NCBI GenBank assembly: GCA_963691655.1
Contig: OY829328.1
Location: forward strand, 35,979,890 to 36,043,889
DNA length: 64,000 nt
Source of the DNA: Toxonevra muliebris
Taxonomy: Eukaryota; Arthropoda; Insecta; Diptera; Pallopteridae
Direction: 5' to 3'
This document shows, piece after piece, positions 1-64,000 of this stretch. Positions within the stretch are counted from its first letter, which is position 1, and the number at the start of each line of letters is the position of its first letter. Position numbers and translations under genes: made by a program. The notes beneath the pieces were generated by a model. The model had not been told where the DNA came from. It searched no databases and saw nothing but the letters and a program-made list of their open reading frames with translations.

Positions 1-1354
1 AATTTTCAGTAAACTATCATACTGTCTTCGAAGAAAGTATTCCTTGCCAAAAATTAACGTGTGAACGTCAAAATTATTTCCGAGTCACACAATTCTTAAA
101 ATAATTCAAATTTTTTTCTGCACCGGTCTAACAACAGTCCTCCAAAAATTTTCTTTCCGCCCAATAAGAACAATAAAAAATAGTATTTAAAATATAAGTA
201 AGGGAATCTCCTTTACAAAAGGTAGGAAATTTGGGTTAACCCAAGAATCCTAAAGCACGTAAAGTTTACATATGCAAAACATCTGTAATATGTGGTGAGC
301 ACCACAATTAATTTTTGATAAAATTAAGTTGTATTATATCTTACGTTTATTTTTACGAATAAATAATTCAATAACATAAAAAATAACAATTTAGACTACA
401 AAACATAGAAATAGTTAAAGCATATTTTACGTAGCGTTAGTTTTAACATAGTATAAAAGGCCGTTATGGTTCCAGGCTTAAGTTGGGAATTTTACCGAAA
501 TTGCAGCAATGTTTCAAATGGTGCGGTTTTCATTATGGGCAGTATATCTTTAAGTACCTCACATGTGTGGTAATGCGAATTCTGATATTCGTGTCAATGA
601 AGCAGCTACAAAAATGCAACTAAGTAAATTATACTGTATTTCTATTTCTAATAATGATATGCAATGCACATACAGTAGTGACTTCATCATTTACAACTAA
701 AAGCCAGTTTTTCGAATGCCTTTCAAACATGAGAGACTGAACCAGTTTTAAAAGTTTGTTTTAACCCCTTATCCTGCACATATTGGTCAACTCATTTTTA
801 TTTTGAAATATCTCTACCTACGTTTAAAATATTTCATACATTTTGATCGTCATGAATCAAAATTTAAATTTTAAACATGGCAGAAAATTAAAACCCTTCC
901 TTAGCAAATGTCTGGATTCGCAAGTATATGGTACATGGTACAGATGAGCCAAAATTGCCCAACTTTCATGTGTTGACTAATGAGTGAAAAGCAACGACTA
1001 CAAAAATTACCAATCAATCCCTAACTAATGACTAATTCTTGTCAGTCATTTAGTAATATCTGAATTGATTTTGAGATGCGAACCTGTCGGAGAAGCTTTG
1101 CTTATTTTTTTGAATAAGTAATTAATTATTTTCATAATAATTAAAAACACATTACATTATAATTTGAAAATGAGGCAATACCTAAATCACGTGACGTTTT
1201 ATCACAGTTCTGTTTCTGGAATTTGGATATAAATATTTAAAAAACTATCACCAAAAATTTAAGTAATATTGAATTTATTTGTGCACGCGGACAGGAATCG
1301 AGCTCAAGGCGGAAAAAATCAGATTGCCAGGTAGAAATATTTCGAATTTCTGCT

Positions 1355-1460
1355 TTGGCGAAAATTGCTCGAGTTTTGTAATGCGGGTAAAAACGAGTCG
1401 AGTTTTCTGTGTGAGCAAAAATAACTCTAACTTTTTTCGCGGGCAAATACGACACTGTGC
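1355..1460. repeat. Degenerate ~30-bp tandem repeat
   Basis: Three to four imperfect units share a core like GCTCGAGTTTT / GTCGAGTTTT / CTCTAACTTTT, each followed by a G-rich stretch (ATGCGGG, GTGTGAG, TTCGCGGG). The two overlapping antisense ORFs across this stretch (1237-1500 minus, 1279-1554 plus) probably exist only because the repeat avoids stop codons. No function is recognised. Confidence 0.4.
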
Positions 1461-1970
1461 TGCAGAAATAGATATCGGTCCTTTGCTGCAGAACTATCAT
1501 AACTCAAACAAAAATAAAATTTTATTTAAGTATACTGAAATAACTGTTTTTTAATGCTTCGTCTTGTGTTTTAAGAAGTGTTAGGTAGTTCACTGAAAAC
1601 TTTAAATGCGACTTTTTTAAAAATTTGTTCTTATTTTTCTTGTAGAAAACGAATGATTTATGTTCAGGCGTTGAATGATTTTAACTTAAGTATTTACTAA
1701 GCAGTACTCCTTTAGCTAGAATCAAGTTTGAATAAATTAAAGAATTACACCAATGAATTCCAAACATATTTCAAATACTATTGAATGTTACTGAAAAGTA
1801 ATGAGGGAATAGCTGTATGTTATAGTTGGCCTCAAGAACAAATGTATGCGTGAACGTGCAGAGCTTTTAAATTATTTTGATTTCTTCACTGAAAATCCCA
1901 CCTAGCCCATAAATCTGCTCGAAGTGAAAGATGTAAAGGTCAGATTTGTACATATGGGCTGAAATTTAGA

Positions 1971-2595
1971 CTGTTACGTTACAATCGAACGCACTTTTTG
2001 GCTTTGGCATATATCTCATCAATACCATATGAAATCACACTCTTTTATGATTGCATATGAAAATAGGCCTAAAAACTCACATTCCACCTTTATGAACTTA
2101 AAGTTCATTCCCCGTTGTTTTTGAGTTATACGCCTTTTAAGGCGGACTGTTACGTTACATTTTTTGGAAGTGATTTCGGACGTTTTGTAATATTTTAAAA
2201 CTTTTTAAAAGCATACATGTGCGGACTGTTACGTTACACAAAAAAGACTGTAACGTTACTTATCGATTTTTGTTTACAGTTGAAGCGAAATTAATGCAAT
2301 AAAGCATATTAAGTGAGTCAAAACGTATATTTATTGGTTCTTTGCCTATTAGATAAGTTTAAATTCACTTTATGGTAAATATCACTTCGTTTATAACATT
2401 GCACATTAATGCACAATTTAAATATCAGATTTAAATTTACATAATTCAAAAATTAAAGAGATAATTAATTTTATCCTTGTTTGGAAGTAATGAAAGCCAC
2501 TATTTTTCCTTCAATGACTTTGATCTGGTGGGTCAATGCTATGTCGCGAATATTTTTTGCATCAGGAAAAATTTCAGCTGCACTGTTACGTTACA
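1971..2595 (+). repeat. Cluster of five CTGTTACGTTACA motifs
   Basis: The 13-mer CTGTTACGTTACA is exact at 1971, 2147, 2226 and 2583, with a variant (CTGTAACGTTACT) at 2248. Two copies extend leftwards as GCGGACTGTTACGTTACA. All lie in the same orientation with irregular spacing (176, 79, 22 and 335 bp), so this is not a simple tandem repeat. It could be subterminal repeats of a decayed transposon or a clustered protein-binding site in the sca intron. The sequence does not decide between them. Confidence 0.7.
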
Positions 2596-3345
2596 ATAAA
2601 AAAAGCTACTCATTTCAAAGCCATCAAACTTGACTATCAAAAAGTTTTATTTTAATATTTTGGTTGAATTAGCAACAATTTACTATGTTCTATCTTCAAT
2701 AGCTAATGGATATTACAAAAACATCAACTATTGGGTATAACTTACCTTTTAGTTGCGCTCTGTGCTTTTACCCCATTTCCACTTCACAAGAGGCAACAAC
2801 TTTATAGTCTCAATTGTCAAAGTGTAAAGCAAATTTTTTGTGGTGATATTCATATTGCTCGATACCATAAGATACATATTAACTAAAAATAAGAACAATT
2901 GCGTGGTGTTTGAAATAAACAAATTTTTTTCATTGGTTTCGATTTACAAATTTCGGCCCATATGTTTATTCACAAAAAAAAACTTTATGTAGTTAAGCAT
3001 TGCTTTCATCAAAAAAAGATGCAGAGTGCATTTGGTTCACCCGTGTTAAAATCTCCATCTTAGTCTGAGAATGCGATAAAGTTAAAATACTTCAAAACAT
3101 TTAATGATAGAAGAGTAGAATAAAAATGTTATACTTCTAAGGCAATCACATCTTCGTTTCATGATTTCTAAGCAGAGAACACAGTAAAAGGGATGACACT
3201 AAAAACGTAATGTTCTAGGTAATAAATCAGTGATGGATTATTATCATTAAAATCACCCAATATTGCTAATTTTTCTGCTGTTTGGTGTTTTTATGAAAAT
3301 TAAAAATGTACCAAACGAAAATTCAGTATGTATTCTTATACAGCT

Positions 3346-3800
3346 GACCTTTCTCTCTGTTTCTCTCTCTAGCCGTTCTCTCTATTTCCAGTCTTTCACT
3401 CTTTTCACCCTTCCTGTTCTCTTGCTTTTTTTTCTGTCTCTATTCATTCTTTCTTTCTACCATATTTCTTCTCTACTGTTTTTTTTCTCTAACCTTTTTA
3501 ATTGCTGCCCCTCAATCACTATTTCTTTCTTACCCGTTTCTCTTTCTACGTTTTCTCTCCACACTTTTTCTCTCAATCCTTCTTTCCCCTGCTCTATTTA
3601 TCACTTGTTACTTCTCTCTTACTCATCTTTCTCTCTCTTTATCCTTTTCCTCTCAATAAGTTTTCTCAACGTAGTCTTTCACACTTCCTCTTGTCTTACC
3701 CTTCCTTTCCTTCCCCCATTCTCCTCTCTCCTCTACCTTTCTCTCTCTTCCTCGTAAGTTTTTCTTCCGTTTTCTCTCATCCCTCTTGCTTTCTCTTATT
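3346..3800 (+). repeat. Polypyrimidine (C+T) tract
   Basis: About 450 bases are almost purely C and T on the plus strand, rich in CTCTCT and TTTCT runs. The ORFs of 164 and 126 aa crossing it are Ser/Leu/Phe low-complexity artefacts. Such mirror-like polypurine/polypyrimidine DNA can form triplex structures. Here it lies roughly 0.8-1.2 kb upstream of the sca terminal exon. Confidence 0.75.
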
Positions 3801-4604
3801 CTTTGTTTATCTCTCTACTTGTTTTGGTGCTTTTCAAATGAAAAGCAAAATTTGTCTTATCTATTTAGATTTAGATTATTGAATGCAAAGGTGTTGTAGT
3901 TGAAATGAAAGATGTTTCTCTGTATGAATAAAGAAGAAACCCTTTCAACCACATTCATGTTCCATGCAGACAACGACCAAGCATTCAATCGATCTCGAAC
4001 ATTTCTACGTCTTCAAAGTCAATACAATTTTTATGTAGGAATTATATTTTAAGCACACCATTTCTTTTTAATTTTGTTGACTGCAAATGGATTTTCTTTT
4101 ATTTCTTTCTACTATTTACTTTTCTACTCCTTTTGTATAATGCCAGTCAGGGGCAGCATAGAGAATTATTTCGCAATGAGTTTGCAAAAAGTTTTCTTCA
4201 GTCTTTCAATCGCACACACTCTCGCTTACTCACTCAACTATGGTGAAATATATTCAATAACTTTCTTTGAATTCTACAATTTTATTAAATTTTTTTTTTC
4301 TAATAAATGAAATTATAAGCCAAAGGAATGTTATTTCTATACAACAAAAGCAAGTAATTGCAAATTTTCGTTATAAAAATGTTTCAAGTTTTAAAAATAA
4401 TTTGAAAAGAGATGAATTTACTTACTAGAATAATATAGTAAGTAAATAGATTTATGTATAAAAATTTGGCTCTATAATTTTCTATAAATATGAAGTTGAA
4501 TGTGTTTCTGAACTTAGAATTCAATTAGCAAATAAATATTTAAAATTTTGTCTAAAAATCGTTTCTATTCTCTCTCTCTTTCTCTTTCATTCATATTATT
4601 ACAG

Positions 4605-5561
4605 CTGCCTCAACATCATCACAATCACCATTATACCGCCCATTCCAACCTCAACTCCTCAGAAGGCGACCCCCATCAACACACCTACGCCTATGCACCA
4701 ATGACGAAGCGAGCTGAATCACTAGTTGCCAAATTGGAAAACGTCGAGCAGGAATATGAGTCGATCATCAATAAACTACCACAAGATTGCAGCGAAGTAT
4801 CAAACGGTATCGATGGCATTTACATGATTGCTCCCAATGGCCAACACCGTCCGCTAATGGTACACTGCAGCGCTGATGGTTGGACTACAGTACAGCGTCG
4901 CTATGATGGCAGCGCCGACTTCAATCGCTCATGGGAGGATTATGCTGGCGGCTTTGGTGCACCTGCCGGTGAAAACTGGATTGGTAATGAACAGCTACAT
5001 CATTTGACTCGCAACAATTGCACACAGCTACGTGTGTTCATGCAAGATATTTATGATAATTTCTGGCTAGCCGAATACTCATATTTCTATATATCGTCAC
5101 GCGCCGATGGCTATCGCTTGCACACTTCCGGTTACAGTGGCAATGCTTCCGATGCACTCGACTATCAGCAGGGCATGCAATTCTCGGCAATCGATGTTGA
5201 TCGCGACATCTCACAGACGCATTGTGCTGCTAACTATGAGGGTGGATGGTGGTTCTCTCATTGTCAGCATGCGAATTTGAATGGGCGCTATAATCTCGGT
5301 TTGACATGGTTCGATGCATCGCGCAACGAATGGATTGCCGTCAAATCAAGTCAAATGCTTATAAAACGCCAATCAGCAGCAACCTGTAGTACAGAATATG
5401 TTGCTGCTGATAATGATAATAGTAACATGCTAGCGTCATCAGTGTCGTCGGCGACAACGACGTCGACAATCATGTCTAGCAAGTTGAAAAGCAATACGCC
5501 GGAAGCGGCAACGACGTTATCGTTTGCTGCCGCTGCCGTTACTGCGCAGCAACAAGTGTAA
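4605..5561 (+). CDS. sca: scabrous terminal exon: fibrinogen-like domain, secreted
   Basis: This is the 3' coding exon (318 codons plus TAA) of a fibrinogen-related protein that I recognise as scabrous, a secreted glycoprotein that tunes Notch signalling during eye (R8) and bristle spacing. A pyrimidine tract from 4563 ends in ATTATTACAG, so the exon opens at 4605 on a codon boundary; the open frame reaching back to 4548 is intron. Exon residues 1-60 are His-rich then coiled-coil-like (AKLENVEQEYESII). Residues about 61-257 form the fibrinogen C-terminal domain, with DGWTTVQRR, NWIGNEQLHHLT, DRDISQTHCAANYEGGWW and NGRYNLGLTWF. The tail is Ser/Thr/Ala-rich and low complexity, as in fly Sca. 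The signal peptide and N-terminal half must lie upstream of the window. The fibrinogen assignment is near certain; sca rather than another paralogue rests on recalled resemblance. Confidence 0.85.
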   Translation: MPQHHHNHHYTAHSNLNSSEGDPHQHTYAYAPMTKRAESLVAKLENVEQEYESIINKLPQDCSEVSNGIDGIYMIAPNGQHRPLMVHCSADGWTTVQRRYDGSADFNRSWEDYAGGFGAPAGENWIGNEQLHHLTRNNCTQLRVFMQDIYDNFWLAEYSYFYISSRADGYRLHTSGYSGNASDALDYQQGMQFSAIDVDRDISQTHCAANYEGGWWFSHCQHANLNGRYNLGLTWFDASRNEWIAVKSSQMLIKRQSAATCSTEYVAADNDNSNMLASSVSSATTTSTIMSSKLKSNTPEAATTLSFAAAAVTAQQQV

Positions 5562-6220
5562 AATGTATTTCATATTCATTAACGTCAGCGATTTCAACGG
5601 AGATACGCTTGCTAGAGTTAGAACCACCATAGCCATACCTACTGTAGTTTGGAGTGCAGTGCGTGTGTGTTTTTATTTATGTTTGTGTAACAGCATGTAT
5701 GTGTGTGCGTGTATCTTTTATATGTAAATATTTTAAACAATTATGGATAGTTTCATTGTTAGTCATCATCATTTCATTTGACTGCATTCGTAGTAAGTAA
5801 AAGTGTATCTCATTGAAATCTAATTTTAATCATCAGTCTGTCAAATTGCATATGTAAACGTACAATAAGCGTCCGCACATTTATAGTCAAGAGTTACTAT
5901 TACTAGCTATAAAAATTTAGTTATTAAGAAGATACAAAGTACATACGTATACATATAAGTGTAGTTGTTGTAAATATTTATGTAACCATTTCATAGATTA
6001 ATTCAATTTTACTCATTTGGTTTATATGTTCTTATACAATATATTAAAACATTTGAGAAAAAATTAAGGAGGTGTATTAAAATTGGTTTACAAAATCCTT
6101 AAGATAAATCAGTACCATTCTTATAACATTGTACACTTATAAACTAGAACTCTTTCCTTTTTTCTTACAGTGTTTATACGCAGCTACTCTCATTTAAATA
6201 GCAAACACCCTCGATTTTCC
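5562..6220 (+). other. Probable sca 3' UTR and downstream DNA
   Basis: AT-rich sequence follows the stop codon. It contains short TG/TA-rich runs (GTGTGTGTTTTT, ATGTATGTGTGTGCG) but no convincing second coding exon. No strong AATAAA was found close to the stop. Candidate hexamers occur only several hundred bases downstream (near 6366), so the transcript end is uncertain. Confidence 0.45.
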
Positions 6221-6224
6221 GTTT

Positions 6225-6620
6225 TCTGGTCTTTAATGTTTAGTTAGGTTGGAGTGGCCGTCTAGGGATACTTAATTCTGCTGCCTAATCAAGCAGAAAG
6301 TGGTAAATCGAAATCGATTGGTAACTTACGCTCTATTTTATAATTGCATCTCACTTAACTATGTGAATAAATGATTTAGAGCGAGTGTACCAAGCGCAAA
6401 CAAATTATTTAATGACGGAAATTTAGAGACAATTACCAGACCAAAGACACTGCCAATTTTTAATAGCCAATGAGTTTCTAAAAAAATCGGTGTCAAAGAA
6501 TCGGGCTTATGCGATGTATGTCTAGAAGATCATGAAACTGTAGGCAAACATTTCTTTACAAAGAAGATTTTGAAAATTTATCTAAGCTAGGCTTAGGATG
6601 AGACAATGTGTTTATGAATT
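6225..6620 (+). mobile_element. Weak non-LTR retrotransposon traces
   Basis: The string TTAGGTTGGAGTGGCCGTCTAGGGA at 6240-6265 matches, in reverse orientation, the tag at 23440-23475 (TGTCTCTCGACAGCCACTCC...), so both are copies of one dispersed repeat. Near 6500, a frame reading CDVCLEDHETVGKHFF resembles the Cys/His cluster at the C-terminus of Jockey/I-type elements. The frame is broken and the region is too decayed for a family name. Confidence 0.35.
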
Positions 6621-6789
6621 ACCCAACTTTTTAATCTTTTATGGTTTCGAAACTAGGCTCAAACAACAGGCAGATAAAAATGTTTTCGGGAAGTAACGAG
6701 GCTTAATTGGATTCTGGAACTTACGAGAATTTAGTAGATCACAATTTACTCTTTCAATTTTATTTTTGGATTCAATTAAGTATTTGCTT

Positions 6790-7000
6790 AAGGCGAATTC
6801 AACGACCGAGTGGCGCACTGTCTTTTCGTTTCCTTTAGATGAAATTTTATTGCTCTCAATTTAAGACAAACATCCAACATCTCAATGATGTTGGAAAAAT
6901 TTGTGAGTATTTCTGATACTAAAAAACGAGAGCCTGTCTGAATAAATCCACTGTCCTCTTTGTCAACATTGCATTAAAGGAGAATTCACCGATCGAGTGC
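6790..7000 (+). repeat. Direct repeat pair, GGCGAATTCAACGACCGAGTG type
   Basis: AAGGCGAATTCAACGACCGA at about 6790 recurs as AAAGGAGAATTCACCGATCG at about 6974, roughly 184 bp apart in the same orientation. Both are followed by a GTGG/GTGC and a pyrimidine-rich stretch. This suggests a duplicated dispersed-repeat fragment. No coding content is seen. Confidence 0.35.
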
Positions 7001-7269
7001 TTTCTTGAATTAAGAGCGTAAAAGAAAAAGGGAGTGCGACACTCGTTAAATCTTATTTAATACTTTAAGGGGGTATCTTACAAATTTCCAGATCACACTT
7101 TTCGTTTCTTCTTTGCAAAAATTTTATTTTCCAACAAACTTTAAGACTAAAAGTATGCAATACATAATTTATATATCAAAAATGGTTGTGGAATGTACCT
7201 ATATATCAAAAATTGTGGGATACACGAATAGTACAATATGTGTTTTTTTTTTTTTGTGAGTTGGAAAGT

Positions 7270-8310
7270 GGAAACCTTACATTAGGTACCGCAGAACTCC
7301 TGTTCTTGCCCGGTTATGTCGGATTCTTACCGACAAAAACCACTTTCATCTCATTTACTCCACCCCGCGGGACTACCGTTAAGTATTACTTCGCGGGGGG
7401 AAACGGATTTAAGCTGTACTTCCTTCATCTGTGTGTCTCATCTGCACGCTTCTTCTAAGTTCCACCATGACCAATGTGGCCATTTTGTTTACAGCATTCC
7501 ATGTGTCTCAGGACTTGAGCATATAGCTTACTAGATTATCTGGTGTAATTGTGTCTCCAACAGCACTGTTCAGCGCGATTCTTAAATTCGTAAAATGACT
7601 GCGTTCAAAAAACACATGTTCTGCATCTTCTATGCAGTGTGGTCCGCAGTGATCGCATGTAGGGTCATTTTCATGACCGAATCTATGCAGATACCCCTTG
7701 AAATAAACTGTGTCAGTTAAAAGTTCACCTCGCCATGTGTTCTGTTCAGCCAGTTTGTCAGATTTGGAATAAGTCTATAAGTCCATCTCCTCTTCTCTCC
7801 GTGATTCCAGCTACTCTGTCATGTAGCGATTGTAATTAATTTTGTATTTGCGCGTTGATTACAAGTTGTTGTAGACTCCGAAGCTAGTGCGTTTCTTATT
7901 TCAGGCTCTTTTGCTTTAAATCTAGTGGGTAGTGGTGCTTCTTCTTAGGCAGTGCTGGGCTTAAAACAGATCCTTGGGGAACACCTCCGGTTATCTTGTA
8001 GTCTATTATGCCTCTAATTGTATCATATTTCGGCCATCTATTGCTCAGGTGGTTAGAAATAATGTTGCGAATGTAAGCTGGAACATTGAAATCGCTTATT
8101 GCCTTTAGAATGCTTTGCCGCAATTTGCCGATTTAAAGGCATTCTTTACGTCCAGGGTAAGAATCAAGCAATATTTCTTAGCGCCACCTCTCCAGCGTGT
8201 CCCTTCTATTGCTTTCTGTGCAATGTTTCTAATTAGTCCTATTGCATCAGTTGTTAACCTGCGTTTTCTAAACCCAAACTGCATATCTGAAAGATGTAAG
8301 ATGTACAAAA
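7270..8310 (-). pseudogene. Decayed non-LTR reverse transcriptase (R1-like)
   Basis: The minus strand carries two broken pieces of a non-LTR reverse transcriptase. The 5' piece (8105-8308) has QFGFRKRRLTTDAI and LTLDVKNAFKSAN, fingers/palm motifs including the first catalytic Asp. The next (7896-8123) continues with NVPAYIRNIISNHLSNR and GGVPQGSVLSP, then runs out of frame. Further downstream on the minus strand, 7490-7760 resembles the C-terminal Cys/His cluster and tail of the same class. The YADD-containing segment between is lost. The pieces fit R1-clade elements by motif style (recalled). Frameshifts and deletions make it a dead copy. Confidence 0.75.
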
Positions 8311-8365
8311 TGTGTAATGCGTGAAGTATGTTGTCACATCATGTGACGAGTGCAGAAGCGAACCA

Positions 8366-8755
8366 TTTTAGTTTTTCCCTCACGTAAAAATCGAAAAGCT
8401 GATTTCAAAGTGAATAATCAAAAATCAGTAGTGTTGTGATGAGCTTTGCGTCTTAGAAACGGCATGCTGCATTAGTTGTAAAATTTTTGAAAATCATTAA
8501 ATTCTAGTTTGTGAAATGTTTTAATTCTCTTCTAAAAATAAAATTATGGACGATTTGAAGTTTGTGCCGAGTTTGTTAGCTGCCAAAGTTTTGAGGAATA
8601 ATGCTAACCTAAAAAATCAGAAAAATAATATAATTACAAAAATTGCGTCCAAGTGGCAGAAGCTTTGCTAATCAGAAACACTCAGCGAAGCATTTCTAAC
8701 AAACTCTGAAATCAGCTTTTCGATTTTTACGTCTGAGAAACGCAACCATTGTTAT
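8366..8755. mobile_element. MITE-like element with ~26-45 bp inverted repeats
   Basis: A 26-bp sequence starting ACGTAAAAATCGAAAAGCTG at 8382-8407 recurs inverted and exact at 8707-8732. Similarity extends outward imperfectly for about 15-20 more bases. The interior has no coding capacity. The structure is that of a short non-autonomous DNA transposon; no clear target duplication was found, so the superfamily is unassigned. Confidence 0.5.
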
Positions 8756-8759
8756 CATA

Positions 8760-9540
8760 CTAAAGTAAAATACATACATTCTACTTTTGACATATTGTTG
8801 CTCTTCAGTTTCTTCACGCTTCAGCTTCACATTTTGTTTGCCATTTTACTCTCCATTGATGAGGCTAGAAGAGAGCGGATAGTTGGCATCTGCCACGTTT
8901 TCGTTTTTTCGGCTTCTCTCTGTCTGATTTTTGCTTTCATGCAGGGCATTTCAGAAGTTAAAAAACTTTTTAATACTACAAAATTATTTTTTAAGTAATC
9001 CAAATAAATATTTATACACGCCTGTTTATATAGCGTAAATATTTTTATAAGCTTTGTTTTGCACATCTATGCGAAGAGTCGTCACTAGTGCATACAGCTT
9101 GTATTTATTGTCCTATTTTTTCGTTGACCTATTTTGGCCATAAATATTAAGCTAATGCTATGTAGTTGTTTTTTTGTGCGCATAATAACTTAGGACACGA
9201 AATTTGCATGAAATTAAATTAATTACATACAGAAAAAAAAACAAAATCTTGCAAATTCAACGCACTCAACATGACTGCAATCTTAGGTTTCGTTCAATGC
9301 AGTAGCAGCAAACCAGTACATAGAAAGAAAGTACAAGAAATATCATATTTTTTTCCTTACATATGTACAATATAATTCCATTACACTTATGTACATAAGT
9401 ATATTTTTAATGAAAACTTAGCATTTCAAGTGCTTTAAGTGCTTTGGAGTGCTTGACCTCCAAGCGGCAATTTCATTAGAAGAAGAAAAGAGAGGAATAT
9501 GCAAAATATTCTCAAAATGGAATTTACTATCAATGGATAA
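8760..9540. other. Non-coding AT-rich DNA
   Basis: Only short, unrecognisable ORFs (67-79 aa) occur on either strand. I see no repeats or regulatory structure that can be supported. Confidence 0.5.
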
Positions 9541-10114
9541 CCCTCTAATCCGCAAGGTTGAAATAATAATAAAACAAACACCATAATTTTTGTTTCCATT
9601 TAACATCGATGAAAGGAAAATTAATATGAAGTCCATTTTTTGAATAGTTTTTGAGTTTAGCAGTTAGATGAGAAAAACGAAAGGCTGCCCTGATGCGGCC
9701 TTGCGGGTTTAAACCAAAAAATAAAGATATATGCGGGCAATTCACAAGGTGTCTTATTTGGTGTTGTATCCTCTCATTTGTCATAGATTCTTATTTTTCA
9801 TACAAAATTATACGAAATTATGATTATAAGACAGTATATGAGGAGACTTAGAAATGTTTAGTTTCAGATTTTTTTAGATTTTTATAAAAAACTTATATGC
9901 GCTATAATTTTTCGTCACAAAACAACACTTTAAACACATAAAAATAACTATAAACAACAATAGTGGAATCGCAGAAAGTGCAAACTGACCACAAATTTTG
10001 TGTTTATTCTTTCTTCAGGTCTGCCAATTAATTAAACAAAAAAATAAATTTATACTTGTCCATTAATTAAAATAGAGCGAAGGCTGCCTCAGGGCGGCCT
10101 TACGGGTTAGAGGG
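9541..10114. mobile_element. piggyBac-like MITE (CCCTCTAA ends)
   Basis: The left end CCCTCTAATCCGCAAGG and the right end read inward on the minus strand (CCCTCTAACCCGTAAGG) are inverted copies. The right end abuts TTAA (10115-10118) and the left abuts ATAA, one change from TTAA. TTAA flanks with CCC-starting ends are the piggyBac hallmark. A subterminal AAGGCTGCCCTGATGCGGCC block at about 9681 is repeated in direct orientation at about 10080. There is no transposase, so it is non-autonomous. Confidence 0.6.
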
Positions 10115-10535
10115 TTAAGCAAAATTTAACTTTTAAGAAATATGTATTTTTAATATAAAACAAAAGAAATTATTGAAGGAAATCATCAACAAACATTTTA
10201 AATTAAAGTAGGGAAGTACTTAAATATTAAATACAACTGTAGCATATCAGCAAAAAATATACGCTTGCATTATGTGGAAACTACATATCGGCATAGAGTT
10301 TTTAAATACTCTTTATTCTTTTGCACGCTATCGGTTATCCTTTGGAATTTGTTGTTGCTTTGCAAGAAAAATATCGATTTAGTCGCTCTTAGTAACGAGT
10401 CTTCATTAGAAATGTTTACTGAAATGGAAAACAACAATAAACTTTGAGTGACGACCGGACTTGAAGTGGTGTTGCCAGATAATTTTTTACCCTCCTTAAT
10501 CATAAGTTTACAACTTTTCAAAATTAGTTGTTGTA
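10115..10535. other. Non-coding DNA between two transposons
   Basis: AT-rich, with short overlapping ORFs on both strands (10265-10447 plus, 10270-10557 minus) that share no recognisable motif. Nothing further can be supported. Confidence 0.4.
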
Positions 10536-11229
10536 AAGGGTTTTCCATTAAGGACATAACAATTTTATCTATTAATAAAATACAGAATTTTTTGAGACAT
10601 TGAGTTCAAATTTATTGTGGGTGTAGTGCAAGCATTACATTTTATGAATGAAATTCGATTTCGGTCATAAGACCACCACGAGCCCGTTTACAGTGAAAAC
10701 GACCGTCATGTTACCTTCAATGGATAACACTATCGTGTTATGTTGGAAGATTATTTGTGGCCAGAATTGGATAAACTTAAAATCAACGATTTGTAGTTTT
10801 AATAAGACGGTGCCACTAGCCACACAGCACGCGTCACAATAGATTTATTGAAAGGCAAATTCGGTGAACGTGTTATCTCGAGAAATAGTCCGGTGGAATG
10901 GCCGTCTCGTTCATGCGATCTAACGCCATTGGATTTCTTTTTATGTCACTGGTCTATGCCAACAAGCCACCAACTTTAGACGAGCTCAAAGACAATATCA
11001 AACGCAAATTGGCTAACGTTCCGGTCGTAATGTGCACGAGAGTGATGGAAAATTCGGTCCCAAGAATCGATCGCTGTAAACGGGCTCGTGATGGTCATAT
11101 GACCGAAATCGAATCCTTCGTAGAATGTAATGCTTGCACTACACCCACAATAAATTTGAACTCAATATCTCAAAAAATTCTGTGTTTTATTAATAGATAA
11201 AATTGTTATGTCCTTAATGGAAAACCCTT
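10536..11229 (+). mobile_element. Tc1/mariner remnant with ~160-bp inverted ends
   Basis: The element is bounded by TA (10534-10535 and 11230-11231). Its ends, AAGGGTTTTCCATTAAGGAC and its inverse, remain similar for about 160 bp. Between them the plus strand keeps only the C-terminal third of a Tc1/mariner-type transposase, out of frame in places: a DL-FQQDGA-like segment near 10790, CDLTPLDFF near 10915-10940, then VYANKPPTLDELKDNI at about 10954. The last catalytic residue region is broken. The right arm lies inside the 3' coding end (RCKRARDGHMTEIES), so the left arm is an inverted copy of coding sequence, and the N-terminal two thirds are gone. Confidence 0.75.
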
Positions 11230-11231
11230 TA

Positions 11232-11730
11232 TATAAAACAATCTGAAGTTACAGAAAAATAACTATATATAACTTGAGAATCAAAAAATAAAACGAAACA
11301 AATTTCAATTGTGTCCATCCATCAATAATTAAATCAACAACCATGTTAAGCAAACTATTGTGTTGGTTACGGACCGAAGATAGTTGAATAGAAAGGGGGA
11401 TAGAAAAAAAAGTATTGATGAACGTTTACTTTGACTTTGGTAAGATTTTTATATCGATTAAAAATATTTGTAAGGGAGCTTATTTCAGAAAAGTATTTGG
11501 TGTAGCAGACAAAAAAATTAATATTTTTATTACGTTAGAACATCATGTTCTTGTGGAATGCATGAGTTCTGGGCGCAATTCTTGTAGCTATGGTGAATAT
11601 AAGAGCTGATTTTAAAGTGCATCTCAGTAGAGGATCTATCAACGTTTTCGATGATCTACATTCTGTCAAAAAGCTTTCCGGAATTTGTCAATGAAACACA
11701 ATGTATTCAATTAAGCATCAAAATTTATTT
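11232..11730. other. Non-coding DNA
   Basis: No recognisable gene. A 64-aa ORF at 11415-11609 (plus) has no known motif. Confidence 0.4.
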
Positions 11731-12080
11731 TGTTTTATTTAAAATAGGCTGCAAAAAGTTAGCATATCCGGCTGGTCGATAACATTCTCTGCATATTGAG
11801 GTGGTCTTTTGCGCCAGATACTCTTTCGCTCAAACGTCTCATAACTTCCAGATAATATGCTTTGTTAACTGTTTCTTCATCCGGAAGTAATTCTGTGTCA
11901 ACTACACTACGATAGTTAAGGAAAACAGTTAAGATGATTTTGATTTTTGATCGACTTTGACCTGTTTTTTTTGGTTTGGCTTCATTTGAAAGACGCCATT
12001 CAGAAGCTTGTTAGCTCGTTTGCGTGTCAAACTTGTCTCGTCAGCAACTAGGATGAGTAGCATGAATGTAGAGTCTGAAT
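11730..12080 (-). pseudogene. mariner transposase fragment, middle region
   Basis: Read on the minus strand, the sequence gives a broken frame with DETSLTRKRANKL and then KIILTVFLNYRSVVDTELL and ETVNKAYYLEVMRRLSERV. This is the pattern around and after the second catalytic Asp region of mariner transposases (the family motif is a hydrophobic FFDxxGxVHxEFxPxGxTVN segment). Several stops interrupt it, and neither inverted terminal repeat nor the catalytic C-terminal part is visible. Confidence 0.6.
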
Positions 12081-12300
12081 TAGCTCGTTAAAGCCTGTCT
12101 TCAGCAACTTGCTTTAACAAAAAATCAAAGAACACACTTTAGATGGACTAACAAAATTAACAACTGTGAAAAAACAACTACTTTTCAGATCGCACCAGAG
12201 TAGAGTACAAAGCTACCAAAAACAAAATTTAAATCTACTTTACGTGGAATTTTCAAATTGAGAAGTAAATGGAAACAGTTAAGTCCTGCATAGGCTTTAA

Positions 12301-12781
12301 CCCTCTCAGGAGAATGTGTACTTTCCGTGGTAGAAAAAAATCCAGATGTTGATTTTCATGTTTAGGAGTCCCCAAATAGTCAAAAAATACTATTCACGAA
12401 TTTTTAGATGTCCAGGTTTAGCCGTAAGCGATGTACACATATTTGTACAAAAAAAAAAAAAAACGTTCAGGGAGCTTTAAAATACTCCGACTTACACAAA
12501 ATATGTCTCTATCGACAGAGGAAGGGTCTATCCACATAAGTAATTTGTTTTTTACACATATTTTTATTATTTAGTATTTTTATTAATTTTTGAAAATCGA
12601 CTACAAAAAAAAAAAAAGAAAAAAAAGCACAAAAAAAAAGTGAGGTTGTCCCATAAAAGTCACAATAGAGGAAAAAACAGCAAAGACGCCAATGATAAAA
12701 TTGTTTAGTTGTCATATAAATCAAAGTCAGGAAAAATATTCAAATTCATGTACACATATGTGTACAAAAATCCTGAGAGGG
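12301..12781. mobile_element. piggyBac-like MITE (CCCTCTCAGGA ends)
   Basis: TTAA at 12297-12300 and 12782-12785 flanks a 481-bp unit whose ends are CCCTCTCAGGA and its inverse TCCTGAGAGGG. This is the exact signature of piggyBac-type insertion. Subterminal TGTACACATATxTGTACA-like palindromes lie near both ends (about 12430 and 12750). The interior is A-rich and non-coding, so the 71-aa minus ORF at 12509-12724 is not credible. Confidence 0.8.
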
Positions 12782-12785
12782 TTAA

Positions 12786-13340
12786 GTGCATGAACTGATT
12801 GTTTATAGAAATGGCACAAAAAAAGTGTTCTGTCGAAAATAACTAGTTACAAAATTTCTTAGATTAAATTAGCCCTTTCAATTCCAAATAACAATTTGTA
12901 GGAAATGAAGTTATTCGATTTGCATTATTCATCATAACGACAGCAGCAATATCAGAGATCAGTCTGTCTTTATTTGAATAAAGAGCGAAAGTATTCTACT
13001 CTTGTCAGATGCTACTCACACATATATGTTGGTAGGATCCAAAAGGTATAGGCTTAAAGTACGTGAACTTTTTGTCAATAGAAACGGTAGGAAAACAATT
13101 ATCTGTCAAGTATAACTAGTTTAAAAATTTCTTATATTGTTCTAGTAAGACGTAACACTTTTGCTATTTCTCTTGGCGTTCCATTGATTGTTACATTGAA
13201 TGAACATGACAAAAATATGAAGTGAATGAACAATACCTATCCATCACACTTACAATGATAGAATTATTAGAATATTGTGGCTTCTGTATTCAAATAAAGT
13301 AAATCTACATTTTTGAGCCGGGATTAAAATTGAGTTAAGT
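12786..13340. other. Non-coding DNA
   Basis: No ORF above the track threshold. I see no repeats or sites that can be supported. Confidence 0.4.
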
Positions 13341-14365
13341 TTTCTTACGTTTCGATACTAAACTTTAATTCTTGTTTGCGGTAATTTTTATTAATGACCT
13401 TCTTAATCCAATACACTCCTTTGCAGACGATAGCAACATATGTCATTCATATTCTTTTAAAAAGCGCCCTAACTCCAAACAAATTGAAAATATGCGAGAG
13501 AACATGAATGCCACACTCAATCACGACCTTACATTGACTGATAAGTGGGGTCACGCTAATCGAGTAGAGTTTAATGCTCGAAAAACCCAATGTTGTTTGT
13601 TATCTCATAAGCGAGTGCATTCTCATCCCTCAACTTCCCTTAGTACTTTGAATATAGGCGGTGTGAACTGCACAGATTCAGATGGTTTAGAAATTTTAGG
13701 TATGTTAGTACAAAGCCATCTACGCTGACATGACCATATTATTAAAATCCCCAAAGAAGCAGCAAAATCCTTGTGTTTTCTGAAACGCTGCAAAAAATAT
13801 TTTTCACCATCTGACCTCTGCACAATTTACACAACCTTTATTCGACCTAAAATGAAGTATAATTCACCTGTGTGGGCAGGAGCATCACGGTCTTCACTCT
13901 AACTGCTGGACCGTATACAAAATCTCGTTGTTAAGCTTTAAGACGAGATATCTAGTTCACTGGCAGCCTTGGCGCATTGTCGTAATGTGGGGTGTGTTAC
14001 CCTATTTTATCATTATTTTAATGGACGATGCTCACGTGATATCTACAATTTAATCCCATCCGTCTACACTTTTGCGCGACCAACTAGAACCTCAACTACG
14101 GTCCATCAATTCCAAGTGAAGACTGTGCCATTACGTACAACCCACTACAGAGATAATTCGTTTTTCAGTCGCTCGGTTCGTTTGTGTAACAATCTTCCGG
14201 CGAATATTTTCTCTGAATCCTATGACATTGCTAAGTTTAAAGCTTCCGTGAATCGTCGTTTCTCTATCTTTCCCCCTCCCAACTAATCTAACTCTCTTTT
14301 CCTCATCAACACAATGCTTTGCATGATTTGGGGCATCCCCTGTGTGTTGAAAAAAAAAAAAAAAT
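13340..14365 (+). pseudogene. Non-LTR retrotransposon 3' half (Jockey/CR1-like)
   Basis: The plus strand carries the palm-to-C-terminus part of a non-LTR reverse transcriptase in two or three frames. 13372-13728 has INDLLNPIHSFADDSN, the catalytic F-A-D-D box, then WGHANRVEFNARKTQCCLL and LEILGM. The middle segment (IYTTFIRPKMKYN-VWAGAS, about 13830-13900) is out of frame. 13969-14286 has RNVGCVTLFYHYFNGRCS and SFFSRSVRLCNNLPANIF, the typical end of this class. A short 3' tail follows and ends in an A run (14349-14363), as expected of LINE insertion. The 5' half is missing (5' truncation) and frameshifts show it is inactive. Confidence 0.85.
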
Positions 14366-15950
14366 GGTAAATGTTTTTTTTTTTTTGTATAAACAGCGAA
14401 GATTGTTTCGCCGCCCCCAAGTCATTACGCCAGGAGTAACATTCTTCTAAATCATCTTCTCTAGTTATGTGTGGAATAAACAAATGAGCTGTCAAAGTGG
14501 TCGATATCTGAAGTTTTATTTCCCTGGATCCGTGGCTAAATTACTCTTTTCTTTGCCGCTTTTCCCCTTATATTCATTTAACTGAATTTTGCAGTGAACA
14601 CTTTATGCACCTGCAGTTCTTTAAAATTGTAAACATTGTTTACTCTTTGCTTTCTAAACAATTAAAAAAAATCATAATTTAAGCTAAAAATAATAACAGT
14701 GATCCCGGTCAATGGCAAATCTATTACAATTTGCGCTCTCTGAGTATAACTTCTGAGGGAACGAATCAATACTTGAAGGCCGCGTTCTACGCGAGAAGCG
14801 TTTTCTATGCAATTATTGTATGTAATTTCCTTAATATCAGTAAAAAAAAAAACTATTGTAACCACTGAAATGGTGAAAAGTAATTTTAAGAAATGCAGAC
14901 AAATAATAATTGAATAGTATTAAAGTAAAACAAATGTAAGCATCTTTAATGCACGTAAATATATACTAGATTTAAGAAATCATATCAGTACTAAATGTAA
15001 TAAATGAAGCTTATTTTGAATCTGTGGTGAAAACTTTAAATCAAATTTATATTTGTGCAAATTTCTTTTAAATTTTCAATTTTAAAATGCATTTTTGTTT
15101 TCAAAATACCTATAGACTTGATGTAATATAAATGTGTTTAAAACAACAATATAAAATAGACGAAATGAAAAAAGGGAAAGAGAGCATTCAAAAAGTTTGC
15201 CAAGATATAATAAATATAAATGTCAAAATCTTACAGTAAATAACTACATGAAAGAGCGGCTGAAAATATGAAAGAAAGCTGAGTAAAGTAATAAAGATAT
15301 TTTTAATTGTATGTATTTTTCAATAATGCAGCAAATGCAGATATACAACTGATCCAAATAATATTAAATACATTTTCAATTGAAAGCAAACAAAAAAAAA
15401 ATAAATAAAAATAAAAACAAATAGAGAAAAGTGTTAACCGCCCATTAAAATAAAGACATTTGAGAGTTTACACATTTACGCCCTAAATTTTTTTTTTGTG
15501 CTAATGAAAATATACAAATAAGTATTTATTTAATGATTATATAGTATGAAATATATGCCAAAGAGTATCTCAAACAAACAAATGCAAAAAAATAATTTGC
15601 CATAATGCAAAAAAGAAAAAAAAAACAGTAATCAAATGAGTTAAAGTAAATAAATAAATCCCGGTACCAAAAAAAAAAACCCACATATACAAATACGTTT
15701 AAAAGAAAACAAATGAAAAAACAAAACACAAAGAAAAAAAATATCATTTAATAATAAAATAATCATAATATTAAATGTAATTAATAATAATTTTAAAAGT
15801 CATACATATTCGAAATTTTATTATTTCCACATTTATAGTTCTATTAATTGTGCCCATATGTACAACATTTTGTTGTTGTATTTACATATATTTATATTAA
15901 ATTCAACCTTAAATTTGATTAAATATTTGATTAAGAACACGGGGCTACAG
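14366..15950. other. AT-rich non-coding DNA
   Basis: Contains a T run opposite the LINE tail, then poly-A-interrupted sequence. The 73-aa minus ORF at 15526-15747 is Phe/Tyr low complexity from A-rich DNA. No supported feature. Confidence 0.45.
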
Positions 15951-15955
15951 TGAAA

Positions 15956-16507
15956 ATGAACTTTTCAAGTGATCTAGTCAAATAAAAAAAACCGCATACC
16001 TGGTATTTCCAATATACCTCCAAAATCCAAATTTAGGATTAAAAAACCGGGTTTTTCGAGTTCTAATCATATTTGCGACTATAACTCTAGTGTGGTTAGC
16101 TGAGTTTTCAATATATTTTGAGATCTCTAAAAAACCGAGTCTTTGCTTTTTAATCCCGATTCCGGAGGTAAATTGGAAATACCTTTCCCGTGATATAACA
16201 AAACCAAATAACTACTAGTTACTTGGTTTTGCTGTTCTTTAATTTTTTGGAATCTTGTGTAAAAAATCTATTATGGATTTTTTCTCGTTTTAACCTATCT
16301 ATTTTCTAAGTGCTTTAATTTAAAAAAAAAACTCAAATTGCATTAAAAACCATTAAAATGGGTTGCACAAAACCTTAATTTCTCCCAATTTTCACAAACA
16401 ATTTACTTGATTTTGTTATATCACGGGAGACATGATATGCAGTTTTTTTTTAATTGATTAGACCTACCACCTACAGTAGATCAGTTGAAAAGTTCATTCA
16501 TATACCT
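15956..16507. mobile_element. Fold-back/MITE-like element, nested inverted repeats
   Basis: ATGAACTTTTCAAGTGATCTA at 15956-15976 recurs inverted at 16487-16507 with one change. Inside is a second inverted pair, CCCGTGATATAACAAAACC at 16187-16205 and its near-exact inverse at 16409-16427. No coding content. The inner pair may mark a separate roughly 240-bp element inserted in the outer one. Superfamily unknown. Confidence 0.55.
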
Positions 16508-17150
16508 CTTTTTTTTGTAGCAGCGTGTAATTTTAATTACTCTTTCTCTTTCATATTTTTTACATTTTTTTGTATTGTTCTTTATAATTTAAACATTCAT
16601 CAATTCCACAACTCTTAAATACTTTATATTTAATTAATTTAAAAAAAAAAAATTAAATGTAATATTTAAAAAAATATCATTTCAAATATATGAAAGTCAT
16701 ATCTGAAAAATATAAAAATACCAACGATTTTTCTCTGAATTTTTTTATTTTTTTCTAGCATTTACAATAAATATCATTAAATCAAGAATGCATTCAGTGG
16801 AAATTGTAGTGGTTAAAAGGTAATTGAACAAGGAATCCAAAGAAAATCATGCTCGAAAAAATTGGCTTCTTTTTGGCTGTCGGTTTTATTGTTTGGAATG
16901 CGAATTTTTATCCGCAGAAACAACACTTTCACTATTTAAACTTAGAGTGCCTTTAGATGAGAGACTGTCCATCTATTTGAATTATATGCACCAATGGGAA
17001 AGTTGTCACTCGCATGATCCTAAAGTCGGCCTAAGGACTGGCGTTGTGAGCTTAGGCCGAGCTATTTCGCATAATTGTTGAGCTAGTTATATTTATAAGC
17101 GAATGGGTTTACTGTTTGACGACGCATCCGAATGACAAAATGAAAACCTT
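16508..17150. other. Non-coding DNA
   Basis: Poly-A/T-rich. The 85-aa ORF at 16824-17081 has no recognisable motif and overlaps nothing conserved. Treated as non-coding. Confidence 0.35.
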
Positions 17151-18030
17151 TTCTTATGAATTTTTTACTATTAAAGGTCTGCCATTGATAACACAGTGGA
17201 ACAGTTTTCTTGCACCAGAGCAAGTCCCAAAAAAAATGAATGGAAACGTTCCCGTGAGCACAGGATGGTGTTTGGTTTGGTCATAATTTTGAGATATGAC
17301 CTTGAGAATATGGTAATTTAACATATGCAGATATTTTTTATTAAGTACAGGAAATGAGTAGATATCCGGGGGTTTTTGGGGTCGAGAAATCCGATTTTCG
17401 TGACAAGTAATTACTCTGCACTCGAAGCTATCACACAAAACGAGGATGTTTTCGTCCGTTATGGAGTTCCACTCCTGCTTAATTCTGGGGCAATTACCTG
17501 TTGTCTTTCTGGACTGGGGATACTGACTGCTGGATCTTGGCCCAAACGTTTTCAATGGGGTGTAAGTCTGCGGAATTTCTGGGCCAATTAGTCCAGATCT
17601 CTTTTAATAATCTTTTTAGCAACAGAAATGCTCTCTTTTGCAGTATAGCTTGCGGTCAGCTACACTTTCTACGGCTTAACGGGTCTTATATAGGCGTGCT
17701 AACGACAAAGGCAGCTTTTGATGTATCGTATAAAGGTCACCTCCCTTTTTTCTTTTCGCTCTAGAATGGTTTTGCTACGTATTTAATCTTTTAGTTATGG
17801 TCTTTGGTGCTATACCAAGCACCCATATCGCAAATTCTTTACTTCATTTCCTATGTCAATACTGTTCACCGACCACAGCTTGGTTAATCAGCTACGTCCC
17901 CGTCAATTCTATTAGCGCATTTAATTACAGTAGGTCTGGGAACCTGAATCTGCCTGCTGATTTCAGGATTTGACATTCCAATAATGCTTAAAGTTCTTTT
18001 TACACGCCATTGTATTCTATGGTTTAAACC
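17150..18030 (-). pseudogene. Tc1-like transposase remnant
   Basis: On the minus strand, a segment near 17540-17600 reads NWPRNSADLHPIENVWAKI, matching the WPxxSPDLNPIENVW box of Tc1-family transposases (catalytic Asp region nearby). The next frame downstream, inside 17154-17555, reads IKQEWNSITDENI, the usual C-terminal helix. Upstream, about 17940-18010, GMSNPEISRQIQVPRPTVI resembles the N-terminal helix-turn-helix. The catalytic middle part is deleted or scrambled and frames change at least twice. A GGTGGTCCAAAAGTTTC string at about 18460-18480 may be one end. The element is dead. Confidence 0.65.
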
Positions 18031-18644
18031 ACTTTAGGAAATAAAGAATTGCAGAGAAGAAACATTGCATTGTGGAAGCAGAAGGAAAATTTTTAAAATT
18101 GTTAGATTTTAAACTCAATTTGAGTGAAAAGGAAAGCTCATGTTACCAGCTCACAAACAATAACGTGCGCTCATTTTGAAAAATTCCCAACATTTTTTAT
18201 TATAAAACCATCTCTCTCTTTTTAAAATTAAACCTTTTAGCAAATTTCGCTCGTAATTGAAAATTATGAATTTATTGTCATTATTTTAAGTTTTTACTTT
18301 CAACGCTCACCACCAACAGAATATTCGCTACTGCATGTTTAAACGTATACAGGCTATATTTTATGCAGCACAAATTGTTGAAAAGGTAAAATATCCGTTT
18401 TACGTGCAGCGAAACATAATGCGTCTAACCTCAAAGCTGGAGGAATATCAAGAGCAGGTGTAAAGAAACTTTTGGACCACCCTGTACTTCCATATGGGCA
18501 GCTGTTTTTACGAAAAAAATCTTTCGTTTAAAAATCGTGTTTATAAATTTAGAAGCAATTCAAATTTATCTTTATTCAGGTTTTGAAGGAGTAACACTTT
18601 CGCTCACCATGGTGCATTTTCTTCAAACTTATGTATATTGAAAT

Positions 18645-19813
18645 CAGGGATGCCAACTCATTTTTTCTGTTTCTCCGACAACCCTCGAGAAATTCCCCGA
18701 TTTTCAATCAAATTCCCCGCACGGGTTTAATTTTATATTATAATATAATTAGTTTAATGCGTAGGTTAATAGTAAGTTTCTTTTTGACTCCGGAATTATT
18801 TTGACACATGGGGATTTCGTCTCAAGGGAACCCACTCTTAAAATCGATTAAGCTCAAATGAATCCGGTGTGCTGAGTTACTCGACGTTCATTTTGATAGA
18901 TAAACATTTAAAGGAAAATATATGGGCTTTCTTTTGATGATGATAAAAACAAAAAATGTTTCCTATTGTTCACCTTTTGAAAAAATGTTTGATTTTGAAA
19001 AGAAAAAATTTTTGAAAGATTAAATAAAAAATGTGTTCGATAAAAATTTCCAAATGCAATAGGTGGTTAGTTACATGGATCCAAAACAGGGGCTGTTTGA
19101 CCAAAATATATTAATTCTACCGCCTCCCAACTACGTGAATTTAGGCGGACAGTCAAAATTAGTTTTTTTTTAAAAATTGGACTTTTTTCGAAAGTACCAC
19201 GTTGCAAATCGAGGTAAAAAATTTACCAAATTATTATGACCTGGGGCCATTGTTGTATAGAAAAATATATTTAAATTTTAGACCGTACGTGCCAATGGCA
19301 AAAACCTTTGGGTTCAAAGTTTTGGCTATCAGTTTTTAAATATATCGACGAGTCCCAACAGACCTTCCTCCCGCCCAATTCGACCAAAAGGTGCATCTGC
19401 ATAACACACAGTTCGGTGACCGATGCAATCGCAGTCCGGAATTATTAATCAGGAGGTGCTGGACGAAGCCATAGCTAAGCCTTTCTGAACGGCCGAAAGT
19501 GATGCCAAAGCACTGCGCGACTGTTCTGGCCTGCCTGACACTCGCCGCTATAATCGCCTATATTTACGAAAGCACTTCGAGTTTTTTCGCTGCAATTTTT
19601 ACAAAATACTTTTGAAATATAATGCTTTCAAATTACACACTTTTTTAAAAATCGATTTCTCCAAACCAAAAAAGTGCAGGGCCCTCTTAAGAAGAGATGA
19701 AGATTATAAGACCCAAAATATGAAGTATCGCAAAAAACAGCTCATTCTCCGATTCCCCGTACTAAGTAAAATTCCCTACAAATCGGGGAATTCCCTGCAA
19801 GTTGGCATCGCTG
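18645..19813. mobile_element. Non-autonomous hAT-type element
   Basis: The 8-bp duplication ATTGAAAT occurs at 18637-18644 and exactly again at 19814-19821. Between them a 1169-bp unit begins CAGGGATGCCAACT and ends with the inverse of CAGCGATGCCAACT. Eight-bp duplications and CAG-starting ends fit hAT transposons. Subterminal AATTCCCCGATTT blocks occur at both ends. No transposase frame was found. The 68-aa ORF at 19612-19818 runs over the terminal repeat and is not a gene. Confidence 0.85.
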
Positions 19814-19821
19814 ATTGAAAT

Positions 19822-22800
19822 GAAGTATAGGATCTCTACTTTCTACTACTGTATAACTTAACGTACTCAAAATTTCACTTGGTTAATAAAAATCACTTTT
19901 GTCTCACTTTCCTTGCAAAAAATTTTCAGGAAAAAGCTGAGTAGAAAAAGTTTTGTGGCATACCTTTAGGATCAATTTTTGATACGAATCAAATCGTTTA
20001 TTAGTTTCTTCAGGTCCTTAACCCAGTAATGCCTAGCGATGCCATATGGCAAAACAAAAACAGTTTTTATTCTCAAGTTTCAAGTCCTTAATGGGTTAAC
20101 TCCAAGTATTGAAATCTAACATAAAATAATAAATTTCTCGAAAAATATAATGGAGTTAATGAAATTATTCATAATTGAATATATCTTATATTAATTTTAC
20201 ACTTTGGAGTTTTAATTTTTTCATACAAAAAAGTCTCCTTGAAGTTGATTTTAGTAATTTACATTAAATAATTAACATTGGGTGGATTTCTTTAATTTCT
20301 GCACACTGATGTTATACTGACATAAGTATCTCCTGTACCAAAATTTGTGGCACTACAACAATTCCTTCTATTTTTTGCCACCTTTTGGTGGTATAGGAGG
20401 TGGTGGAGGCAGTGTTCGAATTTTGCCAATTATATTAATATGAACATCTGCTGTACCAAAATTTTTGACTCTGCGACGATTCCTTTTATTATCTGCCACC
20501 CTTCGAATTAAATTCAACCATTTCATTGGAATCAGTGGGTAAAAATATAAACTTCAAGACCTGGGGGTTTGACGTCTGAGACAAAAATGTTCCTTATGAT
20601 ATTTACATTTACCAATATTGTTGTTTTTCACATCAACCCTTGATTTTTGGAAATTTTTAATAAATTTTATAAAATAAATAAAATATTGAGATTCTTTATT
20701 TTATTTCCAAAAATTTCTAAGAGTTAAGGTAAAAAGAGTATCTACAAATAACATCAAGACATCAAACCTCTTGCTCTTGAAATTTATTGATGGCAGTGTC
20801 ATAACTCATCTGATCTTGAAATGTAGATAGAAAAAAAAACAAGACGTGCTGGACTATAAATTTATTCGGAAAAATGTTTAACATAATTTCCTCTTTTAGT
20901 ATTTCATCATGGTTACTTTGAAGCAAATAAAAAAATTTAAATTATTGGGCTATGCTATTAAGGCTGCCACTTTCAAAACTCATTTAAAATACTCATTCGA
21001 TTCTTATAAAAAGTATCTATACATACATATATATAGAAAAGGTCTAGAAAATCTGCGTTACCCCAGTAACTATTTTACTCAGTACTTACCATGTACATAC
21101 CTACATAAATGACAAACTTAAATGACACTATTAGTCTATGGTAATTACATGTAAAACCTTTTTTTTTTACTTCATCCTTTGATCAATTTTAAACATTTCA
21201 TTAGAATGATTTAACATATTTAGTTTAATTTTCACATTAGCAAGAAATTATCAAATAATTCCAAACATAATAACAAACAGTAACACAAACGACAGCAACT
21301 ACAATTATAATGCCAACAATTGCAAACAATTTTGGGATACGAACCGCAATTTAGTTAAGTAATTACACAAACAAACGCATACACATTAACACACAAGAAA
21401 AAAGAGAAACGAAAGAAGAAGCAGAGAAGGCAGGGCAAAGGAAAAACAAAGTATCTATTATGTATGTACCAGTAGTGTACAGCGATACAAATCCATTGAT
21501 AACCTGATTACATCATAAACAATTTCCGTATCCGTTTTGCAAAGGAAGATACATTGTCTTTGCGCCAGTGCCAGTGCCACTGACTGGCGATGCGTTCCGT
21601 TGCGACTCACTTGGTCTGCTATTAATTTCGTTTCATTGCGCTGCCCTATAATTTTATTTCCTTCCTTACGCCATTTTATATTGTATTTCTTTTTCGTTTT
21701 TCTTTTTATTTTTTTGACTTTTTCCGGAAAATTCATTTTTCTTACATTTCCTGTGAGAGCGAGTGTCTATAGGTTTGTATGCGCCGGTGTGTGTGTGAGT
21801 CTCTTCCTTACTGCCTGCGAACTTGAGCGCTGATATTATTCGCATTGCTATTGTTGTTGTATATAGAACAAATTCAGACAAAAGTCAAATTCAGGCCAAC
21901 TCATATAATTGCGCAACTGATATTTATTTTACCTACCTCCTTTCCCACACTCATATCTATCTAGGTTCTTCTTTATAATAGCAGTAGGAATCGCCGCCCA
22001 TTGAAGTTGTTGGCGAACTTTTTGTTTTTCACGGTTGGTACTACTTACTCCTCCATCTTCTATTGCCACAGCTGCGTGGCGTAGAGCAGCACTCCATCCT
22101 CTTTTTAGAATCTGTGAAGCAAAACACCAATTCATTACCGACTCACCGACTCTGACTCTGAGACTCACTGTGTTACGCTTTTGCCTGCAATTCCCTTAGG
22201 GAAAAAGTAGTGAAAAACTTTTTGGCCTTTTTATTTATGTTTCATTTTATTTGTGGCCTTCTTCCTTTTTTTCTATTATTTTTTCCCGTTTTGTTTTTGT
22301 TCTGATATTATTATTGTCCTCTTCACTTTCTATTATTTCCAGTGCTAGTGAAGCAATTTTGTTGTTTTTTTTTTATTGGTACTCTATGTTTAAGTATTTT
22401 AGCGATGTTTCCCTCAAGATAAAAGTTTTTAAAGTTAGATTTGTTGCTTAAAAATTTGTTGGAAATTTGTTTTTAACATACTTTTTGAAGAAAAAGTATG
22501 ATAAAGTATATAAATTTTACAAAACAGTTAACACAAAGAAATATGTGAAATAATCAATTTGAACATCGATAACCGCAAATCTTTTATGAACTTTAATGTA
22601 AAGCAATTTATTTAGTTCTCAAAACCAAAAGCGATATCTCATTGCTTGCAATTTATAGTAATTTGCGATTACAATTGGCAAACAAGCAAAACTAAAATGA
22701 ATCCATTCTGCACTCGTTAGATGATATAATAACATACCTTACGTCTTGTTGTTTACTTCATTATAAAAGTTTTCGTTTTTATATTTCAAAAAGTGCAAAG

Positions 22801-22900
22801 TCCATGTTCTTCGTATCGAAATAAAAATTAAATATGAATAGCATAGAATACACGTTGGGTTTATATATAACAAAGAAACGACATTATTTTGGGGTGCTAT
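19822..22900. other. AT-rich non-coding DNA
   Basis: Six or seven ORFs of 60-100 aa lie on both strands and overlap each other. None has a domain, codon pattern or splice context that I recognise. A short near-duplicate pair (about 20330-20350 and 20445-20470, TCTGCTGTACCAAAATTT type) is visible. Nothing else can be supported. Confidence 0.4.
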
Positions 22901-22904
22901 TTTA

Positions 22905-23170
22905 TACCGTTCACCTAACGTTACGAAAATTTACCATGGCAGTCATTACATTTACATACCAAATAATAAAAATGCTGTACACTTTTAGGGTCCTATTTTG
23001 ATTATTAAAAATTCACCTTTCTTAATCTGTTTGTTCTAATAATAATACAGCATACTTTCAGGCTGTTATTCACGATTTCACCTGGCGGTATGAAAGTTTA
23101 ACATAACCACCAGTGTATTTACATAAAAATAGTAAAAGTGTGGTATACTTTCAGGGTCCTTTTTTTGGTG
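22905..23170 (+). repeat. Degenerate ~115-bp tandem repeat, ~2.5 units
   Basis: Units share TTCACCTxxCGxTAxGAAA near the start, ACATTTACATA-like centres, and end in ATACTTTCAGGGTCCT or ACACTTTTAGGGTCCT. The three starts are near 22909, 23012 and 23075. The middle unit is shortened. No ORF covers it. Probably a minisatellite-type repeat or transposon-internal repeat. Confidence 0.55.
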
Positions 23171-23339
23171 CCTGCTGTATCACAACAATAAATTGGAGCA
23201 AGGTTCAGAAATATTTCGCATTTATAATGATGCAATACCTTATGCACTAGATCATGAGCTCCATTATTTGGCAAAAGAAGAAGCTAATAGTACTTACCCT
23301 ATCTTATAAGAATTACAAGTACACACATTGGTTGGTAAT

Positions 23340-24440
23340 GGCAAAACCACCAAGCCGATAAAAAATTGCCACACCGCCGTTCGGAATCGGCGTTAAACTG
23401 TAGGTCCAACTATGTGGTATCACAATGGGTCGTTCAGGCCTAAGTGTGTCTCTCGACAGCCACTCCAACCTAACCTAGTACTTACCCTATAAAAGGCCCT
23501 GAACGTGCCTATACACCTCCTTCCTATCTTGTAAGCATAGCAAAGTTCCAAATACAATACCAAACTTTGTTTTCAAGGGAACAACAGATTATGTCACACA
23601 ACATCTTTGTTTTAAAAGCAATTTCAAGGTAACAGGGACAGGATGGAAAGGAAAAAGTTTCAGACGGAATATGACTTAGCTATTTTCACGGATGGATCAA
23701 AAAGAGACTGTGGGATGGGTGCACTAACCACTTACAGAAATAAATCAATATATACGTCTACTTAACGATTCCACTGTTTTTCAGGTTGAAATTAGATCTA
23801 ATCTGACGATTAGAGCAGCTTGTCGACTATCTATGCTATCTTCGCCTACCGTCAGTCAGCTCTTCAATGCACCACCATGAAATCAAAGCTAGTTCAGGAG
23901 TGCATAGTGGTATTAAGTGAACTAAATCAGTATGCTTGGGTGTTTCTCTTGACTTATCCTTAGCCGTATCGGTTTCAGTCACCCAGGGAATCATCAAAAG
24001 ACAGTACGTTCTTGAACTGCTTTCAACTGGTTAATAGGAGGTGGAAGTCATTACCATCCTGTATTACCTCGCGTGCGACATGAGGCTCCTTAACAAAAAA
24101 ACAGAACTCAAATCGGAACGATGGGAGCGCCACAAGGTGGTTATTCCGGGAACTTTTTGATCTAGGTGGTATTTCGTTAAGCACTCATTGCAAGTAGTGG
24201 AAACTTGGAAGAAAGAGAATTACTCACCCATTTAGTTTGTGAATGCCAGCTTTGGCAACAACAAAACAAAGGTTCCTGAGAAGATATTTCCACGATAACA
24301 TGTTTAATTGGCTGACAGTGAACACAAAGAATCTGCTAGGTTACTTAAACTCCACGGTCATTGCCAGAGCCAGATATTATTTTCTTCATGGACCTAAAAG
24401 ATTTATACTGGAGCCTTTTCATAGTAGTTTTAAGTAAATG
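23340..24440 (+). pseudogene. Decayed non-LTR element, RNase H end
   Basis: At 23340-23475 lies a dispersed tag (CGGAATCGGCGTTAAACTG through ACAGCCACTCCAACC) that also occurs inverted near 6240. Plus-strand frames then give DLAIFTDGSKRDCGMGAL-like sequence near 23670-23720, the RNase H start with its first catalytic Asp. Near 24225-24260 a frame reads THLVCECQLW, the Cys/His end of Jockey/I-type elements, continuing into FHDNMFNWLTVNTKNLLGYL. The order is that of an RNase H plus C-terminal tail with many stops. The reverse transcriptase half is absent. Confidence 0.6.
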
Positions 24441-26346
24441 ACAGTTTAGAAACCATTTTACAAACAACACGAAGTTTCAAGGCATCGAAACGGTGCTCTT
24501 TTATGGAGTCGTTTAAACCAACCAATTAAGTAAATAATTAACAAATAAAGCCATAATCTAAGTAGTTATAAAAAACAGCATTCAATTGAGTGGATTTCAA
24601 GACTCACTTGAATGTTCAAAAGATATAAAATAAAATCATTGGATTAAATAAAATTTAAAATTTTCGGTGTTTGATAAGTGCACTAATTTTCTTTCAACTA
24701 TTGCATATTTATTTCAATATATATTCTTATTAAAATATTACTATTCCTGCTTTAGAAATAAACATACTAATTATGAATATTAACTAATAACATACCAATG
24801 AAAATCTGAGAGCAATTCCACATTTCATTTATGCAATTATATAAAACTAAAATACCAAAAACGCTTTGAATTTCAAATTGAAATTGAGAGACTTTCAATT
24901 TAATAATAACGAGCCATTCATGAATAATGAAATGATAAAACAAACACACCAACAAATGACAATCGATTACTATAATATATTAGTTCTTAAAAAAAAAGTA
25001 AACAATATACAAGCGATGAGCTTTCCATGACCCTAAGTTAAATATTCAGTTCACATAACAATAAAACGCAATAGTTGCAATGACAACACGAGTATATTCG
25101 AAAATATATAAAAATATTAGACAACCATAAATATTACACAAAAAAACGCAACAGTAACAAAAACTATTTTTAGAGTTATCGTCGGTCATTCCCATTACGC
25201 TACATACAGCTACGGTCAAAATAATAGTGGCGGCAACGGAAAATGTTTCGTATCACGCACAGAATTCTTACCGGTTTTAGTAAAAAGAAATTTAGATCTT
25301 TCGAATAATATATATTTTATTTAAGATAACTTGAGAAATCTGTGCGTATTTGTCCAGCAAACACAATTTCTTTTTCACTTTTTTCGCCTTTTTTCATCTT
25401 TTTGGCGATGTTTTCACACACTATTCTATTTAAAACAAAACATCCTACTAGTAAATTTATTCAAAAATATGTTTATTAACAAATACAATGCATGTTTGTT
25501 TTAAAAAATCTGTAAGTAGTTGACTGACTTATTAAACTTTTTATCAAAACAAAATTTTTACAAAAATGCGATTTTTGGTCATTCAACACAAAAATGTTTG
25601 TTTGAACGTGATTTTTTTTTAAATTCAGCATTATCAGTTTCTCGTTGAAGTGGCCAACAATATTCTGAAATCATTTTTATTTTATTTTTTCCTTCGAAGC
25701 GATTTTCAATTGTAGCCATTTCATGTTGAAAGTGTTCGCCTTGTTCATCGCTGAACTGGCCTAGGTTATTTGGGAAAAAGTCTAAATGCGAATGCAGGAA
25801 ATGAATTTTTATGGACATGTTGCAGCCCATTTTACTTACGCACTTAAAAATTCATTAGTAACCGTGACATAGTCGTCGCTTCTGTGATTACCAAGGAAAT
25901 TATCAGAATAGAAAAAAAATAGTATCACTTCCCAGGTATTTCTGCTTCACTAAATTTTGTAACACTGTGTAATAAATAGGTCTGTTCACGTACCAGAGAG
26001 AAAAACGGGAGCTTAAAAATGTGAGAGAGAAAAAAGCAGTTGAAAGTTTCTGCAAGTAAATATTTTACTTGCACAAATTTTCAGCTGCCGAAAAAAAAAA
26101 ACATCTGTAAAAAAGCAAAAAAGGAGAAAAAAAGAAGTGTGGTGTTCCTATCTGTTAAGATAAACAAATTTCTTAAAAGCCTCTGAAAGCCCAATTTTTC
26201 CGACTTCAGATCCATATTGTGGGAGAACTGGATGATGGAGAGAAACTGAGGACGTACTTGTGATCAGCGATCCTAAATTACTATAAAACCGTTGGAAAAT
26301 CTTGCACATAAGACAAAGTTGAAATTTTGTTATTCATAAAGTAACT
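24441..26346. other. Non-coding flank left of Polinton
   Basis: AT-rich DNA. Apart from the 83-codon frame at 25579-25830 and a half-recognisable Tc1-type end near 25199 (CAGCTACGGTCAAAATAATAG), no feature is supported. It ends in the TSD at 26347. Confidence 0.45.
25579..25830 (-). pseudogene. Fragment of a dispersed arthropod repeat protein
   Basis: The 83-aa frame reads MSIKIHFLHSHLDFFPNNLG, then FSDEQGEHFQHEMATIENRF and ISEYCWPLQRE. I recognise this as a widely scattered arthropod sequence pattern (SLKIHFLHSHLDFFPENLG...SDEHGERFHQD...YCW), probably of transposon origin, with no known function. Only this C-terminal piece is present, and no upstream coding or promoter is visible. It is likely a relic, though the frame itself is intact here. 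Confidence 0.45.
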
Positions 26347-26352
26347 AAACTG
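26347..26352. repeat. Polinton target-site duplication, left (AAACTG)
   Basis: AAACTG here and again at 42884-42889 immediately flanks the element ends. A 6-bp duplication is the known Polinton/Maverick insertion signature, matching retroviral-type integrase action. The copies are identical. Confidence 0.95.
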
Positions 26353-26554
26353 AGTAGTAGGGATATGTATGTTCTGGCACAAGGGGAATGGGGAATGGGG
26401 AATGAGGAATGGGGAATGGGGAATGGGGAATGGGGAATGAGGAATGGGGAATGGGGAATGGGGAATGAGGAATGGGGAATGGGGAATGGGGAATGGGGAA
26501 TGAGGAATGAGGAATGGGGAATGGGGAATGGGGAATGAGGAATGGGGAATGGGG

Positions 26555-26608
26555 CTTGTGCCAGAACATACATATACAGTAGTAGGGATATGTATGTTCT
26601 GGCACAAG
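26555..26608. repeat. 54-bp hairpin module, left TIR copy 1
   Basis: The arms begin CTTGTGCCAGAACATACA and form a 21-bp perfect inverted pair around a 12-base loop, ACAGTAGTAGGG. The right half plus loop reproduces the element's own terminus (AGTAGTAGGGATATGTATG). Identical modules occur at 26682 and 26809. Confidence 0.9.
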
Positions 26609-26681
26609 GGGAATGGGGAATGGGGAATGAGGAATGGGGAATGGGGAATGGGGAATGGGGAATGAGGAATGGGGAATGGGG

Positions 26682-26735
26682 CTTGTGCCAGAACATACAT
26701 ATACAGTAGTAGGGATATGTATGTTCTGGCACAAG
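26682..26735. repeat. 54-bp hairpin module, left TIR copy 2
   Basis: Same sequence and fold as the module at 26555. It is separated from it by a shorter heptad run. Confidence 0.9.
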
Positions 26736-26808
26736 GGGAATGGGGAATGGGGAATGAGGAATGGGGAATGAGGAATGGGGAATGGGGAATGAGGAATGGG
26801 GAATGGGG

Positions 26809-26862
26809 CTTGTGCCAGAACATACATATACAGTAGTAGGGATATGTATGTTCTGGCACAAG
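26809..26862. repeat. 54-bp hairpin module, left TIR copy 3
   Basis: Same sequence and fold as the module at 26555. It is followed by the last GGGGAATGGG and the start of unique TIR sequence. Confidence 0.9.
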
Positions 26863-27447
26863 GGGAATGGGAAACCGTTTTTTTAATAAGTAAATATATA
26901 TATTTTTCACAAAATAATAGACGGGAATTGCAAGAACCAATAATAATTTATATGAAACCTTTGAATAAGAACCAGGCAAACAGAAAAAAGAGAAAGCATA
27001 AATAACAAAAAATATTTTTTAACCCCGCACATCATTGTGTTTTTTTTTATATCTGAAGTTTGTTTTGTGATTCACATATAAGAACCAGACAAACAGAAAA
27101 AAGAAAAAGCATAAATAACAAAAAATATATTTTAACTCTGCACATCATTGTGTTTTTTTTTTTTTTTTTTTTGATATTTGAAGTTTGTTTTGTGATACAC
27201 ATAGGATAGGATACATATTAGCTGCAGAACAAATTATCAGAACAGGAAAAAGAACTGTATTCTCATTCCCCATTGGCATCATATAGAAACAATATACAAA
27301 AAATATATTTCAACTCCGCACATCATTGTGTTTTTTTTTTGATATTTGAAGTTTGTTTTGTGATACACATAGGATAGGATAGGATAGCTGATACGCTACA
27401 AAACGAATTTCCAGAACAGAACTGTATTCTCATTCCCCTAATCCCAT

Positions 27448-27499
27448 TTGTGCCAGAACATACATATACAATAGTAGGGATATGTATGTTCTGGCACAA
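27448..27499. repeat. Diverged hairpin module, inner left TIR
   Basis: TTGTGCCAGAACATAC arms around ACAATAGTAGGG: one loop change against the outer modules. It is flanked by ATTCCCC / GGGGAATGG on either side. Its inverse is at about 41676-41724. Confidence 0.8.
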
Positions 27500-28511
27500 T
27501 GGGGAATGGGGAATGGCTTTTTTTACGCCACCAGGCAAGCAGGAAAAGTAGAAAGCATAAATGGAATACAATTTTGCTTTATTTTTCCCTCCCTTTCCTT
27601 ACATACATACATACATACACACTCATTAAAAAGACCTAGTGTTTTTTCTCACGATCATTGTTTACATTTGGCACAGTGAATTGAGAGGAGTCAAGTGCAT
27701 ATCAGCCGCAAAATCAAATTATCACATACTGTGATTTGTAAATATTGCCTTTAAATGATACAGTCATACATTATGAAAAATTTCATGTTTAAACATGTTC
27801 AATAAGTTGAAAAGCACCAAGCGAACAGGAAAAAGGACTGCATTCTCAGTTTTAACTATTCTTTCTTGCATTGTGGGAAAAAAATCTTGCATAACAGTTT
27901 TGTTTGTTATCACATACTGTGATTTGTATATATTGCCTTTAATTAATCGATTTCACTTCTCCACGATCATTGTTTACATTTTGTTGAATGTGATACACAC
28001 ACTCAATGTTCAATAAGTTGAAAAGCACCAAGCGAACAGGAAAAAGGACAGCATTCTCATTCTTAACTATTCTTTCTTGCATTGTGACAAAAAAATCTCA
28101 CAATTGTTTACAATAAACTTCCCTTAGTCGATTAATTAACTTCTCCACGATCGTTGTTTACATTATTGTGCTTGTGGTCTTATGTGTGGGCAGAAGTGCA
28201 GTATCACTCTAAGTATTCATTATGCTTATTTACGCTTATTGTAAGTATGTATTTATTTGTATGTTTATACGTATGTATGTTTGTATGTACGTTTATACGT
28301 ATTGGCAAAAGTGGAGTCTCTCTTGCATTATGTATGTATGTAAGTTTGTGTAGATTGATAATATGTATGTATGTATATTAGTAGATGCTGAGGGATATAT
28401 AACTGTATAAACTTTTATGTCACAGATATTATCTATCAGTGTTAGAAGACGGTACTGATTTTAAAAATTTACGCGCAACGCGAGTTTATTCATATCAAGA
28501 AAAAATAAAAA

Positions 28512-31500
28512 ATGAAGACCTTCGAGTGTTTAGAGTGCGGTGCGTCGTTCTTAACAAACACTAATTTGTTGCGCCACAAGAGGTCGGTCCATGATCAAAA
28601 AAAAGTTAATTGTGAGCTCTGTAATAAATCGTTCATGAGAAATGACGGTTTATTACGTCACAAAAGAGCTGTCCACTCAATAGTGGCAAGTGAAGGGGCC
28701 TCAACTTCGCATAACGCGATGCAAGTTGAGGCACCCATAGAAACAGTGGAGTCAGTGATTAATAATGGTGCTTCAACTTCGCATAACGCGATGCAAGTTG
28801 AGGCACCCATAGAAACAGTGGAGTCAGTGATTAATAATGGTGCTTCAACTTCGCATAACGCGATGCAGGTTGATGACACCATAGACAGTGACAATATTTC
28901 AAAAATAATTGATGTTCCAACGGGTGAACATGAAAAGTTTAACTTTAAAAATAATGGGAACCGCGATTTCCTACAAAACATTAAAAAAGATGTAACAACA
29001 GTTGTGAAAGAACTGTTGTTTGAACATAAAGAAATAGTTTTCAAAGCAAAACTAATTTGTGAAGATATTCCAGTGTACGACAACACTGGTATTATCAAAA
29101 AAATAACTTTTGAAACGGGTTCAAAAACAATTAACAATCAAAGCGCTATTAATCCGACATATAATGAAATATGTGAAGAATTAAAACAAAAAATTCATGA
29201 CCACACCGAATCGGGTGCGTCTTCATTTTTAGACCTTATTAGCTTAGAAGTTAATAAGGTCATAACAAAAAAAGTGAAATATTGCACAATGTGCAAAGTG
29301 AACATTGCGATAAACGAGTGGAGTGGTCACATTAGGACCAATGAACACAAAAAAAATTCTTTGTTTCAAATAGAAGATAATCTATTTAAAATAAGAACCG
29401 GAAGTTTCAATAACCGTATTGTAACTTACCGAATAAAAAATAAGGACGAGTATAATCTCGATCCGATGAATTTTTTTAACGCAATAAGAAATCAGACGCA
29501 CAAACTTTTAAGTGATTTCTTATTGCGACATATTGCATGCAAATACAATATCGAGTTGTATTGCGTGTACATTAAAACAATTGAAAACGAAAGCGAAGAC
29601 GCTTTCGAAAGTGAGAACATTGAGCTAAGTTTGAAAACGTTTCAAACGAAAATGCGCGTTGTACAAAACAATGCGGAAATACCTCAATCTTTCACCGAAA
29701 AAGTTGAGGATATTATCCAAAACAAATTAAGTGCTTTTGAAGAACGAGGTAGCGGTTGGTCGCTTTTCAGTATCTGCTACCTCGATATTAGCATAAATAA
29801 ATACGCCGCGCTTAGAGGTTCGTCTTACCTTAAGCTTCCAAAATATTTGGAAGACAAACGGGCATGCATAAATATAAAAAACGAAGACAATTTTTGTTTT
29901 AAGTGGGCTGTGATATCAGCTTTAAAAAATGTCGCGAATAATCCGCAGAGAGTTGCATCGTATGCAATAATAAACATTAATGCTAATAGCATAAAAATCG
30001 GTGATCAAAATATTAATTTTAGTGGATTAGAATTTCCACTTAAAATTACCGGGATAAAAACATTTGAAAATAATAACCCGATTAGTGTAAACGTTTTCGG
30101 TTACGACGCGGACTCAAAACAAATAGTGGGTCCGTACTATACGACCAAATGTGAACGAGATACTCACATCAATTTGCTGCTACTTCAGGAAGATGACATT
30201 TTCCATTACGTGTGGATAAAACATATTTCAAGGTAAAAATAATTTTTATATGAACTTTTATTTCAAATTTTTATTTATATTATTTATTTTTCATAGTACA
30301 GTTTTTTATATCATACTATATATATATATCATACTGACTTTATTTATTTATTATTATTTTAGACTAATAAGGAGCCAATTGACTGCCCACTCTACGGAGT
30401 TGTACATATGCAATGTATGCTTACAACATTTTTTGAGGGAGGAGCAGCTAACCATCCACAAGACGGAGTGCAGAAAAATTGTGAGCAGGATGCCGAATGC
30501 GGATAAATCGGTAATTAGTTTTAAAAACTATAATAAAATGGTAGATGTACCATTCGTTATATATGCGGATTTTGAATGCATTCTTCAAAGTGTTGATACA
30601 TGCACTCAAAATCCGACATCTAGTTATAGTAATATAGTGAATAAGCACGTCCCTTGTGCATTCAGTTACTTTATCAAATGTTCATATAATGACGCATTAA
30701 ATAAGCACATAATATATAAAGGGGATGATGCCCCCAGCGTATTTATTGATAGCTTAGTTAAGGATATCAAAGATATCTATTATAAATACACCTCAATTAT
30801 AAAGCCAATGAATCATTTATCATTAGAAGAAGAAATTTTTCAAATTAATAGCCCCATTTGCCATATTTGTAAAAAGTTTTTAAATCAGACAGATAGAGTT
30901 TCTAATCATTGTCATCTAACTGGCAAATATAGAGGACCAGCACATTCAGAGTGCAATTTAAAATATGTTTCCCCTAAATTTTTCCCAATTTTTTTTCATA
31001 ACTTTTCTGGCTATGATTGTCATTTATTTGTTAAGGAATTAGCAAATATTCCAGGTGACATTACATTAATTCCTTTAAATAAGGAATTATATATATCACT
31101 TTCAAAGCTTATAGTTGTGAGTGATAATCAAACTATAGAGCTAAGATTTTTAGACTCCTTTAGATTCATGCCCTCAAGTTTAGAATCTTTAGCTAAAAAT
31201 CTCATGAAAGAAGATTTTCAAGCAGTTAAGTCAAAGTTCGAAAGTGATAACGAATTTAATTTAATTACTAGAAAAGGAGTATTCCCTTATGAGTACATAG
31301 ACTCTTGGGAAAAGTTAAATGAAAATTGTCTCCCATCTCGCGATAAATTTTTCAGTAGATTAAACAACATTGAATGCTTGGAGGAGGACTTCCAACATGC
31401 TCAAAATGTTTGGGATTCCTTCCAGTGCAGATCAATGTGGGATTATCTGGAACTATATTTAACATCTGACGTGCTTCTGCTTACAGATATTTTTGAAAAT

Positions 31501-32976
31501 TTTAGAAAAATTTGCAAAAAAATATATAATCTTGACCCTTGTCATTATTATACAGCACCTGGTCTGTCATGGGATGCCATGTTAAAAATAACTGAAATAA
31601 AACTTGAACTTTTCAGTGATATTAATATGCAGACATTTGTCCAAAGGGGCATACGGGGAGGCATTGTTCAATGTTCTAAAAGGCATTCGAAAGCAAACAA
31701 TAAATACTTGAGTAATTATGATGATGATAAAACATCTGAATATCTCATGTATTTAGATGCAAATAATTTGTACGGTTGGGCTATGTCACAACCGCTACCA
31801 TATGGTAATTTTGAGTGGATTGATGCAATCGATTTTGACATCTCTCAAATAAATTCTGATTTGAGTGTAGGTTATATTTTGGAAGTGGATTTAGAATATC
31901 CAAGTGCTATTCATGATTACCACAATGATTTGCCATTTTGTGCGGAAATCAAAACAGTTGGGGACTCCAAATTTGCGAAGTTAATACCCAACTTAGGAAA
32001 TAAAACCAAATATATTATTCATTATCAAAATTTACTGCAATGCCTAAAATATGGTTTAAAATTGTCACAAATTCATAGAGTTCTACGGTTTAGTCAAAAA
32101 TGTTGGTTGAAAGACTACATTGATTTAAATACTCACCATAGAACACTAGCAAGAAATGAGTTTGAAAAGAATTTCTTTAAGCTATTGAACAATGCCGTGT
32201 ATGGAAAAACAATGGAAAATGTAGAAAAGCGAAAAGATGTTAAAATAGTGACAGGATGGGAAAATAGAGGGAGACATTTAGGGGCGAGAGCTCTAATTGC
32301 CAAGCCTAATTTTCATAGCTGTACCGAATTCATTACAAATATGGTTGCGGTTCAAATGAATAGAGTGCATATATGCTATGATAAACCAATATATTTAGGT
32401 TTCTGTGTGCTTGAAATATCAAAGTGGAAAATGTATGATTTCCATTATGATTACATGAAACCTAAATATAATGAAAATTTGTGTTTGAACTATATGGATA
32501 CAGATTCATTTGTATACACAATAAAAACTGAAGACTTTTATTGTGATATTGCAAATGATATCGATTCAAAATTTGACACTTCTGATTATCCCCCCGAAAA
32601 TCGTTTCAAATTTCCTCAAAAAAATAAAAAAGTTTTGGGAATGATGAAAGACGAAAATCAGGGGAGAATAATGAAAGAATTCATTGGCTTAAGGTCAAAA
32701 ATGTATTCCATTGATGTGGAAAATTGCAATGAAATAACAAAGGCTAAAGGGGTAAAGAAGTCTGTCCTTAAAGATATGGGTCTAATTGACTATAAAGAGT
32801 GTCTTTACAACAAAAAAGTATTTCGTGGATGTATGTATACATTTAAATCAAACATGCATACTGTGTATACAAACGCATTAAACAAAATAACTTTGAGTTG
32901 TAACGATGACAAAAGGTGCATTAGATCTGATGGCATCAATACATACGCTTGGGGGCATTATAGAATAGATGTGTAA
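28512..32976 (+). CDS. Polinton DNA polymerase B (pPolB), two exons
   Basis: Protein-primed-type family B DNA polymerase that would copy the linear element. Exon 1 is 28512-30232 and exon 2 is 30363-32976 (stop at 32974-32976). Splicing out 30233-30362 keeps frame through a split Arg codon and gives 1444 aa. Residues 4-55 hold two C2H2 fingers; a 24-residue repeat (GASTSHNAMQV start) occurs 2.5 times; further Cys/His clusters lie near 256-282 and 588-611. The exonuclease motif ADFEC is near residue 643, then an HNH/endonuclease VII-like CHIC...HCHLTGKYRGPAH cluster (~740-775), ExoII-type FLDSFRFM and ExoIII-type YLTSD. Palm motifs are LDANNLYGW (A, ~1036), KLLNNAVYGKTMEN (B, ~1177) and YMDTDS (C, ~1284). 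All catalytic Asp positions are present. AATAAA at 33087-33092 is a plausible 3' end signal. Length fits the family. Confidence 0.93.
28695..28870 (+). repeat. 72-bp coding tandem repeat in pPolB exon 1
   Basis: Units at 28695-28766 and 28767-28838 are nearly identical in DNA, and a third partial unit starts at 28839 and drifts after GASTSHNAMQV. Each encodes 24 residues, so the frame is kept. The unit is Ser/Thr/acidic and lies between the C2H2 fingers and the body of the protein, so it reads as a flexible linker. The near-identity implies recent duplication. Confidence 0.85.
30233..30362 (+). other. 130-bp intron in pPolB
   Basis: Donor AG|GTAAAA and acceptor TATTTTAG with an AT-rich interior of poly-T character. 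The reading frame before and after is in phase across the junction (2 + 1 bases of an Arg codon), and the conserved Cys/His segment follows directly. Without removal, a stop at 30234-30236 ends the protein before the polymerase domain. This supports a real intron over a frameshift. Confidence 0.85.
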
Positions 32977-33259
32977 GAGTTCTTTATTTTATAAGTTTAA
33001 CTTTATTTGAATATTGTGATTGTATAGTTCTTTATTTTATAAGTTTTGATCCCTTTTATAAAAAAAAAAAAAAGGAAAAATATGTAAATAAATGAAAAAA
33101 TGTTGTGCTTTGTATTTATTTCAAAATGAATTCTTTATTATTAATAAAATGTTTAATAAAAATAAAAAATTACATATGTTCTTATTTTATTTGCAACGAT
33201 GATTATGCCAAAGTAAGTATTCCATTTTCAGAGGGTTCCAATATTTCTCCGTTTTGTGT
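32977..33259. other. Convergent intergenic region pPolB/MCP
   Basis: A 20-bp block, TTCTTTATTTTATAAGTTT, occurs twice (about 32981 and 33028). AATAAA on plus (33087) and TTTATT (AATAAA on minus, for example 33187) serve tail-to-tail genes as candidate polyadenylation signals. No other gene. Confidence 0.6.
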
Positions 33260-34453
33260 TTATACAATTTTTCGTATTTCATTTGTTAGAGGAGTATATT
33301 CAATAAGACGATCGTGAAGTAATAAACAATATGCAGACGTATTTGCTGGAATGTTACTTGAAGATTTAAATTCGATTCTAATATCAATTGGTCCAGTTTT
33401 AACACTTTCATTCTGATATGTCACATCTATTACTATTAACGGTGCATCAGATTTATATTTTTCGGAAGTTAGAAGTGGTTGAGGATCTCTCATATAATAG
33501 GATTGTTGGAATTTTGAATACATTTCATATAATATGGCATAACGATCATGATCAAATTTCACATTTAGATCTTCATATGGGTATGTTTCTGAATTTAAAT
33601 ATACTTTCAAGTCAGTGAGATTACAATGTTGAAATGTATTTTTATTCTTTCCATCAGTTGATTGAAATCCAATAATTATTTGACGTGGCCTTTCATTTTG
33701 AAGAGCAAGTTTAACATTCCAAATATGATTTGTACCTGCAACAAGTGTGGGGTTTATATGACAATCCCAACTGCGAAATGCTAATTGGATAGGACGGCTG
33801 CTTTTAATTGTCTTGTAAATCTCTAGCTTAGTTGAATCTGATAGTTGAATATGAGGAACTTTCCACATAACATTTGAAATTTGAATTTTAACCTTTTCAT
33901 TCGGATCAGTAGAAAGAGCAACAAATTCATCCGATTTAGCACGTCGTAGAATTAATTCATGTTTCGCATTCAAAATTATTTTATGATAGTCTTCAGCAAA
34001 TCCTAAAAACATTTTTAACGGGATGCAAAAGTTAAAATGTCCTTCTTTTGGTACTAATTCTTTATGAGTTGACCATCCCGCATTCTGCAGCATTTTGCTT
34101 TCATTACCGCTTAGAGAAACATAATTTTTCATTGTTGTACTGATTCCTAGATTACGTGTCCGATCAATTTCCATTCCATTTATTTCATAACGAATTTCAT
34201 CAAATAAAAATCCTATACAATTGTTTTTGAATTTAATATTATTTGAAACTTTCTTCGGATCTACTGTTATTAAACCATCAATAAAAATAAAACTTTCGCT
34301 AGGTAAAATGTAGAGATCCTGATGTTGAATTGGTATACGGATTTCATCGCTGTTATTAAATGATTGTAAGTATGATGAGTAGCTATGATACTCTTTTTTG
34401 ATAACACTGTCATCATACAAAGGTTTTTGTAAAATGTTGATTATTTCACTCAT
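33260..34453 (-). CDS. Polinton major capsid protein (hexon-like, double jelly roll)
   Basis: The 397-aa protein starts MSEIINILQKPLYDDSV and has YEINGMEIDR, DYHKIILNAKHEL, HCNLTDLKVYLNSETYPYEDLNVKF and a C-terminal NIPANTSAYCLLLHDRLIEY. I recognise these as the pattern of animal Polinton/adintovirus hexon proteins. The double-jelly-roll fold is known for the family and is not proven by the sequence. Length fits a PRD1-like capsid subunit. The start ATG overlaps the stop of the upstream 56-aa gene in ATGA, which implies one transcriptional unit with the penton gene. No signal peptide or membrane span is visible. It would build the icosahedral shell. Confidence 0.85.
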   Translation of the reverse strand: MSEIINILQKPLYDDSVIKKEYHSYSSYLQSFNNSDEIRIPIQHQDLYILPSESFIFIDGLITVDPKKVSNNIKFKNNCIGFLFDEIRYEINGMEIDRTRNLGISTTMKNYVSLSGNESKMLQNAGWSTHKELVPKEGHFNFCIPLKMFLGFAEDYHKIILNAKHELILRRAKSDEFVALSTDPNEKVKIQISNVMWKVPHIQLSDSTKLEIYKTIKSSRPIQLAFRSWDCHINPTLVAGTNHIWNVKLALQNERPRQIIIGFQSTDGKNKNTFQHCNLTDLKVYLNSETYPYEDLNVKFDHDRYAILYEMYSKFQQSYYMRDPQPLLTSEKYKSDAPLIVIDVTYQNESVKTGPIDIRIEFKSSSNIPANTSAYCLLLHDRLIEYTPLTNEIRKIV

Positions 34454-34620
34454 AATAGTTTTTTTATTTTGAATCCTAATGTTTTCAAAAATTCCGTATT
34501 TGATTTTGTTAATATTTTGTTTTGAGCTCTCGTTTCTATGACTCCTCTTGTTTGTTCAACAGTTGACATAGAACTGACAAAAGGTACATGTTTCATAAAA
34601 TTTTTATTATAAATAATCAT
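34450..34620 (-). CDS. 56-aa Polinton small protein between capsid genes
   Basis: ATG at 34620-34618 overlaps the penton TGA, and its own TGA overlaps the MCP ATG, so both junctions are 4-bp ATGA overlaps. The 56 residues are basic and Lys/Thr-rich, ending LTKSNTEFLKTLGFKIKKLL, an amphipathic-helix-like tail. I recognise no family name. A frame placed so precisely between two capsid genes is unlikely to be chance. It could be a capsid accessory or assembly peptide. That is inference from position only. Confidence 0.7.
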   Translation of the reverse strand: MIIYNKNFMKHVPFVSSMSTVEQTRGVIETRAQNKILTKSNTEFLKTLGFKIKKLL

Positions 34621-35303
34621 TCTTTTTGAGGTTTAAGGTGGATCCGAAGAGTGATTGTTTCTCCGCGGAAATTTATTAGATCACCGTTTTGATCTACCAG
34701 CTTAACTGATATAGAACTTATCTCGCGAACGTTCACTGGTAAATATATAACATTATTCGGAACTTCGTTTATTTTATAGCCTGGGCTAACATCTGGTGAA
34801 AATTCATGAAGCGTATGCACAGGCACGTTATTTATGTATGATCCCATTATCAAATTACATTCAATGCGTATGCTATTAACTTTAATAATATTAACAGGAT
34901 TGTCAGATATATGTAATGTATTTGCGTTTAGTTCTCTTTTGCTAAATCCTAATAGCGAACCGATACTTCGATCTCTATTGAACCAGATTTGTTTATTGGA
35001 CTTGACTTCTGTTTTGAGCGTGTTGTTGTTTGCATAAATTGACAATGTAGTTGACAAGTTTGCACGTTGCAATTCCGACACAATATAATTTTTGATATCA
35101 TCCACCTCGTAAGATCCCACAGGTATTTCAACAACGCCACCTTCATAATGAAACAAATTATTAGTCTCATCGACGTTAGGTATAGAATTATAAGTTTGAA
35201 AATCAACAAGACCGCACAAGTAGTTTGTTTTTAATTGTATTGGTGGAAAATAATCTGCAGTTAATACTGAAGTATCTCCATTCAAAATAAATGTCATCGA
35301 CAT
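34617..35303 (-). CDS. Polinton minor capsid protein (penton-like)
   Basis: The 228-aa protein has FILNGDTSVLTADYFPPI near the N-terminus, LVDFQTYNSIPNVDETNN, then IPVGSYEVDDIKNYIV, SIGSLLGFS and PGYKINEVPNNVIYLPV, ending in FRGETITLRIHL. I recognise this as the single-jelly-roll penton-type protein of animal Polintons (recalled family pattern). It would occupy icosahedral vertices next to the hexon shell. A second in-frame ATG at residue 3 gives almost the same protein. Its stop overlaps the next small gene in ATGA. A 48-bp gap separates it from the protease stop. No insertion or frame break is seen. Confidence 0.85.
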   Translation of the reverse strand: MSMTFILNGDTSVLTADYFPPIQLKTNYLCGLVDFQTYNSIPNVDETNNLFHYEGGVVEIPVGSYEVDDIKNYIVSELQRANLSTTLSIYANNNTLKTEVKSNKQIWFNRDRSIGSLLGFSKRELNANTLHISDNPVNIIKVNSIRIECNLIMGSYINNVPVHTLHEFSPDVSPGYKINEVPNNVIYLPVNVREISSISVKLVDQNGDLINFRGETITLRIHLKPQKE

Positions 35304-35351
35304 GTTGATGGTTTAAAATGAAATAGCTTTTTGTGTGTATTGAAATTATAT

Positions 35352-35624
35352 TTATATATTTATTTCATATAAAAATTTTAAACATAAATGTCCACAATTA
35401 AAAGTATTATATTTTTGATGTCTGGTGTGATTATATCTAATGTTATGACCTAAGTACTTTATTATCTCTAATGGAGGTCGTAAATTTCCGAAACTATCGA
35501 AGTATTCATTATTGTTACAATTTTTATGATATGCTACCCAATGTGTGCCGAAACCAGAGCTGTCATCCAAATTAACTATACCACATTCATGTTTGCGAGG
35601 TTTTTTCGGTAGAGAGTTGCGCAT
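35352..35624 (-). pseudogene. Adenovirus-type cysteine protease, 5'-truncated or broken
   Basis: The 90-aa frame from the first ATG holds the full catalytic set of the adenain (C5) family: His28 in GTHWVAY, Asp43 in EYFDSFG, oxyanion Gln70 and Cys77 in FNCGHLC, with the family's Q-x6-C spacing. Maturation of capsid proteins would be its role. Conserved sequence continues in the same frame upstream of the ATG (FRGVFMRN and, further up, an ALNENDIIKY-type segment), but TAA at 35649-35651 interrupts it. The family is usually longer, so either the gene is disabled, or translation starts at the internal ATG. A third option is that splicing (TTTCAG just upstream, 35640-35635) bypasses the stop. All three remain possible. 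Confidence 0.75.
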
Positions 35625-35704
35625 GAAAACTCCTCTGAAATTAGCTAATTAACGTGTATATTTTATTATATCATTTTCATTGAGGGCTCTTTTGGGTAGT
35701 CTTT

Positions 35705-36529
35705 CTAAAAGTTTTTTGAACTCGGTGATAGATATAAACCATATCCTTTTTTATAAGGTTTGAGATGAAGTCCTTTTCCCATAGCTATAGCTTCAATAGT
35801 TTTGTTGTGGCGGTTAGCTTCTTTTAATTCTTCTCTTGCAGACTTTGCTGAAGTAATCCATTTTGCAACACCTGATGCACCAGATGTTACTGCACCCAGA
35901 GCTGATAAGGCCGCGAATAGTGGTATTAAAGGTAGCAATCCTCCAACTTTTGGAATGGGTATTATCCTAGGTATTTTAATATTTGATTTATTTTCACCAA
36001 AAGTTTTAGATATGGTTTTTCTAGCTGCTGCTATGGCACTTTTAATATCATAAGATTTTTTTACAACCTTTTTAGCATCTGTAACTGCTTTATTAAATAG
36101 TTTCCTTTCAACTGCATTGTACTTTTGCTTTGTCTTAATACCCATACCCAATTTAACTTTTGTTTTCATAGCGTTTGTTACAAACCAAGCTGCTGCACGT
36201 TCACTGACTTTACTATCTTTAGATTTGACACGATTCCACGCTTTTTCCTTTAAAATCTGATCTGCTATATGACGTTTTTGTACGTCTTTATTTTGCGAAT
36301 AAGCTATATCGTGAGCTTTACAAGCTGCATCTAATGGGTTTATACCTTTATCACCCCTTAGCAACCGCTTCTCTAGTTTTGTACCAGGACCGCAAAATTG
36401 ATAACCAGGCAAGTGAAGTTCAACCGGTAGACTGTTTATTAAATTGTTGACAAAACCTTTTCCTTCACGTGCTTGATTTCGACTGACAGGATATTTATAA
36501 AAATGTTTCATAATACATTGTTTATTCAT
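35705..36529 (-). CDS. Phospholipase A2-domain protein (parvovirus VP1-like)
   Basis: The 274-aa protein carries a VP1-type PLA2: calcium-loop segment YQFCGPG at residues 43-49 and the His-Asp catalytic pair in KAHDIAY (H73, D74, Y77). In parvoviruses this domain opens endosomal membranes during entry. In animal Polintons such proteins sit with the capsid genes, so a virion role is likely (inference). The middle is Lys/Arg-rich. Residues about 195-222 (LLPLIPLFAALSALGAV) are hydrophobic and could insert in membranes. The C-terminus is LKPYKKGYGLYLSP. The 3' end overlaps in another frame the upstream extension of the protease. The gene is divergent from the ATPase with a 57-bp gap. Confidence 0.85.
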   Translation of the reverse strand: MNKQCIMKHFYKYPVSRNQAREGKGFVNNLINSLPVELHLPGYQFCGPGTKLEKRLLRGDKGINPLDAACKAHDIAYSQNKDVQKRHIADQILKEKAWNRVKSKDSKVSERAAAWFVTNAMKTKVKLGMGIKTKQKYNAVERKLFNKAVTDAKKVVKKSYDIKSAIAAARKTISKTFGENKSNIKIPRIIPIPKVGGLLPLIPLFAALSALGAVTSGASGVAKWITSAKSAREELKEANRHNKTIEAIAMGKGLHLKPYKKGYGLYLSPSSKNF

Positions 36530-36586
36530 TAAAGTACACTCAATAAATGAAGATAACGCAATACAAGTTCCTGATATATATCAATA
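36530..36586. promoter_or_regulatory. 57-bp divergent promoter region PLA2/ATPase
   Basis: Starts of the minus-strand PLA2 gene (36529) and plus-strand ATPase gene (36587) leave only 57 bp. It contains GATATATATC at about 36573-36582, a TATA-like string near the ATPase start, and AT-rich DNA. It must hold both promoters or lie within an untranslated leader. No other motif is recognised. Confidence 0.45.
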
Positions 36587-37273
36587 ATGCGGTTAATTAA
36601 ACAAAATCAGACGATAAAAGTGAGAAATGTCGATCATTCTACAGAAAATTCCAGGGTTGTGAAACATAGTTCATTACTACCAAATAATATAAGATCACTT
36701 ATTGTGGGACCATCAAATTGTGGAAAGACGAATGTTATGCTAAGTTTAATAGAAAGCCCTAATGGACTCAAATTTGAAAATATATATATATTCTCGAAAT
36801 CTTTATATCAACCAAAATATGAATATCTGAAACAATTGATATCTTCCATTAAAGGAATAGGATATCACACATTTTCTCAAAATACTGATGTATTTCCACC
36901 AGAAAATGCCAAACGCAACTCCATTATGATATTTGATGATGTAGCTTGTGAGAAACAAAATAACATACGTTCATACTTTTGCATGGGACGACATAAAGAT
37001 ATAGATAGTTTTTATTTATGTCAAACTTACACACATGTACCAAAACATTTGATTCGAGATAATGCTAACTTTATTATTATATTTAAACAAGATGATATGA
37101 ATATGAAACATATTTATAGTGATCACGTAACTACAGATATGTCTTATGAAAAGTTTCGCGAAATATGCGCTGAATGCTGGAAGGAGAAATACGGTTTTTT
37201 GGTAATAAGCAAGGATGATTCTATTGATACATCACGATATAGAAAGGGATTTGATATTTTCATTCAACTATAA
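36587..37273 (+). CDS. Genome-packaging ATPase (FtsK/HerA type)
   Basis: The 228-aa P-loop ATPase has Walker A GPSNCGKTN at residues 41-49 and Walker B SIMIFDDV near 112-119. It continues with a central YLCQTYTHVPKHLIRDN segment (sensor/arginine-finger region) and a C-terminal FREICAECWKEKYGFLVIS. This is the A32/FtsK-type motor of Polintons and related viruses, which translocates DNA into preformed capsids. Length and motif order are complete, with no break. The first ATG sits 57 bp from the divergent PLA2 gene. 186 bp of spacer with tandem repeats follows. Role in packaging is established for the family and inferred here. Confidence 0.92.
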   Translation: MRLIKQNQTIKVRNVDHSTENSRVVKHSSLLPNNIRSLIVGPSNCGKTNVMLSLIESPNGLKFENIYIFSKSLYQPKYEYLKQLISSIKGIGYHTFSQNTDVFPPENAKRNSIMIFDDVACEKQNNIRSYFCMGRHKDIDSFYLCQTYTHVPKHLIRDNANFIIIFKQDDMNMKHIYSDHVTTDMSYEKFREICAECWKEKYGFLVISKDDSIDTSRYRKGFDIFIQL

Positions 37274-37386
37274 AACATTTGACAACATCACATATTTAAT
37301 CAGTTCTTATTATAACCTATTCGAATGCTGTAATTAATATCTGATCTGTTAAAAACTGTTTTTGATATTTGTTAAACCTGTTTTGG

Positions 37387-37458
37387 GAGCTGTTAAACTT
37401 TTTAGAGAGCTGTTGAACTTTTTAGAGAGCTGTTAAACTTTAAGAGAGACCTGTTAAA
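37387..37458 (+). repeat. 20-bp tandem repeats before the 296-aa gene
   Basis: Units GAGCTGTTAAACTTTTTAGA start at 37387, 37407 and 37427 (third truncated), with partial forms before and after (CCTGTTTTGG, ACCTGTTAAA). The last abuts the ATG at 37459. The array sits where a promoter or leader would be, so it may regulate the gene. No transcription factor site is assigned. Confidence 0.65.
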
Positions 37459-38349
37459 ATGGATGAAAAAGTACTAAGAGACATTATAAAAACTAGGAAT
37501 GTAATACGTCAAAAACACAAAGCCCTCAAAATTGGCGAATCTAATGCAGAAGCATTCTTTCAAACTACTTTTAAGCCAATAACAAAACCATTGAAAGAAT
37601 TTGTTGATGCGTCATCCAAAAATATTAATATTAAACCAGACGAAACAGTTTTTAATGACGAGATTAATTATAAGAAGTTGAAGGCAACAAGTACACCATT
37701 GAAAAACCCTAAACTTTTTGACGATACTTTTGCAACACCAAATCAAACATATAGTCTTGATGAAACTACAAAATTAAATCAAAGCCATCAAACTTTTCCT
37801 TCTGGCGTGCGTCTACATGATTTAAGTCAATTAGCACAGAAAAATGAGTTAGACGTAGTGTATGGGCCACATAAGGACAGTGATGGTATATGGAGAATTG
37901 GAAATGCTTCATTCATTTTAAATGATGATGAAATTCGTATAAATAATAAGAAATGGTATCTAACGCCAGGATTATATCAACTAATATTTTACAAAGCACC
38001 CCAAGAATATGCTGATGATGATTTAGATATTTATAAAAAAATTTTATTCGATACAAATGCGCATAAGCGAAATTATAAAAAACAAGAACAAAATAGAGGC
38101 ACGCGATCATCTAAGTATCAAAATATTATTAAAAATCTAATAAATGAAAAACCCAAGGAATATCCTAAGGGAAGCGGTTTAATGGAATTAAGTAAAAAAA
38201 GAGTAAACTATGTGTATTGGAATGATCTCAATGAATTGGTTGATAGGTTACGTCTTTTAATATCATCCCAACAAGCTGGACACAATAATCATAATAATGA
38301 AATAATTTCTATTATTGAAGAGCTAAAAGAAGAAGGAATTATAACATAA
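37459..38349 (+). CDS. Conserved Polinton protein, unknown function (296 aa)
   Basis: The N-terminal half is Lys/Asn/Thr-rich and probably disordered. The C-terminal half has DGIWRIGNASFILNDDEI, YLTPGLYQLIFYKAP, TNAHKRNYKK, GTRSSKYQNIIKNLI and finally VYWNDLNELVDRLRLLISSQ. I recall this C-terminal block as recurring in animal Polinton-encoded proteins, but know no biochemical role. It lies between the ATPase and the fibre-like gene in one plus-strand unit. A virion or morphogenetic function is the obvious guess from position only. Confidence 0.8.
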   Translation: MDEKVLRDIIKTRNVIRQKHKALKIGESNAEAFFQTTFKPITKPLKEFVDASSKNINIKPDETVFNDEINYKKLKATSTPLKNPKLFDDTFATPNQTYSLDETTKLNQSHQTFPSGVRLHDLSQLAQKNELDVVYGPHKDSDGIWRIGNASFILNDDEIRINNKKWYLTPGLYQLIFYKAPQEYADDDLDIYKKILFDTNAHKRNYKKQEQNRGTRSSKYQNIIKNLINEKPKEYPKGSGLMELSKKRVNYVYWNDLNELVDRLRLLISSQQAGHNNHNNEIISIIEELKEEGIIT

Positions 38350-38368
38350 ATTGATTTACATTTTGAGG

Positions 38369-38818
38369 ATGTATAACACTTTCCCGATGAGTGTAGATAA
38401 GTTTGGACGTTTTTCTAACAAGAATAATCATAAGCAGCGAGGACCAGTTGGGCCCCGTGGTTATGGCTTCAACTTGACTGAAGATGATAATTTTGATTTA
38501 AAATTAAAATGCATTCAGAATTTAGGAGAGCCGTTAAAAGAACACGATGCTACAACGAAAAAATTTGTTAACGATCAAGTTAATTTATGTTCGCAAAATT
38601 TAAATCAAAATATTAACAATTTAAGAATTGAAGTACTACAACGTATTAGATATGACAACATTGAATTAAAAAGAACCCTTGAAGAATTTATTGATAAAAA
38701 ACTACTATCCCATATAAATGATGTCGATAACAAGATAACAGACCTAGAAGATTATATGTTTAGTCACATGTCGACAGTCACAAAGGTTCCCGCAACGATT
38801 CCAACAATAAAATTTTAA
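38369..38818 (+). CDS. Collagen-like/coiled-coil fibre-type protein
   Basis: The 149-aa protein (from ATG at 38369; a later ATG at 38387 gives 143 aa) has a short Gly-Pro segment RGPVGPRG (residues 24-31), then NLGEPLKEHDATTKKFVND (51-69). The latter resembles the LKNVxDPxxxxDAVTKKYV motif of phage tail fibres. A long heptad-like helix follows (LNQNINNLRIEVLQRIRYDN and on). The order collagen-like, repeat, coiled coil suggests a trimeric spike or fibre attached to the penton (inference). It starts 20 bp after the previous stop and ends 4 bp before the integrase ATG. Confidence 0.7.
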   Translation: MYNTFPMSVDKFGRFSNKNNHKQRGPVGPRGYGFNLTEDDNFDLKLKCIQNLGEPLKEHDATTKKFVNDQVNLCSQNLNQNINNLRIEVLQRIRYDNIELKRTLEEFIDKKLLSHINDVDNKITDLEDYMFSHMSTVTKVPATIPTIKF

Positions 38819-38822
38819 TATC

Positions 38823-39740
38823 ATGAGTAAAAGACAATTAGTCGAAGAGTTACACAAACAAGCTCGTAAAAATTTTAAGCGTCGTAGGGTGATTATAAAA
38901 GGAATAGATGACTTATGGCAAGCAGATTTGGTTGAAATGGGGAATTTTTCAACATATAATAAAGGTCATCGGTATCTTTTAACTGTTATTGATACTTTTT
39001 CAAAATTTGCATGGGGTGTAGCCCTAAAATCAAAAAATGCCTTAGATGTGACAACAGCAATGAAAGGAATATTTGATTCGGGACGAAAACCAAATAATTT
39101 GCAGACTGATGATGGAAAGGAATTCTTTAATAAACATTTTCAAAACTTAATGAAAAGTCAAAACGTAAATCACTACTCAACATACAGCATATTAAAAGCT
39201 TCAATCGTCGAACGATTCAATAGAACGTTAAAAGGAATGATGTGGAAAGAGTTTAGTTTTAATGGTACATATCAATGGCTAAATATTTATAAGTTTTTAA
39301 TAAATAATTATAATAATAAACGTCACCGAACCATAAAAATGGCACCTTCTTATGTAAATTCTTCAAATGAAAATTTATTGTTAAACACTGTGTATAGCAA
39401 CTTGAAGAAATTTCACATACCTAAATTCGGTGTTGGTGATTATGTGCGAATTAGTAAATATAAACATTTATTTGAGAAGGGGTACACACCTAATTGGACC
39501 ACTGAAATTTTTAAAATTAAAATTATACAAGTAACAAATCCTACTACATACATATTAGAAGATTATCAAGGAAATGTAATAAAAGGAGGATTTTATGAAA
39601 TGGAATTAATGAAAACAAAATATCCTAGCTTGTATCTCGTTGAAAAAGTGTTGAAATGTAAAGGTGATAAGGTCTTTGTGAAATGGTTAGGATTCACAAA
39701 AGAACATAATTCATGGATAAATAAAAACGAAATTCTCTGA
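38823..39740 (+). CDS. Polinton integrase with C-terminal chromodomain
   Basis: The 305-aa retroviral-type integrase inserts the element with 6-bp duplication. Catalytic core residues are visible: D35 in QADLVEM, D96 in LQTDDGKEF and E130 in SIVERFNRTLK. A GVGDYVRISK segment begins the SH3-like region. Residues about 268-305 (LVEKVLKCKGDKVFVKWLGF, then NSWINKNEI) form a chromodomain that could read histone methylation and bias integration. The element's own AAACTG duplication agrees with this activity. The frame is intact and the length matches the family. No Zn-binding HHCC N-terminus was recognised. Confidence 0.93.
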   Translation: MSKRQLVEELHKQARKNFKRRRVIIKGIDDLWQADLVEMGNFSTYNKGHRYLLTVIDTFSKFAWGVALKSKNALDVTTAMKGIFDSGRKPNNLQTDDGKEFFNKHFQNLMKSQNVNHYSTYSILKASIVERFNRTLKGMMWKEFSFNGTYQWLNIYKFLINNYNNKRHRTIKMAPSYVNSSNENLLLNTVYSNLKKFHIPKFGVGDYVRISKYKHLFEKGYTPNWTTEIFKIKIIQVTNPTTYILEDYQGNVIKGGFYEMELMKTKYPSLYLVEKVLKCKGDKVFVKWLGFTKEHNSWINKNEIL

Positions 39741-39981
39741 ACTACTAATATACATATTTATATATACTAAAAAATTACCCCTTAAATATAACACATAAGG
39801 CAGATGAAAAAGAAAATATATATGCATGCGTTAGAAAAGGATGAATATAAAATAATTCCGATTTCTTTTTTATATTTATCTTAGTAAAATATTTTCATTG
39901 TAAGATTTTGTATAAAAGGTCTTTGCAAATAAGTTAAACGATCAGTTTTTGACAAGCATAGTACAGCGAACTAAAATTAAA
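39741..39981. other. Intergenic region integrase to 110-aa gene
   Basis: AT-rich, with no ORF or recognised repeat. It probably holds the 3' end of the plus-strand unit and the promoter of the next gene. The upstream in-frame TTG at 39949 is not taken as start. Confidence 0.5.
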
Positions 39982-40314
39982 ATGACTACAGCCGCAATTA
40001 ATGATTTCAATTGTAAAAATAAGAAGCAGCTGCTGTCTGTTAAAGATATGGATGAAAATAAACCATATTCAGTGATTATCGTCGTACGTAAAACTACACC
40101 ATACGGAATGAGACTAGAGATGGAGTTAGCAGAATTTCGTGTGATTCTTCCTGAACGATACGTTGAAGTTTTGGACACAACTTTAACGGCGGTTAATGAA
40201 GGTGGCTTTGAATTAATTAAAACATCAACAAATGGTGGCAAAACCTATAACTTCGAAATTTGCATCGCAGGAGATATTTCATGTCAACGTAAACAGCCTT
40301 TTTATTATTGTTAA
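39982..40314 (+). CDS. Small Polinton protein, 110 aa, unknown (OB-like?)
   Basis: ATG at 39982 (ATTAAAATGAC context) gives a 110-aa product with alternating hydrophobic beta-type segments: PYSVIIVVRKTTPYGMRLEM, ELAEFRVILPERYVEV, NGGKTYNFEICIAGD. I recall similar small proteins in insect Polintons, and the pattern would fit an OB-fold single-strand DNA-binding protein, which a protein-primed replicator would need. That assignment is weak inference. AATAAA at 40331-40336 follows the stop by 17 bp. The next gene is convergent. Confidence 0.65.
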   Translation: MTTAAINDFNCKNKKQLLSVKDMDENKPYSVIIVVRKTTPYGMRLEMELAEFRVILPERYVEVLDTTLTAVNEGGFELIKTSTNGGKTYNFEICIAGDISCQRKQPFYYC

Positions 40315-40391
40315 ACATATTTTTCCTTTGAATAAAATAAAAAACCAATTTAAATTAACCCCAACAAGTATCTTTTCTTTATTTATTTAAT

Positions 40392-40682
40392 TCATATATT
40401 ACAGCAAGGTGGAAAATTAGTGGTTAGCCTATAGTACAATTTCATAAGTTTTTCAGCATTTCTATTTCCAAACATTTGGCATTTACATGTATCTGGTCCT
40501 TCTGTTGCATTTTTGTCAGACCATGGACAAGTTCGAAGGTGATCATCAGGACTTAAAAGAAATGATTTTTCAAACTCCTTCTCCTCTAGCTCTGCTTGCA
40601 AATGTAACAATTGTGTTCTATGCTCATCCAAAATAATAAAATCAAATTCTATTAAAAATTCTTTTATTTTATTGCTATCCAT
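40392..40682 (-). CDS. Cys-rich 96-aa protein next to right TIR
   Basis: From ATG at 40682 (the TTG at 40706 is inside the TIR boundary and not used) the product is acidic and helical, DEHRTQLLHLQAELEEKEFEK. It then has Cys52, Cys66, Cys68, Cys93 and Cys94 in HLRTCPWSD, DTCKCQMF and PPCCN, which suggests a metal-binding tail. No family name is known to me. It begins 22 bp inside the TIR, mirroring pPolB, which starts 25 bp inside the left TIR, so both could be driven by TIR promoters. A double TTTATT on plus gives minus-strand AATAAA signals. Confidence 0.6.
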   Translation of the reverse strand: MDSNKIKEFLIEFDFIILDEHRTQLLHLQAELEEKEFEKSFLLSPDDHLRTCPWSDKNATEGPDTCKCQMFGNRNAEKLMKLYYRLTTNFPPCCNI

Positions 40683-42308
40683 TTTTAACTTTATTACTTT
40701 AAACAAACTCGCGTTGCGCGTAAATTTAAAAAAAAAGTATCGTCTTTTAGCACTGTTAGATAGTATCTGTCACATAAAATTTTATATTGTTATATATACA
40801 CACATATTATCAATCTACACAAACTTACATACATACATAATGCAAGAGAGACTCCACTTTTGCCAATACGTATAAACGTACATACAAACATACATACGTA
40901 TAAACATACAAATAAATACATACTTACAATAAGCGTAAATAAGCATAATGAATACTTAGAGTGATACTGCACTTCTGCCCACACATAAGACCACAAGCAC
41001 AATAATGTAAACAATGATCGTGGAGAAGTTAATTAATCGACTAAGGGAAGTTTATTGTAAACAATTGTGAGATTTTTTTCCCACAATGCAAGAAAGAATA
41101 GTTAAAAATGAGAATGCTGTCCTTTTTCCTGTTCGCTTGGTGCTTTTCAACTTATTTAACATTGAGTGTGTGTATCACATTCAACAAAATGTAAACAATG
41201 ATCGTGGAGATGTGAAATCGATTAATTAAAGGCAATATATACAAATCAGAGTATGTGATAACAAACAAAACTGTTATGCAAGATTTTTTTCCCACTGTTA
41301 TGCAAGAAAGAATAGTTAAAAATGAGAATGCAGTCCTTTTTCCTGTTCGCTTGGTGCTTTTCAACTTATTGAACATGTTTAATCATGAAATTTTTCATAA
41401 TGTATGACTGTATCATTTAAAGGCAATATTTACAAATCACAGTATGTGATAATTTGATTTTGCGGCTGATATGCACTTGACTCCTCTCAATTCACTGTGC
41501 CAAATGTAAACAATGATCGTGGGAAAAAACACTAGGTCTTTTTAATGAGTGTGTATGTATGTATGTATGTAAGGAAAGGGAGGGAAAAATAAAGCAAAAT
41601 TGTATTCCATTTATGCTTTCTACTTTTCCTGCTTGCCTGGTGGCGTAAAAAAAGTCATTCCCCATTCCCCATTGTGCCAGAACATACATATCCCTACTAC
41701 TGTATATGTATGTTCTGGCACAAATGGGATTAGGGGAATGAGAATACAGTTCTGTTCTGGAAATTCGTTTTGTAGCGTATCAGCTATCCTATCCTATCCT
41801 ATGTGTATCACAAAACAAACTTCAAATATCAAAAAAAAAACACAATGATGTGCGGAGTTGAAATATATTTTTTGTATATTGTTTCTATATGATGCCAATG
41901 GGGAATGAGAATACAGTTCTTTTTCCTGTTCTGATAATTTGTTCTGCAGCTAATATGTATCCTATCCTATGTGTATCACAAAACAAACTTCAAATATCAA
42001 AAAAAAAAAAAAAAAAAACACAATGATGTGCAGAGTTAAAATATATTTTTTGTTATTTATGCTTTTTCTTTTTTCTGTTTGTCTGGTTCTTATATGTGAA
42101 TCACAAAACAAACTTCAGATATAAAAAAAAACACAATGATGTGCGGGGTTAAAAAATATTTTTTGTTATTTATGCTTTCTCTTTTTTCTGTTTGCCTGGT
42201 TCTTATTCAAAGGTTTCATATAAATTATTATTGGTTCTTGCAATTCCCGTCTATTATTTTGTGAAAAATATATATATTTACTTATTAAAAAAACGGTTTC
42301 CCATTCCC

Positions 42309-42362
42309 CTTGTGCCAGAACATACATATCCCTACTACTGTATATGTATGTTCTGGCACAAG
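42309..42362. repeat. 54-bp hairpin module, right TIR, inner of five
   Basis: Inverse of the left modules: CTTGTGCCAGAACATAC arm, loop CCCTACTACTGT, second arm. Five such copies in the right TIR start at 42309, 42436, 42535, 42641 and 42747, each separated by ATTCCCC/ATTCCTC runs. The terminal half-copy is at 42852-42883. Confidence 0.9.
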
Positions 42363-42435
42363 CCCCATTCCCCATTCCTCATTCCCCATTCCCCATTCCT
42401 CATTCCCCATTCCTCATTCCCCATTCCCCATTCCC

Positions 42436-42800
42436 CTTGTGCCAGAACATACATATCCCTACTACTGTATATGTATGTTCTGGCACAAGCCCCATTCCCC
42501 ATTCCTCATTCCCCATTCCCCATTCCCCATTCCCCTTGTGCCAGAACATACATATCCCTACTACTGTATATGTATGTTCTGGCACAAGCCCCATTCCCCA
42601 TTCCTCATTCCCCATTCCCCATTCCCCATTCCCCATTCCCCTTGTGCCAGAACATACATATCCCTACTACTGTATATGTATGTTCTGGCACAAGCCCCAT
42701 TCCCCATTCCTCATTCCCCATTCCCCATTCCCCATTCCCCATTCCCCTTGTGCCAGAACATACATATCCCTACTACTGTATATGTATGTTCTGGCACAAG
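42436..42800. repeat. Four further right-TIR hairpin modules
   Basis: Complete modules at 42436-42489, 42535-42588, 42641-42694 and 42747-42800, identical to 42309-42362. Spacings of 99-127 bp reflect different heptad numbers. Confidence 0.9.
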
Positions 42801-42883
42801 CCCCATTCCCCATTCCTCATTCCCCATTCCCCATTCCCCATTCCCCATTCCCCTTGTGCCAGAACATACATATCCCTACTACT

Positions 42884-42889
42884 AAACTG
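42884..42889. repeat. Polinton target-site duplication, right (AAACTG)
   Basis: Identical to 26347-26352 and directly follows the terminal ACTACT. Confidence 0.95.
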
Positions 42890-45675
42890 TGATTTCATAA
42901 CTTCAATAGAAATTTGGGGGACACAGTTTTTTTTTTGTCATACACTCTCCGGCTAAGTTCATCAGCATCAAATAAACTATCTTTCTAGAAGGTAGCCGAC
43001 GCACAGTGTACCGATCCCATATAAACCGCGGTCAAAAATAGTAAACGTCGTTTAAAATTAATAATATTGGGTAGTCCAGATAGTCTAATTAAGGAAAAGT
43101 CGTATGCCAAAAACTGTATCAACTGGACTACTACCACGCCCACTTCCCTAATAAATCAAACACTTAAATTGCAATAACTTTTTAGATATCTGTTGCATAA
43201 AGACGGAATTTGGTGTGTAGATTTATAAGAACTTCTTTGTTTAATGAAGAAAAAAATTGGTGTGCTGCCACGCCTACTTAAGAAAATTGATAAAATGTCA
43301 GAAATAGAAGCTCCATAAGAATGAAACTGAACATGTTAATTTATAAAGCAGATTTCCTATACATAATATAATAAAGCTGCCACATGCCACCTAAAAAAAT
43401 CCCAAAATTCTTAGTATGGAACTTAGATGGAGGATTCAAAAACGATAAAACATAAATTAAAAATATCCTGGTACAGTCTTAATAAAGCCATTTTCATGAC
43501 TTCAAATACCGTTACATCAAAAACCTGAAATGATGGAGCAAAATGGTCTTCAGATTCGAGCCCAGCTGCCCCAAATTACTCTAGCTTACATGTCAAATCA
43601 CCAGTCCAATGGGAGAACCTCACTTTTTTGGCACAGTGCTGTTAAGAAAGTGCAGGAAATTTTTTCGCTTAGTCCCTATCATCAATATTATTCGATATTC
43701 AATACTTGATACTGCTCTCCAGACAAAATTTCATCGAAAAGGTAATCTTGTATTTTTAATCTTGGTGGTTTACTCTGATATCATGAGAAGAGCAATCATC
43801 AGATCACGATTTGATGCTTCAAGGGAAGTTTTTCGTGTAAAATTTAATCAAACTTTTCTTATATCTTTGTAGCGCGATTCTAAGGCTTCCTCAGATAAGA
43901 CTCCAATTGGCAAACTAAAGTGGTCGACTATGTCGGTGCAATGAACAGGGACCTTGTGGACTGTTATTGGCATATTATTGGCTTAATTTTTATTATTGGT
44001 TTCACGGAAAAATGTAAAAAACTTTAAAAATCGCAGCTCACCGCTGACAATCTTTTTTGACTTAGTGACAGCATACCTGTGGCGTTATTATATGTTAAAA
44101 TTTGAAATATATTTTGATATATATTTTTTAAAATCTCTTTCAAAGTCATCGAAATCTCTATGTTTTGATGTGAAAAAATAATTTTTTTCAAATAACGGTA
44201 AAAATCATTTGATTAAACATAGAGCCAAAAAAATAGTGTTACCATATTGAGCAGATTTTATATATTTCCCACATATGTATTTTGCTTACATTTATTTATT
44301 AATAAGTGAAATATGGCAATTAAATTTGTAATAAAAGATATGACCTTTTCTACGCAAAGTAAACGTTTTCATAAAAGTTCGGCTTTGTGGTTGCCGTGTG
44401 CCTGAACCCAAAGGTTTATCGTAAAGAAAATTTAGTTACTTTTGATTTGAAATATTATCTATTACATATCATTAACATTTTTGAAAATCTCCAACATGAC
44501 TTTTTCTTATTTTTGGCTGCCTCGTTCACTGTGCGACGTCTCGAAAAAAATTCGCCGAAAAATTCGAGCACCCCTAATTTACTATTCAAATTTTTTGAAA
44601 GGGGTGGGGCCTTAACCCCAAAAAACCTCTCTTGGATTCCCTAGTGTTTATCAAAATATACTGACTCTCTTAACTTTTGAACACATCAAAAGATTACGAC
44701 ATCTGGTTATAGCTTTTGGGTTCACAATTATTGAAGATTTTATGAACAATTCATTTAAAGGAAACCTCTTTTGAGTTCAACGCAAGTTCTAAAATGTGTT
44801 GAACACTATCCCCAATTAGCTCTAAGACTGTTAATTTCAGAAATGAAGAAATTAAAATTTTGAACATCATTTCTTACAATAATGGCCACAGTCTTTGCAT
44901 CAAGGGCGGCATGTATACTAAAAAAGTACCAGGATGTCATGATTATAGTCATTTTACCGCACTCTGAGTGGTATGTGACCCTTGAAAGGATATTTCACTA
45001 AATTGGTTCGCTCTTAAAAATCGATGTCCTAAATGGTGAGCTGCAGTGATAACGTAATATGAGGCAACTCCTTTAGGGAGACTCTAAAAGCGAAGGCTTT
45101 TTCGACTATACGCTCCGGTGAATTATTAAAAGGTTTGAGCTGTTATTCCATATATTACATAATAACTATATCACTATAAAATCCCACTGCTTTGATTTTA
45201 GCCGTAGCTGTAGATTGTTCATTGACATACACATACATACAGCACATACACATGAAATGCAGCAGTCTTTTTGCGCTTATTGTTCTGCTTCCGATCAGAT
45301 GTGAATATTTAAAACTTATTCACGCTTGGTAGATAAACAAAACATTTCAAAACAATACTGGACAAATGAATCGATGCCCACACATGTATACGTAAATAAA
45401 CTTGAACGGAAATGCACTTAATACAAAAATCGACCATATTCTAATATGTATGTGTGTACACTGGCGGACTAGGATTTGTGTTCAAAGGAGGCTGATTTTG
45501 CTATTAATTTCACATTTTGGGAAAAGACATAACTACTCTAAAGAATAATGAATGGGATGAGTTGAGTTTTTCATACCGGATTTCAAATATGTTTTCGAAA
45601 GGATTTGAACTAAAAGGCTTTTAGCTACAGTAGCTGATATCTAAAGCGCTATAAATTGTCTGGAACAACACCAAC
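42890..45675. other. Non-coding right flank of Polinton
   Basis: ORFs of 61-87 aa have no recognisable motif. The 43130-43280 stretch (ACTACCACGCCCACTTCC, GCCACGCCTACTTAAG) has the look of a dispersed fly repeat containing paired CCACGCC motifs. No ends or duplication are visible. Nothing else can be supported. Confidence 0.4.
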
Positions 45676-46164
45676 CAGTGTTACCACTGACTGAAAAAAA
45701 TATGTATTACCCTGAAAGGTAGAAAAGTATCAAATATCAAATTATCTTAAAAAAGAAAAAGTATCAACGTATCAAAATTTTTCGTTAACAAATAACAAGT
45801 TATTTTATTAATAAAAATGAAAAATGCTTTGAAAAAAAAAATAACACAAAAAAGGAACAAGTTTACTTCAATCAAACACACAAAGTCACACAAAGCACCA
45901 AAATGATTTTTATTCACGAAATCGGCGGCCGATTTGGTGGAAACAGTAATTCGAATAGTAACATTATTAACGGAAATTGCCACTCGCAAAAAATAATAAT
46001 AACTTGTGGAAACAAAGTTGCCAACTATTTATGGTTAAAGATCACGCATTATAAGACATTTCTTTCCAATAAAAAAGCATCAAAATAAGACCAAAGTAAA
46101 AAAAAAGTATCACTAAAAAAAAACCGGCGAAAATGTATCCCTTTTGATCCAATTGGAAACACTG
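45676..46164. mobile_element. hAT-type MITE
   Basis: Ends CAGTGTTACCA and inverse of CAGTGTTTCCA, differing by one base. Flanks ACACCAAC (45668-45675) and AAACCAAC (46165-46172) match at seven of eight positions, fitting an aged 8-bp duplication. The interior is A-rich and non-coding. The ORFs at 45747-45989 and 45903-46088 overlap the repeat-rich interior and are not genes. Confidence 0.65.
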
Positions 46165-46172
46165 AAACCAAC

Positions 46173-48900
46173 ATCAGAACTTAGAAAAATCTTGTGTGAT
46201 ATTAAGTGTTGCAGTTTTTTTTTACAGTAGAATACATAAAATGTGTTTACGATGATGCAAAGCAAACTAGACTAGAGGCTAAAGCAGAAACCATGTTGTG
46301 AACCAGACATAAAACAGAACAAGAACTAGACTAAAAGTCAGATTAAAATTCAGACAAAAATTCAAACTAAAAATCACACCTAAATTCAAATCAAAAATCA
46401 GAATGAAAAAAAGGGACTGACCTTGATTATTTCAGGATTATGGTAGTCGAGGTGTTTATTTTAAACAGTTTCACTGTAAACAGTTTCTAAAAGGTTAAAA
46501 CATTCACATTTTTTAAGAGGGAGCTGCAATCCCCATAGCCCTCTTTGGATCCGCTACTATGCATGTATGTATATGCAGTCGTGGACATATATACATATGT
46601 ATGCATGTATTCAGTGTGATGGCACATACAATGCCAATGCGCAAAATTGCAAAGCTAAATAGTCGTGCATATATATTTACGTATGAATATGTTTATTTAT
46701 ATGAATAGGTATTTGTGGAAGTGGTTGAAATGCAATTTCAATTGAAAAATGTTGAACTTTTATACATAAATATATGAAAGATTGTTTGGCATGAATGGAA
46801 TAAATTCAAGTGTTACAAAACCGGTCAAAATTGGATTTTAGGAACACATGAAAACGAGTAATTATTAAAATTCATATTTATATTTATTGAGGGCTTTTAA
46901 AATAGTTACAATTGAAATATTAACTTTATGAACTTTGTAGAAGTTTTTAAGCACTCGTTTCAATAAAGAAAAATAAGATTTTACTTATGAACTTTTATTT
47001 ACTACCTAGTTAAAGTTAAAAGTTTCAACCTTTAACTGTGGAGGTGGTGGCAAATCTTACTTTCTCTTTACTTTTTTTTTAATTTTTGTTGTATTCAAAA
47101 AAGGCTTGTGAAGTAAAGTGCCAGTTTTGTTGAACCTAAAAAAAAAATTTTAAATTTTGTATTTATTTTAATTAAAAATGTAGTAGCTTGTTTTCAAAGA
47201 ACAAATAATTATTTTTTTACTGAATTTTTTTTTTTGCAAAATTAACGTTGCAGACTATGCCCAAAAAATTCACCTCTAACTTGATTTCATTATGTAGCAG
47301 TATAACTGTCCAATGTATTTAGCTTCTACTAGGGATATTTTATATCTGTTTGAGCTCTGTGCTGATGTTGTTCAACCTCTTGACTGTTACAGGTAGGAAT
47401 GGTCTCATTTCTTGCGTAAAACCGCTTTGAAATTTTGTTTGAAATGCAATAGTGCAGCCTAAAGTAGTTGTATTACATTCAATACATTATAATGATAGGT
47501 GCTACTCGCTCCATAATTATACCTGAGTTCGCTCGCCACTTATCTTTTTTTCTTATCACCATTTCTAAACACCAAGCTCATATTACTAACTTTAATTACA
47601 ATATATATTTGCACATTTCTATTTAATTGCAAAAAGCTAATTTCTATCGTTAAAAAAATGAATATAACATGAAACTTTTCAATTAAAATTTTATATTATG
47701 TTAAAAGCAGAACTGGCAGGTGCCGGATAAAATGAAATGACTAAAAAATATAGAATTACAACAATGACATAATGTTAACAGCACCAACATTATGCATCAC
47801 TATATCAGCAACAGCAACCAGCAATATTTTGCAGTTGTTTTAATCGATATTTTTTTTTATCACAGACATTTCTGTTTGCCGTTAAATGAAATGAAATAAG
47901 TTTTTTAATTGAAAATACATCAATACATTCATAGTTCCAATATTTGTAATGATAATATGCAACCCGTTTCACCGTCAGCACCAGTCAGCAAATAAATCAA
48001 CAATTTTCAGCAACTGTTAGTAGTTACACCATCAGTTGGGGTTAGGAGGTGAATATGTATTGATATTTGTATACAAAGTCTTGTAATTTCCACACCAGCA
48101 ACTGGCAATCAGAATTTATGCAATATTTTTATTTAGCAGTTTTGCAATACATCATGCTATAAAAATTTTCATTATTTCTTTTAATTTTATTTTTATTTGC
48201 TGCACTATCATCGTCAATATTGTTTAAAAATGTCGATTTCATCCTTCTGCGATTATAATACAATATTTATTTATATCGTACGTATGTATGTATGTAACTC
48301 CTTTCTTCTGCTGCTACTTTTACACTCTTCGTTTCTCATTTAATCTCTTTTTCTCTTTGTGGGTATTTGTTTAGATGTGTGTGTGTCATTTTATGCTCTC
48401 TTTCATTTTGTTGTTGAATGTGACTTTCGAAAATGACAGTTAATGGACTGTGAGAAATTAAATTAAGTACGTTACTCGGGAATGAATGAAGATTTTATTA
48501 ATGATTTCCCTTTTTATACATTCATCCATACATACAGAGTACGAAAACAAACAAATAAATAAGCAAACAAAATGAAAGTCGTAGTGGAAAAAAGTCTTGA
48601 AGTGACAATGGCAAAACGGCAGCAGTAAAATAAAGAATAATAAAAACTGTTTTGTTGGCAGATTGTGAACGCAGAGGATTACATTGCTGTTATTATTAAT
48701 TACTATGCCGCTAAACAAAGCGGATCATGATGCATTAACTTTGTGAAATAATTATTTGACACATCTAAAATGGGGACGACACTATGAATGACGAGTAAGA
48801 AAAAATTGTTTCAGATACAATTTTGCGAATAATTGAATCTATATTTGAAGTGATTATTAAAACTCTTTTGCATATAATGCTACTGTACATATAGTGAACA
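46173..48900. other. Non-coding DNA
   Basis: AT-rich, with runs such as AAATCAGA-type repetition near 46320-46400 (CAGATTAAAATTCAGAC and similar) and a GTATGTATGTATG microsatellite near 48282. The 86-aa ORF at 48458-48718 has no support. Confidence 0.4.
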
Positions 48901-48904
48901 TTAA

Positions 48905-50167
48905 CCCTCATAGGTCTATACCTACGGCGTATTATCGGTAGCTACTTCAGCAACAGGCGACTCCTATATGACACGGATGACGGGGTCAAGGAGTATAAGG
49001 TTACAGGCGACGTACCACAAGGCTCTGTACCGGGGCCAACACTATGGACGCGATGTACGACGGTGTTCTCAAGCTGGACCTCCCAGCAGGCACAACGCTA
49101 GTGGGATACGCAGATGATATTGCGTTGGTGGCAGTATCGAAGAGACTGGAAGATTTGTAGTTAATCTGCAATGATGGAAGTGCGATGGTTAAACGCGGCG
49201 GAATTGGAATTAGCAGCCCAAAAAACGGAAGCCGTGCTTTTGAGCACAAGGAAAAAAAGAGAGCAGCTGAAGGTGATTGTGGGAGAGCACACCATAATAT
49301 CTCAACCTCACATCCGATATCTGGTAGTGCTCATAGAAACTAGGATGTCTTTTAAGGACCATCTTGTAGCGGTCAGCAGCAAAGTGGCGAAAATAAATGG
49401 CACACTAACGCGCATAATGCCAAACGTGGGAGGGTCACGCGCGAGCAGAAGGCAGGTTTTGTCCATTGTGATGGACTCTGTAGTGTTATATGCAGCACCC
49501 ATTTGGGCAGGTGTAAAGAAGTCGCACATCAAGGAGGTGCTAGCCGTCCAAAGGCTAAGCGCATTGAGAGTGTCTAGTGCTTTCCGAACAGTATCGCAGG
49601 ACGCAATATGTGCCATCACGGGAAAGCTGCCCATAGACATACATGCGACAGAGCTCAAGTGGCTGTATAATAAAGCAGGAGAAAGACCAACGGGAACATT
49701 AAAAATGGAGGAACGTCGACGATCTATATCTATATAGAACAGGAGTTCTGCGGTATCTATGAAGATTTCCACCTTCCAACGAACGAAAACCACCGGTCAA
49801 AACTCAATTTTCACTAGATGGCGCTAGTTCTCGTTATTGTATACCCACATACTACGCACAAGCTTAGAAAATATAAGTTCTTTCTTTGTGTACTATTATT
49901 TCTTGTCAGTAAAGTAAATATTCTTCGTTTTTTACAGAATTTTTGTAACATTTCATCATATATCAAGTGTATACATTTGTCGAACTTTCTTTATTTTGCG
50001 GTATTTTTTCACATAATTTTTTTGTCTGTTTATATTTTAAAAAATCAATTTTTTTATTCAATAAAGATTGAAAACCAATATTTTCACTTTATCTACAATT
50101 CTTATGTCTTTTTGCGCGTTTACAAATGGAACCGATATGGTGCACAAAAATTTGGGACCGGTGAGGG
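48905..50167. mobile_element. piggyBac-like ends enclosing a LINE fragment
   Basis: TTAA at 48901-48904 is followed by CCCTCATAGGTC, and GACCGGTGAGGG is followed by TTAA at 50168-50171. The inverted ends agree at 10 of 12 positions. The span contains the non-LTR fragment of 48917-49740 and about 400 bp of AT-rich DNA. Either a LINE copy was captured between or inserted in the ends, or the ends pair by chance. TTAA on both sides favours the first. Confidence 0.45.
48917..49740 (+). pseudogene. R1-like non-LTR reverse transcriptase fragment
   Basis: Plus-strand pieces in shifting frames. Near 48930-49030 they read IIGSYFSNRRLLYDTDDG and GDVPQGSVPGP. At about 49097-49155 they give GYADDIALVAVSKRLEDL, the catalytic Y-A-D-D box. 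The 49171-49737 frame, on an in-frame ATG by chance, then has KTEAVLLSTRKKREQLKV, FKDHLVAVSSKVAKING, LYAAPIWAGV and VQRLSALRVSSAFRTVSQDA, the usual sequence downstream of the palm in R1-type elements. It is a different copy from the one at 7.3-8.3 kb. It is truncated at both ends. Confidence 0.8.
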
Positions 50168-50171
50168 TTAA

Positions 50172-53100
50172 ACAATTTACACACTATAGATTTTTTCTCA
50201 GTAACTATTAATTTTCTTAGTATGTGTGTTTCCATTTAAGCACAACGAATTTGTCACGAGTTTTGTCTCCTCCCTTCCACTTTTCCTATCGCACATTTCA
50301 ATTGATTGATAGTGTATGCTGTGACGGCAGATCCATTTAAAAAAAATAAAAAAATTAGTAAAATACTCGCTTAATATTTGTAGTAGAATTCGGAATTGTA
50401 TGTACATAGGTCTGACCAACATTAGCAGAGCACAGAACCATGTAGAGTTCGAAAATTAAAAATGTGTAAGGCTTGGTGCCTAGTAATTTAATTGTCAACT
50501 TCAACTATTCACTCTCTTCCATTTCGCTTCCGATTTTAAGCTGTAAAGATCTGTTTTTTTGTTATTGAAATTTACGTCTAATTAAATTCAATCTTCAACC
50601 ATCCACTTCAGCAATCATAAAAATTAAAGGTAACTATTTAACTTAAATCCAATTCGATAAAACCAAAATGGAATTTAAAATATTTTGCACTATTTCCACA
50701 ATTTTTAGACATATTTTCTAAGGATATATCCACCAGCAATTGCTAGGTGCTTCGATCACATTTCTTTTCCTATATCAGCCTCTCAAAGCTCAGGACACGT
50801 GCAATTTGATACACACGCAAGGGTGCTTTGCAAAAATATTATTCCTGGGTTCCGCCAACATTAAACTAATCTGCATTGCTACACGTGCATGAGATAATTT
50901 GAATATGCATATTGAATAATTCTGCAGAATTTTGAAATAAGTATCTTATTATGTTTAGGCATAAATACATTGTAAATACATTCATAATTTTTAGTTACTA
51001 ATATTATCTTAAACAAAGTTCGTCAATATTAAATCGCAATAGAATTCTCCTAAATTGTACTAAAATTAAAATTAAAGTCATTTGGCAACCATGTAAACTT
51101 AACGCTAAGCTCATCTTTAATGTTATACTACCATTACATATTTTTTCATTCGCTCGTATTTTTTACTGCTATATTTTTTTTCTGTGCATACGAACGGTGC
51201 ATGCTGTACACTAAGCTCTCGATCTTTCTAATAAAAAACTGAATTTGATTATTAATTTTCTAAGCTTGTCCGATTATTTTGAATCCACATCTCTCGCTAC
51301 ATATTAGTTGCTGTAAAATATTACAATACGACTCACAATTTTAAATATTGTACAGCAATATTTCAGCTTTATAAACCAATGTGTACAAAAGAATTCATAT
51401 ACGACACTGACCCTTTATTTCGATACTAAATAAAATAGTTATGGTTTGGCATCGAGTAAAAAAAGTACTTGAATCGAATGAAAAGTATCGAGTATTTACA
51501 TGTATCGAATCATTACTACATACGAAGTACATTGGCGCGTGTTCGCCTAACATAAATGGTTTTTCAACACACCAACCGATACACACGCTTTTAATATTTT
51601 TGATTTCGAAAAATTTTTTGCAAATTTCTTCCAAATTTTACAGTTCACATTTCTACGGTTCCTCATCAGTGATCTTTGTGATAGTTCCCTCATTTCAACA
51701 ATCTATATAAGCGAAAAAATTGTAAAGTAAATGAGAATTACAAAGACAGTTATTTTCACCGAATATTAATATTGAAAGGAACTACCACTATCGTTCTATG
51801 CACTTTTGCCCCTCGTTTACTTGAATTCTTGGCGCCAACTAACGACATCTGTCAATTTACCCGTATAAAATATGTGTGCGCTTACGCTCAGCATTTACCC
51901 GCAGGCACTGTTTTGGAGATGACTGGGCACGCTAAACAACGAATATGGGATAGGAATGGCAACAATCAAATTACATCAAACTGATTTCTATCTATTGAGC
52001 TTTTATTGTTGGCGCATTTTCACGATTTTCGTTTACACCATTGAACCATGAACGTGTAACAATGAACAACGAACATCGCACAAAACAAGGAGCATGTAAA
52101 TCCAGCATTAAAAAAACGCTCAGAAAGGACGAAAGTATTCCACATAAAGCCAGGAAGGTGAAGATCCCCCTAGTTAATAGTAGATGTCGACTCAACGGCT
52201 GATCTAGGAAAACATGGAGGTAATAACTTAAGCAGAGAGCAACCAAAAGATCAGCCTTTATTTTATATCTGGAAATGGCATCGCATGCACGTTATCTCAT
52301 TTTATACCTTTGCTGGCATTATATTATTATATTCATTTTAGACATGATGCGGCAACGACGCTAACGTTACCAGTCACTTAAGTATTTCTTCCCTTATTTA
52401 TTCCTGATATTTTTAGTACTCATAGTTGAGCTTTTCTGAGCAAGAATTTTTTTATGTATGATTTCATCAAAATCTAATTGAATTCACGTACGTGGCCAAA
52501 AAGAATTCGAGAGAGAAAATTATTATGATGTGCATCTAACTGCAATTGAGTGGATGAGACTACACGTGCATATATACATACATATACTATGTGCAAGTAT
52601 AGATAGATAGAAACTTTGTAGGAATACTAGTACCCAGCCCAAAAAAAAAAAAATAAATAAATAAATAAAAACTATGCTATTGTGCGACACAAACAAGAAA
52701 GTAATTATTTCCGAAAACGTCTACTCTATATATTGGCTTAGAATCTATTCCAGGCAATGCAGTAAATTTAGTCAGGCAGAGAGGCTAACATAAAAACTGC
52801 AACAATAAAAACAGGAGGAGTGGAAACTGTAGACGTAGGATAATTAATTCAAAGGAATTACAGCAGAGTCATTCGCTTGTCCTTTTGCATATTGCTGATA
52901 ATGTAATTTTTGTATACCTATTCTGCGTTTATATGATACTTCATAGTTCTAAATTTCTTATTAGTTTCTCATCAGAAGATTTACCCAGTTGTAAATGTTT
53001 AATTTCCGTGCATAATGAGAGATGCAAATATGTATTTGAGCCATTGCGTGGTGTAAGTCAGTTTGTTTTATTATTTGGATTGTCACCTTCAGGAAATAAT

Positions 53101-53845
53101 TTTGGCCTCATTTAGTTTCCTACCAAAAAGATGTTCATCTAGGTTGAACATGTGTACTATAAAGCTGCCTGTACATCAGGAAAATAAATTTTATAAGAGC
53201 CATATTTTACACAGCACTTCTACAACACCAATGTATTTTCAATAATCTGATTTTGACTTACACCTTACACTTTTGCACGCAACGCCTCATTTTTTAAAAA
53301 ATATCACAAAAAAAAATACCATAAAATTAAAATGATTTTCAATAAATATTTACTATATATTAAATTTAATAAATTGGAAAATATTATATCAATAATAAAA
53401 ATAAATATATTAATCTAACCCCAAGATGATTTCTAGCTTTAAACTATGATAAATAAGATAAGCCTATTGAAACATATGCAGATATTTTATTGTAACCTGA
53501 AATCAAGCAAGGCCTGTTTTACATCAAACTAAACAACGCCTCATCTGTATATCCAACACATTAACAATTTGGGACTGTCCAACCACTGTCATTAAGAAAT
53601 AAATTTGACTTGCACCTCTGCAAATATTCACAATGAAGACAGCTGTATTGAACAAATAAAATTGGTCATCTTTGCATTCTTTGTAAAATCCGGAAAACTT
53701 TAATCTGTTTTGTGCCGGATTTTATGATCAGGGATTTAGGCTTTGGTAGGAGTTCCGATTGGGATGACCAAAGTCCTTCGGTTCCTTAGCTCTTAATTGG
53801 TGTAAAGACGATTAAAAATGAATAGTGGTTCTGACCAGTGTCAAA
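50172..53845. other. Non-coding DNA
   Basis: ORFs of 60-90 aa on both strands, many overlapping antisense, without domains. An A-run with AAATAAATAAATAAA near 52640-52670 is low complexity. No gene is supported. Confidence 0.4.
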
Positions 53846-54914
53846 CAGTGTTGCCAGAAACTTCACTTCAAAAATCGTCAAAATTTTAAGAAAATATCGT
53901 AATTTTCACAAAAAAATCATCATCAGATAAAAACTCCAAAATCTACATGTCGTTGCTCCCTGAATTTGTGAAATTAATTTTCGTCCCCCAAATTTTTAAG
54001 ATGTGACATCAAACTTTGTAATGAATTGACTTCTTTTGAAACACACTGTCAAATTTCATATAAATTTTTACAAGTTTCCAAGGCTTTGCACGTTTTAATG
54101 AAGGCCCTTATTAATTTTTCTTTAGCATAAATGCCAACGCAAATATATTTTCTTTCCAAAAATGTTGCTTTGTCTCTGAAATCAATGTTATTAACATCAT
54201 GAGTTAAATACTCTGGTCTTAAAATATTTGTGCATGGAAAGCATAATCAAAATTGTATCACTGGAAATCAAGTACAACACTGATATATCTAGACTTTATT
54301 CCTTCAAAAGATATAACAGTTCCTGACGAAAAAAAGCTTAATAGGAAATGTCATTATCTTATAGTAGATGCAATGTGTATTGAAATGTGTGCATAATGAT
54401 GAGAAAGCTTTCTTTTAATGATCCTTAACTTGTCGTTTGTTATTTTAGAACACACTTCTCACAGTATATAAATAAACTTAGTCTAGATCGGTGTAGAAAT
54501 CTTATTTTCACTATTGAAGACAAATTCACTAAAATTGTTAATATTTAAGTTTTTGGAAACTTACTTTTGTCACATCATACTATCACTTAGTAGTATTGAG
54601 TTCAAAAAATAGTCAGAACTACATTTTCTTTCTTTATAATGTAAGTAGTTGCTATTCTATGCAGCTTTTAAGTAGGGTAAAAATAAATTTAAACCTGTTA
54701 TTATTGAGAAGATTTTTGGGGCTAAAGTTTTTTTGGTGTGTTAAAAGACATTTTTGTGATACAATATATGTATAAAAATGGCAGAAAAAATTTTAAAACA
54801 AAAAAAAGTGTTATGCAGTTGTTGTTGATCTAAAAAACAGTAATTTTCAACAAAATCCTCATTGGGTCAAAAAATCGTCAAAATGACGTTAAAATCGTCG
54901 TTCTGGCAACGCTG
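53846..54914. mobile_element. Non-autonomous hAT-type element
   Basis: GTGTCAAA at 53838-53845 is duplicated exactly at 54915-54922. The 1069-bp unit between starts CAGTGTTGCCAGAA and ends with the inverse of CAGCGTTGCCAGAA. Subterminal AAAAATCGTCAAAAT blocks occur in both arms. No transposase frame. Confidence 0.85.
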
Positions 54915-55044
54915 GTGTCAAATCGGAATGATGTAGTGGAGCGAAAGAGAGAGAATCTTGTGAGAGATTGTAGGAAAGGAAGAGTGGCAATATATAATTA
55001 TCCGAAAAGAGAGAGTATTATTTGAAAAGTAAGAGATCAATAAA

Positions 55045-55342
55045 CAGTGTGGCCAACTCAGCTCTTTTCCCGCTGATTTTAGTCCTTTTTGAAAATTAAA
55101 ACGCGGAAAAAAGTGATTTAGATCTCTGCACGTTTCTTCAATTTAAAATATCTTTGAAAAATCTAAGAAATTTTCATTGACTAGAAGTATCAGATGTGTG
55201 CCTGTATTAGTGAAAAAGTTTAAATGTATTGAGTTTTCTCGCACTTTTAAAAGGAAAAAAATTTAACGCTTTTTTTTTTAAGAAAATACGCGTTTTATTC
55301 TTCATTTCAGTGGATTTTGAAAAACAAAAGTTGGCCACACTG
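55045..55342. mobile_element. hAT-type MITE, 298 bp
   Basis: TCAATAAA at 55037-55044 and 55343-55350 flanks ends CAGTGTGGCCAACT and its exact inverse. Clean 8-bp duplication and CAG ends fit hAT. There is no coding content. Confidence 0.85.
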
Positions 55343-55350
55343 TCAATAAA

Positions 55351-56550
55351 ACAAGAATGACAACGAGCCAATTAGTTTTCTTTGATATTATTCATCCGAT
55401 TGTAATTTTAAACAAAACAGGGGAGAGAAAGTGGAGTCGCATAGATTATCAGGGATTATTGGGACTGAGTTGCACTCGGCAGAGCCACCAACAAAGAGTT
55501 TTTTTTTATATTATTCCCTTGATTGTGTTTTTACATGAAGAGTGGGTGATATCGTCTAACGTTCATTCACTTAATCGACATTACAGTCATACCTAAATAG
55601 GAGCGTCAGCTTCAAAATTCTCTTACTCCCATACAAAAATTGATGTCTTTGATAGACAAATTATACCATATTAGGTATGAGCGTTAGTTGTATAAAAAAT
55701 TTATTTCAATCAATTTTCAAAAAGTTTAAGGGGGAAAATAGGGTTAGACGGTTAAAAAAATTGATTTTTTTTATTTCATAAATTGTTAGTAAAACTATCG
55801 AAAAATATGTTCCCAAAATTTGAAATGGAAATTCCAACTCGTTCTATTGTTATAAGCCATTAAATGAGCAGCTCTCCTTCAGGCACCGACCGCGCCAGGT
55901 TTTTCAAACGCGTTTTTTTGATCTTGCACACACGCTAGCTTGAAAAGTTTTAAAAATTGGCAGTTACTTTTTTCATAGTATTGCGCTCTATATGAACCTA
56001 AAATCGGAATAATATCATTATATAAACTAATTTTGTTTTTGCAAAAAAGTTGTAAAAAATCATCATTTTTTTGTTTTGACCCCTGTAAAAAAATAGAAAA
56101 TTATATTTTTTTGATAGCATTTAAGTTCATATAGAAGAGAGACATATAATAAAAAGTAATTCCAACCTCGTTTGATTTCAGATTAAACGCGAAATGCTCC
56201 AGAATGTACGCAAAATGCTGAGTCTGATTGTGACCTGCAATATGGGGTCGCTAATATCTTCGGTGTTTTTCAAGGAAATTCTTTAAAAACTTTATAGTAT
56301 ATACTTAAATATATGTATAAAATATTCTCAATAAATATTTCAATAAATTATATTAATTTTTTATACTATAAAAAAATTCATGAAACTTAGAAACTCAGAA
56401 AACGCTATCCTAACCATATTTCCCCCCTTAAATGTGCAGTTATCATAAATTTTCCTGGTAACGAAGAAGATCGCAAGGCCGTAATCTTTTTCCTCGAAGC
56501 TGATGAGTGAGTATTTTGATAGTTTCCAGTTTTTGTCTACCCAAAACAAA
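55351..56550. other. Non-coding DNA
   Basis: The 79-aa ORF at 55357-55596 begins just past the MITE and has no motif. The minus ORF at 56361-56567 likewise. Nothing supported. Confidence 0.35.
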
Positions 56551-56554
56551 CTTA

Positions 56555-56970
56555 AGCTGTGTTCCAAACCTTGCTAGTGATCACTGTGACATCGCAGGTA
56601 ATGAGGCTGTCAATGAAATACCTAGTAACAATTTATCGGCTATGCACGTTGGCACCGACTCCTTCCGTGGACCCGGCTGAACCTTGTCGAGAAATTGCTA
56701 GCATATTGGGGAACTGTTTCAGGCCTTAACTTAATCGCCCACAACCGGTTAGGTAAAACAGACCTTAGACTGCTAGTGTACTGTAAATCTAGACATTATG
56801 TGCTTAGATATTACCAAAATAAAATAGGTCTGCATGGGAGATGATGAGAAAGCAACTAATATTATGTGTCTTGAGAATGGCACAGGACAAGTTTCTATTG
56901 GCCATTGCAATCCAATCTTCTTTTAGCAGTTCTAGCTTTCATTAAGATAGCAGAACGTTTTTTATCCGTT
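56555..56970 (+). pseudogene. Decayed non-LTR RNase H remnant
   Basis: A plus frame near 56570-56640 reads DHCDIAGNEAVNEI, matching the SGIxGNExADxLA box late in Jockey/I-type RNase H domains. Later, about 56740, an IAHNRLG-like and a CMG/C-containing stretch echo the C-terminal tail, with frequent stops. Only this short, heavily mutated piece is recognised. Confidence 0.5.
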
Positions 56971-59090
56971 TTTTTAATTGGGTACTGGGTATTTAAATAA
57001 AAATACTATTAAAATCAATAGAAGTACTATGAAATTCAATCGAAACTATTTCATTTTTTGTAAATGCTTAATAATCACTGTAGTATGGAATCGGTATTGA
57101 CTAATTTACTAAGGCTTTTAGAAGTAGATTCACATTTCTGGCTGGGAAAATGCATGGTATACTCGTACTTCCTCATACACGTACATATGTACATAGCACG
57201 TAGATTCATCATTTATGATGAAATATTTATCTAACGATGTATATTTGACGGAATTGATTTGTGTGTGAGCGTGTGTGGATTGGTGTAGGATGGGCTTATA
57301 CACAAGTGTGTCTGTGTATGCAAGTGTTGTATGATTCCTTTCTAGCAATCGAAATCGAATTGAATTCGGCATGATGGAATTAAAAATAAAATGCAAACTT
57401 TTTTTTATCTGAAAATTTGACAAATTGGAATGTGGCGGGGGACTATATACATTTTTTTTCTTGCTACTTTTTTATTTTTAGTATAGTGAAAAACTTTCAG
57501 TTTTCTTTATTCCTTTTTTGTTCGTTTGTTATTTTTTCGAAGGTTTTCTTTTTGTAAATTATGAAGAAATTCTTATGAATTTGAGTCGAGAGAAAAAACC
57601 ACACACAAAACTTATAGAAAATATTAAAATCAAAATAAATTCAAAATAATTGAAAGTAAATTTTGGAACTAGATTAAAAATTTATGCTGGTGCTTAAAAT
57701 CATTTAGTCAAAATATCTTTTGTGAAGCAAACTGCAAACAATGTCTGGAAAACTAAGCCAGAGAAATTTATGTACATAACATATACAACATAAACTTTTC
57801 ATGATCATGAACAACAAAGCTGTTTGTAAAATTTTGATTTAATACTTTTTTCTAGCAAAGAGATACACAACACACACACACACACAAACATAGTCAACGA
57901 AATATGTCAAAGTAAGAAACAAATGCAAAAATAAACTTCATGCTTAAACAAAGCAACAGCAAAACAAAAAAAAGTAAGCAAAATTGCTAGAAATAAAAAC
58001 GATAATATAAACTGAACTTTGCAGTAAAAGTTGCAACTGAAAGAAAAGTTTTGCTAACGTATTATGTATAAGTATACAAAATATAAAATGTATGTTTATG
58101 TTTGTATGTGTGTGGCAAGTAACAGTCACACATATGCATTAGCATTGCATGCACACATATATATATGTATGAAAGGTATGTATGTGTGTATAAAAGTTCA
58201 ACAAAAACAATGACAAAAACAATAAGGTTAAAGTTTTGTATATGAAGTATTAGAAAGGAAAGTTTTTGTAATGTTGCAATATATTTATGTATAAGTAACG
58301 TAAAAATTCATAGCCAACGAGGCGTATGCGTAACACATAAACTTAATACATACACATATATATGTACAGATCCACAGACATATGCATGCATAGGGCCACA
58401 TTATGATATAGTGGCGCAGTGTTATATGATGTACCCCATTAAGTCAGTGGTACTCTCTGCAAATAACAAATATACATACATACAGTGGAGTCCATATTAT
58501 TAACAACTCTTGCATAAAAAATGGCTTCTATTTTGTAATGGTACATTTCTAGACGTTCCTTTAAAAATAATATTTTTTCATAACATGAACCTACCATCAC
58601 GCCCTAAAAAATCAAAACATTGCGACTGGAACATTCTCTTTTAAATTTTGGAATTGAAATGGAGGGGCTGGGGCAGTTCTATAGTCCAGATACCCATCAC
58701 GTGAAAAATCGCGTTTTCTTTCCACTCATATGTAACCAGTAAGAAACGAAGTTAAGCAGTTGTTAATCGGCTACATACAATAAAGCAGAGAGTCAACTTC
58801 TCGTAGTTTTATCTCATGTACTTTAGTAAGAGAGCAGATCTAGATGCATCTGCTTGATTGCATATACCTGAACTTTCCTCTCATGTATATTATATACGTG
58901 TAGTACGTCGTGTTTGTGCCGATAATTGTAGAAAGTAGCAATAGAAAAAAATAACAATAAAATAGAGAACAGAAGACTGGAAAAACTTCAACAGAATTTG
59001 TTATTAATGTTTTCTAATAATTTTCAAATAAACAACAAAGTTTCACTTCTACTGTGAGTGCCTGCAGACACATACTTTTTGTATTATAAC
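56971..59090. other. Non-coding DNA with microsatellites
   Basis: Contains an AC run near 57868-57886, TATG/TATA-rich runs near 58150-58190 and near 58350, and a lone Tc1-like end near 58483 (CAGTGGAGTCCATATTATTA). No gene supported. Confidence 0.45.
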
Positions 59091-59317
59091 TAGGCTTGCC
59101 ATAACTTTTCCGGTCCAATTCCTGACGCTGGCCAAAATTTCAAATTATCTATTAAAACTCAAAATAAAAAATGCTGAAGCACAAAAAACAACTCATGAAA
59201 TTAAAAACAAAAAATGTATTTAATTTTAAATGTAAAGTGTGTTTTTTTAGAAGTGTGGTTTTCAATCTGGCAATACTTTTTTTGGAGTTGGTCTTTTTGA
59301 CAGCTGTCACTTGATTT

Positions 59318-60329
59318 ATGCTCAGTTTGGTTTGCCATTTCGTAATGAATAGATTTACTCCTGAGCAACGTTTGCAAATCGTGCAAATTTATTACCAAAA
59401 TTATGGTTCGGTTGGCGCGACGCATTGCGCACTGTGTCCAATATTCGGTCGACATAATCGCCCAGCAGAGTCGGTAGTTCGAGCAACCATGGATCGGTTT
59501 CGCACCACGTTTACTCTAGTGAATAACGCGCATCCTCAGAGATGTTGTACAGTGTGCACCGAAGACGCTATTGCTGCTGTGAAGCAGAGTATCGAAGAAG
59601 ACCCGAATGTGCCCATCCACTTTATGGAAGATTTTGCGGAAGGATCTTGGTTTGCGGGCTTACAAAATCCAACTCGTGCAAGAATTGAAGCCGAATGACC
59701 ATCAGGCGCGTCGCACGTTCGGTGAATGGGCCCAAAATGAAATGGCCACCGATCCTGATTTTCACAAGAAAATTTTGTTCAGCGATGAAGCTCACTTTTG
59801 GTTGAATGGGTACGTTAATAAGCAAAATTGTCACATTTAGAGTGATGACAATCCACAAGCCATAGTTCAGACGCCGTTACATCCTCAAAAATTACTGTTT
59901 GCTGTGCTCTATGGGCAGAGGGAATTATTGGTCCATATCTCTTCAAAGATGAAACCGGTCATAATGTTACAGTCAATGGGGAACGCTATAGAGCCCTGAT
60001 TAATGACTTTTCTCGCCTGAATTGGAGGATGTTGATATGGACGACCATTGGTTCAAGACAAGATGGCGCTACATGCCATGCAGCCAACGATTATCTCGCG
60101 TCGGGGGCCTGTGGCGTGGCCTCCAAGATCGTGCGATTTAACACCGCTGGACTATTTTTTATGGGGTTATGTGAAGTCGCTTGTCTATGCAGATAAGCCC
60201 GAGACGATTGACGCTTTGGAAGAGAATATACGGCGCGTTGTTACTGACATACTGCCCCAAAAAGTGGTCGAAAATTGGGCCTCTCGGCTGGAAGATATTC
60301 GAGCTAGCCGCGGCGGCCACTTGCCCTAA
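59318..60329 (+). pseudogene. Tc1/mariner transposase, frameshifted
   Basis: The N-terminal frame (59318-59698) has FTPEQRLQIVQIYYQNYGSV, then DRFRTTFTL, a helix-turn-helix type start. A second frame (59607-59840) has LGLRAYKIQLVQELKPNDHQ and ILFSDEAHFWLNGYVNK, which holds a catalytic Asp. A third (60048-60329) follows QDGATCHA-like sequence near 60060 and has PPRSCDLTPLDYFLWGYVKS and RLEDIRASRGGHLP at the end. The order is a full transposase, with at least two frameshifts and a stop after HI at 59838. It belongs to the same broad family as the remnant at 10.5 kb. The Asp/Asp/(Asp/Glu) core is split. No clear paired inverted ends found. Confidence 0.85.
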
Positions 60330-60459
60330 ATCATTTTTAAAACATAATGGCAAACCCTTATCTTTGTAATAAAGCTAAATTCTTGGCCATAACATTAAAT
60401 TATATGCGTTTTATTTCTTCTTGATAACCACACTTGTAAAAAAAAACACCTTTTACATA

Positions 60460-61950
60460 TGAGGAGCTCCATAACAAAGCGCAATAATTCCACCAAAACA
60501 GTTTTTTGGATAAACGAATAAATTTAATTAAAGTCAGTAGGACAAATATTTTGTTAAAAACAGTTGTTATGGCATAATAGTTTACTAGGAACAATACAAA
60601 TCATAAATAAATTAATTTATCTGGCAATTAATTTTTAAGTTATTTAGATAACAAATTTGGAAATGTTGCGTTTTGGTCAATCACATAGTATTTATATCAT
60701 TTTGTTATAAATCCTCTGTAGTTGTTGTGTTTTGATTTTGGAATTATGGTTTTTTGCTTTGAATTAAATTGTTCAAATTTCAAAAATTTCAAATTTTGTT
60801 CCATTTTAATTTTCTGTTTACTTGATATGTCATGAAAAGTTGTTGTTTTGATGTTTTCATTGACTTTTCACTAATATCTCGAATTTGTTTATTGCATACA
60901 CATGGAAATATTTCATTTTGGTCTGAGCCAATATTTTTGGTGTTGAATTACAGTTAAGTAATTGACCTTTGGTATGATATTGGGAGTATGAATGTATAAA
61001 TTCGTAATTGTGACTCACTGAAACTTATCCTGACTGTGCTATAGACGTTAGAATGTGTCAGGTGTGGTATGCCCGTTTTAAAAGTGGTGATTTTAATGTT
61101 GAAGATAGGGAACGTTCAGGCGGCCCGAAAAAGTTCGACCATGAAGAATTGAAGGCATTACTCGAAGAAGTTTCATGTCAAACGCAACAAGAACTTGCAG
61201 AATCTTTAGGAGTTGATCAATCAACCATTTCTAAACGATTAAAAGCATTGGGAATGATTCAAAAGCAAGGAAATCGGGTGCCGTACGAATTGAAGCCGAG
61301 ACACGTCGAACGACGATTTTTCACATGTGAACTGCTGATTGAACGGCAGAAAAAAAGGGGTTTCTGCATCGTATTGTGACTGGTGATTAAAAAGTGGATA
61401 CGTTACGATAACCCAAAGCGTAAAAATCATGGGGGCCGCCTAGACATGCATCAACATCAACGGCAAAGCCAAATATCCATGGATCCAAGCTCATGCTGTG
61501 TATTTGGTGGGATATGAAAGGTGTCGTGTATTATGAGCTGTTGAAACCGAATGAAACGATCACTGGCGACCGCTACCGACTGCAATTGATGCGTTTGAGC
61601 CGAGCATTAAAGGATAAGAGGCCAGAATATGAGAATAGACACGACGAAGTTATTCTTCAGCACGACAATGCTCGGCCGCATGTTGCAAGGCAACATGCGT
61701 CGCGCGTCGGAGTTCTTCCGACGCGAAATCCGTATGCTACCAGAAAGATGGCAAAAGGTTGTGGCTAACGATGGACAATACTTTAAAGAATAAATTTATA
61801 ATCACTTTTTCACAATAAATGTTTAAATTACGAAAAAAAAATACGAGTTTATACATTCATACTCTCAATATTAATATATAGAATTGAATTCAATCAAAAA
61901 ACTAAAAACTTAAAAAGTGGAATTATTGCGTTTTGTTATGGATCTCCTCA
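60460..61950. mobile_element. TA-flanked element with 37-bp ends, host to a mariner
   Basis: Left end at 60460-60496, TGAGGAGCTCCATAACAAAG..., and inverse at 61914-61950 agree at nearly all positions over about 37 bp, with TA on both sides (60458-60459, 61951-61952). Removing the internal mariner leaves about 600 bp without a frame, so it is probably a non-autonomous Tc1/mariner-type element into which a mariner inserted. Confidence 0.7.
60980..61868 (+). mobile_element. mariner element, internally deleted, nested
   Basis: TA-flanked (60978-60979, 61869-61870), with ends TTGGGAGTATGAATGTATAA and inverse of TTGAGAGTATGAATGTATAA. Plus frame 61053-61379 has RFKSGDFNVEDRERSGGP and STISKRLKALGMIQKQGNRV, the mariner helix-turn-helix region. 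After a stop and shift, 61493-61768 has GVVYYELLKPNETITGDRYR and VILQHDNARPHVARQ, the second Asp box (HDNARPH). The segment between HDNARPH and the terminal LPERWQKVVANDGQYF is missing. At 889 bp it is shorter than the about 1.3 kb of intact mariners. Inactive. Confidence 0.85.
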
Positions 61951-63174
61951 TATATCGAACATCATAACCAACATTTTCAAAATTTTTTATGGAATTTTCC
62001 AATTTTTTTTGAAAAAAAAAAAATTAAAACTTTATTACTTAAGTAAAAAAAGTAAAAACCTTTTTATCGTAACTGAAACTCAAGAAAATGCAAACCTCAC
62101 ACGATAAAATTGTTGCTTACCGTTTATAAAGGATTTTTCATCAAGCGTTTCTGCACTTTAAAATAAATAAAAATAGTTGTGTGTGAGATAACGTTAGTGT
62201 AGGCAATTCGAATCGATTTTTGCAAGGGAAACTTTAACCGATTTATGAAAAAAAAGGTTTAAAACAAGTTTATTTCTTCCCCTTTTTAAAAATGCAATGT
62301 TGTTAAGATAACTAATTTCAAATGAATGTGGAATCTTTATTTTGCATTGGGATTTAGTCATAACTTACATTTAGGATAAGAATACTTTAAAGATGTAGTC
62401 AACCTTTACATTTTTCAGCTCCATTTATTTGGGTAGGTACGGGTTTCTGAAGTTATGCCTAGTTTTTCGAGTTTTTCCTAATATTTTCAAATTTTTGTTA
62501 AGCTATAACTTTTTTGATTCCACTGTCTTCCTCGAAATATTTCGGATTTGATAACTAGCAGTTTCTATCTAATAGACGATATCAAATTTATCTTCGACAA
62601 GCTGCGACAACTTGAGATTTATCAAGTTGAAACAGAGAACTCAAATAAGAAAATTTATGAAAAAATTAAAAATAGAGTTAGTGCGATAGTTAAAAAAAAA
62701 AAATTTAAATGTCTTTAACACTTCTTTGCGTAATTTGGAAGTAAGTTTTAACGTAATTGGCAAAATTTTGTGATTCATTATAACGGTAAAATGCTAACGT
62801 AAATTAAAAACAAAACCTTTTACTGAGAAAATACGAGAACTATTTTGGAAAGGAACAAAAAATTGAAGGTTATTTGATAGCACAATAAATATTCTTGCCA
62901 CCTTCAGAAAATGTTGAATCTTTTTCAAGATATATCGAGGCCATTAAGCCGTGTGTGGCAAACCTCACTGATATTTTCTCCAAATTTTCTCCATGGTCAT
63001 ATCTAATCCAAAAATTACAATTTTACGCCCTTCCAACAAAAACAAAAATCAAGTTAAGGAATTACTTATAGAAGTAAAGGTCATGTTAAAATACAAATTT
63101 TGAATTACCGGATACCCCCACGATTCCGCTGCTAGTAGATTGAAAAAAATTTATAAAATCAAAGGACTACAAGA
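61951..63174. other. Non-coding DNA
   Basis: AT-rich; no ORF or repeat that can be supported. Confidence 0.4.
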
Positions 63175-64000
63175 TCTACTAGTAGTAGTAGTAGTAGCTC
63201 TTTATTATTGAAATATTTAACAAAACCAATTATTGAATATTTTAATTTTTAAGAACAAATCATAAAAGATGGCTTGGCTCAGAGCCGTCTGCCATATAAG
63301 TACATACAGCAAAATTATAATAGTGCATATTTTTAATTTACAAAATGATAATTATTTAAAAATCGCCTGATGTTATTTTCCGCCTATACTGTATTGCATT
63401 TATTAAGTATTTTTCCAAGTCCCTCCAGCTTTTCGCATTTAGCATTTCTGAGCAAACTTGTAGCGTCAGTGTTGGTCTTGGTTGGAAATAAAGAATCCTC
63501 AGCTCTCTTAGTATAGGGCATACTGCCAGGAAATGCATGGAATCCTCTCGTTCCCTCATGTTGCAAAGCGTGCAATTATCATCCTGGTTGCTTCGGTGGG
63601 GGGAAAAGTTAAGGCCTAGTAGTTCTACCAATGCTTTGAAGATAAGCGATATTGTGCAAGCACCCAGTTTGTTTTGAAAGTAATTGTTTTCGGCGAGATT
63701 ATACCTTAATTACTTATATAAGTTTCACGTAGAGCTTTCTCTTGCCTCTGCTTCAAACTTTTCCCGTTCTATGTCGTGCATCTTGCAAATGAGGCACATA
63801 TGTGTTGTGGCCCAGGTGTCGACGTCGTCAAAAGCTATGTTGACGCTGAACTCGTGTGGAAGCTCTTCCCATCGGTGGAAGCATTGCGGTCTGTTTTCCA
63901 GCAGATTTGTTGCGACAATTTTTGCTAACCAGCGTGTAGGTATAGAGTGTTGGCAGTCCTGTTTCCAGGTGAATTGCATAGTTTGGTGAGTTTTTTGGGA
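63175..64000 (-). pseudogene. Non-LTR element 3' end, continuing past window
   Basis: The minus-strand frames 63725-63979 (RWLAKIVATNLLENRPQCFHR, IAFDDVDTWATTHMCLICKM) and 63356-63631 (ELLGLNFSPHRSNQDDNCTL, CNMREREDSMHFLAVCPILR, YFQPRPTLTLQV) are the C-terminal Cys/His domain and tail of a Jockey/I-type LINE. The 3' end is a CTA microsatellite (CTACTACTACTACTACTAG, 63179-63207 on minus), which may be the tail at the target site. Upstream coding would lie beyond 64000, so the element is partial only because of the window edge. The two frames are shifted relative to each other. Confidence 0.7.
63179..63207 (-). repeat. CTA microsatellite at LINE 3' end
   Basis: About six CTA triplets on the minus strand directly follow the LINE tail and precede GTAGATCTTG flanking DNA. 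Tandem triplet tails are known for some LINE groups such as I elements, so this is taken as the 3' terminus. Confidence 0.65.

What the first reader, a model, noticed from the sequence alone, without database searches (positions are those of the whole stretch)
26353..42883. Complete, recently inserted Polinton/Maverick with a full virion-type gene set
Polymerase, integrase, ATPase, protease, hexon-like and penton-like proteins plus a PLA2 protein are all present, mostly unbroken, inside matched 2.1-kb terminal repeats with a perfect AAACTG duplication. Open frames and near-identical TIRs imply recent activity. Such elements are argued to be integrated viruses, and an almost intact copy is a good candidate for mobility in this host.
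Basis: partly seen in the sequence, partly recalled or inferred. Interest (0 to 1): 0.9.

Follow-up and report, generated by a model that had tools for sequence, protein, structure and literature searches.

The report
Complete insect Maverick/Polinton, one gene damaged
A 16.5-kb integrated virus-like element (a Maverick/Polinton of the insect type) sits whole in what is probably a fly chromosome, with closely matching ends and a nearly complete set of capsid and replication genes; it is a good specimen of a known kind, and whether it still moves could not be tested.

Summary
Window 26353-42883 is a complete Maverick/Polinton: AAACTG duplicated at both sides, ~2.15-kb terminal inverted repeats (TIRs), (AGT)2//(ACT)2 ends, and genes for protein-primed polymerase, integrase, packaging ATPase, protease, double jelly-roll capsid protein, penton and a PLA2 protein. 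Predicted structures support both capsid folds. Corrections: the protease frame is cut near its start by an in-frame stop; the polymerase gene is split by a canonical 130-bp GT-AG intron; TIR divergence is uneven (terminal arrays differ; then 0 substitutions in 835 bp, 13 in the next 896). Unremarked: both termini are the last 30 bases of a 52-bp palindromic unit present ten more times in the TIRs; the break lies in its loop. The capsid protein has 1911 relatives; of 20 named among the 120 listed, 19 are from flies. Five of nine ORFs agree in length with published moth Mavericks. So: new member of a known kind, the insect-type Maverick. Mobility, copy number and empty sites are untested: all 19 requests to search the host assembly did not complete. 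Best reading: a young insertion; this copy is probably not autonomous if the protease stop is real.

The parts
26347..26352 (.). target site duplication, left (AAACTG)
   Evidence: read directly
26353..28502 (+). left terminal inverted repeat (2150 bp); near-identical to the right arm from 26636 to 28366, weak beyond; outermost arrays differ in unit number
26353..26861 (+). terminal half-unit, GGGGAAT heptamer arrays and three 52-bp palindromes (26556, 26683, 26810)
27448..27499 (+). fourth left palindromic unit, one change in the loop
28512..30232 (+). protein-primed DNA polymerase, first exon: two C2H2 fingers, in-frame 72-bp repeat, Cys and His motifs of vOTU type (ORF runs to a stop at 30234-30236, inside the intron)
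   Evidence: exon limit
30233..30362 (+). spliceosomal-type intron, GT-AG, 130 bp, 88% A+T
   Evidence: splicing inferred, not shown
30363..32976 (+). protein-primed DNA polymerase, second exon: exonuclease and polymerase motifs, endonuclease VII-like zinc motif
33260..34453 (-). major capsid protein, double jelly roll, 397 aa
   Evidence: PF21738 E=7.9e-135; model and fold matches
34617..35303 (-). penton (minor capsid) protein, single jelly roll, 228 aa
   Evidence: model; mavirus penton
35352..35624 (-). adenain/Ulp1-like protease, 90-aa remainder with the catalytic motifs; in-frame stop at 35649-35651 above it
35705..36529 (-). phospholipase A2 protein (CAP of insect Mavericks), 274 aa
   Evidence: PF08398 E=1.8e-14; GPGT and HDIAY motifs; weak PDB hits to parvovirus VP1, E 0.11 and above
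36587..37273 (+). packaging ATPase, A32/FtsK type, 228 aa
   Evidence: PF04665 E=9e-11; Walker motifs
37459..38349 (+). unknown protein, 296 aa; by length and place like ORF2 (305 aa) of Sf Mavericks
   Evidence: PMC5803895
38351..38818 (+). possible fibre-like protein (155 aa from TTG; 149 aa from the ATG at 38369); only weak hits to phage tail-fibre families
   Evidence: E=0.024 to 0.44
38823..39740 (+). retroviral-type (rve) integrase with D, D, E and a chromodomain-like tail, 305 aa
39949..40314 (+). small ORF of unknown function (121 aa from TTG; 110 aa from the ATG at 39982)
   Evidence: no relative found; no Pfam family above cut-off
40392..40706 (-). small ORF of unknown function (104 aa from TTG; 96 aa from the ATG at 40682)
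   Evidence: no Pfam hit
40690..42883 (-). right terminal inverted repeat (2194 bp)
41672..41723 (-). right inner palindromic unit
42310..42883 (-). five palindromic units (42310, 42437, 42536, 42642, 42748), heptamer arrays and the terminal half-unit
42884..42889 (.). target site duplication, right (AAACTG)
   Evidence: read directly

Best explanation
It is an insect-type (group II) Maverick/Polinton, adintovirus-like, that integrated as a linear double-stranded DNA into a probable fly chromosome. Shown by sequence or model: both ends, the 6-bp duplication, the genes and the two capsid folds. Inferred from the family: the integrase joins the two (AGT)2 ends to host DNA with a 6-bp stagger; the N-terminal part of the polymerase acts as terminal protein primer and starts synthesis at the AGTAGT end by jumping back; the ATPase fills an icosahedral capsid made of the double jelly-roll protein and the penton; the PLA2 protein breaches membranes on entry. 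The polymerase message needs splicing of one intron. Also inferred: part of the TIR was kept identical by copying of one end from the other, for example through annealed panhandles, and the arrays of palindromic end units are spare copies of origin and end. The insertion is recent in sequence terms, but this copy probably cannot mature virions alone because the protease is cut.
Against: The protease frame has a stop and its Pfam hit is below cut-off. Pfam gave no polymerase family to either polymerase piece and PDB gave no polymerase for the second, so that assignment rests on motifs. The penton (228 aa) has no counterpart by length in the moth elements (ORF6 148, ORF8 158), and polymerase and protease lengths differ from theirs. 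TIR divergence is uneven, which weakens TIR dating. No relative found in IMG/VR with MCP, integrase or polymerase, though the patterns were narrow. No expression, copy-number or empty-site evidence. Host not identified.
Confidence: 0.87

Rival explanations
1. It is a whole but dead insertion: old or silent, with TIRs kept alike by gene conversion in the chromosome, so that the near-identity says nothing about recent movement.
For: Protease cut by a stop; outside the terminal arrays the substitutions are confined to the inner part of the TIR (13 in 896 bp against 0 in 835 bp; shuffled P of such a leading clean run 0.00025, of any clean run that long 0.0025), which a uniform clock does not give.
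Against: The other assigned frames are open over their 0.5 to 2.7 kb, and the target duplication is perfect.
Confidence: 0.25
2. It is a currently mobile, horizontally spreading endogenous virus.
For: Near-complete gene set and a clean TIR stretch; many related capsid proteins, the named ones listed mostly from flies.
Against: Broken protease; the closest MCP listed is only 65% identical (the database is clustered at 90% and the host's own proteins may be missing) and the window's MCP stands on a branch of 0.35 changes per site; no expression data.
Confidence: 0.2
3. Assembly chimera: a free virus or contaminant joined to a host contig.
For: Nothing found.
Against: Perfect 6-bp duplication at both junctions and host-like sequence on both sides: a fibrinogen-domain exon at 4536-5561 and mariner-type transposase remains at 59-62 kb.
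Confidence: 0.02

Closest known systems
Sf Maverick 1 and 2 of Spodoptera frugiperda cells (PMC5803895; abstract, section 11 part 1 of 2, sections 12, 16, 21 and passages)
   Same: ATPase (228 aa in both), integrase with chromodomain, PLA2 'CAP', adenain-like protease, polymerase with endonuclease VII motif, a ~300-aa unknown ORF and a ~400-aa ORF7 that by length corresponds to the MCP identified here
   Different: There the polymerase is one 1162-aa ORF, here two ORFs split by an intron; there eight small ORFs in tandem, here PLA2-protease-penton-MCP run against ATPase-unknown-fibre-integrase; protease 133 aa there, 90 aa here; none of their unnamed ORFs (305, 148, 404, 158 aa) has the length of the penton here (228). 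The paper left ORF7 without a domain. Correspondence is by length and order only; no sequence of theirs was compared
Vertebrate Mavericks (PMC8097293; passages)
   Same: 6-bp duplication, (AGT)2//(ACT)2 termini, mean size 16.9 kb, polymerase, ATPase, integrase, protease, major and minor capsid
   Different: Their intact copies have intronless ORFs and TIRs of 46-1447 bp; here TIRs are 2.15-2.19 kb with palindrome arrays and the polymerase has an intron; group I carries a VSR insertion (PMC10328495), not seen here
Drosophila-associated adintoviruses 1-3 (PMC8363768; passages)
   Same: 13.3-14.6 kb insect-associated elements; the first is described with polymerase, integrase, capsid, protease and FtsK homologues; the first two are thought to be possibly integrated
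   Different: No sequence was compared here
Eupolintoviridae, formerly Adintoviridae; genus Alphadintovirus (NCBI taxonomy; PMC12451622 and PMC11071296 passages)
   Same: Polymerase, integrase and hexon plan
   Different: No reference sequence was held, so placement in the family or genus was not tested
Mavirus virophage
   Same: Penton and MCP folds are among the best solved matches
   Different: About 10% identity; solved mavirus MCP chains have 503-515 residues against 397 here
Casposons (PMC4046053; passages)
   Same: Self-synthesising prokaryotic elements some of whose TIRs contain internal palindromes
   Different: Prokaryotic elements; TIRs there have a median of 56 nt; the Cas1 integrase is from the listing and recall

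Membership tests
[quoted passage not shown]
   Exonuclease and polymerase motifs in order (DFE, NFSGYD, YLELYLTSDV, DANNLYG, KLLNNAVYG, YMDTDS) in the second exon (patterns recalled). By motif only: Pfam and PDB named no polymerase, and protein priming itself was not tested
Maverick/Polinton | retroviral-type integrase | tested here: met
   rve E=2.4e-13; D, D, E motifs; retroviral integrases in PDB E=1.5e-6
Maverick/Polinton | packaging ATPase (A32/FtsK) | tested here: met
   PF04665 E=9e-11 above cut-off; Walker A and B
Maverick/Polinton | adenain-type cysteine protease | tested here: inconclusive
   Catalytic motifs present, ASFV S273R E=8.5e-4 and adenain E=0.84, PF02902 below cut-off, frame cut by a stop
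Maverick/Polinton | double jelly-roll MCP and single jelly-roll penton | tested here: met
Maverick/Polinton | terminal inverted repeats, (AGT)2 ends, 6-bp target duplication | tested here: met
   motif from PMC8097293
Group II (insect) Maverick | polymerase without VSR insertion | tested here: inconclusive
   Pfam at E up to 1 shows endonuclease VII and a zinc finger but no VSR in the polymerase pieces; no positive control was run; criterion from PMC10328495
Adintovirus (PMC11071296 definition) | PolB with N-terminal OTU-like domain | tested here: inconclusive
   Cys and His motifs DNFCFKW and HYVWIK in the first exon; no domain hit in Pfam nor among the 60 of 151 PDB matches shown, which are zinc fingers
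Adintovirus (PMC11071296 definition) | rve integrase with C-terminal chromodomain | tested here: inconclusive
   Chromo E=0.013, 15.9 bits against a cut-off of 25.1, at the C-terminus
Adintovirus (PMC11071296 definition) | hexon recognisable by BLASTP to reference hexons | not tested
   no reference hexon at hand
'Intact' Maverick as used for vertebrates (PMC8097293) | conserved ORFs open and intronless | tested here: not met
   intron in the polymerase, stop in the protease

The most novel reading that the evidence does not exclude
The ends of this element are made by cutting the loop of a palindrome. Both termini are the last 30 bases of a 52-bp unit (arms of at least 20 bp, 12-nt loop) present ten more times in the TIRs, and the break lies 2 nt inside the loop, leaving AGTAGT at the 5' end without the AC/GT, as many bases as retroviral integrases trim (recalled). 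That would mean a hairpin-ended or concatemeric intermediate and a telomere-like reserve of ends, in addition to or in place of simple protein-primed replication.
Probability: 0.1. Interest if true: 0.65.

Novelty: new member of a known kind. Interest (0 to 1): 0.35.

Why it matters
Maverick particles had not been observed according to the start of the abstract of PMC8097293 (2021, listing), so near-complete young copies in insects are where the question can be put to test. This one adds a capsid-fold assignment that may carry over to the ~400-aa protein which PMC5803895 listed without a domain (by length, not by sequence comparison), an intron-split polymerase, and TIRs with an unevenly homogenised body and ten palindromic copies of the end, which give a concrete prediction about how the ends are made and kept.

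Tried and rejected
Host assembly: the genome search (own) with the MCP was asked 19 times and never answered, so copy number, empty sites and sister copies are untested.

Free or metagenomic relatives: IMG/VR scans with the MCP, an MCP alignment of 41 sequences, the integrase, the second polymerase piece and the 20-bp palindrome arm gave no relative. The phage collection gave none for the MCP. Rfam gave no match in the window, ARAGORN no tRNA.

Small ORFs: no homologue for the ORF at 39949-40314 and no Pfam family above cut-off for it or for 40392-40706; an idea that the first is a single-stranded-DNA-binding protein was dropped for lack of evidence. The 'fibre' reading of 38351-38818 rests on weak hits only (PDB gave nothing useful). 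The 33-aa piece above the protease stop matched nothing in PDB, so that it belongs to the protease is inferred from frame, from the ~133-aa length of a moth Maverick protease and from the weak adenain match that starts at adenain residue 34.

TIR fading was first taken as simple age; the run test makes a uniform clock unlikely. The test was chosen after seeing the data, and leaves out the terminal arrays 26353-26635 (11 substitutions and 4 gaps in an alignment of tandem repeats that is not reliable) and everything beyond 28366.

Literature: listings for palindromes or repeats at Polinton ends and for introns in Polinton polymerases. Of the papers listed I opened passages of PMC8097293, PMC6431247, PMC3630058, PMC12368964 and PMC4046053; among the passages seen only the last reports palindromes in TIRs, of casposons. 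PMC5753468 (the one intron listing) and others were not opened. Only open-access papers are held and the main adintovirus papers were not, so I make no claim that the palindromes or the intron are absent from print.
Full report
What is there. The element runs from 26353 to 42883 (16,531 bp). AAACTG stands immediately outside both ends. The ends read AGTAGTAGGG... and ...CCCTACTACT, i.e. (AGT)2//(ACT)2, the commonest end motif of vertebrate Mavericks (PMC8097293, passages). The terminal inverted repeats are 2150 and 2194 bp long if the weak inner block is counted: blocks of 1236 and 505 nt at 98-100%, then one of 108 nt at 82%.

TIR divergence is uneven. In the alignment of the two arms the outermost arrays (26353-26635) differ in the number of heptamer and palindrome units, with 11 substitutions and 4 gaps in an alignment of tandem repeats that is not reliable; 26636-27470 has no substitution (835 bp); 27471-28366 has 13 substitutions and one 3-bp indel; beyond 28371 homology is weak. 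If 13 substitutions fell at random on the 1731 bp from 26636 to 28366, a clean leading run of this length would appear with P=0.00025, and any clean run that long with P=0.0025 (test chosen after the fact). So the arms do not behave as a simple clock. Zero of 835 puts an upper 95% bound of about 0.36% (3/835, by hand) on divergence of that stretch, in line with a young insertion or with recent homogenisation.

Genes. Ten ORFs were scanned with Pfam and PHROGs and two small ones with Pfam. On the plus strand: a 574-aa ORF with two C2H2 fingers and the motifs DNFCFKW and HYVWIK, which fit the Cys and His of the vOTU domain described for Polinton polymerases (PMC11071308, abstract and sections 6 and 9; the assignment of these two motifs is mine); then a 908-aa ORF with the exonuclease and polymerase motifs in order. 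Pfam named no polymerase family for either. Between them lies AG|GTAAAAATAA...TTATTTTAG|A, a 130-bp GT-AG intron, 88% A+T; the stop that ends the first ORF is inside it, and the phase fits. Splicing is inferred. On the minus strand: MCP (PF21738, E=7.9e-135), penton (no Pfam family), protease remainder, PLA2 protein (PF08398, E=1.8e-14). On the plus strand again: ATPase (PF04665, E=9e-11), a 296-aa unknown, a 155-aa possible fibre, and the integrase (rve, E=2.4e-13). Two small ORFs lie between it and the near-identical part of the right TIR.

What is broken. The 90-aa protease ORF keeps HWV, DSFG and QKYNTFNCG but starts late: an in-frame TAA at 35649-35651 separates it from 33 open codons above. 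A moth Maverick protease has about 133 aa (PMC5803895, Table 2) and the weak adenain match begins at adenain residue 34 (E=0.84). I take this as a truncating stop; a short but working form starting at the inner ATG is not excluded.

Palindromes. The 20-bp arm occurs 11 times in each orientation, only inside the element; ten complete units have a 12-nt loop ACAGTAGTAGGG (one has ACAATAGTAGGG), four on the left and six on the right, and they are the only places in the window with perfect 20-bp arms and loops of up to 20 nt, arms of one or two letters left out. Each terminus is the last 30 bases of such a unit, beginning exactly at AGTAGTAGGG. Units are separated by heptamer arrays (GGGGAAT) or, for the inner ones, 586 bp. 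That the termini lie in the loop, two bases in, is a direct observation; that it reflects how ends are formed is inference. Some casposon TIRs also contain palindromes (PMC4046053, passages).

Relatives. The MCP has 1911 relatives at E<=0.001 among 3044 candidates; 120 were listed, all with PF21738; 20 of the 120 carry a species name, 19 flies (Lucilia, Calliphora, Stomoxys, Musca, Haematobia, Hermetia, Eupeodes) and one moth (Eumeta); best identity 65%. The penton has 1101 relatives among 1239 candidates, best listed identity 69%. In a quick tree of 78 MCPs (the window's and 77 of the 120 listed: the first 40, every third, and the named ones) the window's sequence stands on a branch of 0.35 among unnamed sequences, in no well-supported set of up to half of the rows. 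Host: probably a fly, from these names and a fibrinogen-domain exon at 4536-5561 (E=2.8e-48) that reminds me of scabrous (recalled). The host was not identified.

Classification. It meets the defining features of Mavericks/Polintons, with the protease inconclusive and the polymerase met by motif only. No VSR insertion, the mark of group I, was seen (PMC10328495, passages), but without a positive control. Five of the nine ORFs of the moth Sf Mavericks (PMC5803895) have a counterpart of similar length here; ORF7, left there without a domain, corresponds by length to the MCP; the penton has no counterpart by length, and polymerase, protease and strand layout differ. No sequence of theirs was compared. 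ICTV renamed Adintoviridae to Eupolintoviridae in 2025 (PMC12451622, passages), with the genus Alphadintovirus; the Alpha clade's reference comes from a midge (PMC11071296, passages). Membership there was not tested.

How it most likely works. As a linear DNA copied by a protein-primed polymerase from its AGTAGT ends, joined to host DNA by its integrase with a 6-bp stagger, and packaged by its ATPase into a capsid of MCP and penton. All these steps are inferred from the family. Shown here: the parts, their order, the ends, and, by prediction, the capsid folds. Not shown: expression, splicing, virions, mobility, copy number.

Verdict. It is a fine new member of a known kind, with an end structure worth following.

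Noticed in passing
4536-5561 (+): Fibrinogen C-terminal domain exon (PF00147, E=2.8e-48), probably a host gene; recalled as scabrous-like.
   Followed up: partly
61014-61768 (+): Mariner-type transposase pieces (PF01359 E=4.2e-23; HTH hits), broken into two frames.
   Followed up: partly
59315-60329 (+): Remains of another transposase-like gene (PF16087 DUF4817 E=8e-9 in 59315-59698; no hit in 59849-60196).
   Followed up: partly
28682-28897: Three in-frame 72-bp repeats in the first polymerase exon, 24 aa each.
   Followed up: no
27795-27887, 28006-28098 and mirror copies in the right TIR (ending 41162 and 41376): A repeated sequence beginning with ATG, open for 73 and 36 codons on the left and 36 and 74 on the right; possibly short peptide genes.
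   Followed up: partly
protein P0026: A capsid protein filed under the moth Eumeta japonica sits inside a group with Calliphora sequences in the tree, on a 21-kb contig: horizontal transfer or contamination, for example by a parasitoid fly.
   Followed up: no
3251-3882: Long pyrimidine-rich low-complexity stretch with overlapping, probably spurious ORFs.
   Followed up: no
36530-36586: The PLA2 and ATPase genes diverge from a 57-bp gap, which presumably holds both start regions; this layout differs from the tandem order reported for moth Mavericks (PMC5803895).
   Followed up: no
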